A stretch of DNA of 64,000 nucleotides from Phorcus lineatus (Eukaryota; Mollusca; Gastropoda; Trochida; Trochidae), in NCBI GenBank assembly GCA_921293015.1, contig OV121093.1, positions 25,864,622 through 25,928,621 of the forward strand. Reading direction: 5' to 3'. A model generated the notes under the pieces. That model was not told where the DNA came from. It ran no database searches and saw only the letters and a list, made by a program, of their open reading frames with translations. A program made the translations under genes and the position numbers. Shown here one piece after another: positions 1 through 64,000 of the stretch (position 1 is the stretch's first letter; each line of letters opens with the position of its first letter).

Positions 1-403
1 ACGACGCATACAAATGAACTTACATGATAAGATTGTAAGTAAAATAAAATGATTTGTTTTAAATCGTTCTTAGACACAAAGGGAGGTAACTCTGTGCTCT
101 TACATCAGCAAAAACATTTAATTGATAAACTCGCTTCTGTTCAGGTCGGGTTATATTCCCTGCGAATTTACTTAAAAGCTATAGACTCAAAATAATCAGA
201 TTTCTATTATTTTGATTTTAAGATCCAAACTGTCTATGTACATCATTGGCTGTAAATTTTTCCCAAGAGAATATACATGGTCAACATCTCATCACCTGCT
301 CCCTAGACATAGAGTCATTTGATCACATCCCGACATTATTCTATGATAAATAACAGGGAACAGGCATTGAAGGGAATCTTGCAGAGTTGATCCGTATTCG
401 CTC
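1..403. other. 3' flank of the TRIM-like gene, nothing recognised
   Basis: AT-rich sequence downstream of the minus-strand TRIM-like gene. I see no exon, RNA gene or clear repeat. A 68-codon open frame on the minus strand (292-498) partly overlaps the gene but is in a third frame and looks accidental. Confidence 0.4.
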
Positions 404-1796
404 CTAACCAAACCTGTATTTATGTAAACCTTTAGACTGCAAAGAAACACATAATTTGTCTCCATCAACACGCAGACCAGTTGGAAAATTGAAACCACTC
501 TTCCCAGTCAGAATGTTCTCTGACGAATTCTCCTGATTCATGTAGATGAATCACTTTGTGTTTGTAACGGTCAGCTACGAGAATGTCTCCTCTACTGGTT
601 GATGTGATTCCAAATGGGTAGCTCAATGCCCTGTCTCCAGTAGGTGTGTATGTGAAAACAATGTCACCAGACTGTGTCAGACAGATGACAGACTTCAGCC
701 TACAGTCTGACACCAGGATGGTGCCTCTGTTGGTTACATGTATGTAGCAAGGATCAATGAAACTCTGCCCTGTGAGAGAAAGTTTTGTGAAGGTCTTCAA
801 GATGGTTCCCTTCATATCAATCAGATCCACAGAAGCTGGAGCATAAGAACCAGCCACAAGTGTTGACTGACCCAGAGCGGATAGGCCTTTGTATTTCTTA
901 CTGGTTTTTATTGTAGACAGGAGTTCCAATCCAGCCGAGGTGACAGCAACTGTGCTGATACGCTTCGAGTCAGGAAGAGACACAGCTACCTTACAGTCAC
1001 TGATCACCGTCAAACACCAGGGCAAACCAGACAGTTTGATTGTACTGTAACATGTCTCACCTCTTCTTTTGTAGAATGATTTCAAATTTTTGGTGCAATC
1101 ATCAGAGAAAATTGTTACCTGCCGACCTGCAACGTTCATTACCAAACCATCTGAAATATGGCATCCTTCTTTGTTGTTCAGCTTAGCGTCGATGATTTCA
1201 TCTAATACAGGCACTTCTGTCAAGTCCAATTTGTCTATCCTCTGTTTCTCCAAATCCATCATATTAATCGTCACATCCATCATATCAATATAATTCCTAA
1301 ACTGAGAAATGTCGTGTTCAAACCTCAAACCAGCTATATCTGGTTTCTTCCCCCTGTCCGATCCACCTGTCAACTGAGCCGACTGATATATCTCAAACAG
1401 CTGCGCCTCATCCTCCAACTCCAGGGCCTGCTGGATTGACTGAGACTGCTGCTGGTACAGCTGTAAATCCATTTGTTTTGTCTTCATCATAGACCTCAAC
1501 TGCTCCTTGTCTTGTTCTGTTTGATCCTTCACCTTCTTAGTTAATTCTAATTCCTTCAGTTTTAGTGTTTCAATAGCCTCTTTAATGATTTTCCTTATTT
1601 CAGTTTCCAGAAACGACCTTTCACCCAACAGGTGTTTTGTTTGTATATCAAGATTTTTTATCTCAATATTCGTTAAATCAATTTTCTCAGCCAGATCGTG
1701 TTGACGTTCTTGAAGTCTTGATTTCATCTCTGTCAGCTGAACCTTAATGAGCTTCACATTCACTGCACCGTTTTCTGGTTTGCCTGTTGTCGCCAT
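404..1796 (-). CDS. TRIM-like coiled-coil / NHL-like beta-propeller protein, frameshifted near the C terminus
   Basis: The coding region is one exon with 443 open codons from the ATG at 1796 to a stop at 465. Residues about 15-130 are a charged, Leu/Gln-rich coiled coil. Residues about 205 onward are a propeller of the TRIM2/3/71 NHL-like kind, with strands such as GTILVSDC and YPFGITSTSRGDILVADR. There is no RING or B-box upstream, so ubiquitin-ligase activity cannot be claimed. After residue ~427 (EFVRE) the reading frame becomes nonsense-like. A neighbouring frame instead reads TGKSGFNFPTGL, then DKLCVSLQ, and ends KYRFG before a stop at 404-406, which is the expected last propeller strand. 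A 2-base loss in the AGAGA run near 515-525 would explain this. It may be a real disabling mutation or an assembly error. A possible 5'-UTR splice acceptor (ttacag on the minus strand) lies about 16 bases before the ATG. Bivalves carry many such TRIM-like genes, and the exact orthologue is unknown. Confidence 0.8.
511..526 (-). other. frameshift site in the TRIM-like gene
   Basis: On the minus strand GTCAGAGAACATTCTGAC is where the propeller frame is lost. Continuing in the alternative frame restores a plausible NHL strand up to the stop at 404. The AG dinucleotide run makes a 2-base slip the simplest cause. Confidence 0.6.
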
Positions 1797-4700
1797 CTTC
1801 GATCTACAATCTGTAATTATCAGATAAACATTCTCCTTTAACTGATGAATGGTTGAGCTTATGAAGTTGTTTTATGAATCATCATTGAAAAGAAACATCT
1901 GCAAACACAATTATGTTGCTGAATCTAAATATTACAGGATTACTCATTCTTAGAGACTTTGAAAATACCTTGCTCGGTTAGAAATAGTTTTATAAGCTCA
2001 CTCCTGAACAAATTTGGTTTCTGTTTTGAAAAATATTCTGGATTTATGTAATATGTTATCGCTATTTTTGTTGTGAAACATCAAGCATTTTATCTTTTTT
2101 TTAATTTTCAGAAGGGATGATACAGAGTGTGAAACAATATCACCTTGGTAATAATTTATAGCTGCAAACTTCAGATGTATGATTGGAAATAGTACTAGAC
2201 GATGGAATTGTTCTTGATAAAGAGGCCAATAATCTGAGGATACAGAAAAGTGTTAATGTTACGACTAAGAGTCTATTTGCAGCTAAAGAAACAATAACTC
2301 CATTTTATAAGTCAGATGTGAAATATATAGTTGAGAAGACTATAACAATCCGGGTTGGCTTATAATTTATTACTGGTAGTGATTAAACATTAATACAGTT
2401 AAATCTTAAAGGGTTTATGAGGAGTTTTAAGTGATTTGAAATTTACATCAAACCTTTCTGTTTTATGGATTAATCAAGAAAATGGTTCAGAGAAATAAAC
2501 TGATAATCAGTATTGTTTAGTAAAGAAAATTTGACATGATCGAAAAGAGGTTATCAAAAAGACATTTGCCCATTCGAAATAACGATTTATAGCTTAATTG
2601 ACATTAAGAAAAATTGAACAGACATTCTTTTATCCTATTTTGAATTAAAAAAATACGATAACGTTTAAGGGGTGCGCAATGGAAAGATTTAATAGTGTGG
2701 GAGTTTGGTTATGGTTGATATAAAAGTTGTGTAGAAAAGTCCTAAATTATCCGTTCTAAAACTTCTTGTAAAACATCATCTGCCAATGATATCTTTAATA
2801 TCAGTTAAAATGATAATTGTGAAAGATACAAAGTATTTAACTTTAAAACATATTTTGATTAAATGATTCAATAGCATGGAATGCTGACCAAATTTTCTCT
2901 AAACAAATATGGCTTAACCATAGTTTAAAGAAACCTTACCATATCTTTAAAAAAAGTGTCAATAAGGGCTTAAATGTTTAACATGGACTTTGGCATTTTG
3001 ATAATATAGTGGGGAATTATAAAAAGGGGGACAATACTAGACAATGCCCATCTCAGTTTTTTAAGATATGTTATCAAAAGGGCATGGCTTATTACGTCCT
3101 ATTATTACTAATCAATGTTAACCAAAATATGTTAAAAACTGCAAACATTTCAAGATTAATTCAAGACAAGTTGATTTCTCAACGTGATCAACTTAAGATT
3201 TGTAGTAAATTAGAAATAGTGATTGTGAATTTGAATGGCACAATACTAAAATGTTTATTGGAGATGTTTAAGAGATGTTAAACTCCTTTATTTTGCAAGG
3301 AATGTTGTTCACAAAAAAGGAATTATTGAAAATGAATTTCAACGGCAATAATGAATGTAAACTCAAAATGCATTTGATAAATACATTAAATCAACATGCC
3401 ATAATATATCATATAATTATATCAAATATGAACTCTTATCAATTTATCATAAGCTACAAATTTGAGTTTTTTATCTAGTATTTACAAAATTTTAAATTTA
3501 AAAGTGATATTTCTTGTATGGATATAATGCGCTTAGAAGTAATTAAATCAAAATACAGTGATAAATGGTAGCCAATCATGTTTTGTCAACAAGAAAATAT
3601 AATTGATTGCCCGATAGCGAACAATATTTATTCAGGATTAAACTTTTAAAAACGCAATATCTTAGTAACATAAAGTAAGATGTTTAATGAAAAATTATAA
3701 ACAAATAAACTTGAACAATCGCAACAACTTATACAGAAAACCATAGCTGTCTAAGTTCTATAAGGATATTTAGTAAGACTAATGGAACATATCAATCTGT
3801 TGATATTACGATATCATTTACGAATATGAATGTATTTTCTTTACCTGTCTCAAACGTTAGGTCCTGTTTTCAGACACCAGAAAAGCTCAATGACGCACAT
3901 ATTACACCTCATGACTTAACTAGGTGCGACTTTGCAATGGTTTATGGCTGTCTAGTTTGTGCAAACTTACCCTCTTTGTCTGTATGTTTTATATGACCCC
4001 CATACATATAAATCTGCCACCCGTCAATGGTCACTTGAAGATAACATTCCCCTTGTAGATATACTCATCATGTTTACCTGAATATCGGTCAGTTACACAA
4101 TACATTAGCTTTGGTTTGAAACATAGAGAAAGTGTGTGGTATTTAGCAAACGGTTACATTCCATACGCATATAGAGCACCTGCCAAACAGCATGTATGCG
4201 GCGTCCTTACTCGCCTTCCAACAAGGCACTTCCTTGACGTGGTACTAAGCCTATCTTAATTTTCGGTAGAAATTACAGCGTATACATGTATTAACACTCA
4301 ACAGTCACATGTAAATGATTTCAACAAGTGACAGCATTGCCTTATATATACAATATATAGTTTGAAAGGGATGATGTTACACAGCTACATTAATTTTAAC
4401 AATAAAAGTATGGATACAATCTCGTAAAAGAGAACGTATTATAGTGGTGAAGTCTACAAATATCCTTCAAGCACAGATCTATCCCGAGCTCGGACGTCCT
4501 GTCAAAAGAACAATCATGTTATTTTGATATATTTGTAGTTCGAAATAATTGTTTGAATTCGGATTTTCAGCGGGGCAAAATCCAATGAACGAATTCATAA
4601 TATCGTTGATGGGTTTCCATGTAAAGTGTATAGTTGGTTATGATCGTCTCAAGAGATTTGAAGAGGTTCATTATGAGATTCCGAAAGCATATACAACTAT

Positions 4701-7640
4701 TGTTATTTAAGGATTTCCTGTGGCAGATATTACATTTGCACCGCATTGTCTCATTCAGAAGTATCTTTCATTTATTCGAACAGTTGTAACATTACTATGG
4801 TAATCGCATTTTAGAAAATTAAATCCTTTCATTTGTATTGTTTGATTTAGTTTATCTTCCTTTATTCATATAGATATGAGTGGAAATAACTGCTAATTAA
4901 ATTGACAAAAAGTATGTTGTAATTTTTGTTTATGGCTTAAGGAGCCAAAATAAATCGAGTTCAAATCGACTTGATAAATTTGTATCTTCATCTCATTAAA
5001 ACCAACATTATGATATTTCTTTTTTTCAACTGTAATTAAACGGCATTATAAGTCTAAAGAAGTTAAAATTTTGCGTATCCATGACATGTAGTTTAGTTGT
5101 ATGACCTACCTTCAACGACCAACCTGTACTTTTCGTTGTCTCTGCTTTGAATAGTACCGAAATTACTTTTTAGTAATTGGCACCCCACAGTCCGGTTTTC
5201 GATCTTAAATCTCTTCTCTTACCTGTTTATTACCACAGTGATGTTAGACCAACAATGTTACTGTTACTAAAATGGGTAAATTTTGACTGTGGCCTGATTA
5301 AAAATGAAAAATACTATATGATTCAATGTTAGCTTGTAACATAATCTTGTAGACTGGACACCATATTGACGGAATATATCAAGTTATTTTGTAGCAATTG
5401 CAGTGATGCACTGTTGAACTGTTTCACAGAGTTGACACCTGTAAAGAAGTCGAAAGTCTGTGTCCCCATTAAATGTATTTTAGTTGAATTACACTACCAA
5501 CCTGTACTTCTCGTTGTGCCTGCTTTTAATAAGTTAAAAAAATACCTTGACATTCGAAGACTTTGTCATTGGAAAATAAAATTTATAACCACGTTTCCAT
5601 TATCGGTGATCATTTTTATATAGTATTTGACCATTTCAGGAAATGTATGAAGTCTACAAAATTGTATTAAGTCTCGTCTGGATACCTTTCTAAACCTTAC
5701 ACATCTATTTTTGTTCGACCTGACACCAGTTTGTATAACACAAATATACTAGATATAAACAAGCAACGGGAAAAGGTAAACATTTTGGAAAATTCTTTGT
5801 TATAAAATTCATCAACAGCTCTACAAATAATCAATAAATGCATTCAATCTTAACAGTGTTAAATTGGGATCTCCTCTTGAAAATGTATGAATGAGTCATG
5901 AGATTCTGGTTATTCAGGAATGTCATCATGATCCAAAGGCGTTAAACAAGATAATGACTACATTGTTTAAGATCATGATGACTCGTTGCAACATGAAGAA
6001 TATTTCTCAAAACTCTATAACTTATAGATACACTAAGCCTTGAGGAGTTTGCACACCAAGATAGAACACGGAATCAGGGCATAATGGTTTGCAAAGTGAG
6101 GTAATGAGGCCTGCGCAGTGACAGTGTTGCGTATTGAGTGTTTAATTTTAGGCTATCACGTGATTACAGTTCGATCGTTGCTTGAATGATGCTATTTTGT
6201 AACTTTTCGTTGCAATCTCTACGTTGTTATGTGATTTATCTGTAAAAGTGGTCGTTTCGCTGCTTTCCTTTAGGATTCGAATTTTTCTTTTGTAGGCCTG
6301 ACGACTAAGATAAAAGTAAAAACTTATTAAAAAATAAAAGTTTTTTTATTTGGACTTGATTGATTTTTAGACTTAAGTCCTTTTCTAAGATGCCTAGCGG
6401 TTAGAACAATCGAAAAAAAAGGCACTTTATCAGACAATAAAGGTATAGCTTTTTCATGACGTAACAATCGAATGACGTTATATCCGCTCTTCCCCGCTGC
6501 CCCCTCGTGATCACGCGTCCACGGTAACCTTTCATCTCGGTTCTTTCGATCAACATATGGCTTGTCCCTATCAGTGTCTACCGTATTGGCGATTTTGCCA
6601 ATAATGTTTCTTATAATTGGGACTTGTTTCGAATCATTTAGGTCTATCTACCGGAAAGAAAAATGGAAAGCCAATCCTTGTCGACCGTCGAGTGACCGCG
6701 TTGTTTTACGTCAGGTCACGGCGCCCCGTGGGACTGTGACGTTGGTTCACGTCAACCGTCTCTACAAGGTTCAATGTGATAAGGTCAATCTAATAATTAA
6801 ATAATTCTGGGTGTACAGCCCCAATAGTCTGCTTAAATAAAATATAAAAGCATCACCTTCAACGTTTATGACAGCAGCAAAATAAATACGTGTCAGGATT
6901 CAGTCCGCCATCACGCTTCCTAAACAAACAATACCCATAATTCTTTGTGGAATGTTAACCACGTGATAAGCCTTGTATGGGCAATTTGGCCCGCACTGCA
7001 TAATCGCACGACTAGAGTTTGTAAAAGTAGAGGTTTTTAGAAACCAAGAGGTGTAAATTTGTTTGTTTCAGTTTTTAAAGAAAAAAATAAGAAGAAAATA
7101 TAATCCATAATTAAATAAATGAAAAAGTTAAAGTGCAAAACTGCAGAAATCAGAGCTTTTACCAACTAAATGTCGTTTATAACTAGGGGTTGCGTTCTAT
7201 ACTTGGAATAGCCAACAGTTAGCCCTGTTCATGGATTATTAATGTGAGCGATGTAAACACTATGTTTTATTTCGAGATTATTAAAATCAGCGTGGTCTCT
7301 GTATAGATCATTTTAGCATCTTAGAAAAGAAAAAGACTACCGTCCTCGTGCTTTAACTATAATAGTTCAGGGCAAAACTATACTTTATTACAAAACACAT
7401 TGGGGTAGAGCGAACTTTATTTCTTAAATAAGAAAACCGCCTCCGCAACAAAGATGCTAGCTCAATGAGTGATCATATAAAGACGATACTGTTGTATGAC
7501 ATATCGTCAACACTCCTTCAAACCCTTTAGCTCCTCCAGTATACATCTGCCAGAATCAACACGATGATTCTTAAGCAACTGTCCTGAAACAGCTCCATAA
7601 TATTCAGAATGACTCTGTTCCTTCTCATATTGAGCCTTTG
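1797..7640. other. intergenic stretch, no gene recognised
   Basis: Almost 6 kb of AT-rich DNA with only short, composition-driven open frames. A short stretch near 5100-5170 resembles one near 5490-5560 (both contain caacctgtact and tcgttgt), an old local duplication. A CpG-richer patch at 6455-6760 is listed separately. Confidence 0.5.
6455..6760. promoter_or_regulatory. CpG-containing patch with clustered TGACGT/ACGTCA motifs
   Basis: Within 300 bases there are atgacgtaac (~6458), atgacgttat (~6472), ttacgtcagg (~6708), gtgacgttgg (~6736) and cacgtcaacc (~6748), in otherwise AT-rich DNA with few CpGs. These match CREB/ATF half-sites. An 80-codon open frame here (6562-6804) has a hydrophobic start but no recognised domain. 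The patch could be a promoter or enhancer, or the remains of an exon. Confidence 0.25.
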
Positions 7641-9805
7641 TTTACTTTTATATATACCAAGTCGTACACATTGTTCCAAACATTTTCTCCATTAACCTCA
7701 CTTAAAGACAGCTATAAGTGAAGGTGGTTTCAGATGCGCAGCTGCATCTCTCTGAACCAGTCAAGTTTTCAGAGACTCCATCAACATTTTATGCAAATTT
7801 AAAAAGTTTTAACCTTTTAGAAATTTATTTTGATTTGTAAATAAAACTACCGCGTTTATATAATGTGTTGATATTATGAAAATGTTTCTCTCGACAGTCA
7901 ACAGTTCATGTTGATCTGTCAGGTGATTAAAACATTTGTTGCTGTTTGGGCCTTTTATATCATTTCAATTTTCTATTGCAGCTATTGTTTATTTCAAGTT
8001 AGTCACAGAACTTGTACCTCCGAGCTTTCACAGATATTGTTTACTAAATGAAATTATGTTTGAACAAAATTAATGTCTGGATTTTAATAACATCCAAACA
8101 AAGGCTCTCAGGCCTTTATTTCTCATAACTTTTATGTCAACATCAAATTCCCGGATTTTTAGTTTTACGAATTTATTAAAAATTAAAATAACTATCAGAA
8201 TTAACATGAAATTGAAATTGTCATTGTCCCAATGAATATATATATATATATATTTTCAAACAACGGCGAAATTTTAAGTTATTTACGATGATTAGTTGTC
8301 AAAAGAGATTCAACATCAGCTAGCACTTCAAATTACATGAATACATGAAAAGCTAAAATATCCCTGCAAACATTTTGATCAGTAACATCACATAGATATA
8401 TCGCTTGTTAACACTGCTTAATGACCTTTCGGCTTGTTGGGACAGTTTCGATTTCCTATCACAAGTTGTAATGATATTCCTGACAGGTTTATCGTGCGTC
8501 CACTTCTAGTTTATGGATGATGTAGACATTTAGATGGAAATAGATACCATTTTATTCAAGTTCTTTTTAAAAACATCGCAACCATCGTTTCAAAGGGAAT
8601 ACGAAAGCCAAACTAAACCAAACCAAATAAATGATACATCTTTCTTTATTGAAACAAGAAGCGGAAAATATATATTTACATCACATGATGTCATCCAATA
8701 ATCACTCTTATAACACGCATGTTGTATATCTGCTACCAGAGTAGCTAAATTATAACTTGTGACAAGCCTCCCAAACGAAGATCGATATCCTTTACCGCCG
8801 CGGAGACGTAAGTATGACGTTTTCTCCTCTGCGTAAGTAACACTGACGTTCCATATTTTGATTCAGACACTTAATGAGAGCCAACATTTGCTTAAATTTA
8901 ATTTAAATGGACAATGCATTCGGAGCACTAAATTCGCGACAAAAATAAGCAAATCAGTCAAGTTAATTAAAGAAGGGACCTTACGAAAATCATCGTTTGA
9001 CAATTCTAAATATATTCCCATCATCTTTAAATTTGCTAATAATATTATATATTATATAATATTTGCTCAATAATCAAAAACATTTTTACCTTTATCTTTT
9101 AAGTTGAGACTGGTTAATAAGCTGACTTGAAATAAGTTGAGGCTGTTGATTACGCTTCATTTAAAATGTTTCAGTGATATACGATTGAATGAACGGTCAA
9201 CGCTTCAATACTTATCGATATGGCGTTGCAAAGGAAATTGCTCAAATTGAACAATACATGTGTTGGTATTACCTCTCGATATCTATTTCATTTCTCCTGC
9301 TATAACATTTTCTTGATAAGACAGGACATCTTAACAGGTTTATTCGTATCAAACGGTATCATATAACCTTGATCTAATTCGCTTGATCTCTGGGGCTTCT
9401 CTGTATTTTCCTAGATGGTTATCGGTTTGTTTGGTAGCCAGGTGGTTTCTTGCAGTACATTTTGAAATAATAGAATATGTAACCAGCATTTATTATCTTT
9501 CGATTTTCACTGTATTTTAAAGTCATATACCATATCATTTTATGGTTGCATGTCGTTTACCATGAAATGGTAAACATAAAATGTGTGGCACTGGAATGTC
9601 ACACGTATTTTGTATAAATATCATGTGCAATGTGTTACAATTACACAATAGTTAGTATGATGACATATAATAGCCCATGAAATATATAATATGATGTTTA
9701 TTTAACTAATATTGAACACATTTGATTCAGAGGGGTTTCATAATTAGTCACGAGGAGGAAACGAGAACGAAGAGCACGTGTTGGACTCCCCCTGCTGTCA
9801 CAACA

Positions 9806-9854
9806 ATGAGGTTGTCAAGAGGACTTGTGGTCCTAGTTATAAGCGCCGTGTTTG
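9806..9854 (+). CDS. EGF-repeat receptor exon 1 (signal peptide)
   Basis: 49 nt coding the signal peptide. The donor after TTTG is GTAGGT and the phase is 1. The same exon with the same length and donor is present at 32177-32225. Confidence 0.85.
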
Positions 9855-12800
9855 GTAGGTCGTCGTACACGTGTACTATACCTTCTACAGCTGAATACCA
9901 AAAGTTTGTTTACATACCTGAATATACTAGTGCAAATATCATGTAATTAGAGATGCATTTGAGCTATCGTAGCGTTGCAAAAAAGAAACGTGTGATATTG
10001 AATTTCCAATACACATATGCAGATCCATTATTCTTTAAGGCAAATGTTAATCGTACCCCCACAATTACCCGTAACAATTTTGGCAGGCCATTGAAGTGAC
10101 CAGGGGTCAAGATTCCGAAAACACTATTTTGTTATTTTTCTCCATATAGTCCTTTATAGTTATCAATTTTTTTAAATTAGTCACGTTTGTTCCTTAGCAA
10201 AAAGTCAATGTGATAAGTTGGTTTAATCTCAGAGAGTTGATATTGAACATTTCATTTGACATTTAACGAAATCGAAATTTTGAAAAAAATGACCTATTCT
10301 GTCTTATTCATTGTGCCAAACTTCGAATTTTTGCAATAGAGACTAGACGATCCCAAAATAAGTTCAAGAATGGCTTTTTCACACATGGACAGTGGGTTAT
10401 TCTTCTATTATTATAATTATTATTAGTTTTTCTATTGACGTTGAAACGAAACTCACATTACATGATATTTCGATTCAGTGGTAATTGAACAAACTTTTGT
10501 CATTATAGAAGGATCATAGTTGATTAAAGTTTTCTTCTTTAAAAATGATAATTAAAAGTAGTATAATTTAATTTCAGACCCTTTTCTTGAATGTGATCAT
10601 CCGGGTAACTTATACATTCTGTATAAATTATTTACGAATATAGAAACAATGTTAAAGGGCCACAGAGTATTTTGTTTGAGTCAATTATGTCAAATGGTTT
10701 TACGGAAAATCGAAAAATCAGTATTTTAGCGCTCATTATATCCGTATAGGACAATTTACACATTTGGCGTGATTTGTGATCGAAAACGGGACAATGACGC
10801 GCCAATGACTGAAACGTAATTTTGGTAACGAATTTACAGCAGGCACAAAGACAAATATTGATTTGTAGTGTTTAGTAGGTCTTTTAACTAGTGTACATGC
10901 ACATTTGACGCCGAATTACGCCTTCCTAACATTTATATGGCTGTGTTTTATCTATCAAAAAAATAATCATTTTGACATTTTAGAGATAAAGATGTAAGTT
11001 ATGAGGCATGTTTCACAAGCACGTATTGCTCAAAACTATAACAAATGTATTTAGGTTTTGGATTGAGAGACTTACATCGATATGTCTAGTTACCGATAAG
11101 AAAAATCAATGTGAAATGTGTCTGAGATAATTTCTATGAATATTTTCTAACTTTTGATGTTTGTTTTGTCTAAGAACGCATTATTTCGTAACTCATGATA
11201 AACTTTCAGGATCCAGTTCCTGTCCAGAGAACTGTAAGATGCTTCCGAACTCTGATTCTCACATGTGTGGCTCACTCAGAGGAACCTGCTCTCTGGGATG
11301 TATACCAGGTTACTATGGAAACACATGCAACAAGATGTGTGATGTTAACTGTGAGAATAAGTCATGTCAGCAGAGAGACGGTTCCTGCATATGTTCATCA
11401 GGATATACCTTCACCGACGGCTCTTGCAAATCCATTAAAGGTATAGCGTTAAATATTCTACGGTTTCACTTCGTTTGTCATGACGTTCACTTTGCAAGTA
11501 CGTCTGGCACTAGTCCAAGTGATTTATGTGTTATGATTTAGTTTCTTATTTGCGTTTTTTTTCAAAGACACCACTGCTCAGGGACTTTCCCGAATAAGAG
11601 GTGTCTGGTTAAGATATTTGTTCATTTCTATGATAAATAGTTAAGCTGATTCCATGATGGTGTTGATATATAGAATAAAAATTTCTCAAATGTGAAAATT
11701 AAAAGTATCTTAAATGAATATGCGTTAAGATTCGAACATAAGGCACGTAATTTCATTCACTTGGCTACTGGGGCACATGCTGTATGATTGCTTCTCAGTA
11801 ATATCACTGCATTCATTCTTCCCGTGACTTAAAACCACATGCAGAATATGAGTAGCATGATCAGAACATCATTAATACAGGTTGATGGCTGTCAATCGCA
11901 TTGCATCGCTAAGAAGGTGTTGTTTTGACACATTTATTATGGTCAGAGCTAAGTGTCCATTTCCGATGTGTGAGAATCGAGATAAACATTTCAAATGCCA
12001 ACAATTTCAAGTCTGTAGAATATATAGAAAAATAAAGATTTACTTTTGTTAGAACAATAGTTGAAAAGTTCGAGCTGAGATTGAATACCATTTCAAAGTT
12101 CAAATTTAATGACGTGTTAAAAGACGTGTACTGTTGTTTTGATCTTTTAACAGCAGCAAATCATTCATTAGCCCCACCTCTATTTGATTTACCTCTATTT
12201 GCTTATTGAAATATGTGAGGCAGATACGAAATGAGTGACCTCCTCCGAACAGGAGGATGTAAACAGTATAGGGACCAGTGTTTTCAAGTGCAAATTGTTG
12301 TAGCATTTAACATTCAGATATGAAGAGAACTAAGTGAAATAATAAATTTTGTCACAAATTCATTGTTCATTAAAGCACAAGAGATAAAAAGCTTCCTTTA
12401 TTTTTTCCCTTTGTCGTCTGCTACTTAAGAACAAGTTTCATTTGTTTATCAATCTTTTATATAAATAGTTATTTATTTCAGGATCCTGGTTTGTAATATC
12501 GGTATATATATTTTCATATCCATGAAACATTGTTCAAGACGCAAACACACCAAATCGATTACTTTCCAATTGATAATGTTAACTTTCTTTCAAGTTATTT
12601 CTCCCCTGCACAATTTTCAAGATTACAAAGACGTCACAGCATAAACAGAAGAACAACTTTCTTCATGAGCAGTACTGAAGACTATTCAACACTCTGTTCA
12701 AACCATCAAATTTATATGAAATGAAATGTTTTAAAATGACTCACTTTTGTTGATGATTTGTTTTTACGGTCATTGCTAGAATGATAGGTTCCTATCCTGA

Positions 12801-15800
12801 AATATTTCTTCTGACGCTAGTTTGCGATGCTCTCACCACGATATAAATTGGAAGTGTGATTAATCATTTTCTGAACTAAAATGCGGTAATAATGTAAGCA
12901 TTTGTAATCGCTGTGTTTGGAAACAAGCGACAGGTAGGACACACCTGTTTCTCCAGATGCTCTAAAACAACCATCCCAAATGGATACCATGTATGTTCGA
13001 CTAGCGCCCATCGAAGCACACATTCATGTGATGGGGAATATTACATATAATAATATGGCATTGAAAATCAATGATTGAATTATTACAAAAACGCAACAGT
13101 TGTCCACTTATTTACAGTGTGATTGAATAATGTTATAAATACTATCAACAATCTTGAGCCTTGAAGTGAATCACAAAGACTGACAGACAACAATCCTTAT
13201 TTTCCACTTTCATTTCCTTGTTAGAATATTGAAGCCCAACTTTCATTACGTACAATCGCTGTTCGAAAGTGTCGTGTAGTCGTCGTGTTGTTATTGTGTC
13301 GTTATTGTGTGGTCATCGTACAGTGGTAGGGTTGACCGTGCTATTAGTCCAGCACGATTCCTACAAATCTCAAGTATGTTCCTTATTTCAGAAAATCGTT
13401 CTGTGGGTGTATCGATCGTGTAGTGATTGTGTTGTGATTGTGAAGTATATGTGTTGTGAATGTGTTGATCGTGCTTCAGTCTTGACACGATAACAGAACA
13501 ACCACAACACAACCACAACAAAATCGATAAACTGTCCCTCTTGAAATCGTACTCTTATCGTACTCATGTTAACTTAACACTTGTAGTGCTAAACTTTAAG
13601 ACCACGATGACAACTCCTACAAAACACGGAGTCACACGGTTAATATACGATATGGATACAATCGTTACACGATATTGGATTAAACTTGCATCAATAAGAG
13701 AATTTCCCATCAAAATGTTATCACGTGTGCTTCGCTCTGTCTTACTTACAGTCAACATGTGAGCACAAACGATGGTAAGGTATTGATGGTAAGCGAGGGA
13801 GACCAGCGATTCACAACCTACTGCCGACACTTCTCTACCCCTGCATACTAACTGTTTTGTCCAGTTGTAACTCCGTGATTAATTTCTACACAACCAAGGT
13901 ATGATAAAATGCAACAAGAATTCATCACAAGCAAAATTATGTAGTATAGCTCATCAAAAGTATGGTAGACCTATAAACTGTATACTGCAAATGTCGCATA
14001 TCAGAAAAATGAGTGTTGCAGCTCTTCATGCTATTCTAAAGATTATCTGCATAGGACATCACGTCAATGTATAATTCTCATACGCAATCGTACGAAACTT
14101 CAAATAAGTAAATGGAAATCAACTCATGAACACGTGATTTCACTGGTAAATGGAATATAATGTTTGTTTTGAATTGTTCTCTGTCAGAATGAATCGCAGG
14201 TTTACTTATTATCAAGAAATTAAACTGAATCATTTTGCACAAAGCATGTAATAATGCTAACAATGGGGATACTTTTGCGCTGGACTCGCACGACATTGCT
14301 CTCTCAGATCAGGCCAACTGTAAAGTGAAAACAATTCATGACCTTGAAAATGGTAATAACTGCGCTCAATATTCATATGAATATAGATATTGGGAATGTG
14401 ATAACCAGCATGTAGAAATGCAGATGTTTTGTCATTTGATGCTTTGAATCAGACGGAATGCCTGTAAAAAACCATCTGTAGATATTTCACAAAGCCAGAA
14501 GATGAGAGAAAAATTCGAAGATAATGTTAGCTTTATTAATACTTGCCCTCATATCTTCGCAATGGCATTCTATTTCATAGCTGCTATACATCACAGGATG
14601 AATAACAATTCTAAATTGATCATTAAAAGCAATGTTTAACCTTTTTTGCCTTTGGACAAATTATTTAAAATCGTGCATTACTCTTCATTATTCTTGATTG
14701 CATCGTGAAAGCGTTGTGTCAAGTTTGTGATGATTATGTTCTGACCGTGATAGAATCTTGATCTTATAATGTAATGATTGTACCCACATCGTGTACCTCA
14801 ATAAAGATACCGTTTCCGCATCACAGATCGTTAAAGTTACAATATGATACCAGCACGACCGAATCATAATGTGACTGTAGTGCAGTCGTGCGTAGTATGA
14901 GTTGGGCTGAACAGTAACTGGTTGCTAGAGGGATGTTGATCGGAACCAAAACCATGCTATCCAAAACCACTGTTAGCAAGCTCCAAATTGGTAAAGAAGA
15001 AATAAATTTTTCTTCATCTGTGAAGAACCTTGGAATTTATCTCCAATCAAACTTCAACTGTGACAGACATGTGACTGATTTGTGTAGCAAGTGCAACTAC
15101 CATTTGCACAACATCGGGAATATACGTCACTTTCTCACGCAAGAAGCTGCCGCTGCCCTTGTCAGAACATTCGTCTTGTCCAGATTGGACTATTGCAATA
15201 GCCTTCTTCTGAGTGCAAATAAGGATCTTATCTTTCGACTCCAGAAGATACAAAACAAAGCTGCCAGAATAGTGACCCTCAGATCAAAGTATGATCACAT
15301 ATTACCTATCCTCTATATTACCTATTGAGTATAAAGTTCTCTCCCTTACATACCAGTGTGTTAGTGGATCAGCCCTAGAGTACTTGTGTGAACTCATCAC
15401 TGAGTATAAACCAAGCCGTACTCTTAGATCAGAAGCACAGAATCTTCTCCAGACACCAAAATGGAAGCTCAAAGTTTTCGGACAATTAACTTTCAAAAAC
15501 TCTGCAGCTACGCTCTGGAATGCTTTGCCAGATGACATCAGATCATGTCCATCTCTTGAGAGTTTTAAAGCCAGTGTTAAAACTTACCTTTTCAGGAAAT
15601 ATTACCCATAGGCACATTTTCATGTACAGCGCTTTGAGCATATGTCATATGGATAAGGCGCTTTATAAATACTCATTTATTATATTATATATATTCCCCC
15701 CCTTTCATTCTGAATAACAATGTCCAAAGATAAAACAATGTTATAATATCAATACATATAAAAAGGTGATTTTGTTTTGTCATTTTTTTTCTATTTGGGC

Positions 15801-17402
15801 CAATACCCATTCTACAAAGTAGTTTTTCAGGATAACAGAATGAGAAAATTGTCTCGTATCCAAATATCGTTTTTTGACGCTTGTTTATACATTCAAATTT
15901 TGCTTCCCTAGAACATGAACATTAGAACTTGCATTGTATACATTTCTGTCGTAACACCATAATAAATAATTGAATATGTAATATTTCAATTTCACCAGGT
16001 GTGAAATGTGGATCCAATGATCACTGTTTGCACGACACATGTGTATCGGCTGGCAGAACCGATTGTTTCGAAGGCTGTAAACCTGGATGGTACGGACATT
16101 TTTGTCGGCAACCTTGCTCTGCCCACTGTTTCTGTGACAGAGAGTCAGGGAGCTGCACAAGCTGTATACCAGGCTGGTATGGGCTAGAATGTGGGTCACC
16201 CTGTAGTCCGGGTTGCTTCAACAAGAAATGTGATAGGAGAGGGACTTGTGCTGATGGCTGCACAACTGTATTATATGGAAAGACATGTGATCTGAACTGT
16301 TCCGCACACTGTGTGTCTGGATGTGATCAACTGTCAGGAGAGTGTGTCAAGTGTGAAGCAGGTCGGTATGGCTCAACCTGTGAGTGCAGTGCCGGGTGTG
16401 CAGGGACAAATGATAAGTGTTACAAAGATGGAACTTGTATCAAAGGGTGTAGGGATGGTTACTATGGAGAGACGTGTGAGTCCATATGTCCAGATCAATG
16501 TAATATCGGCGTGTGTAACATTACCACCGGAGTATGTACCAAGGGATGTGAGAGTGGATACTTTGGATCATTCTGTAACCTCACGTGTGAGAACTGTCAA
16601 GGTGGTGACTGTGACGCAAGTGAATGTGCAGGTAATTGATATATTTACTCACTATAAAAACTTTTTGAAATGTCAAATATAACAAACTGAAGGCAAAAAT
16701 GTTACATCTTTGTATATTTAATGGTTAAACACTGTATCTATTTGCAAATGACAGTAGAATGTACACTCTTCCAGGTACAGATTTCCCAGGAACATGGATA
16801 CCGTTCATCATAGGAGGAGGCTTATTTCTCATTTTTGCAGTGCTTGCTGTCTTCATGACCTTCTGCCTGAAAGGGTCAGTATCTAAAACACGTTTCAATC
16901 AAATAATCATAAACACCTATGATGAGAGAAAGTAGAAGAGTGGAGTGCATCCTTTAACAAGACAACGTATTTTTTTTCATTTTACTACTTTACATTCCAT
17001 AAAATAAAGATTGTTGTGTGTCACTGGTATCACATGGCATTCTTCAGCCCATGTTTTCAAGTCCTTTTGTCAGTCCCTTTTCGGGTCCTTTTGTGAATGC
17101 TCTGCTTGTGTTGATGTGGCAACATTTGGACAAATGTTTACTTACATCTTTTCTTACCAAGCCTCAGGATTACGATCTAACTTTAATGCATAGGCTACAA
17201 CGGCGATAAGATCGCGTGTTTTTTGCTGACGTTTAGTTGCTCACTTTGTTATCTATTATTTCTGTGTTTATGCAGGATTCAATGGGTCCTCAATGTCGAT
17301 GTAAGACGTCCTCCCTCTGCTGTTCAAGATGCCAGTCCGGTTGCTGCTCCTGGAAATGTTGAACTTAAAGGCACTAGTGCACGTTTTTCGGGCTCAAACT
17401 AG
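9806..17402 (+). CDS. MEGF/SREC-like EGF-repeat transmembrane receptor (5 exons)
   Basis: Joining 9806-9854, 11210-11440, 15999-16631, 16775-16874 and 17276-17402 gives 379 codons plus stop, with GT-AG introns and compatible phases (1,1,1,2). Residues 1-17 form a signal peptide (MRLSRGLVVLVISAVFG). Residues about 18-304 are Cys-rich MEGF/SREC-type EGF-like repeats with repeated GWYG/GYYG and TC motifs. Residues about 312-336 are one transmembrane helix (FIIGGGLFLIFAVLAVFMTF), followed by a 43-residue cytoplasmic tail. I chose the ATG at 9806 because it starts the hydrophobic segment and is conserved in the second copy; an upstream in-frame ATG at 9722 would bury the signal. Family members bind particles, lipoproteins or apoptotic cells, but no ITAM or NPXY motif is visible in this tail, so signalling is uncertain. 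A poly(A) signal follows at 17456. Confidence 0.87.
11210..11440 (+). CDS. EGF-repeat receptor exon 2
   Basis: 231 nt, phase 1 to 1, after acceptor aactttcag and before donor gtatag. It codes SSSCPENC through a complete EGF-like unit ending TDGSCKS. Its symmetric phase allows duplication or skipping. Confidence 0.85.
11725..11785 (-). repeat. degraded tRNA-like (SINE-like) remnant in intron 2
   Basis: On the minus strand the segment contains a GTTCGAATCTTAAC-like B-box, and it corresponds to the better-preserved copy at 34111-34178. Presence in both receptor copies dates the insertion before the duplication. Confidence 0.3.
12100..12310. repeat. intron segment shared by receptor copies
   Basis: Contains the pattern gaacaggagg and gaccag(t)...aacattcagatat. 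Related sequence occurs at 34670-34860 and, shorter, at 36905-37060, showing at least three copies of this part of the duplicated block. Confidence 0.6.
14933..15715 (+). mobile_element. 5'-truncated CR1/L2-like non-LTR retrotransposon end
   Basis: An open frame from 14933 reads LQIGKEEINFSSSVKNLGIY, then RLDYCNSLL and LQKIQNKAARIV, the C-terminal region of a CR1/L2-type ORF2 after the catalytic core. It breaks near 15325 and continues in another frame as HxIEYKVLSLTY-like sequence, LWNALPDDIR and LKTYLF-like sequence, stopping at 15611. The 3' tail has agcgctttgagc...aaggcgctttataaat, typical of these elements, followed by an AT-rich tail. Only the last ~0.8 kb is present, so it is a dead 5'-truncated copy inside intron 2 of the receptor gene. 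The exact clade would need an alignment. Confidence 0.8.
15999..16631 (+). CDS. EGF-repeat receptor exon 3 (main EGF array)
   Basis: 633 nt, phase 1 to 1, acceptor tttcaccag and donor gtaatt. It codes about five EGF-like units from VKCGSNDHC to CDASECAG. Compared with the copy at 35170-35764 one EGF unit between CPDQC and CTKGC is missing here, fused as CPDQCNIGVCNITTGVCTKG. Confidence 0.87.
16775..16874 (+). CDS. EGF-repeat receptor exon 4 (transmembrane helix)
   Basis: 100 nt between acceptor ctcttccag and donor gtcagt. It codes TDFPGTWIPF, then the hydrophobic helix, then the stop-transfer CLKG. Phase 2 at its end is required by the frame of exon 5. Confidence 0.8.
17276..17402 (+). CDS. 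EGF-repeat receptor exon 5 (cytoplasmic tail)
   Basis: Acceptor ttatgcag, then IQWVLNVDVRRPPSAVQD and a tail ending RFSGSN before TAG at 17400-17402. It is short and Pro/Ser-containing, without a known signalling motif. Confidence 0.75.
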
Positions 17403-17455
17403 CTAATTTAAGGCCTACGAGGGTATATATAGTCACTTAAGCTTCCTATTGATGA

Positions 17456-17461
17456 AATAAA
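17456..17461 (+). promoter_or_regulatory. poly(A) signal AATAAA
   Basis: First AATAAA after the receptor stop codon, 54 bases downstream. Confidence 0.5.
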
Positions 17462-17469
17462 ATACTTAT

Positions 17470-19270
17470 TATTCGTTAGAATGAACCTGCATTCGTTAAT
17501 GAAACCATCGTAGCGGATTGCTCGGAATACGCCTACATTTGCCATATATGGAATGTAAACAATTGCTCCGCACATCGGAAAGTGTCGCACGCGGTGTTGT
17601 GATGATTACCAAACTGGTTTGCAATCATTGCGCATACGGTTTTGTGTGAATCAGTTGATCGTCGACACTTGTTGAATCGCTGTTTACAAGAAATTCATCT
17701 TATAATTGATGTTATAGTTTCGATGAAATATGCAACACGATGCCCTACCGAAACTGAAACATGATTTTTTTAATTGCTTATTATTACAAATCCTTTCTCA
17801 TTTTGGAACTGCCAAGTAAAAATCACAAGGCCTAAAATTTGTAAAATCTATATGTGAATGATGTGCTTTTAAATCCCCATGAAGTATTTCGTTGTTATAT
17901 TACATTTCCAAAGATATATAAACTGGTCTGACAGTTACCATCTCGAACATTGTAATAGGTTTTCACAGAAGATGGAATAGTAATGAAAAACCTACGTGAT
18001 GTCGAAATATAAACCTAATAGTGCATGTTATAATTGATGTTACAATCAGCAATACGTAAGATGAAAGCGCCCTTCGTTTGAAAGTATATCTGATGTCCTG
18101 TATGTATTTAATTTGTGAATTCATAACGGCACTCTAAATTAGCTGATTATTTGTTGAGATGATGTGTTCTCCAAATTATTGATAATGCAAACTGAGAAAT
18201 GTTTTAATATAACTGCTGTCTTTGTAGCTACAGTTGCTTCGCCAAAATAGGCTCTTTGATACCCTGACGTCGCCTTCTAAACTCGATGATACTGGTGGAA
18301 GAGGTTATATATAGCTACCGTCTTTGTAGTTCATCAGTTTTTTCATGATTTTTGCTTTTATCTTGGATTGAAGACTTAGGGAATGATATCCAATGAGCCA
18401 TCACAAAACATGCTCTTATAACTTGCTTCTCAAAATACGCCTACATACGATTTCAGCATTCTAAAGTAGTAGTGTTCCTGGAGGGGTGTATAATATTTTC
18501 CTCCTTTTTTATTCACCAACCAAGGTGACTTGACTTTCCCACACTGGCACTTGACGTTCTCAATAAACCGAGAACATAAATTTAGCATGTATTCGAGTAA
18601 TACGCTGAGAATGCTTACTAATTGGCTGAGCGAAATAAATAATGCAGACATCAGTTTTGGATGTTATTTTAAATTTCTCTAAAAAGGCTATTTGTTTGAG
18701 ACAGACAGACAATTCTAGTTCATATTTATGTGAATTGTATACAATTTGTAGCGTCCATCAATTTCCTGTATGACTGGTTTACTTGAGAGAAGTCAAAGGA
18801 TGGCTCATGTTTGACCAATCGCCTGAATTTGAAGAAGGGTGAATACCAAATCCTTAATAAATTACTGTCATCATATATGAGAGATAGTCAGGACATTGAG
18901 CTCATGTGGCAATTGGCTTTGGTGAAGAAATCCTTTGTTGACAATGCTCCACCAGAGCAAACTTGTGGGGAAATCAGGACATAACGTACAAAGTTGACTC
19001 AGTTGCACACTATCATTTCCTGCATTTATCACAACCGACATCAGAACACCACTGCTGGATGTCAAAACTTGTAGTTGGTTTTCTTCTCAAACCTAATATA
19101 TATAAGGCCACCCCTCCTCCCTTCCTGCCATTTGAAATGAATATCTTAAAACATAAACACTATTTACTTTATCATAATAAACTTATTGATCACTATACAT
19201 GCCAGATTGCAAATGACATTGAGAGTAATCTTTAACTAAATTGAAGTAAGAAAAACAAAACAATAAATGT
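17470..19270. other. intergenic stretch, no gene recognised
   Basis: AT-rich with scattered short open frames that have no domain or splice support. Two similar short strings near 18220 and 18320 (gtctttgtag) suggest minor local duplication only. Confidence 0.4.
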
Positions 19271-19639
19271 CTCTCTTGTGAAAATATTTATTAACAGACA
19301 TAGCATGGTTCAAAACAAGACCTTTGATAATGTATAATGTAAGTTAATGTAAGAGAAAGGAAAAACAATTACTTTTCTCTTGCATATCAAATGTGTTTAA
19401 ATACTTATACTAGTTAATAGGTGTTTTTCCTAGTCACTTCCTCTTTATACCTCTCCAGCCCCTTTCTCTCTTCTGCCCCTCCAGGTCCTGTATAAGAATT
19501 TCAGAGTCTTGTAAAAAAAATTATCATTTATGCTACACAGACATGTTATTTACCTCATCTGAAATTTCATGTGCCATCCTACTTGTTTACATTCAGTATT
19601 TTATCACAGCCCTGAGGGTTAAACACTCTTAACTAGTGC

Positions 19640-20060
19640 CCCTGCCACACTCTTATTTCCAGAGCACAAGAATGAAATAATAGAAATAGGAAATGAAGGG
19701 CATGCCCCATGGCCCTCAGGTGGGTCATAAAGTTTACAATGCAATGAACATGTGCACAAGATTTCAACCTTCAAGGGCTTTTGGGTCTGGAGAATATGAA
19801 ATACTTTTCTATGACCCTCATTGGGGCCATAGAGTCACCAAAATCCACAAATCATAATCACCCTTGGCCATGGTACCTTTGCACAAGATTTCTGTCTTTA
19901 TGGGCTTTTTGATCTTGAGGAGATGACTCCCAAGACCCTCATTGGAGCGAAAGAATCACCAAATCTTCAATTTATTCTCCCAATTGGCAAAAGGACCTGT
20001 ACACAAGATTTGGGTTGCCTAGTGCCAAGGGATCAATAGGTTCATGAAAAAATAAAATGA
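19640..20060 (+). repeat. dispersed ~125-bp unit repeat, three degenerate units
   Basis: Units repeat the pattern gaccctcattgg..., ccatagagtcaccaaa, cacaagattt...cttcaagggcttttg. Related blocks lie at 20320-20925 and 23440-23910 and, inverted, at 55262-55640. It looks noncoding and is of a type I associate with bivalve genomes. Confidence 0.6.
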
Positions 20061-20319
20061 AAACATATTACATTCTTACATTTGGAGGCAATAAAACTTG
20101 AAAATGTTACATTTTGCTATCAATGATTTTAAAGGGAGATAGCATATCACATGTATATTCATTATCGTTATTATTCATAAAAATCCTTTGTATTCCTTAA
20201 TGACAACAAAGCAAACCCTGTACAGATGATTTAAGCTCTGAAAACCAAGCGGTTCTTTGGAAGAACTCAAAAATAGATCCATTGGCTCTTTAGTACATTA
20301 GAATTCACACAATTTATAT

Positions 20320-20925
20320 AATAAGGCGGAAAAGAGGCACTATTTGTAGGGTCATAGGGTCATCAAAACTATTAAATATTAAATTCCATTACCTAAAAAA
20401 GAAAAGACCCAATTTCAACAGGTAAATAATGTGGTTGATGTGGTTCTTATAAATGTCAAGGTGTGGCAAGAGCAATTATTTCAATAAGCAAGAGGTCTGT
20501 AAACCATCTTTTGCTTTATAGGATAAATGCTCCTGGTAAAGAAGATGAAAATAGGTTTTGTGGTTAATATGGCCCTATTTGGGCTACAGGGTCACCAAAT
20601 ACATTATTATGAATACAATCTTCATGAGGGAGTTGTCTTGACACTACATTTTGTGTTTCTAGGGCTTTATTGAAAATTTGACTTTAGGGAGTTGCCCTTG
20701 TGCTCTTTATTTGGGACCACAGAAACACACACTCTACAATTTATATTCCCATAGGCCAAGGTACATGTTTACACATTTTCAGCTCTTGAAAGGCAGGGGT
20801 TCATGAGAAGTACAAAGATTGAAATATTTACGGACTAATGTATGGACGGACAGACAGACACCAGTTGCCATGCCATGCCATGCCATGAGCCCAACCGGCC
20901 AGCCAGATTTGATAAAAAGAAGATT
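20320..20925 (+). repeat. dispersed ~125-bp unit repeat ending in GACGGACAGACAG / CCATGCCATG
   Basis: Contains gggtcaccaaat, the ttcatgagaag segment, then ggacggacagacagac and three ccatg repeats, a characteristic terminal part. A 65-codon minus-strand frame here is only the repeat read backwards. Confidence 0.6.
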
Positions 20926-21053
20926 CATGATTAAGAATGCTAATATCAATGAACATATATATTCTGCATCTTTCACATAAAAGGTTTTGTCTGCATTATG
21001 ATATGGTGCTTGGCGTGCTCATCCTTCTTCGGGAAAAGATTATGCAATCACTG

Positions 21054-21058
21054 TTAAC
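21054..21058 (-). CDS. small gene exon 3 (last codon and stop)
   Basis: After acceptor ttttacag the sequence GTTAA completes a Ser codon and gives TAA. Confidence 0.35.
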
Positions 21059-24000
21059 CTGTAAAATACAAATAATGCATTTAGAATTTTAATATGGAAA
21101 TGTGATCTGGCAATTAAGGTGATAGTGAGCACAGTTATATAAACTCCCTTGAGTTTGATCACTTTTACATGACATGCATTGATATGAACCTTTTGTAATC
21201 AATGAAGAGGGCAGATAGCTTTAATTTCAAATTCTGGGGTGTTTTTTTTAACCTAAAAGCTACATCACATTGGTAATTTCAACAGCTAAAGGGAATTTTA
21301 AATTAATGTATAGCTTTTTGGCCATTACCCATCAAAGTTGCAAGTTGCAACTCCTAAAAGAATAAATGTCATCAGGTAGTTGACACTGATAAAAAAAATT
21401 CATATCAAATACATTTTGAATTACAATCAGGAAACTATTTCAGACTGACAGAATCATTGAAATCTAGATACCTCTGAGTAAATAAAAGCTGGGGAATATA
21501 CAGTAGTACAAGTCAGTATTATTCAAAATTGACTTAGTATTGTTACTTCATTATAATTAAATCCATTTGACAATAATAGAATGAATCAATACTCTTTCTG
21601 CAATTGTTAACTTACTAAAGCTCTGAAGTTGATAACATAGTAGAAGAAATTGAGCAATGGTTGTCCAGGTCCAATTCTTGTCAATCAGTTCTGTGCATAG
21701 AGAAAAAGGAACTTGTCATTAAACTTTACATGCATTCAGAGTTTAAACATTTGCATCTCATATTAACTTATTCAGTTATTATAAAATTTATTTGACATTT
21801 CTTTTACTAGCCAAGTAGTAACATTTTTTTACAATGCCTGAATGGCCCACAGAAATTAATTTCTTACATTTGGCAATTGTATCTGACATAGAAAGACAAA
21901 AATGAAATTCCACACAAGCTACTAATACACAACCTCAACAATGTTGAAAAAATTTATGATTTAACATACCCAAAGTGACACTTCTGACACTACGTCCATT
22001 GCTTCGTGTTCAAATTATTATTTCTGTGATGTGCACTGAGACTAGTCATGTCTCAGAAAGGCATCATTCCTGTCAACAAAACAAGATCTAATGTCAGATA
22101 AAAATGTAACAATTTAAGACTCTTTACAGAAAACAATTTTCTTTGGATGCTGTTACTGAAATTGTTGATAGCACCTTTAACATAACTTAAAGGGGAAGGT
22201 AAATCCCTATACACAGAATGGGTGGAGTCAATTTTCCCAGTAAAGAGTGTCTTTTCAGTTGAGATATAGTTGGGTACACTCTTGTCTAGTCAATTATCAA
22301 AACAATTACTTGTAATTTAAGAATGATTTTTTGCATCCATGTACACCAGTATTTGAAGAGCACAAAGCTGTAATTTCTGAAAAAATACATTTACTCTGTA
22401 AAGAGAATTTGAAAAATTATATTCAAATACACCTACCTAAGATTCAAATTTGCCACTGACTCTGTCATATGATCAGATAAGTGAGTGTTGCCATGGCAGC
22501 AGTCTCTGAGTGGCTAAGAACTGTCCATTCATGATATCAATTTCACCCCAGTAGTCTTGTCTTTCCCATGTAAAATAACCCCCCTCCCCACTCCAAGACA
22601 GCTGTGACCCCAGCCTGGCCACTGCTGCCTATGGGAATGGGCCACTAGCACAAGAGTAGAGATAATGCTGAACCTTATTTTGTAATGTCATCAATGATAT
22701 GACAAAACTAGGCACATAGATGTACTTTGTATTAGCTTACAATTATTAAAGGATCATAAGGCCTAACAGTGTGAAAAATCTGATGCAGATATATATTGAG
22801 AATCTACAGCAAACGCCAAACAAATATGTAATTATATCAAGGGACTAATAAAGGCAAAATATTTGAAATGGGGAATCTTTTTTTTAAAAAAATTTTTTTA
22901 TAGGGAAATACAATATCATTCAGGTCATTCTAAGAAAATATCATCTACCAGCACATTCATTCACTTATTTGATTTTTGCCGTGAAATCTCCTTTTACTGT
23001 AGTAAATGTGTAGATCTCTCATAGTAAAATTCCCATAACCTTTGACCTCCCTGACTCCAGCGACCGTTAGAAGGTGGGGCACATTGGGTGATAAGATCTC
23101 CCCCAGTCTGCTAGTAGCCAATCACTGCTCTTGGAGCCTTAATTGCTTACCTATGGGTAAATCGGGCCTGTTTTACCTTTAAAAAGCTGGCACTTTGTTG
23201 CTTTTCATTTCAGAGATTAAAGGAAGAAATCCTATGTATTGCCATTGATAATCTTGAAATCATATTTCTGAGATGACTTCGGTTGCGCATAGTTTGTAAA
23301 AGAAACTTATATTCATAAAAATAAGTAAAATTGAGAATTGAAACATGTGGAGAGTCTTTTAAGGAGTTAAGGTAATGCAATCAGCGCTATAGCTCATAAA
23401 GCTATCTTCAATTTGTTTCAATGATGGTCACGGGATCACCATACGAGCTGCAATAGGCCCACCAAATCAATTATTTGAGCTTGGGAGTGGGTACACAGGA
23501 TTTTGACCTTCCTAGGCCTTTTTAAAAAGAGAAAAATGTAGTTTTGGGGGTGTGTTCTCAGCGACGCTTATTAAGGTCACATAGTCACCAAATCTATGAA
23601 CAAAAATTATCCAAGGAATCTGCACACAATGTTTCAAGATTCTAAGATATCTTTCTTCTGAAGTCAGAAGAATATGATGAAAATAGGGTAGATGAGGATG
23701 GAAATAGGCTTTTAGGTTGTGGCCATTGTAAGGAGTCAAGGGATAAACAAATCTATAAATCAAGAACCTAAAGGACCTAATTAGGAGTCGTTATAACCAG
23801 ATTTCAGATTTCCAGAGTCAAATGTTCCGTTGAAGAAAATTAAAAAGTAAAGAGTTCATGAACAGATGAACAGACGCCAGATAAAATGCCATGCCCTAAG
23901 CCAATCAATCACAACCCATAACCAGGGATAGGGAAAGGCAGGGGCCATGGGCCATTTTGCACACTGGATGAAAATATTGCCCATTCAAATTATAAATTTT

Positions 24001-24887
24001 ACCATTATACTGAGGGGAATCGACCGAATGGCCCATTCAAAATTCTGAGAAATACTCAAAGCCCTGAAATGGCCCATTGTCAAATGTATCTTTCCCAATC
24101 CCTGCATAACAAATCAGTTTCTAAGAGTTCCAAACCTACTGTTTTGTAGTCCTGTATGATTTATCTCCCAAAATATGAAAAGAGTCTTGTTTTGAATCGA
24201 CTAGGAGTCTCGATTGTATCCCGGGGCTGAAGGTTGTCTGAAAAAAAAGACAGAGGGATGCTTATTCCGGGGAAAACAGTATAAGCAAATCGATCAATAA
24301 ATTTGACTTATTGAAATTACGAGCATTCGGAATAATTCATATTTGTAGTGAAAATAGCAGTATTGACTATTTGGCACTGAAAGAACAATGATAGATAGAT
24401 CTACAGTAATAAATAATATAAACAGTAATTTGTTAAGTTGTAGGTAATATATCCCAATATATAGAAAATCTATAAAGTATATATGTAGGGATACGGACAT
24501 CAGAGTAAAGATAGTGTGCCTTTTAAGGTCATAGGCTTCGTGTACACAAATCAAGCCTGATTTTCAAAAAACAATGTTTATTTTCTGATATACATTGCTC
24601 ATAATAAATAAATATGACGAAGTGCTTCATCTTCGTGGATCTCGTATTTCAGAAAAAAATAATGAACGAAATTAATTCATTGATGCGATGACATACAAGG
24701 AAGATTTAGTGAATGAACGATTGACTGAAACATTGAAGTTTTGCTCACCTGTCACTGTCAGGGCTAACATTTCGTCTGTCATCATCGACATCGTGCCTCT
24801 CGCTTCGATCCAGCGTTGCATTGCCGTCTTCCTAAATACACCGTTGTTTACCTCGTCCTTATTGAGCAGCATCTGGTCCCAAGGCAT
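21054..24887 (-). CDS. putative small protein of 72 residues (3 exons), unknown function
   Basis: Minus-strand exons 24887-24749, 21690-21616 and 21058-21054 join with phases 1 and 1 to 72 codons plus TAA. Exon 1 codes MPWDQMLLNKDEV...MLALTV before donor GTGAGC. Exon 2 has an excellent acceptor (cctttttctctatgcacag) and donor GTAAGT and stays open only in the frame exon 1 requires. Exon 3 (acceptor tgtattttacag) adds one Ser codon and a stop. The product has a basic/amphipathic N-terminal half and a hydrophobic segment (TIAQFLLLCYQL) near the C terminus, perhaps a membrane or helical anchor. I recognise no family. Other exons may exist in the 3-kb intron, for example a possible 15-nt micro-exon near 21875, so the gene could be larger. 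Alternatively it is a noncoding RNA. Confidence 0.45.
21616..21690 (-). CDS. small gene exon 2
   Basis: 75 nt coding LIDKNWTWTTIAQFLLLCYQ and four further residues, with near-consensus splice sites at both ends. This is the best-supported exon of the minus-strand unit. Confidence 0.5.
21691..24748 (-). other. long intron of the small gene
   Basis: Mostly AT-rich. A splice-flanked segment near 21975-22075 (minus strand; acceptor ttgttttgttgacag, donor gtatgt) has stops in all frames and could be a noncoding or decay-triggering exon. A dispersed repeat occupies 23440-23910. Confidence 0.35.
23440..23910 (+). repeat. dispersed ~125-bp unit repeat
   Basis: Same family as 19640-20060: gggatcacc / gtcaccaaatctat, tacacaggattttgaccttcctaggcctttt, and the closing atgaacagacgccag...ccatgccctaagcc. 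Confidence 0.55.
24749..24887 (-). CDS. small gene exon 1
   Basis: 139 nt from ATG (context acaaATGc) to donor ACAG|GTGAGC. An in-frame stop lies upstream, so this is the first usable ATG in the frame. An overlapping ORF in another frame starts upstream at 24952. Confidence 0.45.
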
Positions 24888-24952
24888 TTGTATTCGGCGA
24901 ATATTTTGCAGGGATGCGTACCTCGACCATAAACATAAACATTAACCGCCAT
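24848..24952 (-). CDS. 34-codon upstream ORF overlapping the small-gene start
   Basis: ATG in a strong context (accaaaATGGCGG) opens MAVNVYVYGRGTHP and runs 34 codons to TAA at 24848, past the ATG of the 72-residue ORF in a different frame. If transcribed, it would either reduce translation of the main ORF or be the real product. It is uncertain which. Confidence 0.25.
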   Translation of the reverse strand: MAVNVYVYGRGTHPCKIFAEYKCLGTRCCSIRTR

Positions 24953-25110
24953 TTTGGTCCAGACCGAGTTTTGTCTGCAGCGACTTTTGTAGTGCCGACC
25001 CCGAGCAATGCCAAGGGAGAGAAATCCATAGGTTTCGCTTTAGTTCCTGGTTGTCCGACAGTCGGCGCGGGAGTCGAATTAGTGTTACGGTCTATATTAT
25101 TGTTTTGAGT
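24890..25110. promoter_or_regulatory. CpG-containing candidate bidirectional promoter
   Basis: A local rise in GC and CpG (cgaccccgagc, gtcggcgcgggagtcg) between two divergent open frames, containing a YY1-like element. No TATA box is seen. Confidence 0.4.
24944..24958 (-). promoter_or_regulatory. YY1-like element CCAAAATGGCGG
   Basis: The minus strand reads accaaaATGGCGGtt, matching the YY1 consensus AANATGGCGG that commonly sits just downstream of metazoan start sites. It supports minus-strand transcription from about 24960-25000. Confidence 0.45.
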
Positions 25111-25246
25111 TTTATTAAATATATTTAAAATTTGAATACGCACATTTGTTCCAAATGAACCATATGAAAGAGTACTTTGAGGCTGATAGATTCTATCATC
25201 AAAAGATGACCGTAATCTACGCGTAAGTCTATAAAACGAAAAAAGG

Positions 25247-25798
25247 GTGTGCTATAGTGCTTTTAATGAAGAGATCACTATACCTCCACCAACTATCAAC
25301 CCTATCAGACAAACAAGCTACATCCATCCTCAACACGGTGGCGGTTCTACATACAACCCTCAAATTCAATTGCAAGTTCTTGGAGCATCTGCCCACAAGG
25401 AGGACGAGTTACAGACGGCAGCATCGCCAGGGATCATTTCATCTTCAAAAAGGCTACAAGAGGTTCTAGGACGCTCTAGAGGTTCTAGTGAGTGGTTGGG
25501 CAGACCGGACAGCTATCTTCTGCCCAACTACTCCGAACTGAATGAAGACCTGATGATCACACTTCCTCATCCAACTGAGGGACCTGAAGAACTTGGTCTT
25601 GCTGTATCAAACTTCCCATTAACTGATGTTGCTGATGTACATAAGCAACAATATCATCAGTGTGAAGACGCTAACAAAGGCGAAATCAGTATTCCTCTAA
25701 TTGCTGAATGTTTCAGGCACTCTGAAACTGAGGACTCACCGTCTGAGGAGAATTACCGACCAGAGAACTACGACCATCCATTTAAAGACTATATGTAG
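25247..25798 (+). CDS. hypothetical protein or terminal exon, 183 codons
   Basis: An open frame whose sequence looks coding: mixed composition, an acidic Ser/Glu/Tyr-rich C terminus (ETEDSPSEENYRPENYDHPF) and a Pro-rich start (ITIPPPTINPIRQ). There is no credible ATG or splice acceptor at the 5' edge; the first codon here is GTG and a stop lies just upstream. A short ATG frame (MKEYFEADRFYHQ) begins near 25163 and ends at a strong donor-like GTAAGT near 25220, but no matching acceptor is obvious. The low-complexity, Tyr- and Ser-bearing end resembles a cytoplasmic tail, but I recognise no family. It could be the last exon of a gene, a decayed copy or an intronless gene with a lost start. AATAAA follows at 26227. 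Confidence 0.4.
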   Translation: MCYSAFNEEITIPPPTINPIRQTSYIHPQHGGGSTYNPQIQLQVLGASAHKEDELQTAASPGIISSSKRLQEVLGRSRGSSEWLGRPDSYLLPNYSELNEDLMITLPHPTEGPEELGLAVSNFPLTDVADVHKQQYHQCEDANKGEISIPLIAECFRHSETEDSPSEENYRPENYDHPFKDYM

Positions 25799-26226
25799 TT
25801 TTAAGTAATTTTACCGGAAATCTAAGAATTTCATACGAATTTAGCCAATTAGGCCTCATTGGAGTTACCATTTTCTCTTAGAGAGCTGATATAATGTGCA
25901 CTGCTACCTTTAGAATGCTCATAACAATACTTCATTTGTTAAACCTTAACCTTCATTGGCGTCAAGGGACAAACACATCATCATGTTCTTCTCTGTAACT
26001 AAAAACCATTGAAACCTTATAACCTATGTAATTTGTTGGTCCATTGACGGAAATAACTATAAATTGTGATTATCATTTATATGTTTATACATTTTAGATT
26101 GACGGTGAATGTTTTCTGTGTGTACATATTGAGTTTAATATTCTGTTAAATTTCGTTTATTTTTATCACGCTTGTTAACATTAGGTAAGAGGTTTACTGT
26201 TTGTATCTATGAAAACAACATTTCCT

Positions 26227-26232
26227 AATAAA
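26227..26232 (+). promoter_or_regulatory. poly(A) signal AATAAA
   Basis: Lies 429 bases after the stop of the plus-strand hypothetical ORF (cctaataaacatt). Confidence 0.35.
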
Positions 26233-26239
26233 CATTAAT

Positions 26240-27450
26240 TTTAAACGCTACTCGGTTTGATATATATCATTTTTATATTTCTTCTTGATTAAGTTTCCCA
26301 GATAAATTGTTTTAAAGTACAACAATTTTCAAATTGTGTGTTAAAACGTCAATCAATTGGGGGCAGAACGGTGTTTGCTGTGAAGATAGGAACGGTGTTG
26401 TTTGCAGGTTAGGTTGATTAAAACATAATTCATTTCACATGAAATATGAATTCGCGAACCATCTGTAAGACTTTTAAGAACGCAGTATCCATACCTTGTT
26501 CAACAGGTTAGAAAACATACATGTACATGTAAGATATATTTATGTTCAAAATGATAATTATCAAATGTTGTTGGGTATGCCGAGTAATGAAGGGGGCTGT
26601 GGCTGTAGATCAAACATCTTGTGTTTAAAGTATTTTAGATAATTGCACTGGAGATTGGATGATCGGTTGCTTATGCTGATAAACTCAAGAAATGTGCTGT
26701 TTGTAAAGCTTTATAAGGTACTCTTTATGATATAAAACTGTCACTATAAATTACCCCATTAGCGTGCATAGTTTTACTCACGTGAGTATTTAAGTTGGTG
26801 CGAACGCAAATACTAATCTTGATTAATTAACACTTGGGCGAATTATTTTGCAGGTCATGCCAAACTAATTTGACCCATGAGAAAAGAGAAGTAGTTGATA
26901 ATGTCAATAATTTTGTATAACCATAAACCGCCACTTTGGGAACTCAGAGAGTTCTACGTGCCATTACCCTGGTCTAACCCTAGCCGACATATTCACCACA
27001 AACACGTCTTTACCTCTTCCTACTGACAGGGGCACATTTTAACAAAGTCTCTTTTCCATGTAGATACCACAAATGTCTCTACTCGTGCCTCAGTGTTGGA
27101 AAAGAGAATCTCCTTTCAAACTTACAGTTAAAACCCAACCATATGCGAATTTATTTCCTCAAAACTTATCTAAGTGTAGAAAATTAATTAAGAAAGTTTA
27201 AACCTATTGTCTAGCCCACCTTGCTTTCTATTTTTAAAATAAACGAAAATGTAAAAATTTATATTCAGTTATTCTTGCACCTTTACTCACCTGTGTAAGT
27301 AACGCGAAAGCAATTTTACACGTGTAATCTTGCACAAGTTTGTTCACATACCATTGTGTTGTACTGCAAATATCATGTTATTTGAGGTTTTGTTTTGATT
27401 TAAATAGAATAACTTAATCATAGCTGACAATCGCTCACATAAAACAAAAT
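26240..27450. other. intergenic stretch, no gene recognised
   Basis: AT-rich. No splice-supported exon, RNA gene or repeat was identified. Confidence 0.4.
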
Positions 27451-27454
27451 TCTT

Positions 27455-27792
27455 TAATATTTGCTATTTGCGTTCTTTCAACCATAACTCATTTACTTTA
27501 TGTTTTAATCAAATGTAACGAATAATTCATGTACACTTCATAAGTGATTATGGGCTTGCACAAACTCATTTATGTTTCTCCACATGGTGAATTATTTCAT
27601 GGATCTTTTTTCCGTATAGCAGACCTCGTTTTGAGAAATCAATTGATTTGAGCCCTATTTCAAAGGACCACTTTAACATTCTTTCTCATATTTCTAGCAT
27701 TGCTATACGTTTGAAGTTAGTATGAAGTAGTGAAACATTACAAAGTGGATACTTTCGGCTGTCTTAAAAGTGTACACTTGTAAAATATAAGT
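27455..27792. repeat. duplicated flank, left part, homologous to 40915-41330
   Basis: Shares tgttttaatca, cgaataattcatg, tttctccacatggtgaat, gagccctatttcaaag, and agtgaaacatta.aaagtggatactttcggctg with 40990-41310, then is interrupted exactly where the TIR element begins. Confidence 0.75.
27787..27792. repeat. target-site duplication, left copy (ATAAGT)
   Basis: ATAAGT directly precedes the left TIR and is repeated directly after the right TIR at 30953-30958. The paralogous uninterrupted site at 41326-41331 has one copy (ATGAGT). Confidence 0.75.
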
Positions 27793-27895
27793 GTATCATC
27801 CCAACTTGGGATCGCGTCCCATCTTAAGATGGGACGCGTCCCAACTTGGAATTCCAAGTTGGGACGTCCCATCTTGAGATGGGACAGCGAATACT
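27793..27895 (+). repeat. left terminal inverted repeat with three stacked palindromes
   Basis: 27816-27835 is a perfect 20-bp palindrome, 27838-27865 a perfect 28-bp palindrome and 27866-27885 a near-perfect 20-bp palindrome, plus CCCAACTTGGG at 27800-27810. All are built on half-sites GTCCCAACTT or GTCCCATCTT. Such arrays look like binding sites for a dimeric protein or strong cruciform/hairpin formers. Confidence 0.85.
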
Positions 27896-30850
27896 TTAAC
27901 ATGTTCATAATATTCTTATTCTACTGTTGAATTTAGTAATAACATGATAACATGTATCATTTAGATAATCGCTTTAAGGCCCTCGAAAGATATTTTGATT
28001 TTATGTTGATTTTCATGACTTATTGGCTATATCTATCTCTCATCGCATACGAGTCTTTCATCATAGTACAATACGATTTCAAAAGTAATTCTTATACAAA
28101 ATTTTATAAATTATTTCATTATATTCTTAATTTTTTTAAATTGTGACAGCATGTTAAGCAAATAAAAAAAATATATACACTCAAAACCCACTCTTAGTGA
28201 ATACCATGAATGCTAATGCCTTCTAATCAGTTCAATTTCTTACATATAAACCGTTCCGTTAAGCATATGATTTCAATGTACTCATTGTGTTTGATAGTCG
28301 AATCTAAGACTTTATGTTTCTTAAACATAATTCACAAACACTAACCTATAAGTGGTGTTCCGTCAATGCTTATAAGATGTCCAGTAAATAAATCCAGTTA
28401 TGCCTCCTCCTATTTCCGATCGAACCTGATCTGATCAGTGTCGTGGTGCAAATGGCAAACATACCTGCTTGGTAGTTCAGAGAAGGGTGGAGGGGGGAGA
28501 GGGGGTCCGAAAGAAGGTATTTTGGTAAACATCCGGTTCGGTTATGACACTAATACCTGTGTGTCACCTTCCAATTAGTGACAAGAATGGGTACCAATTG
28601 GACATGAGCATGCTTGTAACACTAAGGTACACGCCGAGCGTTTGTTGTTTTAGTCAATGATTATCATTCTTATTTATCAAGGCATTATCACTGATAGGAA
28701 GCAGACGTGATCAAATGTTTATGTTTATTGTTATTGTTATTCGATGAAAGTTTTTTGGCCAAACTGAATATATTCAAAATATCTTTTTCATAAACAGAAC
28801 GATTATCATATAAAGTAACCAAAATGAAATCTAACATCATTAGAAATACAATATTTCAACTCATTTCTTATCAATACTACAAGAAGATTATAAACGGACT
28901 TTGTTGACTTTGAGTTCATTAATAAACTTTGTTTACCTTCACAAGATTTTTTGACACAAACCAGGGTACAGAGTTGAGTAAAATTATTTTTTTTCTACTT
29001 AACCCGAGGTAACATATGATTTCGATCAGTATGAAAAGGTTGTTTCTATATGTATCTAGGCTTGTTAGAAGCGTTGAATTGAGAGAATTGTTGTGTGTTG
29101 TTACTGCTAATAAGTTAATCAACTGATCAACTAAGTCAAATAAGATGAGTAGGTGAGAAGGAAGAATTACATTTCAGTGTAATATTGTTGTTTTACAGCT
29201 GAAAGTTTACTTAACTAATCGTTTTGTTATCTTAAACATGTCCCCCCCCCCCCCCGAAAAAAGGCATTAGGTTTCTAAATACACATCAACGAAGTTTTAT
29301 TGATATACTAACAATTATCGAGTTATTTTGTGCTGACATACATGTTCTCATGTGTTATCTTCAGAGGACTAAATGATTCATATTGTTATTGCTTATACAA
29401 ATTTGATATAGAAACTGTCATTTCTTATACAAATTTGATATTGAAACTGTCCTTCTTATTGTAAAATATTATCATATTTCATTGTATGAGAATATGCAAT
29501 ATGTGTCTACCGTACATTTGGTACAAATTTTAGGAAAGAGCTTTAAAAGTCGTTTGGTATCATTTATGAAATGATAAACAGATATTATTAGGAATTCGTC
29601 AACACTCTAGATCTGTGACAAAGATTTGTCGCCGTTAAGATAGATTTTAGTATATTGATATGATTTACCAGGGAATATTCAAGCCCTAAGTTGGCACTAG
29701 TAGAAAATATCTAAAATGTTGGGGAACCAGACTTTGAAAATAGGAACAAAAAATGACCTAGAAAAGTTACTGAACTCGATTCACAATTATATCATGAAGT
29801 CTGATCGATTTGAAATTTCATAAGCACATTCATTTTATAACGACTGCCAAATAAACAAATGCTATACATGTACATGCAATATCAGTGTATATTTTTTCGA
29901 AATTGAATAACGATTTGTCACACGTCACTCACTTTAATTTGTTTGTATATATTTACATATGTGATTATATTGGAGCAGCCTTAAAATAAGCTCTTTTGAG
30001 CTTGTTGGCCAATCCCTTCATGTACTATATCATGAATAAATATGTTTAAAGCATAATAGGAACTTTAAAATTCTTTTTACATTTGATACAACCAACCAAG
30101 TCGCCAAGTAGATAAACAAGATGATAATTTGTTAAAACAACATGGGCTTATGGTGTCTCCATATGTTGTTTTAGCCTAACACTACCTACGGTGGGCAAAT
30201 TGGTGCCCAATCATTCGTCCTCTGACATGCCAAGCTGTCACATTAACACATTCAGTGTATTCAGCGCTGGATTGTAACGATGGAGAGTACCTTAATTTCT
30301 GCTTATAGAAGGTTTTTGCATGGATTATTCATTTCTTTGTATCAGGTACGTTTTTTAAATATATATTTTTAAAAAAGCAATTTATCACTAGTGTTGTAAA
30401 ACTTGGATCTGTATTAGAATAACTTCATATCTTTGTTTGTTAAAAGTTTATACCACCTTTTTGTAAAGAAACTAAGAAACAAATATGTCTCTGTGAAATG
30501 TGGAGCCGTTTGGTTTCTCTCTGTTTACAGCTGTTCGATCTACGCATGTATTGGTCGTTTGAAAAATGATGAAAACTATTATCTAAATATAAATCTCTAT
30601 ATTGATCTGATTTTGTGATGTCGCTTAACAAATGTGATTCAATAAGTAATCAAATGGGACTTTGAATAATTGTTTGAGTAGTGTTGAATCGTTCGTACTC
30701 GATAACAGATGAAACTGAGTCAGAAAGTGAAGTAAATGAACATCAAATCAAATTTTCTTCGTAGATGTGAAAAGAATAGAACAGAATTATCTAAAAACAT
30801 GTTTTACTGACACAATTCATTATAAAATATGAATATTATTAACATGTTTT

Positions 30851-30952
30851 AGTATCCTCCGACCCATCTCAAGATGGGACGTCCCAACTTGGAATCCCAA
30901 GTTGGGACGCGTCCCATCTTAAGATCGGGCGGATCCGCAGTTGGGATGATAC
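30851..30952 (-). repeat. right terminal inverted repeat
   Basis: Reverse complement of the left TIR with the same order of palindromes. The outermost palindromes carry a few mismatches (for example GATCGGGC against GATGGGAC). Confidence 0.85.
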
Positions 30953-31490
30953 ATAAGTACTTCCGGTTTAGAATATTCTTCCTGGTTTCATCGTTCCTTA
31001 AGAATAGAAAATATTCCTTGCAGCATACGGATCATTCTAAAGAAGTACAAACTCTAATCTTTACTCAAAATGTAGACTTAAATTTGATCACCATCCTTAT
31101 AAAGAACAGAGAAAGACCTAATTTTCTCATCTTTTTCGAAAAAGTAATTAACAAATGTGGGTATCATATATAAGATAACACTTTATTACCCATCAAGTTA
31201 AAGATAAGGCTTCCATTAGTCTATTCATCCCACCCGACAACATTTATTCATTGTCTCTCTGCTTAATTCTAGCCTCTCTTATGTAATTACCAAACAGTGA
31301 AAGAATTACATTTCACTTAAATCGAAACAGGAGCAAGAACGACTTTGCCTGTTCTAAAAGCACCTGCTTACAAAAACAATATGAACTAAAGATAAGTTAA
31401 ATGCTTGACTGCATATGGAACCGACGAAGCTGACTACAAACACTACTTTTGTTTGTTTTATGTCTACATTACCAACAATATTATTGCATA
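30953..31490. repeat. duplicated flank, right part, homologous to 41326-41950
   Basis: Shares agtacttccg.ttt.gaat, gataacactttattaccca, cgacaacatttattcattg and aaatcgaaacaggag with 41330-41800, in the same order. Confidence 0.75.
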
Positions 31491-31784
31491 TATGTTTCAT
31501 ATACCAAGTCGTACAGATTGTTCCAATGCATGAGATCTTCTCCAGAACCTCACTTTAAGTCAGCTATTGGTGAAGGAGGTGTCAGATGCGCAGCTGCATC
31601 TTTTGGTATACAGACACCAAAATGTCACAGACTCCATCAACATTTGGTGCAAATTTAAAAAGTTATCTTTTAAAGATAACCTTTTAAAAGATAACCTTTG
31701 ACTGGAAAATAGTAACAACCGCGTTCATATAATGTTTTTATATTGTGAAAATGTTACGCTCGCCAGTCAACAGATATTCTTGTC

Positions 31785-31851
31785 AGATGTACAAGATATA
31801 CAAGAAATACAAGTTATACAAGACATTATACAAGATATTATACAAGATGCA
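31785..31851 (+). repeat. degenerate tandem repeat (TATACAAGA-type)
   Basis: Repeated acaagatata / acaagaaata / acaagttata / tacaagacat units. It lies in the 5' flank of copy B and is absent from copy A. Confidence 0.6.
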
Positions 31852-33644
31852 TATATTGGTCTAGCACATCAGTATTGTAGCTGGCAATTAATACATTTGT
31901 TGTGGATTTCAAGCTGGTTCACGATGTTAAACGGATAACAAAAGGTAAGGGAGACAACATCAGCTGCCACTTCATAGTACATGGTTACCCTAAAGTTTGA
32001 AATATCCCACAAACATTTTGATCAGTAAAATTGCATAAAATATCGATTGTAAATGATATTTCGTGAACTTAAGACTTGATCATCCCATCATTTGTGAGAG
32101 GTTTCATAATCAGACACAAGGAAACTAGAACGAGGAAAATGTTTGTAAGACTCAGTCTCCCCCTGCTGTCACAACGATGAGATCGTCAAGCGGACTCGTG
32201 GTCCTGGTTATCAACGTCGTGTTTGGTAGGTCGTCGTATACGCGTACGTGTATCCTACAGCTGCATACCAAAAGTTTGATCACATACCACTGTAGTAGCA
32301 TTAATGAAATAACTTCAGCAAAACTGGCAATGAATCACTTGTTAAGTGTAAAATAACCAGGCTTTAACTTATATTGGAATCGTCTTTTGACATGATGAAA
32401 TAGAAGGGATCATATTTTTTAAATTCCGATTTCCTGAAATATCAATTAAGATATTCCGGTTCCAATCTGTACGAATGCTACATACCAAATTAAATGATAT
32501 TTACACTTGGATACGTGAACAAACTTTCGGTATGAAGCTGTACGTTCTATATTCTAGTGTCTTGATTATAGTTACGCGTTAAGTTGATCAGATTCGCATC
32601 CTTTTGATTAGACATTGACTTGAGCAAATTGTCATTTCTGATCTTTTTAATGTATTAACATGAACATGGTAACATATACATTCTGTTGCCTATGGACATT
32701 GATGTACTTTATATGTTTATTTTATGTTTCATGTTTTATGTTTAAAATGACATATGGTCTTTGTATGTTTGTTAGGTTTCTGAAAAGAGCATCAATGTAA
32801 TGTGTGCAAGCAAATATAGCTTAATCCCTGGCCTTCTATACATATGCTCATTGGCCAAAGGGAAAAGTACATTGTAGATAAGTGACTATCGTTTTTGGCA
32901 CGTCGGCCACACTTTAACGGTCATTTGAATTCCATTGACATGACCCTTAACATTTGAAATAGTTTTCAGATAATTTGGGCAATGCATATTTGAAATGTAA
33001 AATGGCCTATTTGTCGCACCCGATAAACTTTTTATTTTATATCAAAATCTCTGATACCGCTTTGAGATGAAACAGGAATAAACATGACATGTTGATTATA
33101 CAGATTAAAACGACATATATAGAAACTTTTTCCTATCACATCAATCATTACTTGGTTTATCAATGTCAGGTTCCGTTTCATCTTTTCTTTGTGTCCGATT
33201 TCGCCATCATAGGAACCTTTTTCACTAATTAAATACGGTACCTTATTCGTCAATTTGGTTCCGTTTTCGCCAAAGCTTTTTGCAGCCGTTTTTTCAAGGT
33301 TCTGTTTTAGTCACAACCCAAATCAGCGTTAGAGATGATCTTTCAATAAAACAATTTTGGTACAAATGTGGTATAATTCCCTAACGTAAATTAACAATTG
33401 AATATTGAAGAGAACATCTATGATCCAATTTAATTCTCAGGCATTGTTCAAACCGAAAAAAATGTTTTGAAGTTTTGGATTGAGACACTAAAAAGCGATA
33501 TATCTATCTACCAATAAGAAAAATCTTTCTGAAATGTGTCTGAAGTTATGTTTAAACTTTTAATGTTTTGCTTTCCATCGACACTTGATGGAATAGGACG
33601 TTTCTTTCAGTATTTCATGAGTTTGATATGTGATACACTTTCAG

Positions 33645-33864
33645 GAACCCGTCCCTGTCCAGAGAACTGTAAGGTACCATGGAACTCGGATCTCTCTTCT
33701 TGTGACAAGGAAGCAGAAGGCTGTTCTTTATATTTGAAAGAAACACATGCAACAAGGCGTGTGATCTTAACTGTAAGGGGAATTTATGCCAGCAGCGAGA
33801 CGGTTCCTGCCAATGCAAAAATCAGGATATACCTTCGTCGACGGCTCTTGCTTATCAAATACAG
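33645..33864 (+). pseudogene. pseudogene exon 2 with two indels
   Basis: 220 nt against 231 in the intact copy, with acceptor actttcag and donor gtaaag kept. The deletion removes the GCIPGYYG region; the insertion lies just before the SGYTF-equivalent codons. Confidence 0.8.
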
Positions 33865-34110
33865 GTAAAGCGTTAAATAATTTACGGTTTCACTTAGTTT
33901 GTCATGAAGTTCAACAACCAAATTCTTATAAATTCTAATCTAAAACTTTATATACTCCTGGTATTACTACCAGTAATAAAACTGTTGTGATAATATTACC
34001 TTATTCAGATATTTTTGAAGACTCAACTGCTCACTAATTTTCCCTTACATGCTTGTTTTGATATACAGAAACACAATGTCTCAAATGTGAAAATATTTTT
34101 AATGAATGTG

Positions 34111-34178
34111 CGTCAAGATTCGAACATAAGACCCTAGATTTAGAGGCCAGTCAATTCATTCACTAGGCTCCTGGGGTA
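34111..34178 (-). repeat. tRNA-derived SINE-like remnant
   Basis: The minus strand has an A-box-like GCCTAGTGAATGAAT and a B-box-like TTATGTTCGAATCTTG about 35 bases apart, as in tRNA-derived SINE heads. It does not fold as an intact tRNA by eye. Confidence 0.35.
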
Positions 34179-35169
34179 TATTTTGTCTTTTTGATTGTAA
34201 ATGATATTCCTGCATTCATTCTTCTCTTGACTTGAAGCCACATGCTGAATAAGAGTAGTTGACCAAGTCACCTTCAATACAAGCTGTCGGCAATTTTCCA
34301 TCGCATTGCTTACATGTGTAGTAGAGATGTTTTTACACGGTTTTTTTCGTGTTAGAACCCACATGTAGATTTAAAACATTATGTATGTGATCGCAATTTG
34401 ATTGAATATTCCATTATATATAAATATTTACTTTTGTTTACACGACAATTGACAATATCCAACTTAAATAGAAACCATTTCAAAGTTCAAATTATTGAAA
34501 CGAAACCTTTGTCTGAAGTTTGGATTAATAAAAACTTCATGAACAAGGCAGGAAACCTTTAGGCTTTCTAGATAACAAAACAACTCATCAAAAGACAGTT
34601 TTAAGTTTTCCGCGAAATTCTTTGGGGAAATGAACTTGATTGCCAAAAAGAAATATACTATTTTCCGTTGATTTTATCTTAGGACATCAGCTAATTACCT
34701 ATTAGCCAAACCCATTTGTTGGTTGACCCCTATTTGCATATTCAAATATGTAAGTCGGATATGAAATGAGCTACCTCCCCAGAACAGGAGGTAGCAAATA
34801 AGATTGGGGCCAGTTATTGTTAAGTGAAAATTGTTTTAGCATTTACCATTCAGATATTGAGCAAAGCATTTGTCAAATATAATGTTTTTCTTTTTATATT
34901 TCATTCCTTTTGTCGTATGCAAATAAACTAAAGCAAGTGTCATGTGTGTACCAATCTTTCATGTTAATGGTAATTTCGTTCAATATTGGTATTTGCATAT
35001 CGATTACTTCCGTTCTTCATTGTTCATTGTAAAAAAGGAGAAATTAAAGGTATAGATAAATTTTCATAGATATATGTTCTAAGGACCATCAGATCGATTA
35101 GGTTCTAATTGATAATGTCAAAAATGTTGTCAAGTTCTATGTACTTCAACGACCAAGGAGTATTGTTTG

Positions 35170-35764
35170 GATTATTGGATGGTTCGGAAGGTTTTGCCAG
35201 CAACCTTGCTCTGCCCATTGTTTCTGTGACAGTGGGTCGGGGAATTGTTCAAGCTGAATACCACAGAACAGGGACTTGTGTTTATGGCTGCATAATTTGG
35301 ATCATTCGGAGAGAAATGTGATCTGTAGTGTTACGCACATTGTGTCTCCGGATGTAATCAGCTGACAGGAGAGTGTGTCCAGTGTGAAGCAGGTCGGTAT
35401 GGTTCAACCTGTCAGTCCGAGTGCAGTGCTGTATGTTCAGGGACAACTAAGAACTGTTACAGAGTTGGAAATTGTATCAGAGGGTGTAGGAATGGCTTCT
35501 TTGTAGAGAAGTGCGAGTCGACATGTCCGGATCAATGTTATGAAGATAGGTGTGATATAGGTGGAGGTTGCAGCACCTGTAAGCATGGTTTCTATGGTGA
35601 AAGGTGTGCCAAGGTGTGCGGGAAGTGTACAGACAGAGTCTGCAACGGTATAACCGGTGAGTGTACCAAGGGATGTCAGAGCGGGTCCTATGGATCGTTC
35701 TGTGACCTGACATGTGAGGAGTGTGATGGTGGCGACTGTAAGAGATAGACAGGGAAGTGTATAG
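35170..35764 (+). pseudogene. pseudogene exon 3 (EGF array, stops)
   Basis: Cys spacing and motifs (CEAGRYGSTC, GSYGSFCDLTC) match copy A, but several in-frame stops interrupt it. Confidence 0.85.
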
Positions 35765-38210
35765 GTCAATAACTTTTATCTCCCGCATATTGTGGTATCG
35801 TGGTTATCTGAAATTATTATTACAAATAAAAAAACTCTGGTATTTGGCGATGGTCAAAGCCTCAACTATCCTAACAGCTGGACTTTTTCTTTATAGTACA
35901 CTTGGATTTTTTCAACAAATCATTCTTAGCCTCTTTGTATTTTGGCAAAATCAGTTAACCAATGAACACATCTGTATTAAGTTAAGAACCATTTGGGTAT
36001 TCCGAAATAATTCGCAACCTTTAATACGGAAACGATTGTTTCTGAAAATCTCAAAGCGGCAGGACAATGCTACAAGACACGTTAACTATGATCTGATAAC
36101 GCTTCGTGATAAAGAGACACAGAGATAAGGACAGAGATAAGTTTTAGATATACTTCAATATATCCTGTACTGGCAATCATTGCAAGACAATAAACAAGTG
36201 AAGCATTTGGAAATATTAATTTGCAAAGTCATCAAACAATTTGAGCGGTGGTGGACGCCATCAATTGTGAGCTATATCCTAAAGATAGATTCATTTCTCA
36301 TTTCTCAAAGTGATAAATGATAATGTCAGATCCGACAACGTGGACGCTTTACAGTTTAAATAAATCGGTGACTGTTGTTTAATAAGGACCTGTATATACA
36401 AATTAAGTAGCTAATGTGAACAAATATAATTTTGTGTATACATGTATTAAAGCCAAATGATAAATATTGTTCAAGTCTTGAAATAATCTTTTCTTGTTTG
36501 GTAAGAATTAATGTTAGTCAAAATATAACTGTTGTCAGTTCCCTAAACAAGTTAGCAGTTCTGAGGACATGCAGGTTTTAAACATTACAGTTCAAATTCA
36601 TGTGCACTTCACTCTTTAAAACTAAAACATCTAACAGAAGGTACAAAATCGTATACATGCAGAAGCTGAAATGTCCTTCTTATTAGATAAACGACATTCA
36701 TAGGAAATACTACACATATATAGCAGATATTGTAAAATCATGTGTAGGAGATACTAAATCCTACTACAATGATTGTATTCCCTGCATCAAAACCTAAACA
36801 TCGTAGAAACATAATTCTTTTACTTTTTTCTTGATAAAAAAAATTTTCAGAACAAAGCCTATTGTTTTCCTCTTACTTCGTATGGGATATACACATTTTT
36901 GCCACTAAAGACGTGTACTGTTAGCTATTGGTTTTAGACAGCATCTAATCCCATCTGCATATTTAAATATATGTGTAGGACACGAAGTTAGTTACTTCCC
37001 CTGAACAGGAAAGGTACCAGTCATTTACAAATGTACAAATATTTGAACATTAAACACTTAAAACGATAACCATAAGTATCCACTTTCAACAAAATTTTCA
37101 TTCAATTAACAATGCATCCGGGGGAAAAAGGCAGTAGTTTTTACTGTATGTGACATTTTGTCAAAGAAAAATTGTCATAGTGTTAACAACTTAATGGATT
37201 AGTGTTATTTGCATATCGATGATATGTAGTTCAAAAACAACTATACTAACTATTATGTTTGGTTTCATTTCTTTCTTGTGAAAAACATTCTTTGTAGATT
37301 TTTATTATTCTGAGATAGTGTTATGTACCATTGCAAGCATATATATAGATATATGTACAATATAGTACCAAGTTATCAATTTTTCATTAACAAGATCATT
37401 TTTCGTTAACAAAGGTTTATCTCCTGTACGTTGTTCGTAGAAGAAAACCATAGACAAGTTTTTCATTCAAAGTAGAAAATACTGCTCAACATTCGCTCCC
37501 GAATTGGCCATCAAACATCACATTTAAATCAAATGAAATATTTTACGACTCCCGCAAGTTGATGATTAACTGACTTTCTGTGCATTGATAAACTTCATTT
37601 GTTCCTGTCCCATTATATATATTTCTTCAAAGAAATTTAGGAAAATAATGAATGCTGTCGCTAGTTTCTAATCCTTTTAACATGATAAATCATGATTGTG
37701 TAATACATCTTTTTCTAAAAAGTTACCATTACACTCAATCCAATATGTCTGTAAGATTGTGTAATCGCCTTGTTTAGAAATAACAGATGCAGATGGTTAG
37801 GGCTACACAGTTCTGATATGTATCCTAATTCTAGGCGACCAATATTCGAACCGCGCACAAGGAAGCACTTATCCACGTTTGGGTGAGTATTGCATATCAA
37901 TATATCAGTTGACGTCAAAAAGATCAAATTTTCTCTGACAGTGGGAAATACGCACTTGAACCTAAACTATTGTTTTTTCAAAACTCCATACAAAAAAGGA
38001 CATGTTAGAATAACAGTTCCCAACATAAACAAATTTTACACAAGTAATAATTTATAAATGTACACAAGATAAGCAATCTTATAGTCAGTCCATTCTGACA
38101 GTAGGTGGAAAATAGTAATAAGTAAAATCTAATCTATTACTTCAGACAAGATTATGACAAATTGACCAGAAATTCATAAAGCTATCATATTTATAGTTTG
38201 TGTAGGCGTT
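35765..38210. other. intergenic stretch with a third partial copy of the receptor intron
   Basis: 36905-37060 resembles 12110-12310 and 34670-34860 (aagacgtgtactgtt, ttcccctgaacaggaa, accagt, aacatt). The remainder is AT-rich with no recognised gene. A 123-codon open frame at 35757-36128 has no domain and weak coding character. Confidence 0.45.
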
Positions 38211-38219
38211 AAATCAGTC

Positions 38220-40075
38220 GACAAAATATGCAGTTTTAATTTCCTCTTTAATATGTTTATAATTTGGGATTTTCTCCTGTTGTTTCATTTCACAATGGTT
38301 GTCAGTAAATTCAGAACATAGTTTCGTTTCTCGGAATACCCTAGGATAATATTCTTTTTAGAAAAGATGATAGAAGTTCCTGTTTTTTCAAGTTTCCATT
38401 CTTCCAATTTTTTCCATATTGATTTGATAAAGTTGCAATCATAAAACATATGTAGAATTGACTCATTTTCTGTTTTGCAAAATGTGCATTTGTTTGATTC
38501 TTTGATTTGTATCTCATTCTTGTTAGACGCTCATTTGTTGGAAGAAATCTATGCAATATACTATATTGGAGCCATAAATGTCTAACACTATTTTAGGATT
38601 TAAATGTTAATCTTTCTATGGTTCCCATGTGTTTTCGTTGAGGAATTCGTTTAAATCTTTTTGCCATTTCTCCCGATTTTTAAGAGTTTTTGTGCTTTTT
38701 CAGTTTATGAGTACATGTATATCATATATATCTCTACGGCCTTTTGACTCACCAGTTATGTTTTGTAAAAAGAAGGGTAAAATTGGTAGTGGTATGTGCT
38801 TTTCGATTTGAACGTTTATTGATTTACAATAATATTTTATAGCTTCTATTATCCCTTGGTAATCAAGAAAATTTGTCTTGCAACCAAAATGTTTCCTTAA
38901 TTGTTCAATGGTTAAACAAATACCATGGCAATCCAGGATGTCGTTTATGTAAGTGATCCCTTTACAGGAGTAATGTTTATAATTATTAGGTCTTCCACCT
39001 ATCTTGACATTTTCATTTTTCCAAATTGGTTGTGATAAGACATCGTCGGCGTTTTTAGAAACGTTTTGACCTTTTTTTGTTAATAAATCTGCACCACGAT
39101 GTTAATGTATCTCTCCAAAAGTGATTTGTTCGGGTTGTTATTACAAATTCGCTTATGTGTGTTTCACATGTTTGTATAAAGCTGTCTATATTACCTATAA
39201 TGCTTGTTTTTAGCAATGTCTTTATTTTTTAATCGGAGTTGTGCAATCTTTTTATCCATGATATTTTTTGTGATTGAATGAAACATCTAATATCTTATTC
39301 AGCCTTGTTCATAGATATTGGTGATAGTGTCTCGATTAACTTTGTCGGGTTTGTTTTTCCATATAAACTTGTAGCAGAGTTGTTAAATTTCTCTTATCAT
39401 TTGATCATTTGGGTTTAGTAAAGTTGCAAATAAATGGTTACGTTGTGGTAAAAGTAAGCTTTTTAAAATGGTATTGCGACCTAGTGGAGTTATGTCTCTT
39501 GCAAACCACTGGTTCATAGTTATCTTAAAGGTTTTTAATTTATCTTTATAGTTGCGTTCTACCATTTCTGTTACATTTTGGGTAAATATGATTTCAAGTA
39601 GTGTAAAGGTGTCATTCTTCCAATCTAAATTCAATTTTTCACAAAGTTTTCTTTTTGAGTTTTTCGCAGCGCCTATCCATAGTACCTGTGTCTTGTCGAC
39701 ATTTATTTTCAATCCTAAAAAAGAAACATACTGTTTTAGAGCTTCTAAAGTCGCCTGTAAGCATTTTTCAGTACCATCTAAGATAAGTAAAGTGTCATCG
39801 GCGTATTGAGAACTAATATATTCAGTATCTCCAATTTTTATACCTTTAATCTTTGGATTAGTTCTTATCATTATTGCCAAGACTTAGTAGTAGAAATATA
39901 TATGGAGATACAGGATCTTCTTGTCTACATCCTCTGGATATGTCAAAATAATTTGAGAGGAAACCGTTTGAACCTGAACTACCTACCATCATTTTATCAG
40001 ATATCGAGGGATGACAGAAATACAGAGTTAGTTTGTCAGTGCGAAACCTGTGTTGATGTAATAGCATGATTTAAG
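38220..40075 (-). mobile_element. L1/Tx1-like non-LTR retrotransposon relic (RT to zinc-knuckle region)
   Basis: On the minus strand, GCRQEDPVSPYIFLL (~39930-39960), then IKGIKIGDTEYISSQYADDT with the catalytic YADD at about 39790, then GLKINVDKTQVLWIGAAKN are reverse-transcriptase palm and thumb motifs. Downstream, RFLPTNERLTRM and a frame-shifted Cys/His region (38341-38556) match the zf-RVT domain found after the RT in these elements. Frameshifts and stops separate the parts, and the 5' half (endonuclease, ORF1) is missing, so it is inactive. The L1/Tx1 label rests on motif wording and would need alignment. Confidence 0.8.
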
Positions 40076-40910
40076 CATTTCAAATTATAGTCAATTACAT
40101 CATGGTTTATTCAAGAATTGCAGTACACATGTATCGACGAATCCAATTCATGCGTTTTTAAAACATGCATCCAATATCCGAGTGAGCACCGAAAATTGCA
40201 TTATGTTATAGATAAATGTGAAAAATATCCCCCAAAAATGACAGTTTCTAGTATATTCGGAGTCGTGGATTCGTGAAAGAAATGACTCGCCCCTCCCTTT
40301 GATGAAAGCAAGCTTTCATTTCTTTCTCTTTGTAAATACCAACAAGAACATGCTAATGATACTCATTTGATTACGTTTTTTCCATAGACAGTTCCATATA
40401 GAAATTGATTAACTGGTCTATGAAAGACAAGATATTACGCCAATCAAAGGATCTGAGAACTAATTCAGGCATTTAACAACTACAGATCCAAATAGAACTC
40501 GAAGAGAATGTAAAAGAAACACACTATGGCATATGTTAGTATTCATACCAACATGGTGAGTATGCTGTGACAAATTGTGTTTCAATATTTCGTCAAGTAG
40601 TATCAAAATTTAATTTTGTTCAATATATGTAGACTAGTTTGAATAAAAACATTCAGATTATATAGCTATTGTTTTTCTGCGGTTTTAGTTAATATAACGA
40701 TTGTCTTTGCATATGCCAACGGAAACATTAAACTTATTTTCAATAAATGTACAAACTTTAAAATGCACTTGCCTCTCTGTCATGATAACGTACACACACC
40801 CCAAACAACAAAATTAAACTTAAAAAGCAAAACAAAAAGAATAACAAAACCTATTTTGAAAAATACTTTAATGCAGTTTTGCCTTTGAAGCTTTCAAAAG
40901 AGAGAACAAT
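40076..40910. other. AT-rich spacer, nothing recognised
   Basis: No exon, RNA gene or repeat identified. Confidence 0.35.
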
Positions 40911-40914
40911 TCAA

Positions 40915-41950
40915 AGACATTCTTTAATGTTTGCTTTTTGCGTCCTTAACAATGACAACGCCATCGTTTTGTTCTGGAACCGAAACTCATTTAATTCATG
41001 TTTTAATCAATTACATATTATCATAAACGAATAATTCATGTTTCTCCACATGGTGAATAATTTCATCTATCACTCTTCCGTATAGCAAACCGCGTTTTGA
41101 TATATATATATATATAAATCAGGAGACCCTTTGATCTGTTTTGTTATATATGTACACTGAAAACTTTTGAGTGTCAATTGGATTGAGCCCTATTTCAAAG
41201 CACCGCTTTAAAATGCTTTAGAGAACCTTTCTATCACTGCTTTATTCGTTTGTAGTTAGTATGAGGTAGTGAAACATTATAAAGTGGATACTTTCGGCTG
41301 TTTTAAAAGCGTACATTTGAGAATTATGAGTACTTCCGCTTTGGAATAGTCTTCCTGGTCTAATCATTCCTCGAGAATAGAAAATGTTCATTTTAGCATT
41401 CTGATCATTCGGTAGTGGTACAAACTCGAGTCTATAATCCACATGTAGACATACATTTGATCACCGTCTTTATAAGTAACAGAAAAAGACCTAATTTATC
41501 TCATCTATTACAAAAATCAATTTTACAAATGTGAAAATGAATTATGTCTAGATTTTTTATAAAGGAAATAATTCCACGCGGATTTTTTTCTTTGATTAGT
41601 TTTACGCATATCACAATAGAGTATCATTGTTATGATATAAGATAACACTTTATTACCCACAAAGTTACAGATAAGACTTCCATTAATCTATTCATCCCGA
41701 CCGACAACATTTATTCATTGTCTCTCTGCTTAATTCTAGCCTCTCTGATGTAATTAACATACAGTGAAAGAATTATATCTAAGTTAAATCGAAACAGGAG
41801 CCAGAACGTCTTCTTAAAGCACCTGCCTTCAAAAACAATTTCAACCAAAAATATGCTAAATGCTACTTCTTAAATTTTTACTGCATATAGAACCGACGAA
41901 GCTGCCTACACTACATTTATTTGTTTTATGTCTACATTACCGACAATAGT
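40915..41950. repeat. duplicated flank, uninterrupted copy (block C)
   Basis: Homologous to 27455-27792 joined to 30953-31490 without the 3.16-kb insert. It ends about 280 bases before exon 1 of the adhesion GPCR, so the 5' flanks of the receptor pseudogene and the GPCR share origin. A short TA run at 41097-41116 is private to this copy. Confidence 0.75.
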
Positions 41951-42229
41951 ATTGCATATGTGATTCTGGTTAATACGGTTGATAAACTAGTATTTTTGTT
42001 TTGGAATGCAAGCTTCAAGTGCCATCTAAATAACAAAAGTACTTGCAACCCAACCCTGAATGCAACATATCGGTTTTCAGGACACAATATGTGTATTTGT
42101 TAGTCATGTGTTTTACGCCACTCTGATGAACAGACATGTATCTATATTAGTTTTCAGTGATCTCGTCTAACTAAACAAGTTTCATTGTATGTTAAACCGT
42201 TAGTCTACTATCTCGGTGTCCTTGATGAA

Positions 42230-42281
42230 ATGACCGGATTTCGTTTCCTTCTACTTCTCATATTCATCCACGTCTCAAAAG
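42230..42281 (+). CDS. aGPCR exon 1 (signal peptide)
   Basis: ATG then [17 protein letters not shown]; donor GTAGCT, phase 1. It is the first ATG of a clean hydrophobic signal peptide. Confidence 0.8.
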
Positions 42282-45200
42282 GTAGCTGTTGCTTCTATTA
42301 CTTATTTAGGCCCGTAAGAGCACCCCGAATTTTTATGACAATAGTTAATTTGGTACAAAAACTGGGTTCTATAGTTTATCATACTTATACAAAGAATCTT
42401 GTATGATGAACACATTGACATTGAGTTTTTGCAGCGTTGATATTGTTTATGACATACGGGCTCAATGTGTTAATAAGAGGTTTTTGACTGTTTACATGTA
42501 GCTTTAGCTTGCAATTGATCAGCATGTGCAGCTACCGCGTAGAGTTTAATGGCATTTACATTGGTGGTTTAGTATGGTGTAGAGTGTGTGGAGTTTTAGA
42601 ACAAAACCTTTTTTCTTATGATAATAGGTGAAAAGTTTGGCGCAGCCAGTCCACAAATAAGACTGATATGATAAATAAAGTTTAACTTCGCCATTTCTAT
42701 ATTGTGATTGTGAAAGCTACCATGATTTCTACTATGACAACAAATTTCACTACACTACGGATGTATGCATAAATAGGGGTATTTGGGTTCATCTTAACAC
42801 TTGTCCATGTCGAACATTTGAGTGAACAGATGTGACAGTGACCCGCTCTTGGATGAGCCTGAACGGGCCTCAAATTGCTCTATTACCTATTGAAAATATT
42901 AGAATATAAAGATAAACTTTATAAATATAAAATATAATTTACATATAAACTTCTTTTGACTTTATTCATGGTTTGCTGATACAAAATCTATATCGTCTTT
43001 CAAATTCCAGTTGTTTGTTTAATAAAACAACAAAATATTACCAATAAAGTAAGCAGGTTATATTTGTGAGTTGGCATAAGCCAAGACGCCGAGAAAGAAC
43101 TTCTAAATTTGAACTGCTCTACCAAACAATAAATCTTCCTGTCATGTTATGCGTCCTTCTGTAAAAGTGTTACAGCTACGTAAGAGAACACACAATATTT
43201 CTCAACAAAATTATAAGACTATACACACAAATGCAGATAATTATTTGGGAAAGAAGTAAAAAAATTAAAATATTAAAAACACGAATGCCTCAGTAAAAAA
43301 CTACACATTAACTTATTGCATTTCATAATGATAAAGTTGATTATGATAAGGAAATTTGAGGCACTTATAAAATTGTTTATGGTCATATTAATAATTTTGA
43401 TGTGGAACCCTGGATAAGTTGGATATTTGAATTATTTCTAACTTCTAAATCATAAGTCAGCTCTAACTATTATAATACCTGTAGGTGCACCAGGTGGACC
43501 AGGGAGGCGGCAGCGGCCCGAGACCTGTGGCGAGGGATGGACAGAGATGCACAGAGCCTGCTATAAGTTCGACAAGCGGAAACTCTCCTGGGATGACGCC
43601 AAGGCCGCCTGTGTAGCTGAGGGTGGAGACCTGACTTCCATTAGCTCTGTTGCCGAGAAGGTAATAGGTTGCTTAAACCATAGGTGTTAGTTATCACCAT
43701 CAGCTATTCTTGGCGCTCCGGTCTTAAAACCAAGGAGTGTTGTTGTTCACTGTCTTATTAGTAATAAACTTAGTGACGACACACTGGCTTAATGACTGAA
43801 ACTTTCCATTCAACTGATCAACAATATCACTAACACAAATTCACAAATTACATCACTTACATTACAATGTAAATCCAAGTTTTACATGAAATGAAAATAT
43901 GTTTAACCAACCAAATTGCCCCCCTGGAATAAACGTCAAGAGACTCGCGTCTCGAGTGGAAAACAACTTTTTGATATTGTGCACCCAATTTAATGTTTAA
44001 GATATAGAACACTGACTTTGCCACTTGCGGTATGAAGCGACATCTTCCACTGTGTAGATAGTGATTTTCAGTCCCCAAAAAAAGCAAATATGACCAGTAA
44101 AGCACATCAGTCTTTTTATATAGGCTGAAAACATAGGCATGATCCACCTAATAAAAGTTTGCATTTTGCCTTGACAGCTAGTAAACGAATTTTGAATTCA
44201 ATCCATTTCTAAACGTCCCCTGAGGAAATAATCCATTATCCTAGAGGTATCTGCACGTGAATAGTTCACCAAATCAGGTTTGTAAAACCAACGGGTAATG
44301 CCTTTTCTCAAAGCAGGTTTTTATTTACCATAGATAAACAGGCTTATAATAGAGGTCTCTGATTAGCTGTAAAAATCGATTTTACATAAAAAGAATTCAC
44401 GAGTTCTTTAGACAATATCGTCCTTCTGATTTTTTTCATGATGTAACATGGAAATGGATGACATATACATGATTTATCAAATCTGCATATTGTACAATAA
44501 TGAAATTCTTAACCTTATTTCGAATAAATTGAAAAAGATGTGTGTCATTTCAATGAAATATTTAATCAAGCTAATCTGAGGGATGCTGGCTGCTTACTGT
44601 ACATTAACCGATTCCCTTAAATCAACTGAAACCTCATGTACGTTGCCCCCTTGGTCGACTGCGTATATGCCACTTAATCGAAGCAAAAGCCTTCAGTTTA
44701 CAGGGGATATATGACTATAAAGTTCAACATTTGCTAAATAATGTATTTCCGGAAGGGAAGTATGACTATATAGTGTGTTTTCCGAGAGGAGTATGTCTAT
44801 GTAGCCATATTGCAAGGGGGAAATTTGCTATATAGCCATTTTACCTGATAAAATTCCTCTTGAATACATGTTAAGGCAACCTGCTTTAACCGCAATGTAA
44901 CATAAATTTGTTCTGTTTCAAAGAAAAAAGTTACACGACAGCTCCAGAAAGAGATCACTACAGAAGTAACCACGTGGTGGGTGGGACTGAAATTCAATCC
45001 AACAACTACAAAATTTGTCTGGGAAGATGGCGGAGTATTCAACAGGCGAATCACGTTAGTACAGGCACCTGTTCTAAAATGAAATATATATGGATTTAAT
45101 TATATTAATAGATTCGTTTGTTTTGCTTTATGTCAGTTTCAGTGTCAAAACATATTTCAAAAACTGTTTACAGATAACAGTTCGCCAAATGTTCGTAGCA

Positions 45201-48200
45201 TGTTATATTATCATATTCAAATGTTGCTGATAACATAGCAACTCTCATTATGAGTGAAATAGCGACCTAAGCGCGAGACGTTAGCTGTGATATCGCCCGC
45301 GAGCGGTAGCGAGAGGGCGATATCACAGCTAACGCCGAGTGCTTGGTCGCTATTTGCCATACACAACAAGGCCAAGGTTATATTCAATACCTTTCATTAA
45401 CCTTTCATTTTGGAAAGTGAATAATTTGAATAAGAATATCAATTGATATTTTCTTGACTAACGTTTATAAAGACATAATGATGTAATAACGTACAACTAT
45501 AGAGGTTATATGAGGATACTTTGTATCCGGTTACAGAGGGGAAATTTCTTCCCGAGGTACGATACTGATAAACATGCGAGGCTCTGCCGAGCATATTTAT
45601 CAGTATCGGACCGAGGTAAACAGTATTATAAAACATAAAACGAAACAACGAAATGACAATGTATAATACATGTATACCAGATGTAGTGTTATATTGATAT
45701 CATACTGATATCTTCCATTTCATATACGCGATATGAGTTACTTTTGATGAATACTCTACATGTAACAATTTTTCTCAAAGACAGTGTGTATGTATGTATG
45801 TATGCATGCATACATACATACATGCATGTACGCATACGTAAATATGTAGCTCTATCTGCTGCCAAACGACAAAGTTTGGTTAATCCGGCAAGCAGTTGGA
45901 CATAACACGCTGCAGAAGGTCATCCCGGACATGGCCAAGGACGCAGGACTGACTGGACTACAGCAGCCACAACACTCTTCAGAGCTGGTGTAGATGAACA
46001 GTTAATAATGGCACAATCATGGCACAAACCGAACTCTTTCAGGTACGTAATGGGATACAATGATGAATAAAATGAATGAATAAAATATTTGTTACACAAA
46101 TGTCATCATGTTTCTTTCTAAAGACTGATTCAACAAACTGTACTTAAAATGTACAAAAATAGTTCACTCATTTCAATTTTCTCAAAGTATATAGGTCTAC
46201 ATATGATTTTGTTTCTCAGCAGAATTCTAAACGGTGCCAAACGTGTTCACCCAACGCCAGCAGCTGACCAAATTGACCAGCAGCCTGACCAACAACCTGA
46301 TCGCGGTACATGTTGTACTAGGGTTGTGACACCAAACGTTGATCTAGGCGATTCGCATTACACCTCTGTAAACTGTAACGTGACTTTCTTAAACAAATAA
46401 ATATTCGCTTAGGTTTATTGTTATCATTTTTAGAAGATATGAATGTGGAAACTTAAATGATTAAGCAAAGCCCTGGTTTGTGAATGTGATAAAACAAGAA
46501 TGCTAAAATAACGTGCCTTTATCGTACTTCATTATATATAAACAACACCGCAATTGCTATCTATTGTTATAAATTACATGACAGAACTAATGTTATGGCT
46601 CCTTGCTTCCTGACACAAACTCTTCAGCAAGTGACTAAATCTATCATATCCGCAAAATCAAATGCTCACAAAAAAAACGAAGTTCGAAATCTCACATGTT
46701 AAATACATGTACTATACTTCAAACATAAAACTGTTATAACTTCTTCTATCTGACGTCACTGTCACAGTGGCGCAGTTGATAAGTTGTTAGGCTACAAATC
46801 AGTAGATCGGTGGTTCGATTCCATTCCTTGCTTGACAATGTAAAATATTAGATTATAAAATATTTCTTTAATGAGGTATGATATCTGATATCATGCGGTT
46901 AGATTAAGATATCACTCAGATATCGTACCCTATGGTGCAGATACACGAAGATAATTACACCCATATAACGAGACCGTGTTGTGTATCTCTTATTACCCAT
47001 CATCACATTGAACACGGATAAACAGTTCTTGCATAACTTCATTAATCTGCGTAGTATGGAAATAATAGCACTATAGCACGGATTCTTTTAGCTCAGATTG
47101 GATAGTTTAAGGCATATAAGGACATTAGGACTGACTTTAGCTTTCTGTCGATGCAGTTAAAGACGTATCATACTTTACATTGACTTGCAATGAATAATGA
47201 GACAATTAGACGACCGAAGTAAGCTAAGCTAAGAGATATACAAAATCTACAGTCAGCTGCGCACAAAAAGGATTAATATGGACTGTTGATAACGGCTTAA
47301 CTAATGTATTGTGTCAAGCTTTTAAATTTACCGTTTTCATTTCCTTTCCAGACGATGGGGGCCAGGTGAACCCAACAGTGGGCGTGGCCGAAGACAAGAG
47401 CACTGTGTGGAGCTCAACTACAAGGGCTTCCTCAACGACCAGGAGTGTGACGAGTTGAGAGGCTTTGTCTGCGAATCGCATGATAGTAAGTTGTCGTTGT
47501 TGTTGTTGTTGTTGTTGTTGTAGAATGATACATTATTCAACACTTTCTTCCATGATCTGCATAAAAATGTTTGATTCAGGAGGGATTGGACGAGACATTT
47601 ATTCATAATTCATTTCACCAAAAAGGAGTTCATAAGCGACCAGGTGTGTGACTCCTGTGGAGCTAGTAGGTTGACTTTAAAGCTCATATGTACATGTGAT
47701 ACCTCGCTAGGATGCTTATCGAAATTCAATGTAGATGACAACTCTGAATATCTTTATTCGTTCACTACACTTTCGACAATGATACTTGATTTCTAAGGTC
47801 AATTAATAAACATAATTTTAAAGTTCCTTTTATTCATTGTTATTTTAACTTGTTAATGGTTGAGTATCAAAGTCGCTTTCGCTCGTTTTATACTCTATCA
47901 ATAACTCGTTTGATAAAAATAGTATACAATTTATCTGTGCTTTCATTTGGGTACTGCCAGTAATATGCAATGATACTTATTCATAGAATATACGAGGTAA
48001 ATCAGGCTGAAGAAATCAATGGACTTTAGAAGTCTTGATGCTTAATGTAGCCTTTTGAGCAGTATGGACACATTATGTAAAAACGTATACAAGATAGTGC
48101 TTTAATACTTGCAAATGATACCATTCCCTTCCAGGAGGGGTGTATTTTTTTATTCGATAATACAGAGTGAGCTTTTTATGCCATGGTCGGCCACTATCAT

Positions 48201-49869
48201 AATCTTTTAGATTCATTTGTTTATGAACAATTTTATTGAAACATTACAACATGTAGTTAACTGGACAAATACATATATGAAATATATAAATGTATACAAC
48301 TTCATAACTGAAGATATTTGCTTTGCATCATTTGGTTGAAAATAATATGGTTTTCAATCAGAGTAAATGTCATTCATGCTTATATCTTAAAATTTTCTTC
48401 TGAAGAGTTATATGTATATATTAACTGTTCCATATACTCAGTTTCTAAAACTTACTAAATTTCAAAATGTATATTTTCATATTGGTCTAATTTGGTATGT
48501 GCTCTATACGAAAATAAAACTGCATCAGTTAGGTTTGGTTATATGTATCACAAAACTAAAGTCCATCTTGTCCTTGTTTAAATCATATTAGGGCAATTTT
48601 TGACAAATGTTGTAGAATATTCATTTTTTATAATTCCCAGTATTAATGTTAAGAATTTATGGTTAAATTACAATATTGTTTATAATTATACAGATGTTAT
48701 TGATAGTAAAATCAGATTATACGAAGATGATACTTCTCATAAAGTTATAATTGACTATCCTGACACAGCCGTCAACTGTGACTTATGACATGTTACTAAT
48801 ATCCAATTGGGCAAAAACATGGAAAGTGTCATTTAGTCCTCAAAAACGAAATTAGCAGAAAAGTAAACTGAAACATTAAACCGAATCTCACAATGGACGA
48901 CGAAACAATCCAAGGAGGGGAAAACCACAAGTATTTAGGTTTGACCCTTCAAAACAATTGTCACTGGGATATTCACGCAAACTCCATCTTCAATAAAGTA
49001 AGCCCTTTGACAACTGCTTAAAAAGTCTAAAATAAGGTTTATTGCACAAAAGTTTTGGAAATTATTTTTACTTACATTTGTTTACTATTGCGGCTAAATT
49101 TTGGATAATTGCACCATACAAATATGCATTTACTCGAATATGAATCAAGACGTCTCGAGATTCATTTGTGGAGCAGTCTTCTGGGCAAGTCATACCAACT
49201 AAAATAATTTCAAAGTGCTGTCAGAAGATAGAAATATGACGACGTTCGACAGAATGCAGAAAAACCTCGCGCCTCAATATAATGAAAAACGTTGATAAAA
49301 TAACAAACAATGAGAAGAAAGGAAATTACCTGATTGACCCCCAACTATGTCGGAGATGACAGTGTACTTTATATCTGATTGTAATGATAAAGGATAATTA
49401 TATATCCTATATCCATTTTTAATCATTTATATTATACATGTAAGTATCAATGTAATGGGAAAGCTGACATGCTTTAACAAAATAAGCGTCGCTCAGTCTT
49501 GCTTATAAATAATGTTAGTTCATGTAAATAAGTATTGATTCAGCATATAACGACCACATCCGACCTTTTCATTTGATCATTTGGCTTCATCCATAACATT
49601 TTCTTCCGTAAGTATCACTCGTAACGTATTTATAAATAACCCATCGCCAATCTAAAAGTACAATTACGTTTATGTCACCTTCTCGATTAGAACTAGGTTA
49701 ATTTCATAAGTGAAAGGCGAGTTTTATGGCGTCATTTCAAGACGGATTGGTCCAAATCGAGGTTTATCGAGTATATATACCGGAGCTTATTTTTTTTTTT
49801 TGAATAGCCTTGTTATATATTGTATATGACCTTTACCGAAAATTACAATATTTCTAAAATAATACTGAA

Positions 49870-49957
<88 letters not shown>

Positions 49958-52900
49958 AGACAAAAAATGACACATAGCCAACATAACTCCAACATGTTTC
50001 ATTGATATCTTCAGGGAGTCTTACAAAAACTTCATTGATATCTTCAGGGAGTCTTACAAAAACTTCGTTGATATCTTCAGGGAGTCTTACAAAAACTTCA
50101 TTGATATCTTCAGGGAGTCTTACAAAAACTTCATTGATATCTTCAGGGAGTCTTATATATATATATCCACTCTGTGTGTTCTCCATTATCTGTATACATT
50201 CAGGAAGATACTGGAACTAGGAATTCCATGGTAATGACCGAGAATTTTGCGTGATCGAAGATAAACGTTCTTCCTGTGTGAAGATACCCATACGTACAGC
50301 TGAACAAGGCTGTTGTGACTTTCCTTTTTACATATCACAGCGTTAAGCCAAGGACACAAATGTTTAGTATCGAACCAGGGTTTTAAGCAATAAAGGCCAG
50401 CATGCTAATTTTAAGTAAAATTTAGAAAAAATTTCACTGGAGGATAGCAAAGATATTTTCAATAAACACAGCAGACTCTTTAAGTGTGTGTTTCATTCGA
50501 GTTACCTTTTCAGTAGAAAAACGATTATTTGTGACATTCAACTGTATGTACATGTATTATAGGTTTTAGAGCGCAATAATTTAAACTGTTATCATAAAAC
50601 AAGTTATACTGTACACAACCAAATAATTCATCGTCTATTTAAATATAAATGTAGCTATAAAAGTAATGATAAGCATAAGCAAAGTTGGTAAGTCTGTATT
50701 TTTTAAATCTTCCTAGTCCCGCAAAGACCCGTGTTTCATACAACAGTCCATCCAATAACAACAACAACGTGTAAGCCTTTGAGGAATGGAACGAACTGCA
50801 GTATGATCTGTAGCGAGGGTTGCAGTGACACGTGTGACAGAACAAATGGACGCTGTAACTGCAAACCTGGGTATGAGGGAGATGCTTGTGTTGACAGTAA
50901 GTCGGTAAACAAAGCTTTGAATATATGTGCCTATTCATCCTTTAACAATATATACGTTGAGAGTCAGTGGAGTACTAGTCAAGAAGAAAATATACGATAA
51001 CCAAGGATTTCTGTCAATTCCTGAATGATGTTATGACAATGTGGCAAATCGCCACATCTTTCATTTGGTATTGGATCTGCACTATTGTACTTTGTTTTAA
51101 TATACATTATTTGAAAATTATCACTAACTGTTTCTTTATATGATCAGGTGATAAAATAACTAAAAGAATTAGTGATATAGCCAAATCTACCTGCTGATCA
51201 ATTTTGGTTTGAATATACGTTTTGAAGCTCTCATCATTCTGAAATTATAAGTAGATAATTTTACAGATGTCAGATGAAATTAAATAAATACCTTGTTAGA
51301 ATGGCAAATCGATACTGTATGTATAATATGTATAGTGTCATGTACAGTTGTTTTCCCAATCATCAGAAATACGAAAACGTCTGTCAATTAGCTGTTGGTC
51401 TACCAATCTATGATAATAGTATAACAAAGGAGTTCTGTTAATTCCTGCTCCAACTGTTCGTCATGGTATGCTATAGGTTGACAATGTTGTTAAATCGCCA
51501 CATCTTTCATTTTTTATTGGGATCATATATCTGCAATATTGTGACAAGGATGTATGATGCAAAATACTAAAGAAAATTCACTGAGAAACCGATTTTCTAT
51601 AACTGTAACTGAAATGACAATGTTGTTGAGATCGCTAAATTTTATCTGTTCATAATGTGGGTGTTTTCAGGGTTACAATTGTGACATTTATTCTTTAAGG
51701 GGACAAGGATTTATGATGCAAATTCTAAAGAATTAAGAATCGGTTTTACAGCCTGTCCACCCGGGAGTTATGGACTCAACTGCAGTTTGATCTGTAGCGA
51801 GGGTTGCAGTGACACGTGTATCAGGACAGACGGACGATGTGACTGCAAACCTGGATTTGATGGAGATACTTGTGTTCACAGTAAGTTGAGTAAAACTGAT
51901 AGAACGTCACTAACCTGTTTCAAAGATGGATATATGGAGAGATCTTTTTAAATTCATGGTCAGTTAAACCAGCCCTCCATTCTTTCAATAACAAGAGGTC
52001 TTGATATATCAATATATTATAGATCATTAGGGAAAAGATTTTCTATAACTGTAACTGTCATGAAAAAGTTGTTGAAATCGCTAAATTGTATCTGTTCATA
52101 ATTTTGGTGTTTTTCAGTGTTACAACTGTAACATGTATATTTTAAATTGACAAGGATTTATGATGCAAAGTTCTAAAGCATTAAGAATCGGTTTGCTAAA
52201 GGTATTGATGAAAATGTTGTAAAATGGGCCACATCTTCATGTTTTATGGGATCATATTTCTGCAATATGGTACCTTGTTTTAACATAGATTATTTGAAAA
52301 ATAACGTTAACTGTTTCTTTCTGTGATCAGGTAATAAAATAACTCAATAAATCAGTGATGCTTGTGTTGACAGTAAATGGAATAAAGCATATACACTGCC
52401 ACTTTGTGGGGGATATAGCCAAATCTGCCTGCTTATTAATTTTGGTTTATGTATACTTTTTGAAGCTCTCATCATTCTGAAATTAATAGTAGATACTTTT
52501 CAGTTTTCAGAAGAAATGAAATAAATACCTTGTTAGAATGGCAAATCGATACTGTACATATAATATGTATAGTGTCATGTACAGTTGTTTTTCCCAATCA
52601 ACAGAAATACGAAAACGTCTGTCAATTGGCTGTTCATTTTTAGACATAGCAATATTGGTTGCCATTTATTTTGTTAATTTTCACAGCCTGTCAACCTGGG
52701 AGTTATGGAGCCAACTGTAATAGCATCTGTAGCGAAATAACAAATGGATGCTGTAACTGCACACCTAGGTTTCTTTATTCTTTTGGCCCCTATTCTTGAC
52801 AAGGACAAGTGACAAGGATGTATGATTCAAAATACTAAAGAAAATTCACTGAGAAACCGATATTCTATAACTGTAACTGTCATGACAATGTTGTTGAGAT

Positions 52901-55900
52901 CGCTAAATTTTATCTGTTCATAATGTGGGTGTTTTTCAGGGTTACAATTGTGACAGTCATTCTTAAAAGTGACAAGGATTTATGATGCAAATTCTAAAGC
53001 ATTAAGAATCGGTTTTACAGCCTGTCCACCCGGGAGTTATGGAGTAAACTGTAGTATGATCTGTAGCGAGGGTTGCAGTGACACGTGTAACAGGACAGAC
53101 GGACGATGTGACTGCAAACCTGGATTTGAGGGAGATACTTGTGTTAATAGTAAGTTGAGTAAAACTGATAGAACGTCACTAACCTGTTTCAAAAATGGAT
53201 CTACGGAGAGATCTTTCTAAAATCATTGTCAGTTAAACAAGCCCTCCATTGTATCAATAACAAAATGTCCTTATATTTCGATATATATGAGATCACTCAG
53301 GACCTAATTTTCTATAACTGTAACTGTCCTGACAATGTTGTTGAGATCGCTAAATCTTTACAGTATTAGATTTTAAATAACGAATATTTAATGTCATTTA
53401 GGTAGTGAACAAACGTCATATCCTTATATTTGGCACCACACTATCTGAAATACTTTCTCGGGTCATGTCCAATCAAACCCGGTCGGTGTTACTGAAAGTA
53501 ATTAATAGAATCTGTTTATTTATGATGCAAAATCTATAACAATAAGAATTGTTTTTACAGCCTGCCCATCTGGGACTTATGGAGTCAATTGCAGAAGTAT
53601 CTGTAGCAAGGGTTGCGGGGATATATGTGACAGGACAGACGGACGGTGTGACTGTAAACCTGGATATAGGGGAGATACATGTGTTGAAAGTAAGTAGAGA
53701 TCCTAAGTCACTTTCTTGTTCAGCTGATACAGTTGACCATGGCAATGATTAGCTTTATATGAACTTGAACTGGAGAGAACCAAAGATATTCATTCTTAGC
53801 TTCGTGACATAATTTTGCAATACGATGTCCATTAACAATGCTTAGAGTTAGGACTCATTCTCACACCGATTTTATTTGTTGTATCGACTAGAAATGCAGG
53901 TGCGCATTCTGAAATTGAATACTGTTGACTGCTAAAAGTCATACCAGGTTATTAACCAAGTATTGTCTGTTATAATATTATTTAAACATTTTCCTCACAT
54001 ATGCTAAACAACAGGATGCCAAGAAGGCTTGGGCGGGGTAGGATGTACGTCAAGATGCAGTGAGGGCTGTGTGTCGTGCTCCCTCGCTGGGACCTGTGAA
54101 CCTCCATGCAGACCAGAATGGGAGGGCAACAGCTGTCAGACGAAAATAATTTGTGAGTCGCTAATATGTGTTTGGTTTCTTTATCACTTGGCTTTAAGTG
54201 TTTAATTTAACGATATTTGTTTACTATGAATATGTTTCTGTATATTTTCATACTTCAACCTTACAGCAATTTTGTACGAGTAACTGTATTCATTTATGCA
54301 GCTCATATGATTCACCCATATATTCAAATCCTAAAGAGTACATAGCTAAGATCCTGAGATAACGATGTCTTATTAGATTGTCCAGAAGACGAGTACAACA
54401 CAACAATCGGGGTCTTCAACATCGAGAAGACGCCAGTCGGTGTGACGTTCAACACTTCTGAACTCTGTCATGTTGGTGAGATGGCATTGAATAATCTCTC
54501 ACTTCCTTTTCATAACGTTTTCTCAGACCGGTTTTGATATTTTGTTAGATGAAAATGGTTTTACCTGATAATTCACAGTATTCTGTTATCGAACTGTGGC
54601 AATTGAGTTTCGGATGTCGGTGAACTATGTGATTGTGTACACACGTGAGATCTTAGGATATCACGGTCAAGTTGTTCTCAAACGATCTTCCATCCAATGA
54701 GTAAATGATTAAGTATAAAATTTCCGAAAGCGAAGTTTTTAATATATATTTAGCGTTTTGCTTATAAATAGCCAACATAAATCAAACATTATTGCCAACT
54801 TATATGCTGACTAACATTTCCTCTATTTGGCTGCCATTTAGACGGCAGTTTTTACACTGTGACGTCAAAAGTTCACTGTTTTGTAATAATTTTTATTTCT
54901 TTAAGTTTATTGCCGTAATACGAAAGTGTAATATTGCTTTATAAATGCTAATCTGCAATGTCTAACCCGGGCGAGTAATTATTGCCCTTCCCAGACGGGC
55001 AACCCCTGGGAGAAGTAAGATGTACTGCTGATGGAAAAGGGGGAGGTAACTGGAGCAGCTTCACAACAAACAGAGCCTGTGACTATTCAGACCTTGATGT
55101 ATCCGATATATCTGAGACGTTGACAAACGTTTTACAGGTACCATATAGAAACTTACAACATTACATCTAAAGTGAATTTATTTTTAATTTACATTTTGCA
55201 GTGTTATAAATACTATGTAACCGGCGGATGGCTGATGTCACGGACCGTTCATAAATTAATTTTAAGCTTATCTGCCCTGTGAGGCCCAAAAGGCTTTTTG
55301 CGTTGCATGTCGTCCGACGTACTTCCGGTCGTCCGTCCCTACGTAGGTCTCTCATCTTCTCCTCCAGACCATTTTCTCATAAAATTTGAAATTTTGTGTA
55401 CAGACCCATGCCTAATAAAGTTGATAATTAATAGATTCGGTGACCCTGTGGCGCGTAATGAGGATCAGAGGGGCCACATCATCTTCTCCAAAAGAAAGAG
55501 GCATAGAAAGCTTCGATTTTGTGTTAAGTTTATTGGAAAACCACTTTTCTACTTTCTTACATTATAAAACATTTGAAACTGATAACAATGAAGTAGCAAT
55601 CTCTGTTTTCTCAAAATTAGCTAAGGAATGATTTTATCTATAAAAAAAATAATTGTTTCTGGTTGTGACAATTAATTTCATAAGGTGCACGTGATTGCCG
55701 TACGAGCATTTTCAATTCGACTGCTAGGGACGGTTTACAAACATTTCTCTCGCATTGCACAGTATAAAGCGAATGTTTTTTTAACTTCAACATGCGCTTT
55801 TGTTATTTATTGGTCATTGGTTAAATATTCATTTGGTCATTGCTATATATCCCTTCGTCAGGGGTCTGTTTTATTACATTGCAGTGAGGAGGGGGTCAGC

Positions 55901-58900
55901 TGATCATTAAGATTCACACACAATAAAAAGTGCCATTTAAGCTGTTCCTCATTGTCATTGGATGATATTTCCAAAACATTTGAGCATAAGTTCAAACGTT
56001 TGATTGGCCAGTGGTAGGCCTTTTATTCTTGAAAAATCTAATCCTCATCCACAAGATGCCTCATATTTTATTCACACTACTAGCACGACGAAGACATAGA
56101 GGAAGTGATACACACTGCGGTTAATATCTCCGAGAACTCAACCTTGAACCAGCCGGACGTCCTCATCATCACCAACATCATGGAGAAAACCACGAACCTC
56201 TCGGAGGTCTCAGGGCAGGTGGGGTATAACATCTTTGTCGGTCTAGAGACAAATGGGTGATTACATCTCGGAGGTCTCAGGGCAGGTGGGGTATAACATC
56301 TTTGTCGGTCTAGAGACAAATGGGTGATTACATCTCGGAGGTCTCAGGGCAGGTGGGGTATAACACCTTTGTCGGTCTAGAGACAACTGGGTGATTACAT
56401 CTCGGAGGTCTCAGGGCAGGTATAGTATAACATCTTGGTTGGTCTAGAGACAAATGGGTGATTACATCTCGGAGGTCTCAGGGCAGGTGGGATATAACAT
56501 CTTTGTCGGTCTAGAGACAAATGGGTGATGACATCTCGGAGGTCTCAGGGCAAATCGGGTAAAACATCTCGGTCGGTCTAGAGACAAATGGGTGATTACC
56601 TCTCGGAGGTCTCAGGTCCTGTTAGTGATAAAATAAATGTGTTGTACTTACGACTTAGTGCTAAGAGAGCTTCAAAAATCTAGACCCATATGCGTAACGT
56701 CAATTGGTGTTGAGTATCTATGTATAAAGGATTTTGTGAATGAATATAAGTAACTATTATATACAATATTATTGAGTATTTTCATTTATTCTTGCTCTCT
56801 GATTGCATGTTTAAGGTCGCAACAGGGGTACTGAAGATGTACAGCACAGTTATTGAGACACCGGAGTCAACCCTCGTTGACGCACAAGAAAGAGCTGCGG
56901 CACTTAACAGGTTTCATATTTCAAAACATCAACTTTATGCCTAACTTCATGACCACGAATAGGTTTTTTTACATTTAAAATATTCATTTTACTAAAGAAA
57001 ATTCAACTGAATGAGTGACATTACATCATTCAATACCATGTTCAACAATTGCCATATCGTGCTTTTAGGATAACATTAAGCATTACAAGTTCTCTGGGAA
57101 TGTAGAAGACTCTCACTATTTCCGTTTAGGATTCTTCGTTCAGTCGATGACGTCACAGGGAAGATCCAACCCGGCCCATCTGGGGAAGAGAGAGTTAGCT
57201 CAGAGACATTTGTGTCTCACGTCTGGGACCTGACCAACCCTAATTTGACCAATGAAAACTTCCCGGTTGGACTCCTCCTTCAGACGTCTGATGACAACGA
57301 GACCAGTGCTGTAAACTCTCTTTACAACAAATCTGTGGATTTTTCGCAGATAGATGCAGCGATCATCCTGCCACGAACACATCTGATGAATCTCCGGAAT
57401 TGTAGGAAACGTATTCCATTCTGTTCGCTTGTTATTAAGCATCATCTAACTTCGTTGCAAACATTTAATCTATTCTTGGTATACCCATTCCTTTAAAAGT
57501 CCAGCTATGGATTAAATAAGCGGCCGCTGGGTTCTGCTGTGTTGAATTTCATGGCACCAATCCACATAAACATACATTCTTAACAGTTCTTAATTTGAAT
57601 AATGGTGCTTAACTGGATTTGAACACAAAACTTCATGGTCCGAAACAGTTGCACTTTGATATGTCAAGTAGATCAATACCTTTGAAAACATTGCAACATC
57701 TAAAGTATGAAGATGCAAATTAAATTCTGATATTTATGGTGACGTTTTATTATAAATTGATATTTAACTGCATTACTTATTCATATAGGTAATGGAGGCA
57801 ATGACATACGCATGTCAATGAACGTTTACACGGACACCTCGCTGTTCAGTAAAGCCTCCACCACAGAAGCTAAATACCGCGTGAACAGCAAGGTTGTTTC
57901 TGCTAAAACCGTTTGTAATGGCATTGAGATCACGGACCTCGGCACTGAAAGGGTTACTTTGATCTTCTCCCAAACAAAGGTATTTCAGTCAAAATGTTCA
58001 TATCTTTTGTATTCAAATAAGGAGCTGTCACAAAATAAACATAAAAACATGAAAATTGGACAACAATCAACTGTTATGTTATTTTCATGATAGTCTCTAT
58101 ACGGGATCATATCTTGTCTGCTTATCATCCGCAAAAATTAATCAATATGTTTAAGTTCCACAGTTTAACAAAAACCTTCAAATATTAAGAAATTCCATCG
58201 CAGTTTCAAAAATATTTTTTAGATATGGAGTTATTATTCATTAATATAGTTTTTATTGTTCATTTATTTAAAATAAAATGCACGTTCAATTGTTCAAGTG
58301 TGTCCAAGTTTATTAACCTAAATTACACGTCTTCTCTAGAGTCTGATTAACCAAATGTGTAGCAGTACCTGTAGTAGAACAGCAAAACGAGAGATGACGA
58401 CGGCTTAAAAATCTTACATCAGACTCTTTTACCAAATTGAGAATCAGACAAACTATCTTAATGTTCTCATTTGACGGCAAATGGGCTTGTCATATCAACA
58501 ATATACTGAAGGTCACTGCTAGAATGACCAGTTCTCTAAGAAAACTAAAGTATCTTTTGAATAGAAAGACGTTAAGTAATATCTATAAAGTATATATTAG
58601 GCCACACTTGGAATATGCATGTGAAGTATGGGATGGTTGCACATTAGAATAGGCAGACAAACTAGTAAAGCAGCAGCTAGAAGCCGCAAGGATAACTACG
58701 GGACTCCCACGTTATGTTTCTAGAAGTATATTGTATTATGAAACTGACTGGGAAACGTTGAAGGAGCGTAGATGTAAAAGAACACTGTGTTTGCTTTTTA
58801 AAATAGTCATTAACAAAGCACCTGATTATCTGTGTGAAGTATTGCCTGAAAAAGTGGGGAATAATAGCAACTATAAGAAATTCAGAAAATCTACAACTCC

Positions 58901-61900
58901 CCATATCAAGAATTAAGTAATCTTATGAATCGTTCTTTCCTTCGGCAATTCGACATTGGAATAATCTGTCTCTTGAAGTAAGAAATTGTCCAACCATTTC
59001 TCAATTTAAACGTAAACTTCAAAAGATATCAGATGTAGCACCTGAATATTTTTCGGCAAGAAAAAGGTTTCTAAACATTTTACACACAAAACTTAGACAT
59101 GGTTGTAGTGAGTTAAACTATGATCTATTTGAAGTAGGTTTAGTCAACGACCCCAGCTGTTTATTTTATTTTTGATTGTACATTTCTTCAAGTCTAGCGC
59201 AATAGATTATTGAATAAGGTATCAAAGGTAACTCTAGGGAGAGTGCCCTTAGATGTTAGCTTAATCCTTAATGACCATACAGATCTATTGCTTTATGAAA
59301 ACGAATACATATTCAAATATGTACAAGTGTATATTCAAGAAACAAAGAGATTTAGGTGTCCCTTTTAACCAAAATTTCCTTATTCTCTCTTTATTTTCTG
59401 TATATTTTGTATTACATTGTTTAATTTGACTGTATACATAATGCAAATGTGAAATGTAACTATTATGGAGAGGGCTTGATAAGTTGGACAACTTGTGCCT
59501 AATCCATTTTACTTCTGTGAATAAAATATGTTTAAATCAACTATCTATCTAAAGGTTTTAGATCCACGGGGTACGTAATGAAATTGAATCGATTCTCATC
59601 CCATTAAATCGATAACGTTTTTAGGAGATAATATTGTAAGTTATGTTTATCCAAATTATCGCAGTATGTTAAGGCAATTCTACATTAATTCGTGTGGTCT
59701 GATTTCATTTACATGTATATTTCGTGATGCTCTAGTTCGTTCATGTTCATCCAACTTCAATCAATTTCAGTAGTTCTTTTTAATCATTCATGTTCATCCA
59801 AGAGAATATTTAATTGTTATTCATGATTTCTCGTCGCCATTCTTATTTATCCGAGGTGTTAATTATTTCGTTTAGTTATCATTCATATTAATTGTGCATA
59901 TTTATCTATGTTCTGTCATATTCATATTTATAATTATCTATAACTTATTTCAGGTAGATGAGGGTGTAGTAAAGACGTGCGGCTACTGGAACTTCAGTCT
60001 CAGCGGGTGGTCTACCGATGGGTGCCAGCTCTCACAGGGCGAAGCGAGTCGGGACGTTTGTATATGTGACCATCTTACAAACTTTGCTATATTGATGGTA
60101 GGTTGAAAACATTCTCAAAAATAACAAAAGTGTACAGCAGTTTTTGGGAAATGTGAACATATTACCAAACTAGCATTTTTACTTCAAAGGATCACGAGTC
60201 AACCTAGTATATCTATGCAAATATAGGAATTCGCTTTTATGCAACATACCAAGTTACCATTAGCCAAAAGCATGAATAGGCGCTTTTAAAGGCACTGGTA
60301 CAGTACATAACAAGTTTCTAAAGGAACAAAGTGAGTTCAAGAAAAGGATACCAAATGTCACCAGTTTCAAGACTATCTGGTTCTAATAAATGCAGACGAA
60401 CGTAAACCGTCACCTTTCGTGAGTTTTTACCTTCTGAAGGAACATATTTTCTTTAACTAATTCTAATGAGGAAAACTTGAAGAAATAGGACATCCAAAAC
60501 CGTGCTATAGTGCCTTTAACTAATTTTAATGAGGAAGGTTTGTAGAAATAGGACAGCCAAAACCATGATATAGTGCCTATTACTAATTTCAATGAGGAAG
60601 GTTTGAAGACATAGGACATCTAAAACCGTGCTCTAGCGCCTTTAACTACACGTATTTTGTTGAGCAGAACGTGGAGGGAGAAGCGGAAGGTAGCCCTGTG
60701 CACAGTCTCCCGCTGTCGTTGATCACGGTTATCGGTATGTCTCTCTCCATCACGGGTCTCTCATGTACACTGCTGTCTTTCGTCCTCTTCAGGTGAGTAT
60801 CGCAATTCTCATTCTTAACAAATCTTAAACAGTATATCTTTCTATATCGTGATGTCGTCAAGGAAACAACAGATATACATTTGCCTCTGTCTTTGTCTCT
60901 GTCTGTCTGTCTCTTCCTTTTTCTCCCTTTCAAATTTAATAGGATAAATGTGTCACATACGGATACGTGAAATATGTAAAAACGAAAAGATACGAGACAA
61001 TATAACAATAATGCATTTGTAAAGCACCTAATATCCACGCTCAGTGGCGCTAATATAAAGATTATATCTGGTATGAAGTTGTTTTCAGCAGGTATTTGAC
61101 CTTTTCCCTCTGTAACTTTCGACAGGAAACTGAGAGAGAAGCACCCACAACAAACACTCTTCAACCTGGCACTGGCCGAACTCTGCGCATGGCTTGTCTT
61201 TTTGGCGGGAATAACGCAAACTCAGAGCCACACTGGATGTACGCTGGTCGCAATCTTGTTGCACTACTTCCTGTTAGCCTCGTTTATGTGGATGTTGGCT
61301 GAGGCTTTCCTCCACTATCTGCTGCTGGTCAAGGCGCGTGTTCAGGGATCTTTCACTAAATGGTACACTCTCAAGACGGGGATGCTGGCTTGGGGTGAGG
61401 TTTAACAAAAAAGTATAGGAGATAATATGAACTGTGGTCAAGCCGTAATCTTAGTTCTAGATGAAAACTAAAAAATTTGAAAAAGAGAAAAGAATTATCG
61501 TCATTGTCACTTTTGTTTGTGGACAAACATTGTCTTATTTAATTTTCAGTTATACTGACTTGTAATATAAAGAATACTGTGAACGAGAATCGAGTATATC
61601 AACTGCTCAATTGTATCAACTGTTATTGTATATAACGTAAGCTCCTATGTTTTCCTATGATTTTTATTCTGTTCATGTAGGTCTCCCTCTCTTACCAGTG
61701 CTGATAGTACTGGCTGTGGATCCTGGCTTATATCGAGGGAGTGACTCACAGTAAGGCTATAAAAACAAAGTATTACATGTTAAATTTTATGTTCATCTCA
61801 TCGAAATCAAATCATTGATTCGCACCCTAGTCTTATACTTGCTTGTTCCTTATCACTGTTACATGTTCCTATATCTGTTCCTTATCTCTGTTCCTTATCT

Positions 61901-63966
61901 CTGTTCCTTAAATCTGTTCCTTATCTCTGTTACTTATCTCTGTTACCTGTTCCTTATCACTGTTACATGTTCCTATATCTGTTCCTTATCTCTGTTCCTT
62001 ATCTCTGTTACCTGTTACTTATCTCCGTCCCCTATTCCTTATCTCTGTGACTTATCTCTTTTCCTTATCTCTGTTACTTATCTCTTTTACCTATTCCTTA
62101 TCTCTGTTCCTCATCTCTGTTACATATCTTTGTTTCTTGTAAGGAAAGAGTTTATAAGTGTAGGCATAATAATATGAACTGCAGTATCTTATTGATGAAA
62201 ACACCTTAAACAATGAATACCGAATTAGGAAAAATATATAAGCAATTATAATTCATCCCACATTTAGATGATGAAATCCATTAGAAACTTACAAAACAAG
62301 TTTCTATTAGTATCATGTTGCATGTCGTAGAATGGTTAAAAGGGCATTACCGGCATTACGATAACTAATAGCGTTATCGATAAGTATGCAGATAGTGTAA
62401 GGCAATGACTCTAAAAGATCACACTTTTTCTCACAACTATAGATTATTGCAACAAAACTTTAACGTTAACGAATACCTTTACCGTGTACCATCTGCTTGT
62501 AAACAAAGTTGATTTTCTGAAACATATTTATTCAACAACCAAAATTCAATCGGAGGTTTGAATGAGTATAATTACTCCTCAAGTATTTCTAAAATTAGTT
62601 GATATTCATCTTGACATCTTGACACACTGGAACCATGTCCTTCAGTTGTTGGATGTCGCTGTCTGCTTCCATCTACGCCTTCGCTGTGCCTGTCGGGATC
62701 GTCATCTTCTTCAACATCATCATCTACATCATGGTCGTCCTCAGTATGTTTAAGATGTCCAGGGCCAAGGGAACAAAGGGAAGCAAGAAAAGAGAACATT
62801 TGAAGATCCGTGTCCCTGTCCTGTGCTTCGTCCTTTTTGGCAAGTTTTATTCATTAAATGTCCGTTGATGCTGAGAGGTTATTTCATTTGTCATATCATA
62901 CCTCATATCAGCCAGAGATTCCCTTATCAGCCCGTAAGCCCAGGGTCATGAATCACAATGATTCGATAAACTCATATTACACGTTACCCCGGGAGGGAGA
63001 TATAACTCTTAGCTGGTATTGATTTGCGGACAAGGCTTATTTGACTGATTCAAATGTTAGCATACGCAAAGCCTCAATCATTTTCGTTTTCTTCTTTGTG
63101 TCAACTAGAGTTTATTCGACTGTGCATTTTCTACTTTTAGTCTTATGGAAAGAATGTGGTAGCGACTGAATCATGGCTAAGGTCTCGGTGACAACAGGCA
63201 TGCTTTCAAGCAGAAATGTTTTTCTGATATTCTGAAGAGAAACGTAGTTTAATCCTTCGCCTAAAAACTATAGAAAAGAAAGTAGTTTGTTCAATGACGA
63301 GTTATCTCCCATGGATGTTTAATTTTACTGAACGTTAAATTGATTCTGAATACCTTTTTCAACCTTTTTTTTAAAACTAATATAAGTGTGAATATACTAT
63401 CAAATGTTTTATTTTCAAATTTATTTTATGTTTTTATTTTCAAATTTCCAATGACTCAAGTTGTTGATTTGTGTACACGAGATTATATGTATTTGCCTTC
63501 ATATTGCCTTGAAGTTTCCTGAAGTCCACATCAATACCGCAATACCTTAAAAGAAAAACACAAAACGAATAACGTTAATAAATATCAGCCAGTCGGTTTA
63601 ACGCTTAAGGGCTTTTCTCGTTAATGGACTTAGCTTGGTATTTAGATTCCAGGCTATGTATGATATTCAGGTGGTTTTCAAGATCTCTTAAATGCATGTT
63701 TTATTGTTGCAGGATTGAGCTGGACATTCGGTTTCCTGGCTGTGTCAGATGCTAAGGTGGTGTTCCAGTATCTCTTCTGCCTCACCTCCTCCACTCAAGG
63801 GTTCCTCATCTTCATCTTCTTCACTGCACGCAATGAGGAGGTCCGACAACTCTGGAGCAGACTCTGTTTTAGAAATGAAAGGCGTCTGATGACAGTCGAA
63901 AGGAAGAAGACATCAACATCAATTAACACAACTGGGACCAATGGTGACATTGAGACGTCAGTTTAA
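42230..63966 (+). CDS. adhesion G-protein-coupled receptor: CTLD-EGF5-HormR-GAIN/GPS-7TM (21 exons)
   Basis: Twenty-one exons join in compatible phases to 1063 codons plus stop. Order by residue: signal peptide 1-18; C-type lectin domain ~29-163 with EPN and LND motifs; Thr-rich linker ~165-182; five EGF-like modules ~183-398; HormR ~399-465 with four Cys; GAIN ~466-759 with a GPS; seven helices ~765-1015; tail ending ETSV. The GPS reads CGYWNF...GWSTDGC...[13 protein letters not shown], with predicted self-cleavage between Leu752 and Thr753, releasing the tethered agonist TNFAILM. TM3 and ECL2 Cys are present ([18 protein letters not shown]). As an adhesion GPCR it would sit at the plasma membrane, sense ligands through its lectin/EGF ectodomain and couple to G proteins; ligand and G protein are unknown. 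One intron uses a GC donor. The exact vertebrate subfamily is not clear. Confidence 0.92.
43485..43660 (+). CDS. aGPCR exon 2 (C-type lectin domain, first third)
   Basis: Acceptor tacctgtag, donor gtaata. Codes [17 protein letters not shown]...[17 protein letters not shown], the N-terminal CTLD with its first Cys pair and the WxxAxxxC helix. Confidence 0.9.
44924..45054 (+). CDS. aGPCR exon 3 (C-type lectin domain, middle)
   Basis: Acceptor ttctgtttcaaag, donor gttagt. Codes [20 protein letters not shown], the WIGL-like CTLD signature and following loop. The frame that is open longest here is a different one, so this exon is easy to miss. Confidence 0.85.
45257..45355. repeat. 42-bp-arm hairpin (foldback/MITE-like) in aGPCR intron 3
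   Basis: Arms 45257-45298 and 45315-45355 are inverted repeats (AAATAGCGACC...ATATCGCCC) with few mismatches around a 16-base loop. No protein is coded. Confidence 0.75.
45560..45608. repeat. 18-bp-arm hairpin in aGPCR intron 3
   Basis: CGATACTGATAAACATGC and its near-perfect inverse around a 13-base loop. Confidence 0.65.
45785..45840. repeat. TGTA/TACA palindromic microsatellite
   Basis: (TGTA)n passes through TGCATGCA into (TACA)n, forming a self-complementary simple repeat. Confidence 0.7.
45850..46400 (+). mobile_element. Crypton/DUF3504-like tyrosine-recombinase relic
   Basis: 45850-46042 reads [30 protein letters not shown] and then, after a 1-base frame change, [20 protein letters not shown]. 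This follows the C-terminal catalytic part of DUF3504/Crypton-type recombinases (plG.nTL, NHSlRat, aGv...I....GH). The usual NHS(S/G)R motif is missing at the frame change. A GT-AG intron (gtacgt 46043 to tctcag 46219) leads to 46220-46400, [20 protein letters not shown], ending at a stop. It is a decayed, formerly intron-containing gene fragment inside a host intron. Confidence 0.55.
46761..46830 (+). repeat. tRNA-derived SINE-like head
   Basis: A-box-like AGTGGCGCAGTTGATAAG and perfect B-box GGTTCGATTCC at 46813-46823. The acceptor stem does not pair, so it is not a functional tRNA. Confidence 0.5.
47352..47485 (+). CDS. aGPCR exon 4 (C-type lectin domain, C-terminal third)
   Basis: Acceptor cctttccag, donor GTAAGT. 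Codes [10 protein letters not shown]...[21 protein letters not shown] and FVCE. EPN and LND are the calcium and sugar-binding positions; EPN is known to favour mannose-type sugars in vertebrate CTLDs. Confidence 0.9.
47490..47522 (+). repeat. (GTT)n microsatellite beside the exon 4 donor
   Basis: About nine GTT units begin a few bases after the splice donor. Confidence 0.8.
48600..49360 (+). mobile_element. CR1/Jockey-type reverse-transcriptase relic in aGPCR intron 4
   Basis: [20 protein letters not shown] is a decayed (F/Y)ADDT catalytic motif with its following strand, then [20 protein letters not shown], the typical post-palm segment. Later fragments ([22 protein letters not shown]) continue in other frames. 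There are many stops and frameshifts. Confidence 0.7.
49872..49953. repeat. (TA)~40 microsatellite
   Basis: About 82 uninterrupted bases of TA. Open frames of repeated YI across it are artefacts. Confidence 0.95.
49998..50155. repeat. 33-bp tandem repeat, 4.8 copies
   Basis: Unit starts TTCATTGATATCTTCAGGG and ends CTTACAAAAAC, copies at 49998, 50031, 50064, 50097 and partial 50130, nearly identical. It lies between two TA runs in aGPCR intron 4. The length is a multiple of three, so frames stay open on both strands, but there is no splice support for coding. Confidence 0.9.
50717..50896 (+). CDS. aGPCR exon 5 (Thr-rich linker and EGF-like 1)
   Basis: Acceptor atcttcctag, donor GTAAGT. Codes [14 protein letters not shown] then [20 protein letters not shown] with eight Cys in all. 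Phase 1 to 1. Confidence 0.88.
51752..51880 (+). CDS. aGPCR exon 6 (EGF-like 2)
   Basis: 129 nt, phase 1 to 1, [20 protein letters not shown] and on to DTCVH, eight Cys. Confidence 0.87.
52687..52771 (+). pseudogene. dead EGF exon
   Basis: After an intact acceptor (ttcacag) it reads [16 protein letters not shown], lacks about 25 bases covering the next Cys residues, resumes as [10 protein letters not shown], and has no donor. It is skipped in the predicted transcript. Confidence 0.75.
53021..53149 (+). CDS. aGPCR exon 7 (EGF-like 3)
   Basis: 129 nt, phase 1 to 1, [20 protein letters not shown]; very close to exon 6, suggesting recent duplication or conversion. Confidence 0.87.
53561..53689 (+). 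CDS. aGPCR exon 8 (EGF-like 4)
   Basis: 129 nt, phase 1 to 1, [20 protein letters not shown]; more diverged member of the array. Confidence 0.87.
54015..54152 (+). CDS. aGPCR exon 9 (EGF-like 5)
   Basis: 138 nt, [20 protein letters not shown] to [11 protein letters not shown]; donor GTGAGT. Its sequence differs from the array, so it is probably an older module. Confidence 0.85.
54377..54475 (+). CDS. aGPCR exon 10 (HormR, first half)
   Basis: 99 nt, [20 protein letters not shown] and ELCHVG; donor GTGAGA. The usual HormR Trp is not obvious. Confidence 0.82.
54995..55137 (+). CDS. aGPCR exon 11 (HormR second half, start of GAIN)
   Basis: 143 nt, [15 protein letters not shown]...NRAC gives the third and fourth HormR Cys and the conserved RC...G.W pattern, then helical [12 protein letters not shown] begins GAIN subdomain A. 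Donor GTACCA is weak. Confidence 0.85.
55262..55640 (-). repeat. dispersed ~125-bp unit repeat, inverted orientation
   Basis: gtccgacgtacttccggtcgtccgtccc is the reverse-complement style of the GACGGACAG block at 20840. It is followed by the inverse of the tgtacacaagattt and gtcaccaaat segments, and lies in aGPCR intron 11. Confidence 0.5.
56084..56218 (+). CDS. aGPCR exon 12 (GAIN subdomain A)
   Basis: 135 nt, [20 protein letters not shown] to NLSEVSGQ; helical. Donor CAG|GTGGGG. Its 3' end begins a minisatellite. Confidence 0.83.
56200..56616 (+). repeat. 67-bp minisatellite, six copies, that repeats an exon end and splice donor
   Basis: Unit starts CTCGGAGGTCTCAGGGCAG and continues GTGGGGTATAACATC. 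The first copy is the last 19 bases of exon 12 plus its donor; the other copies are in the intron and most keep GCAG|GTGGGG or a near form. Confidence 0.9.
56816..56910 (+). CDS. aGPCR exon 13 (GAIN subdomain A)
   Basis: 95 nt, [20 protein letters not shown] and [11 protein letters not shown]; donor GTTTCA is non-consensus after position 2, but the phase fits exon 14. Confidence 0.78.
57130..57401 (+). CDS. aGPCR exon 14 (GAIN core)
   Basis: 272 nt, [30 protein letters not shown] and [13 protein letters not shown], the beta-rich GAIN subdomain. Donor GTAGGA at 57402, phase 1. Confidence 0.83.
57789..57979 (+). CDS. aGPCR exon 15 (GAIN subdomain B)
   Basis: 191 nt, [29 protein letters not shown] and VTLIFSQTK, matching the GAIN-B strands before the GPS. 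Confidence 0.87.
58395..59545 (+). mobile_element. non-LTR retrotransposon 3' end relic in aGPCR intron 15
   Basis: [49 protein letters not shown] and [18 protein letters not shown] are the standard post-RT segments of CR1/RTE-type ORF2, with [20 protein letters not shown] and a Cys/His-type end (59000-59175). Stops and shifts break it. The 3' UTR runs to about 59545 with an ATCT-like tail. Confidence 0.8.
59954..60097 (+). CDS. aGPCR exon 16 (GPS cleavage motif and tethered agonist)
   Basis: 144 nt with the four GPS Cys, two Trp and HL|T cleavage tripeptide ([11 protein letters not shown]). Acceptor tatttcag, donor GTAGGT, phase 0 to 0. Confidence 0.95.
60451..60650. repeat. 63-bp tandem repeat, three copies and a stub
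   Basis: Units at 60451, 60514, 60577 and a partial at 60640 (ctttaacta, aatgaggaaggtttg, ataggaca, ccaaaacc). The last stub runs into the acceptor of exon 17. Confidence 0.85.
60665..60792 (+). CDS. aGPCR exon 17 (TM1)
   Basis: (Q)[17 protein letters not shown] then [19 protein letters not shown], the first helix. Two acceptors three bases apart (gag|cag|AAC) allow with or without Gln. Donor GTGAGT. Confidence 0.9.
61126..61394 (+). CDS. aGPCR exon 18 (TM2 and TM3)
   Basis: 269 nt, [18 protein letters not shown] (TM2), [20 protein letters not shown] and [13 protein letters not shown] (TM3), highly typical of adhesion GPCRs. Donor GTGAGG. Confidence 0.95.
61681..61750 (+). CDS. aGPCR exon 19 (TM4)
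   Basis: 70 nt, [20 protein letters not shown]; acceptor gttcatgtag, donor GTAAGG. Confidence 0.9.
61840..62130. repeat. ~12-13-bp minisatellite TTCCTTATCTCTG
   Basis: More than twenty imperfect units of ttccttatctctg / ttacttatctctg in aGPCR intron 19. The long open frame across it is repeat-driven. Confidence 0.9.
62646..62839 (+). CDS. aGPCR exon 20 (ECL2 Cys, TM5, ICL3, start of TM6)
   Basis: 194 nt, [35 protein letters not shown], a basic loop ([12 protein letters not shown]) and [14 protein letters not shown]. The only phase-compatible donor is GCAAGT. Confidence 0.92.
62840..62845 (+). promoter_or_regulatory. non-canonical GC splice donor (GCAAGT)
   Basis: Follows CTTTTTG in phase 1. 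The next exon begins GA to complete Gly in [12 protein letters not shown], a conserved TM6 run, so the junction is fixed. Confidence 0.85.
63713..63966 (+). CDS. aGPCR exon 21 (TM6, TM7, C-terminal tail)
   Basis: Acceptor tattgttgcag. [36 protein letters not shown] (TM7), then [15 protein letters not shown] and a short tail ending IETSV before TAA; T-S-V fits a class I PDZ ligand. Confidence 0.95.
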
Positions 63967-64000
63967 AGTAGTTCGAGTTTCTTAAAGAGGCACTACGTCG

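What the first reader, a model, noticed from the sequence alone, without database searches (positions are those of the whole stretch)
27793..30952. DNA transposon with ~102-bp TIRs made of stacked perfect palindromes
Each TIR contains three adjacent palindromes (20, 28 and 20 bp on the left) using two alternating half-sites, GTCCCAACTT and GTCCCATCTT. The element is bounded by ATAAGT duplications, and its paralogous empty site is in the same window. It has no transposase. The dense palindromes suggest a dimeric transposase with several sites per end, or hairpin-forming ends, and the architecture does not obviously match a family I know.
Basis: partly seen in the sequence, partly recalled or inferred. 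Interest (0 to 1): 0.8.

Follow-up and report, generated by a model that had tools for sequence, protein, structure and literature searches.

The report
Jumping gene with palindrome-packed ends
This is one copy of a common, protein-less jumping DNA element whose two ends are packed with near-identical palindromes that barely change between copies, which suggests they are the docking sites for a moving enzyme made elsewhere.

Summary
The observation largely holds. A DNA transposon lies at 27792-30953, with ~142-bp inverted ends (outer ~94 bp palindromic), an empty site in a paralogue at ~41327, and no recognisable coding sequence. The window's assembly (958 Mb) holds 469 exact copies of the left-end 23-mer.

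The duplication was misread: it is 4 bp (TAAG), not 6 bp (ATAAGT), and the termini are TGTATC...GATACA. Of 26 copies with both ends read, 20 have an exact 4-bp duplication. The target is a palindrome, RTR-4 bp-YAY; 12 of 20 left ends sampled by the 23-mer alone follow RTATA. TGT..ACA ends, 4-bp duplication, RTATAY target and TIR length match published Ginger2. The fifth base (T, where Ginger2 has a purine) does not, and no transposase was found, so I call it Ginger2-like and do not file it there.

The palindromes reuse one half-site, TCCCA(A/T)CTT: eight on the left, six on the right, allowing one mismatch. The left/right difference is fixed in the copies read. The right end varies at 6 of 1680 positions where interiors average 95.2% identity. 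Best reading: arrays of dimer-binding sites for an integrase-type transposase supplied in trans. The partner was not found.

The parts
27788..27791 (+). left copy of the 4-bp target duplication TAAG, preceded by ATA (RTR) at 27785-27787
27792..27933 (+). left terminal inverted repeat; starts TGTATCATCCC; outer 94 bp palindromic, then ~48 bp AT-rich
27798..27812 (.). outermost overlapping palindromic site ATCCCAACTTGGGAT (A-type)
27813..27838 (.). 26-bp perfect palindrome, two TCCCATCTT half-sites (B-type)
27837..27866 (.). 30-bp perfect palindrome, two TCCCAACTT half-sites (A-type)
27866..27885 (.). 20-bp near-palindrome, B-type, central two bases unpaired
27934..30811 (+). interior with no Pfam match in six frames; relatives of 1.5-3.7 kb carry the same interior, some with deletions or inserts
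30812..30953 (-). right terminal inverted repeat; ends GGGATGATACA; two fewer half-sites than the left; outer part reads AACTGCGGATCCGCCC in all 23 copies aligned
30880..30909 (.). right-end A-type palindrome (13-bp stem around a 4-bp centre)
30954..30957 (+). right copy of the 4-bp target duplication TAAG, followed by TAC (YAY) at 30958-30960
41327..41330 (+). empty paralogous site (TGAG in place of TAAG, single copy, no footprint seen)

Best explanation
A non-autonomous cut-and-paste DNA transposon moved by an integrase-type (DDE, Ginger2-like) transposase made elsewhere. Shown: ends TGTATC..GATACA, 4-bp target duplications, a palindromic RTR-NNNN-YAY target, hundreds of copies, near-invariant ends and a fixed left/right difference. 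Inferred: a dimeric DNA-binding domain of the transposase sits on each two-fold site built from TCCCA(A/T)CTT (eight half-sites left, six right), the two unequal arrays guide pairing of one left with one right end, the enzyme cuts after the terminal CA, and it joins the ends across 4 bp of a palindromic, TATA-like target.
For: 469 exact left 23-mers, reversed-pattern control 0. Of 26 copies with both ends, 20 have an exact 4-bp duplication, 1 has 5 bp, 2 have 3 bp and 3 (L020, L094, L096) differ at one of four bases. In 44 flanks of 22 copies, T at -2 in 41, purine at -1 in 42, purine at -3 in 41; RTRNNNNYAY at 0.72% of background positions. Left ends sampled by the 23-mer only: T at -2 and purine at -1 in 20 of 20, RTATA in 12 of 20. 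Right end, not used to choose the copies (its outermost 14 bases were used to locate it): 6 changes in 1680 positions in the set whose interiors average 95.2% pairwise identity, 14 in 1932 with three longer relatives added. No Pfam transposase in the window copy, L012 or L016. Ginger2: TGTNR termini, 4-bp duplication, RTATAY target, TIRs ~50-180 bp, one from a sea snail (PMC2836005, section 6 read). piggyBac precedent for a palindromic end motif bound by one domain from each monomer of a dimer (PMC11707139, passages).
Against: No transposase-bearing copy was found. Fifth terminal base is T, not the purine of TGTNR. Three- and five-bp duplications occur. Binding of anything to the half-sites is inferred. 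The 20 fetched copies are all 100% matches to the window's left end, so left-end invariance in that set is selected for. Of 20 left ends in the looser sample, 5 are not colinear over 94 bp.
Confidence: 0.68

Rival explanations
1. The mobilising enzyme is integrase-like but not Ginger2: a separate lineage that converged on, or shares, TGT..ACA ends and 4-bp duplications (for example near IS481EU, or an undescribed group).
For: Fifth terminal base differs from TGTNR; the strictest target positions include a T/A two bases outside the duplication, not part of the published 6-bp RTATAY description; the string 'palindrom' does not occur in the Ginger paper; no transposase found.
Against: RTATAY target and 4-bp duplication fit Ginger2 well. 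IS481EU is reported from parabasalids with duplications around 4, 15 or 25 bp (passages).
Confidence: 0.2
2. The palindromes act as DNA structure: the ends extrude hairpins or cruciforms that the transposase or replication machinery recognises.
For: Each end folds as a palindrome of palindromes, z -10.8 (left) and -8.5 (right), 0 of 200 shuffles as stable. Three of 20 sampled left ends (L031, L043, L045) have lost part of the array, as expected of unstable palindromes.
Against: In the right end the two outer palindromes are broken yet their letters are conserved, which fits sequence reading better than shape. Precise ends and 4-bp duplications need no hairpin.
Confidence: 0.08
3. The half-sites bind a host protein (transcription factor or silencer) rather than the transposase.
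For: Palindromic half-sites are typical of host dimeric factors (recalled); the element has no protein of its own.
Against: Exact half-sites lie only in the outer ~94 bp of each end in the three copies scanned and in the window copy, where a transposase must act.
Confidence: 0.08
4. A 6-bp-duplication family such as IS3EU or Dada, as first suggested.
For: The single window copy shows ATAAGT on both sides.
Against: 20 of 26 copies show an exact 4-bp duplication, and T before GTATC and A after GATAC stand in 20 of 20. IS3EU ends are TA..TA; Dada has no TIRs and targets small RNA genes.
Confidence: 0.01

Closest known systems
Ginger2/Tdd DNA transposons (PMC2836005: abstract, passages and section 6 read)
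   Same: TGT..ACA ends, 4-bp duplication, RTATAY target, TIR of ~50-180 bp, non-autonomous copies known, a sea-snail member
   Different: Fifth terminal base T instead of a purine; the string 'palindrom' is absent from the paper's text; no transposase seen here; left and right ends unequal here (not checked for Ginger2)
Ginger1 (same paper)
   Same: TGTNR-type ends, 4-bp duplication, long TIRs
   Different: Targets CCGG or CCGT; here TATA-like
piggyBac/piggyBat (PMC11707139: passages read)
   Same: Palindromic motif at the ends bound by a domain from each monomer of a dimer; unequal left and right ends; several sites per end
   Different: Termini and TTAA target differ (TTAA is recalled); no sequence relation was tested
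IS3EU/GingerRoot (PMC10045372, passages) and Dada (PMC3706591, passages)
   Same: Eukaryotic DNA transposons with short duplications
   Different: 6-bp duplication and mostly TA..TA ends; Dada lacks TIRs and targets small RNA genes
KolobokP (PMC9587614: passages read)
   Same: Repeats at the ends that carry their own inverted repeats, found in molluscs
   Different: Direct end repeats, 3-5 bp duplications, RR..YY ends. The idea that each end here is itself a mini-element was tried and dropped

Membership tests
Ginger2 | TGT..ACA termini | tested here: met
   T before GTATC and A after GATAC in 20 of 20 fetched copies, counted without asking for those bases; copies were found by patterns that contain GTATC, so variants there would be missed
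Ginger2 | fifth terminal base purine (TGTNR) | tested here: not met
   TGTAT in the window and in all copies read; copies with another base there would have been missed by the search
Ginger2 | 4-bp target duplication | tested here: met
   20 of 26 exact 4 bp; 1 of 5 bp, 2 of 3 bp, 3 with one of four bases different
Ginger2 | RTATAY target preference | tested here: met
   In 19 exact duplications T 17, A 14, T 12, A 14 by column; purine outside in 42 of 44 flanks; RTATA before 12 of 20 sampled left ends
Ginger2 | TIR length ~50-180 bp | tested here: met
   ~142 bp
Ginger2 | transposase with H2C2 zinc finger and DDE integrase core | tested here: inconclusive
   No Pfam transposase in three copies in six frames. 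Genome search for PF00665 scored 150 of 1313 candidates; 49 of these lie on the contigs of the 100 listed left ends (of 469), and none is inside an element
Ginger1 | CCGG or CCGT target | tested here: not met
   criterion
IS3EU/GingerRoot | 6-bp duplication and TA..TA (occasionally TG..CA) ends | tested here: not met
   duplication is 4 bp; criteria
Dada | insertion in small RNA genes, no TIRs | tested here: not met
   142-bp TIRs; no Rfam gathering-score or tRNA match in the window; criteria
Polinton/Maverick | 6-bp duplication | tested here: not met
   criterion

The most novel reading that the evidence does not exclude
An undescribed integrase-type transposon lineage whose ends are unequal arrays of dimer sites (eight half-sites left, six right) that enforce left-with-right pairing, with target choice fixed largely by a T/A two bases outside the duplication: a eukaryotic counterpart of the multi-site, asymmetric ends known from bacterial transposons such as Mu and Tn7 (that comparison is recalled).
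Probability: 0.2. Interest if true: 0.72.

Novelty: new variant of a known kind. Interest (0 to 1): 0.45.

Why it matters
Ends that stay nearly letter-perfect while interiors range from 92.7 to 99.8% identity point to the bases the moving enzyme reads. The family offers hundreds of natural copies, a sharp target rule and a simple half-site, so end recognition by an integrase-type eukaryotic transposase becomes testable in vitro. The Ginger paper calls the excision mechanism of Ginger1 unknown (passage).

Tried and rejected
Six-base duplication: rejected by the copy survey. IS3EU, Dada, Ginger1, Polinton: rejected on duplication, ends or target. Each end as a mini-element bounded by its own copy of the terminal motif: the window's right end matched 8 of 9 bases but the left end only 5; in other copies the inner motif varies, e.g. 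GTATG and GTACC as read from the right ends, so I dropped it. Phage or viral origin: one half-site palindrome hit in viral contigs is a terminator-like hairpin among phage-like genes, taken by eye as unrelated; the other scans of viral contigs, phages and prokaryote genomes were empty. Autonomous partner: probes 1.2 kb inside 40 left ends matched the known interior over at least 100 of 201 bp in 35 of 40. Of the other five, two were fetched: L093 keeps only the first ~600 bp, L094 is a 1138-bp deletion copy. Three (L060, L064, L085) look like LINE tails by eye and were not fetched. Two left ends with an integrase hit 9 and 11 kb beyond them close with a normal right end at 3389 and 2970 bp. 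Copy number of right ends and a genome-wide count of the target rule were asked for and never answered.

Full report
The element. The window carries a 3162-bp insertion, 27792-30953, starting TGTATCATCCC and ending GGGATGATACA. Its ends are inverted copies of each other over about 142 bp, 88.6% identical over 140 aligned bases. A paralogous duplicated block at ~41.0-42.0 kb matches both flanks (80-89% identity) and is continuous through the insertion point, with one copy of the target and no footprint seen. The difference between the two ends (0.124 substitutions per site) cannot be used as an age: it is a fixed feature of the family (below).

The palindromes. The outer 94 bp of the left end contain a 15-bp overlapping site, a 26-bp perfect palindrome, a 30-bp perfect palindrome and a 20-bp near-palindrome. 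The unit is a 9-base half-site, TCCCA(A/T)CTT. There are ten exact copies in the window, all in the two ends, against 1.1 expected. Allowing one mismatch there are eight on the left and six on the right. Because B-type sites flank an A-type site the whole folds as a palindrome of palindromes (z -10.8 and -8.5, 0 of 200 shuffles as stable).

Copies in the genome. The assembly holding the window is 957.8 Mb in 74 contigs. The left 23-mer occurs 469 times exactly, and 0 times when read backwards. One search scored 40 places of 1398 candidates; I fetched 20 of the 39 other than the window, all 100% matches to the window's left end over 108 bp. Two of them (L023, L024) share 25 bp of flank on each side and L024 was dropped from the counts. 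Three longer relatives were added. With the window this makes 23 copies with both ends, 1547 to 3737 bp long. The longest stop-to-stop frame is 154 codons (L016) in the first 20. Three copies (window, L012, L016) were scanned in six frames with Pfam at E<=1. They gave one match, a reverse-transcriptase zinc-binding domain in L016 below its curated cut-off (E 0.016), which I read as a nested LINE fragment.

Duplication and target. With ends at TGTATC/GATACA, 19 of the 23 copies show an exact 4-bp duplication, one 5 bp, two 3 bp, one none. Three further copies with both ends, fetched for other reasons, add one exact 4-bp case (L095) and two that differ at one of four bases (L094, L096); the one without a duplication (L020) also differs at one of four. 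So 20 of 26 are exact. The 22 copies with a duplication give 44 flanks: T two bases outside the duplication in 41, a purine next to it in 42, a purine three bases out in 41. An earlier tally over the 18 copies with 4-bp duplications then at hand (L023 and L024 both counted) gave 36 of 36 at the two inner positions. Counted per copy, 18 of 19 with an exact duplication carry RTR on one side and YAY on the other (L015 does not), against 0.72% of positions in background sequence. A looser sample is 20 of the 100 listed left ends: 18 of 21 on contig C1, leaving out three already in the top 40, and two on C2. It shows T at -2 and a purine at -1 in 20 of 20 and RTATA in 12 of 20.

Constraint on the ends. 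The right end was not used to pick copies, though its outermost 14 bases were used to locate it. In the 20 sequences whose interiors average 95.2% pairwise identity (92.7 to 99.8%) its outer 84 bp differ from the majority at 6 of 1680 positions; with the three longer relatives it is 14 of 1932. In the looser left-end sample, among the 15 of 20 that are colinear (those with at most 3 mismatches over 94 bp, a selected set), positions 24-94 differ from the window at 13 of 1065 and positions 95-142 at 68 of 720. The other five were set aside: L034 is diverged, L031, L043 and L045 have lost part of the array, and L038 has lost its inner edge; in L045 the deletion runs exactly from one half-site to another. 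The left-right difference (TTGGGATCGCGTCCC on the left; TGCGGATCCGCCC on the right) is present in the 23 copies aligned. Near-identical interiors (99.8% for L011 and L017) point to recent movement.

Mechanism. Shown: precise ends, 4-bp staggered joining, a two-fold symmetric target, strict conservation of an array of two-fold sites, unequal ends. Inferred: a transposase supplied in trans binds the sites as a dimer through each palindrome, and the unequal arrays help pair left with right. piggyBac gives a precedent for a palindromic end motif bound by one domain from each subunit of a dimer, and for unequal ends (PMC11707139, passages). Recognition of shape alone is less likely because the right end keeps its letters where its outer palindromes are broken.

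Relation to known families. Ginger2 elements have TGTNR ends, ~50-180-bp TIRs, 4-bp duplications and RTATAY targets, and one is known from a sea snail (PMC2836005, section 6). This family meets all but the fifth base of TGTNR, and the transposase could not be tested. I therefore say it works like Ginger2 and leave membership open. Ginger1, IS3EU/GingerRoot, Dada and Polinton fail tested features (criteria). The string 'palindrom' does not occur in the main texts of the Ginger and IS481EU papers. My paper searches (listings seen) showed no title or start of abstract that describes stacked palindromes at such ends. Two foldback-type transposons, Galileo and Tetris, came up and were not read. Most subscription papers and Repbase are not in the library, so the family may already be catalogued.

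Partner not found. A PF00665 search scored 150 of 1313 candidates, many in frames of over 1000 codons that I take for Gypsy elements. Of these 49 lie on the five contigs of the 100 listed left ends (of 469). Four are within 15 kb of a left end, two of them outside the element's start, and the other two beyond left ends that close normally at 2970 and 3389 bp. The other 369 left ends were not compared.

Noticed in passing
45257-45355: A ~99-bp self-complementary foldback (core GATATCGCCC..GGGCGATATC), possibly a small palindromic MITE of another family.
   Followed up: no
45790-45823: A 34-bp perfect palindrome built of ATGT/ACAT units.
   Followed up: no
7652-16612 and 31499-35739: Paired diverged blocks (matching pieces ~77-91% identical) carrying EGF-like cysteine-rich reading frames (by eye): a local gene duplication.
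   Followed up: no
49998-50155: 33-bp array of 4.8 near-identical units that stays open in a reverse frame (repeated RLPEDINEVFV).
   Followed up: no
L016, L060, L064, L085: LINE-like coding tails (weak zf-RVT match in L016; the others by eye) about 1 kb or more inside several copies of the transposon; L060 and L064 are identical over 147 bp, so either a subfamily carrying it or a recurrent insertion.
   Followed up: partly
L031, L043, L045: Left ends whose palindrome array has shrunk, in L045 by a deletion between two half-sites; natural test cases for how many sites an end needs.
   Followed up: partly
L023 and L024: Two copies 31.6 kb apart on contig C17 with identical 25-bp flanks on both sides, perhaps a recent segmental duplication carrying the element.
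   Followed up: no
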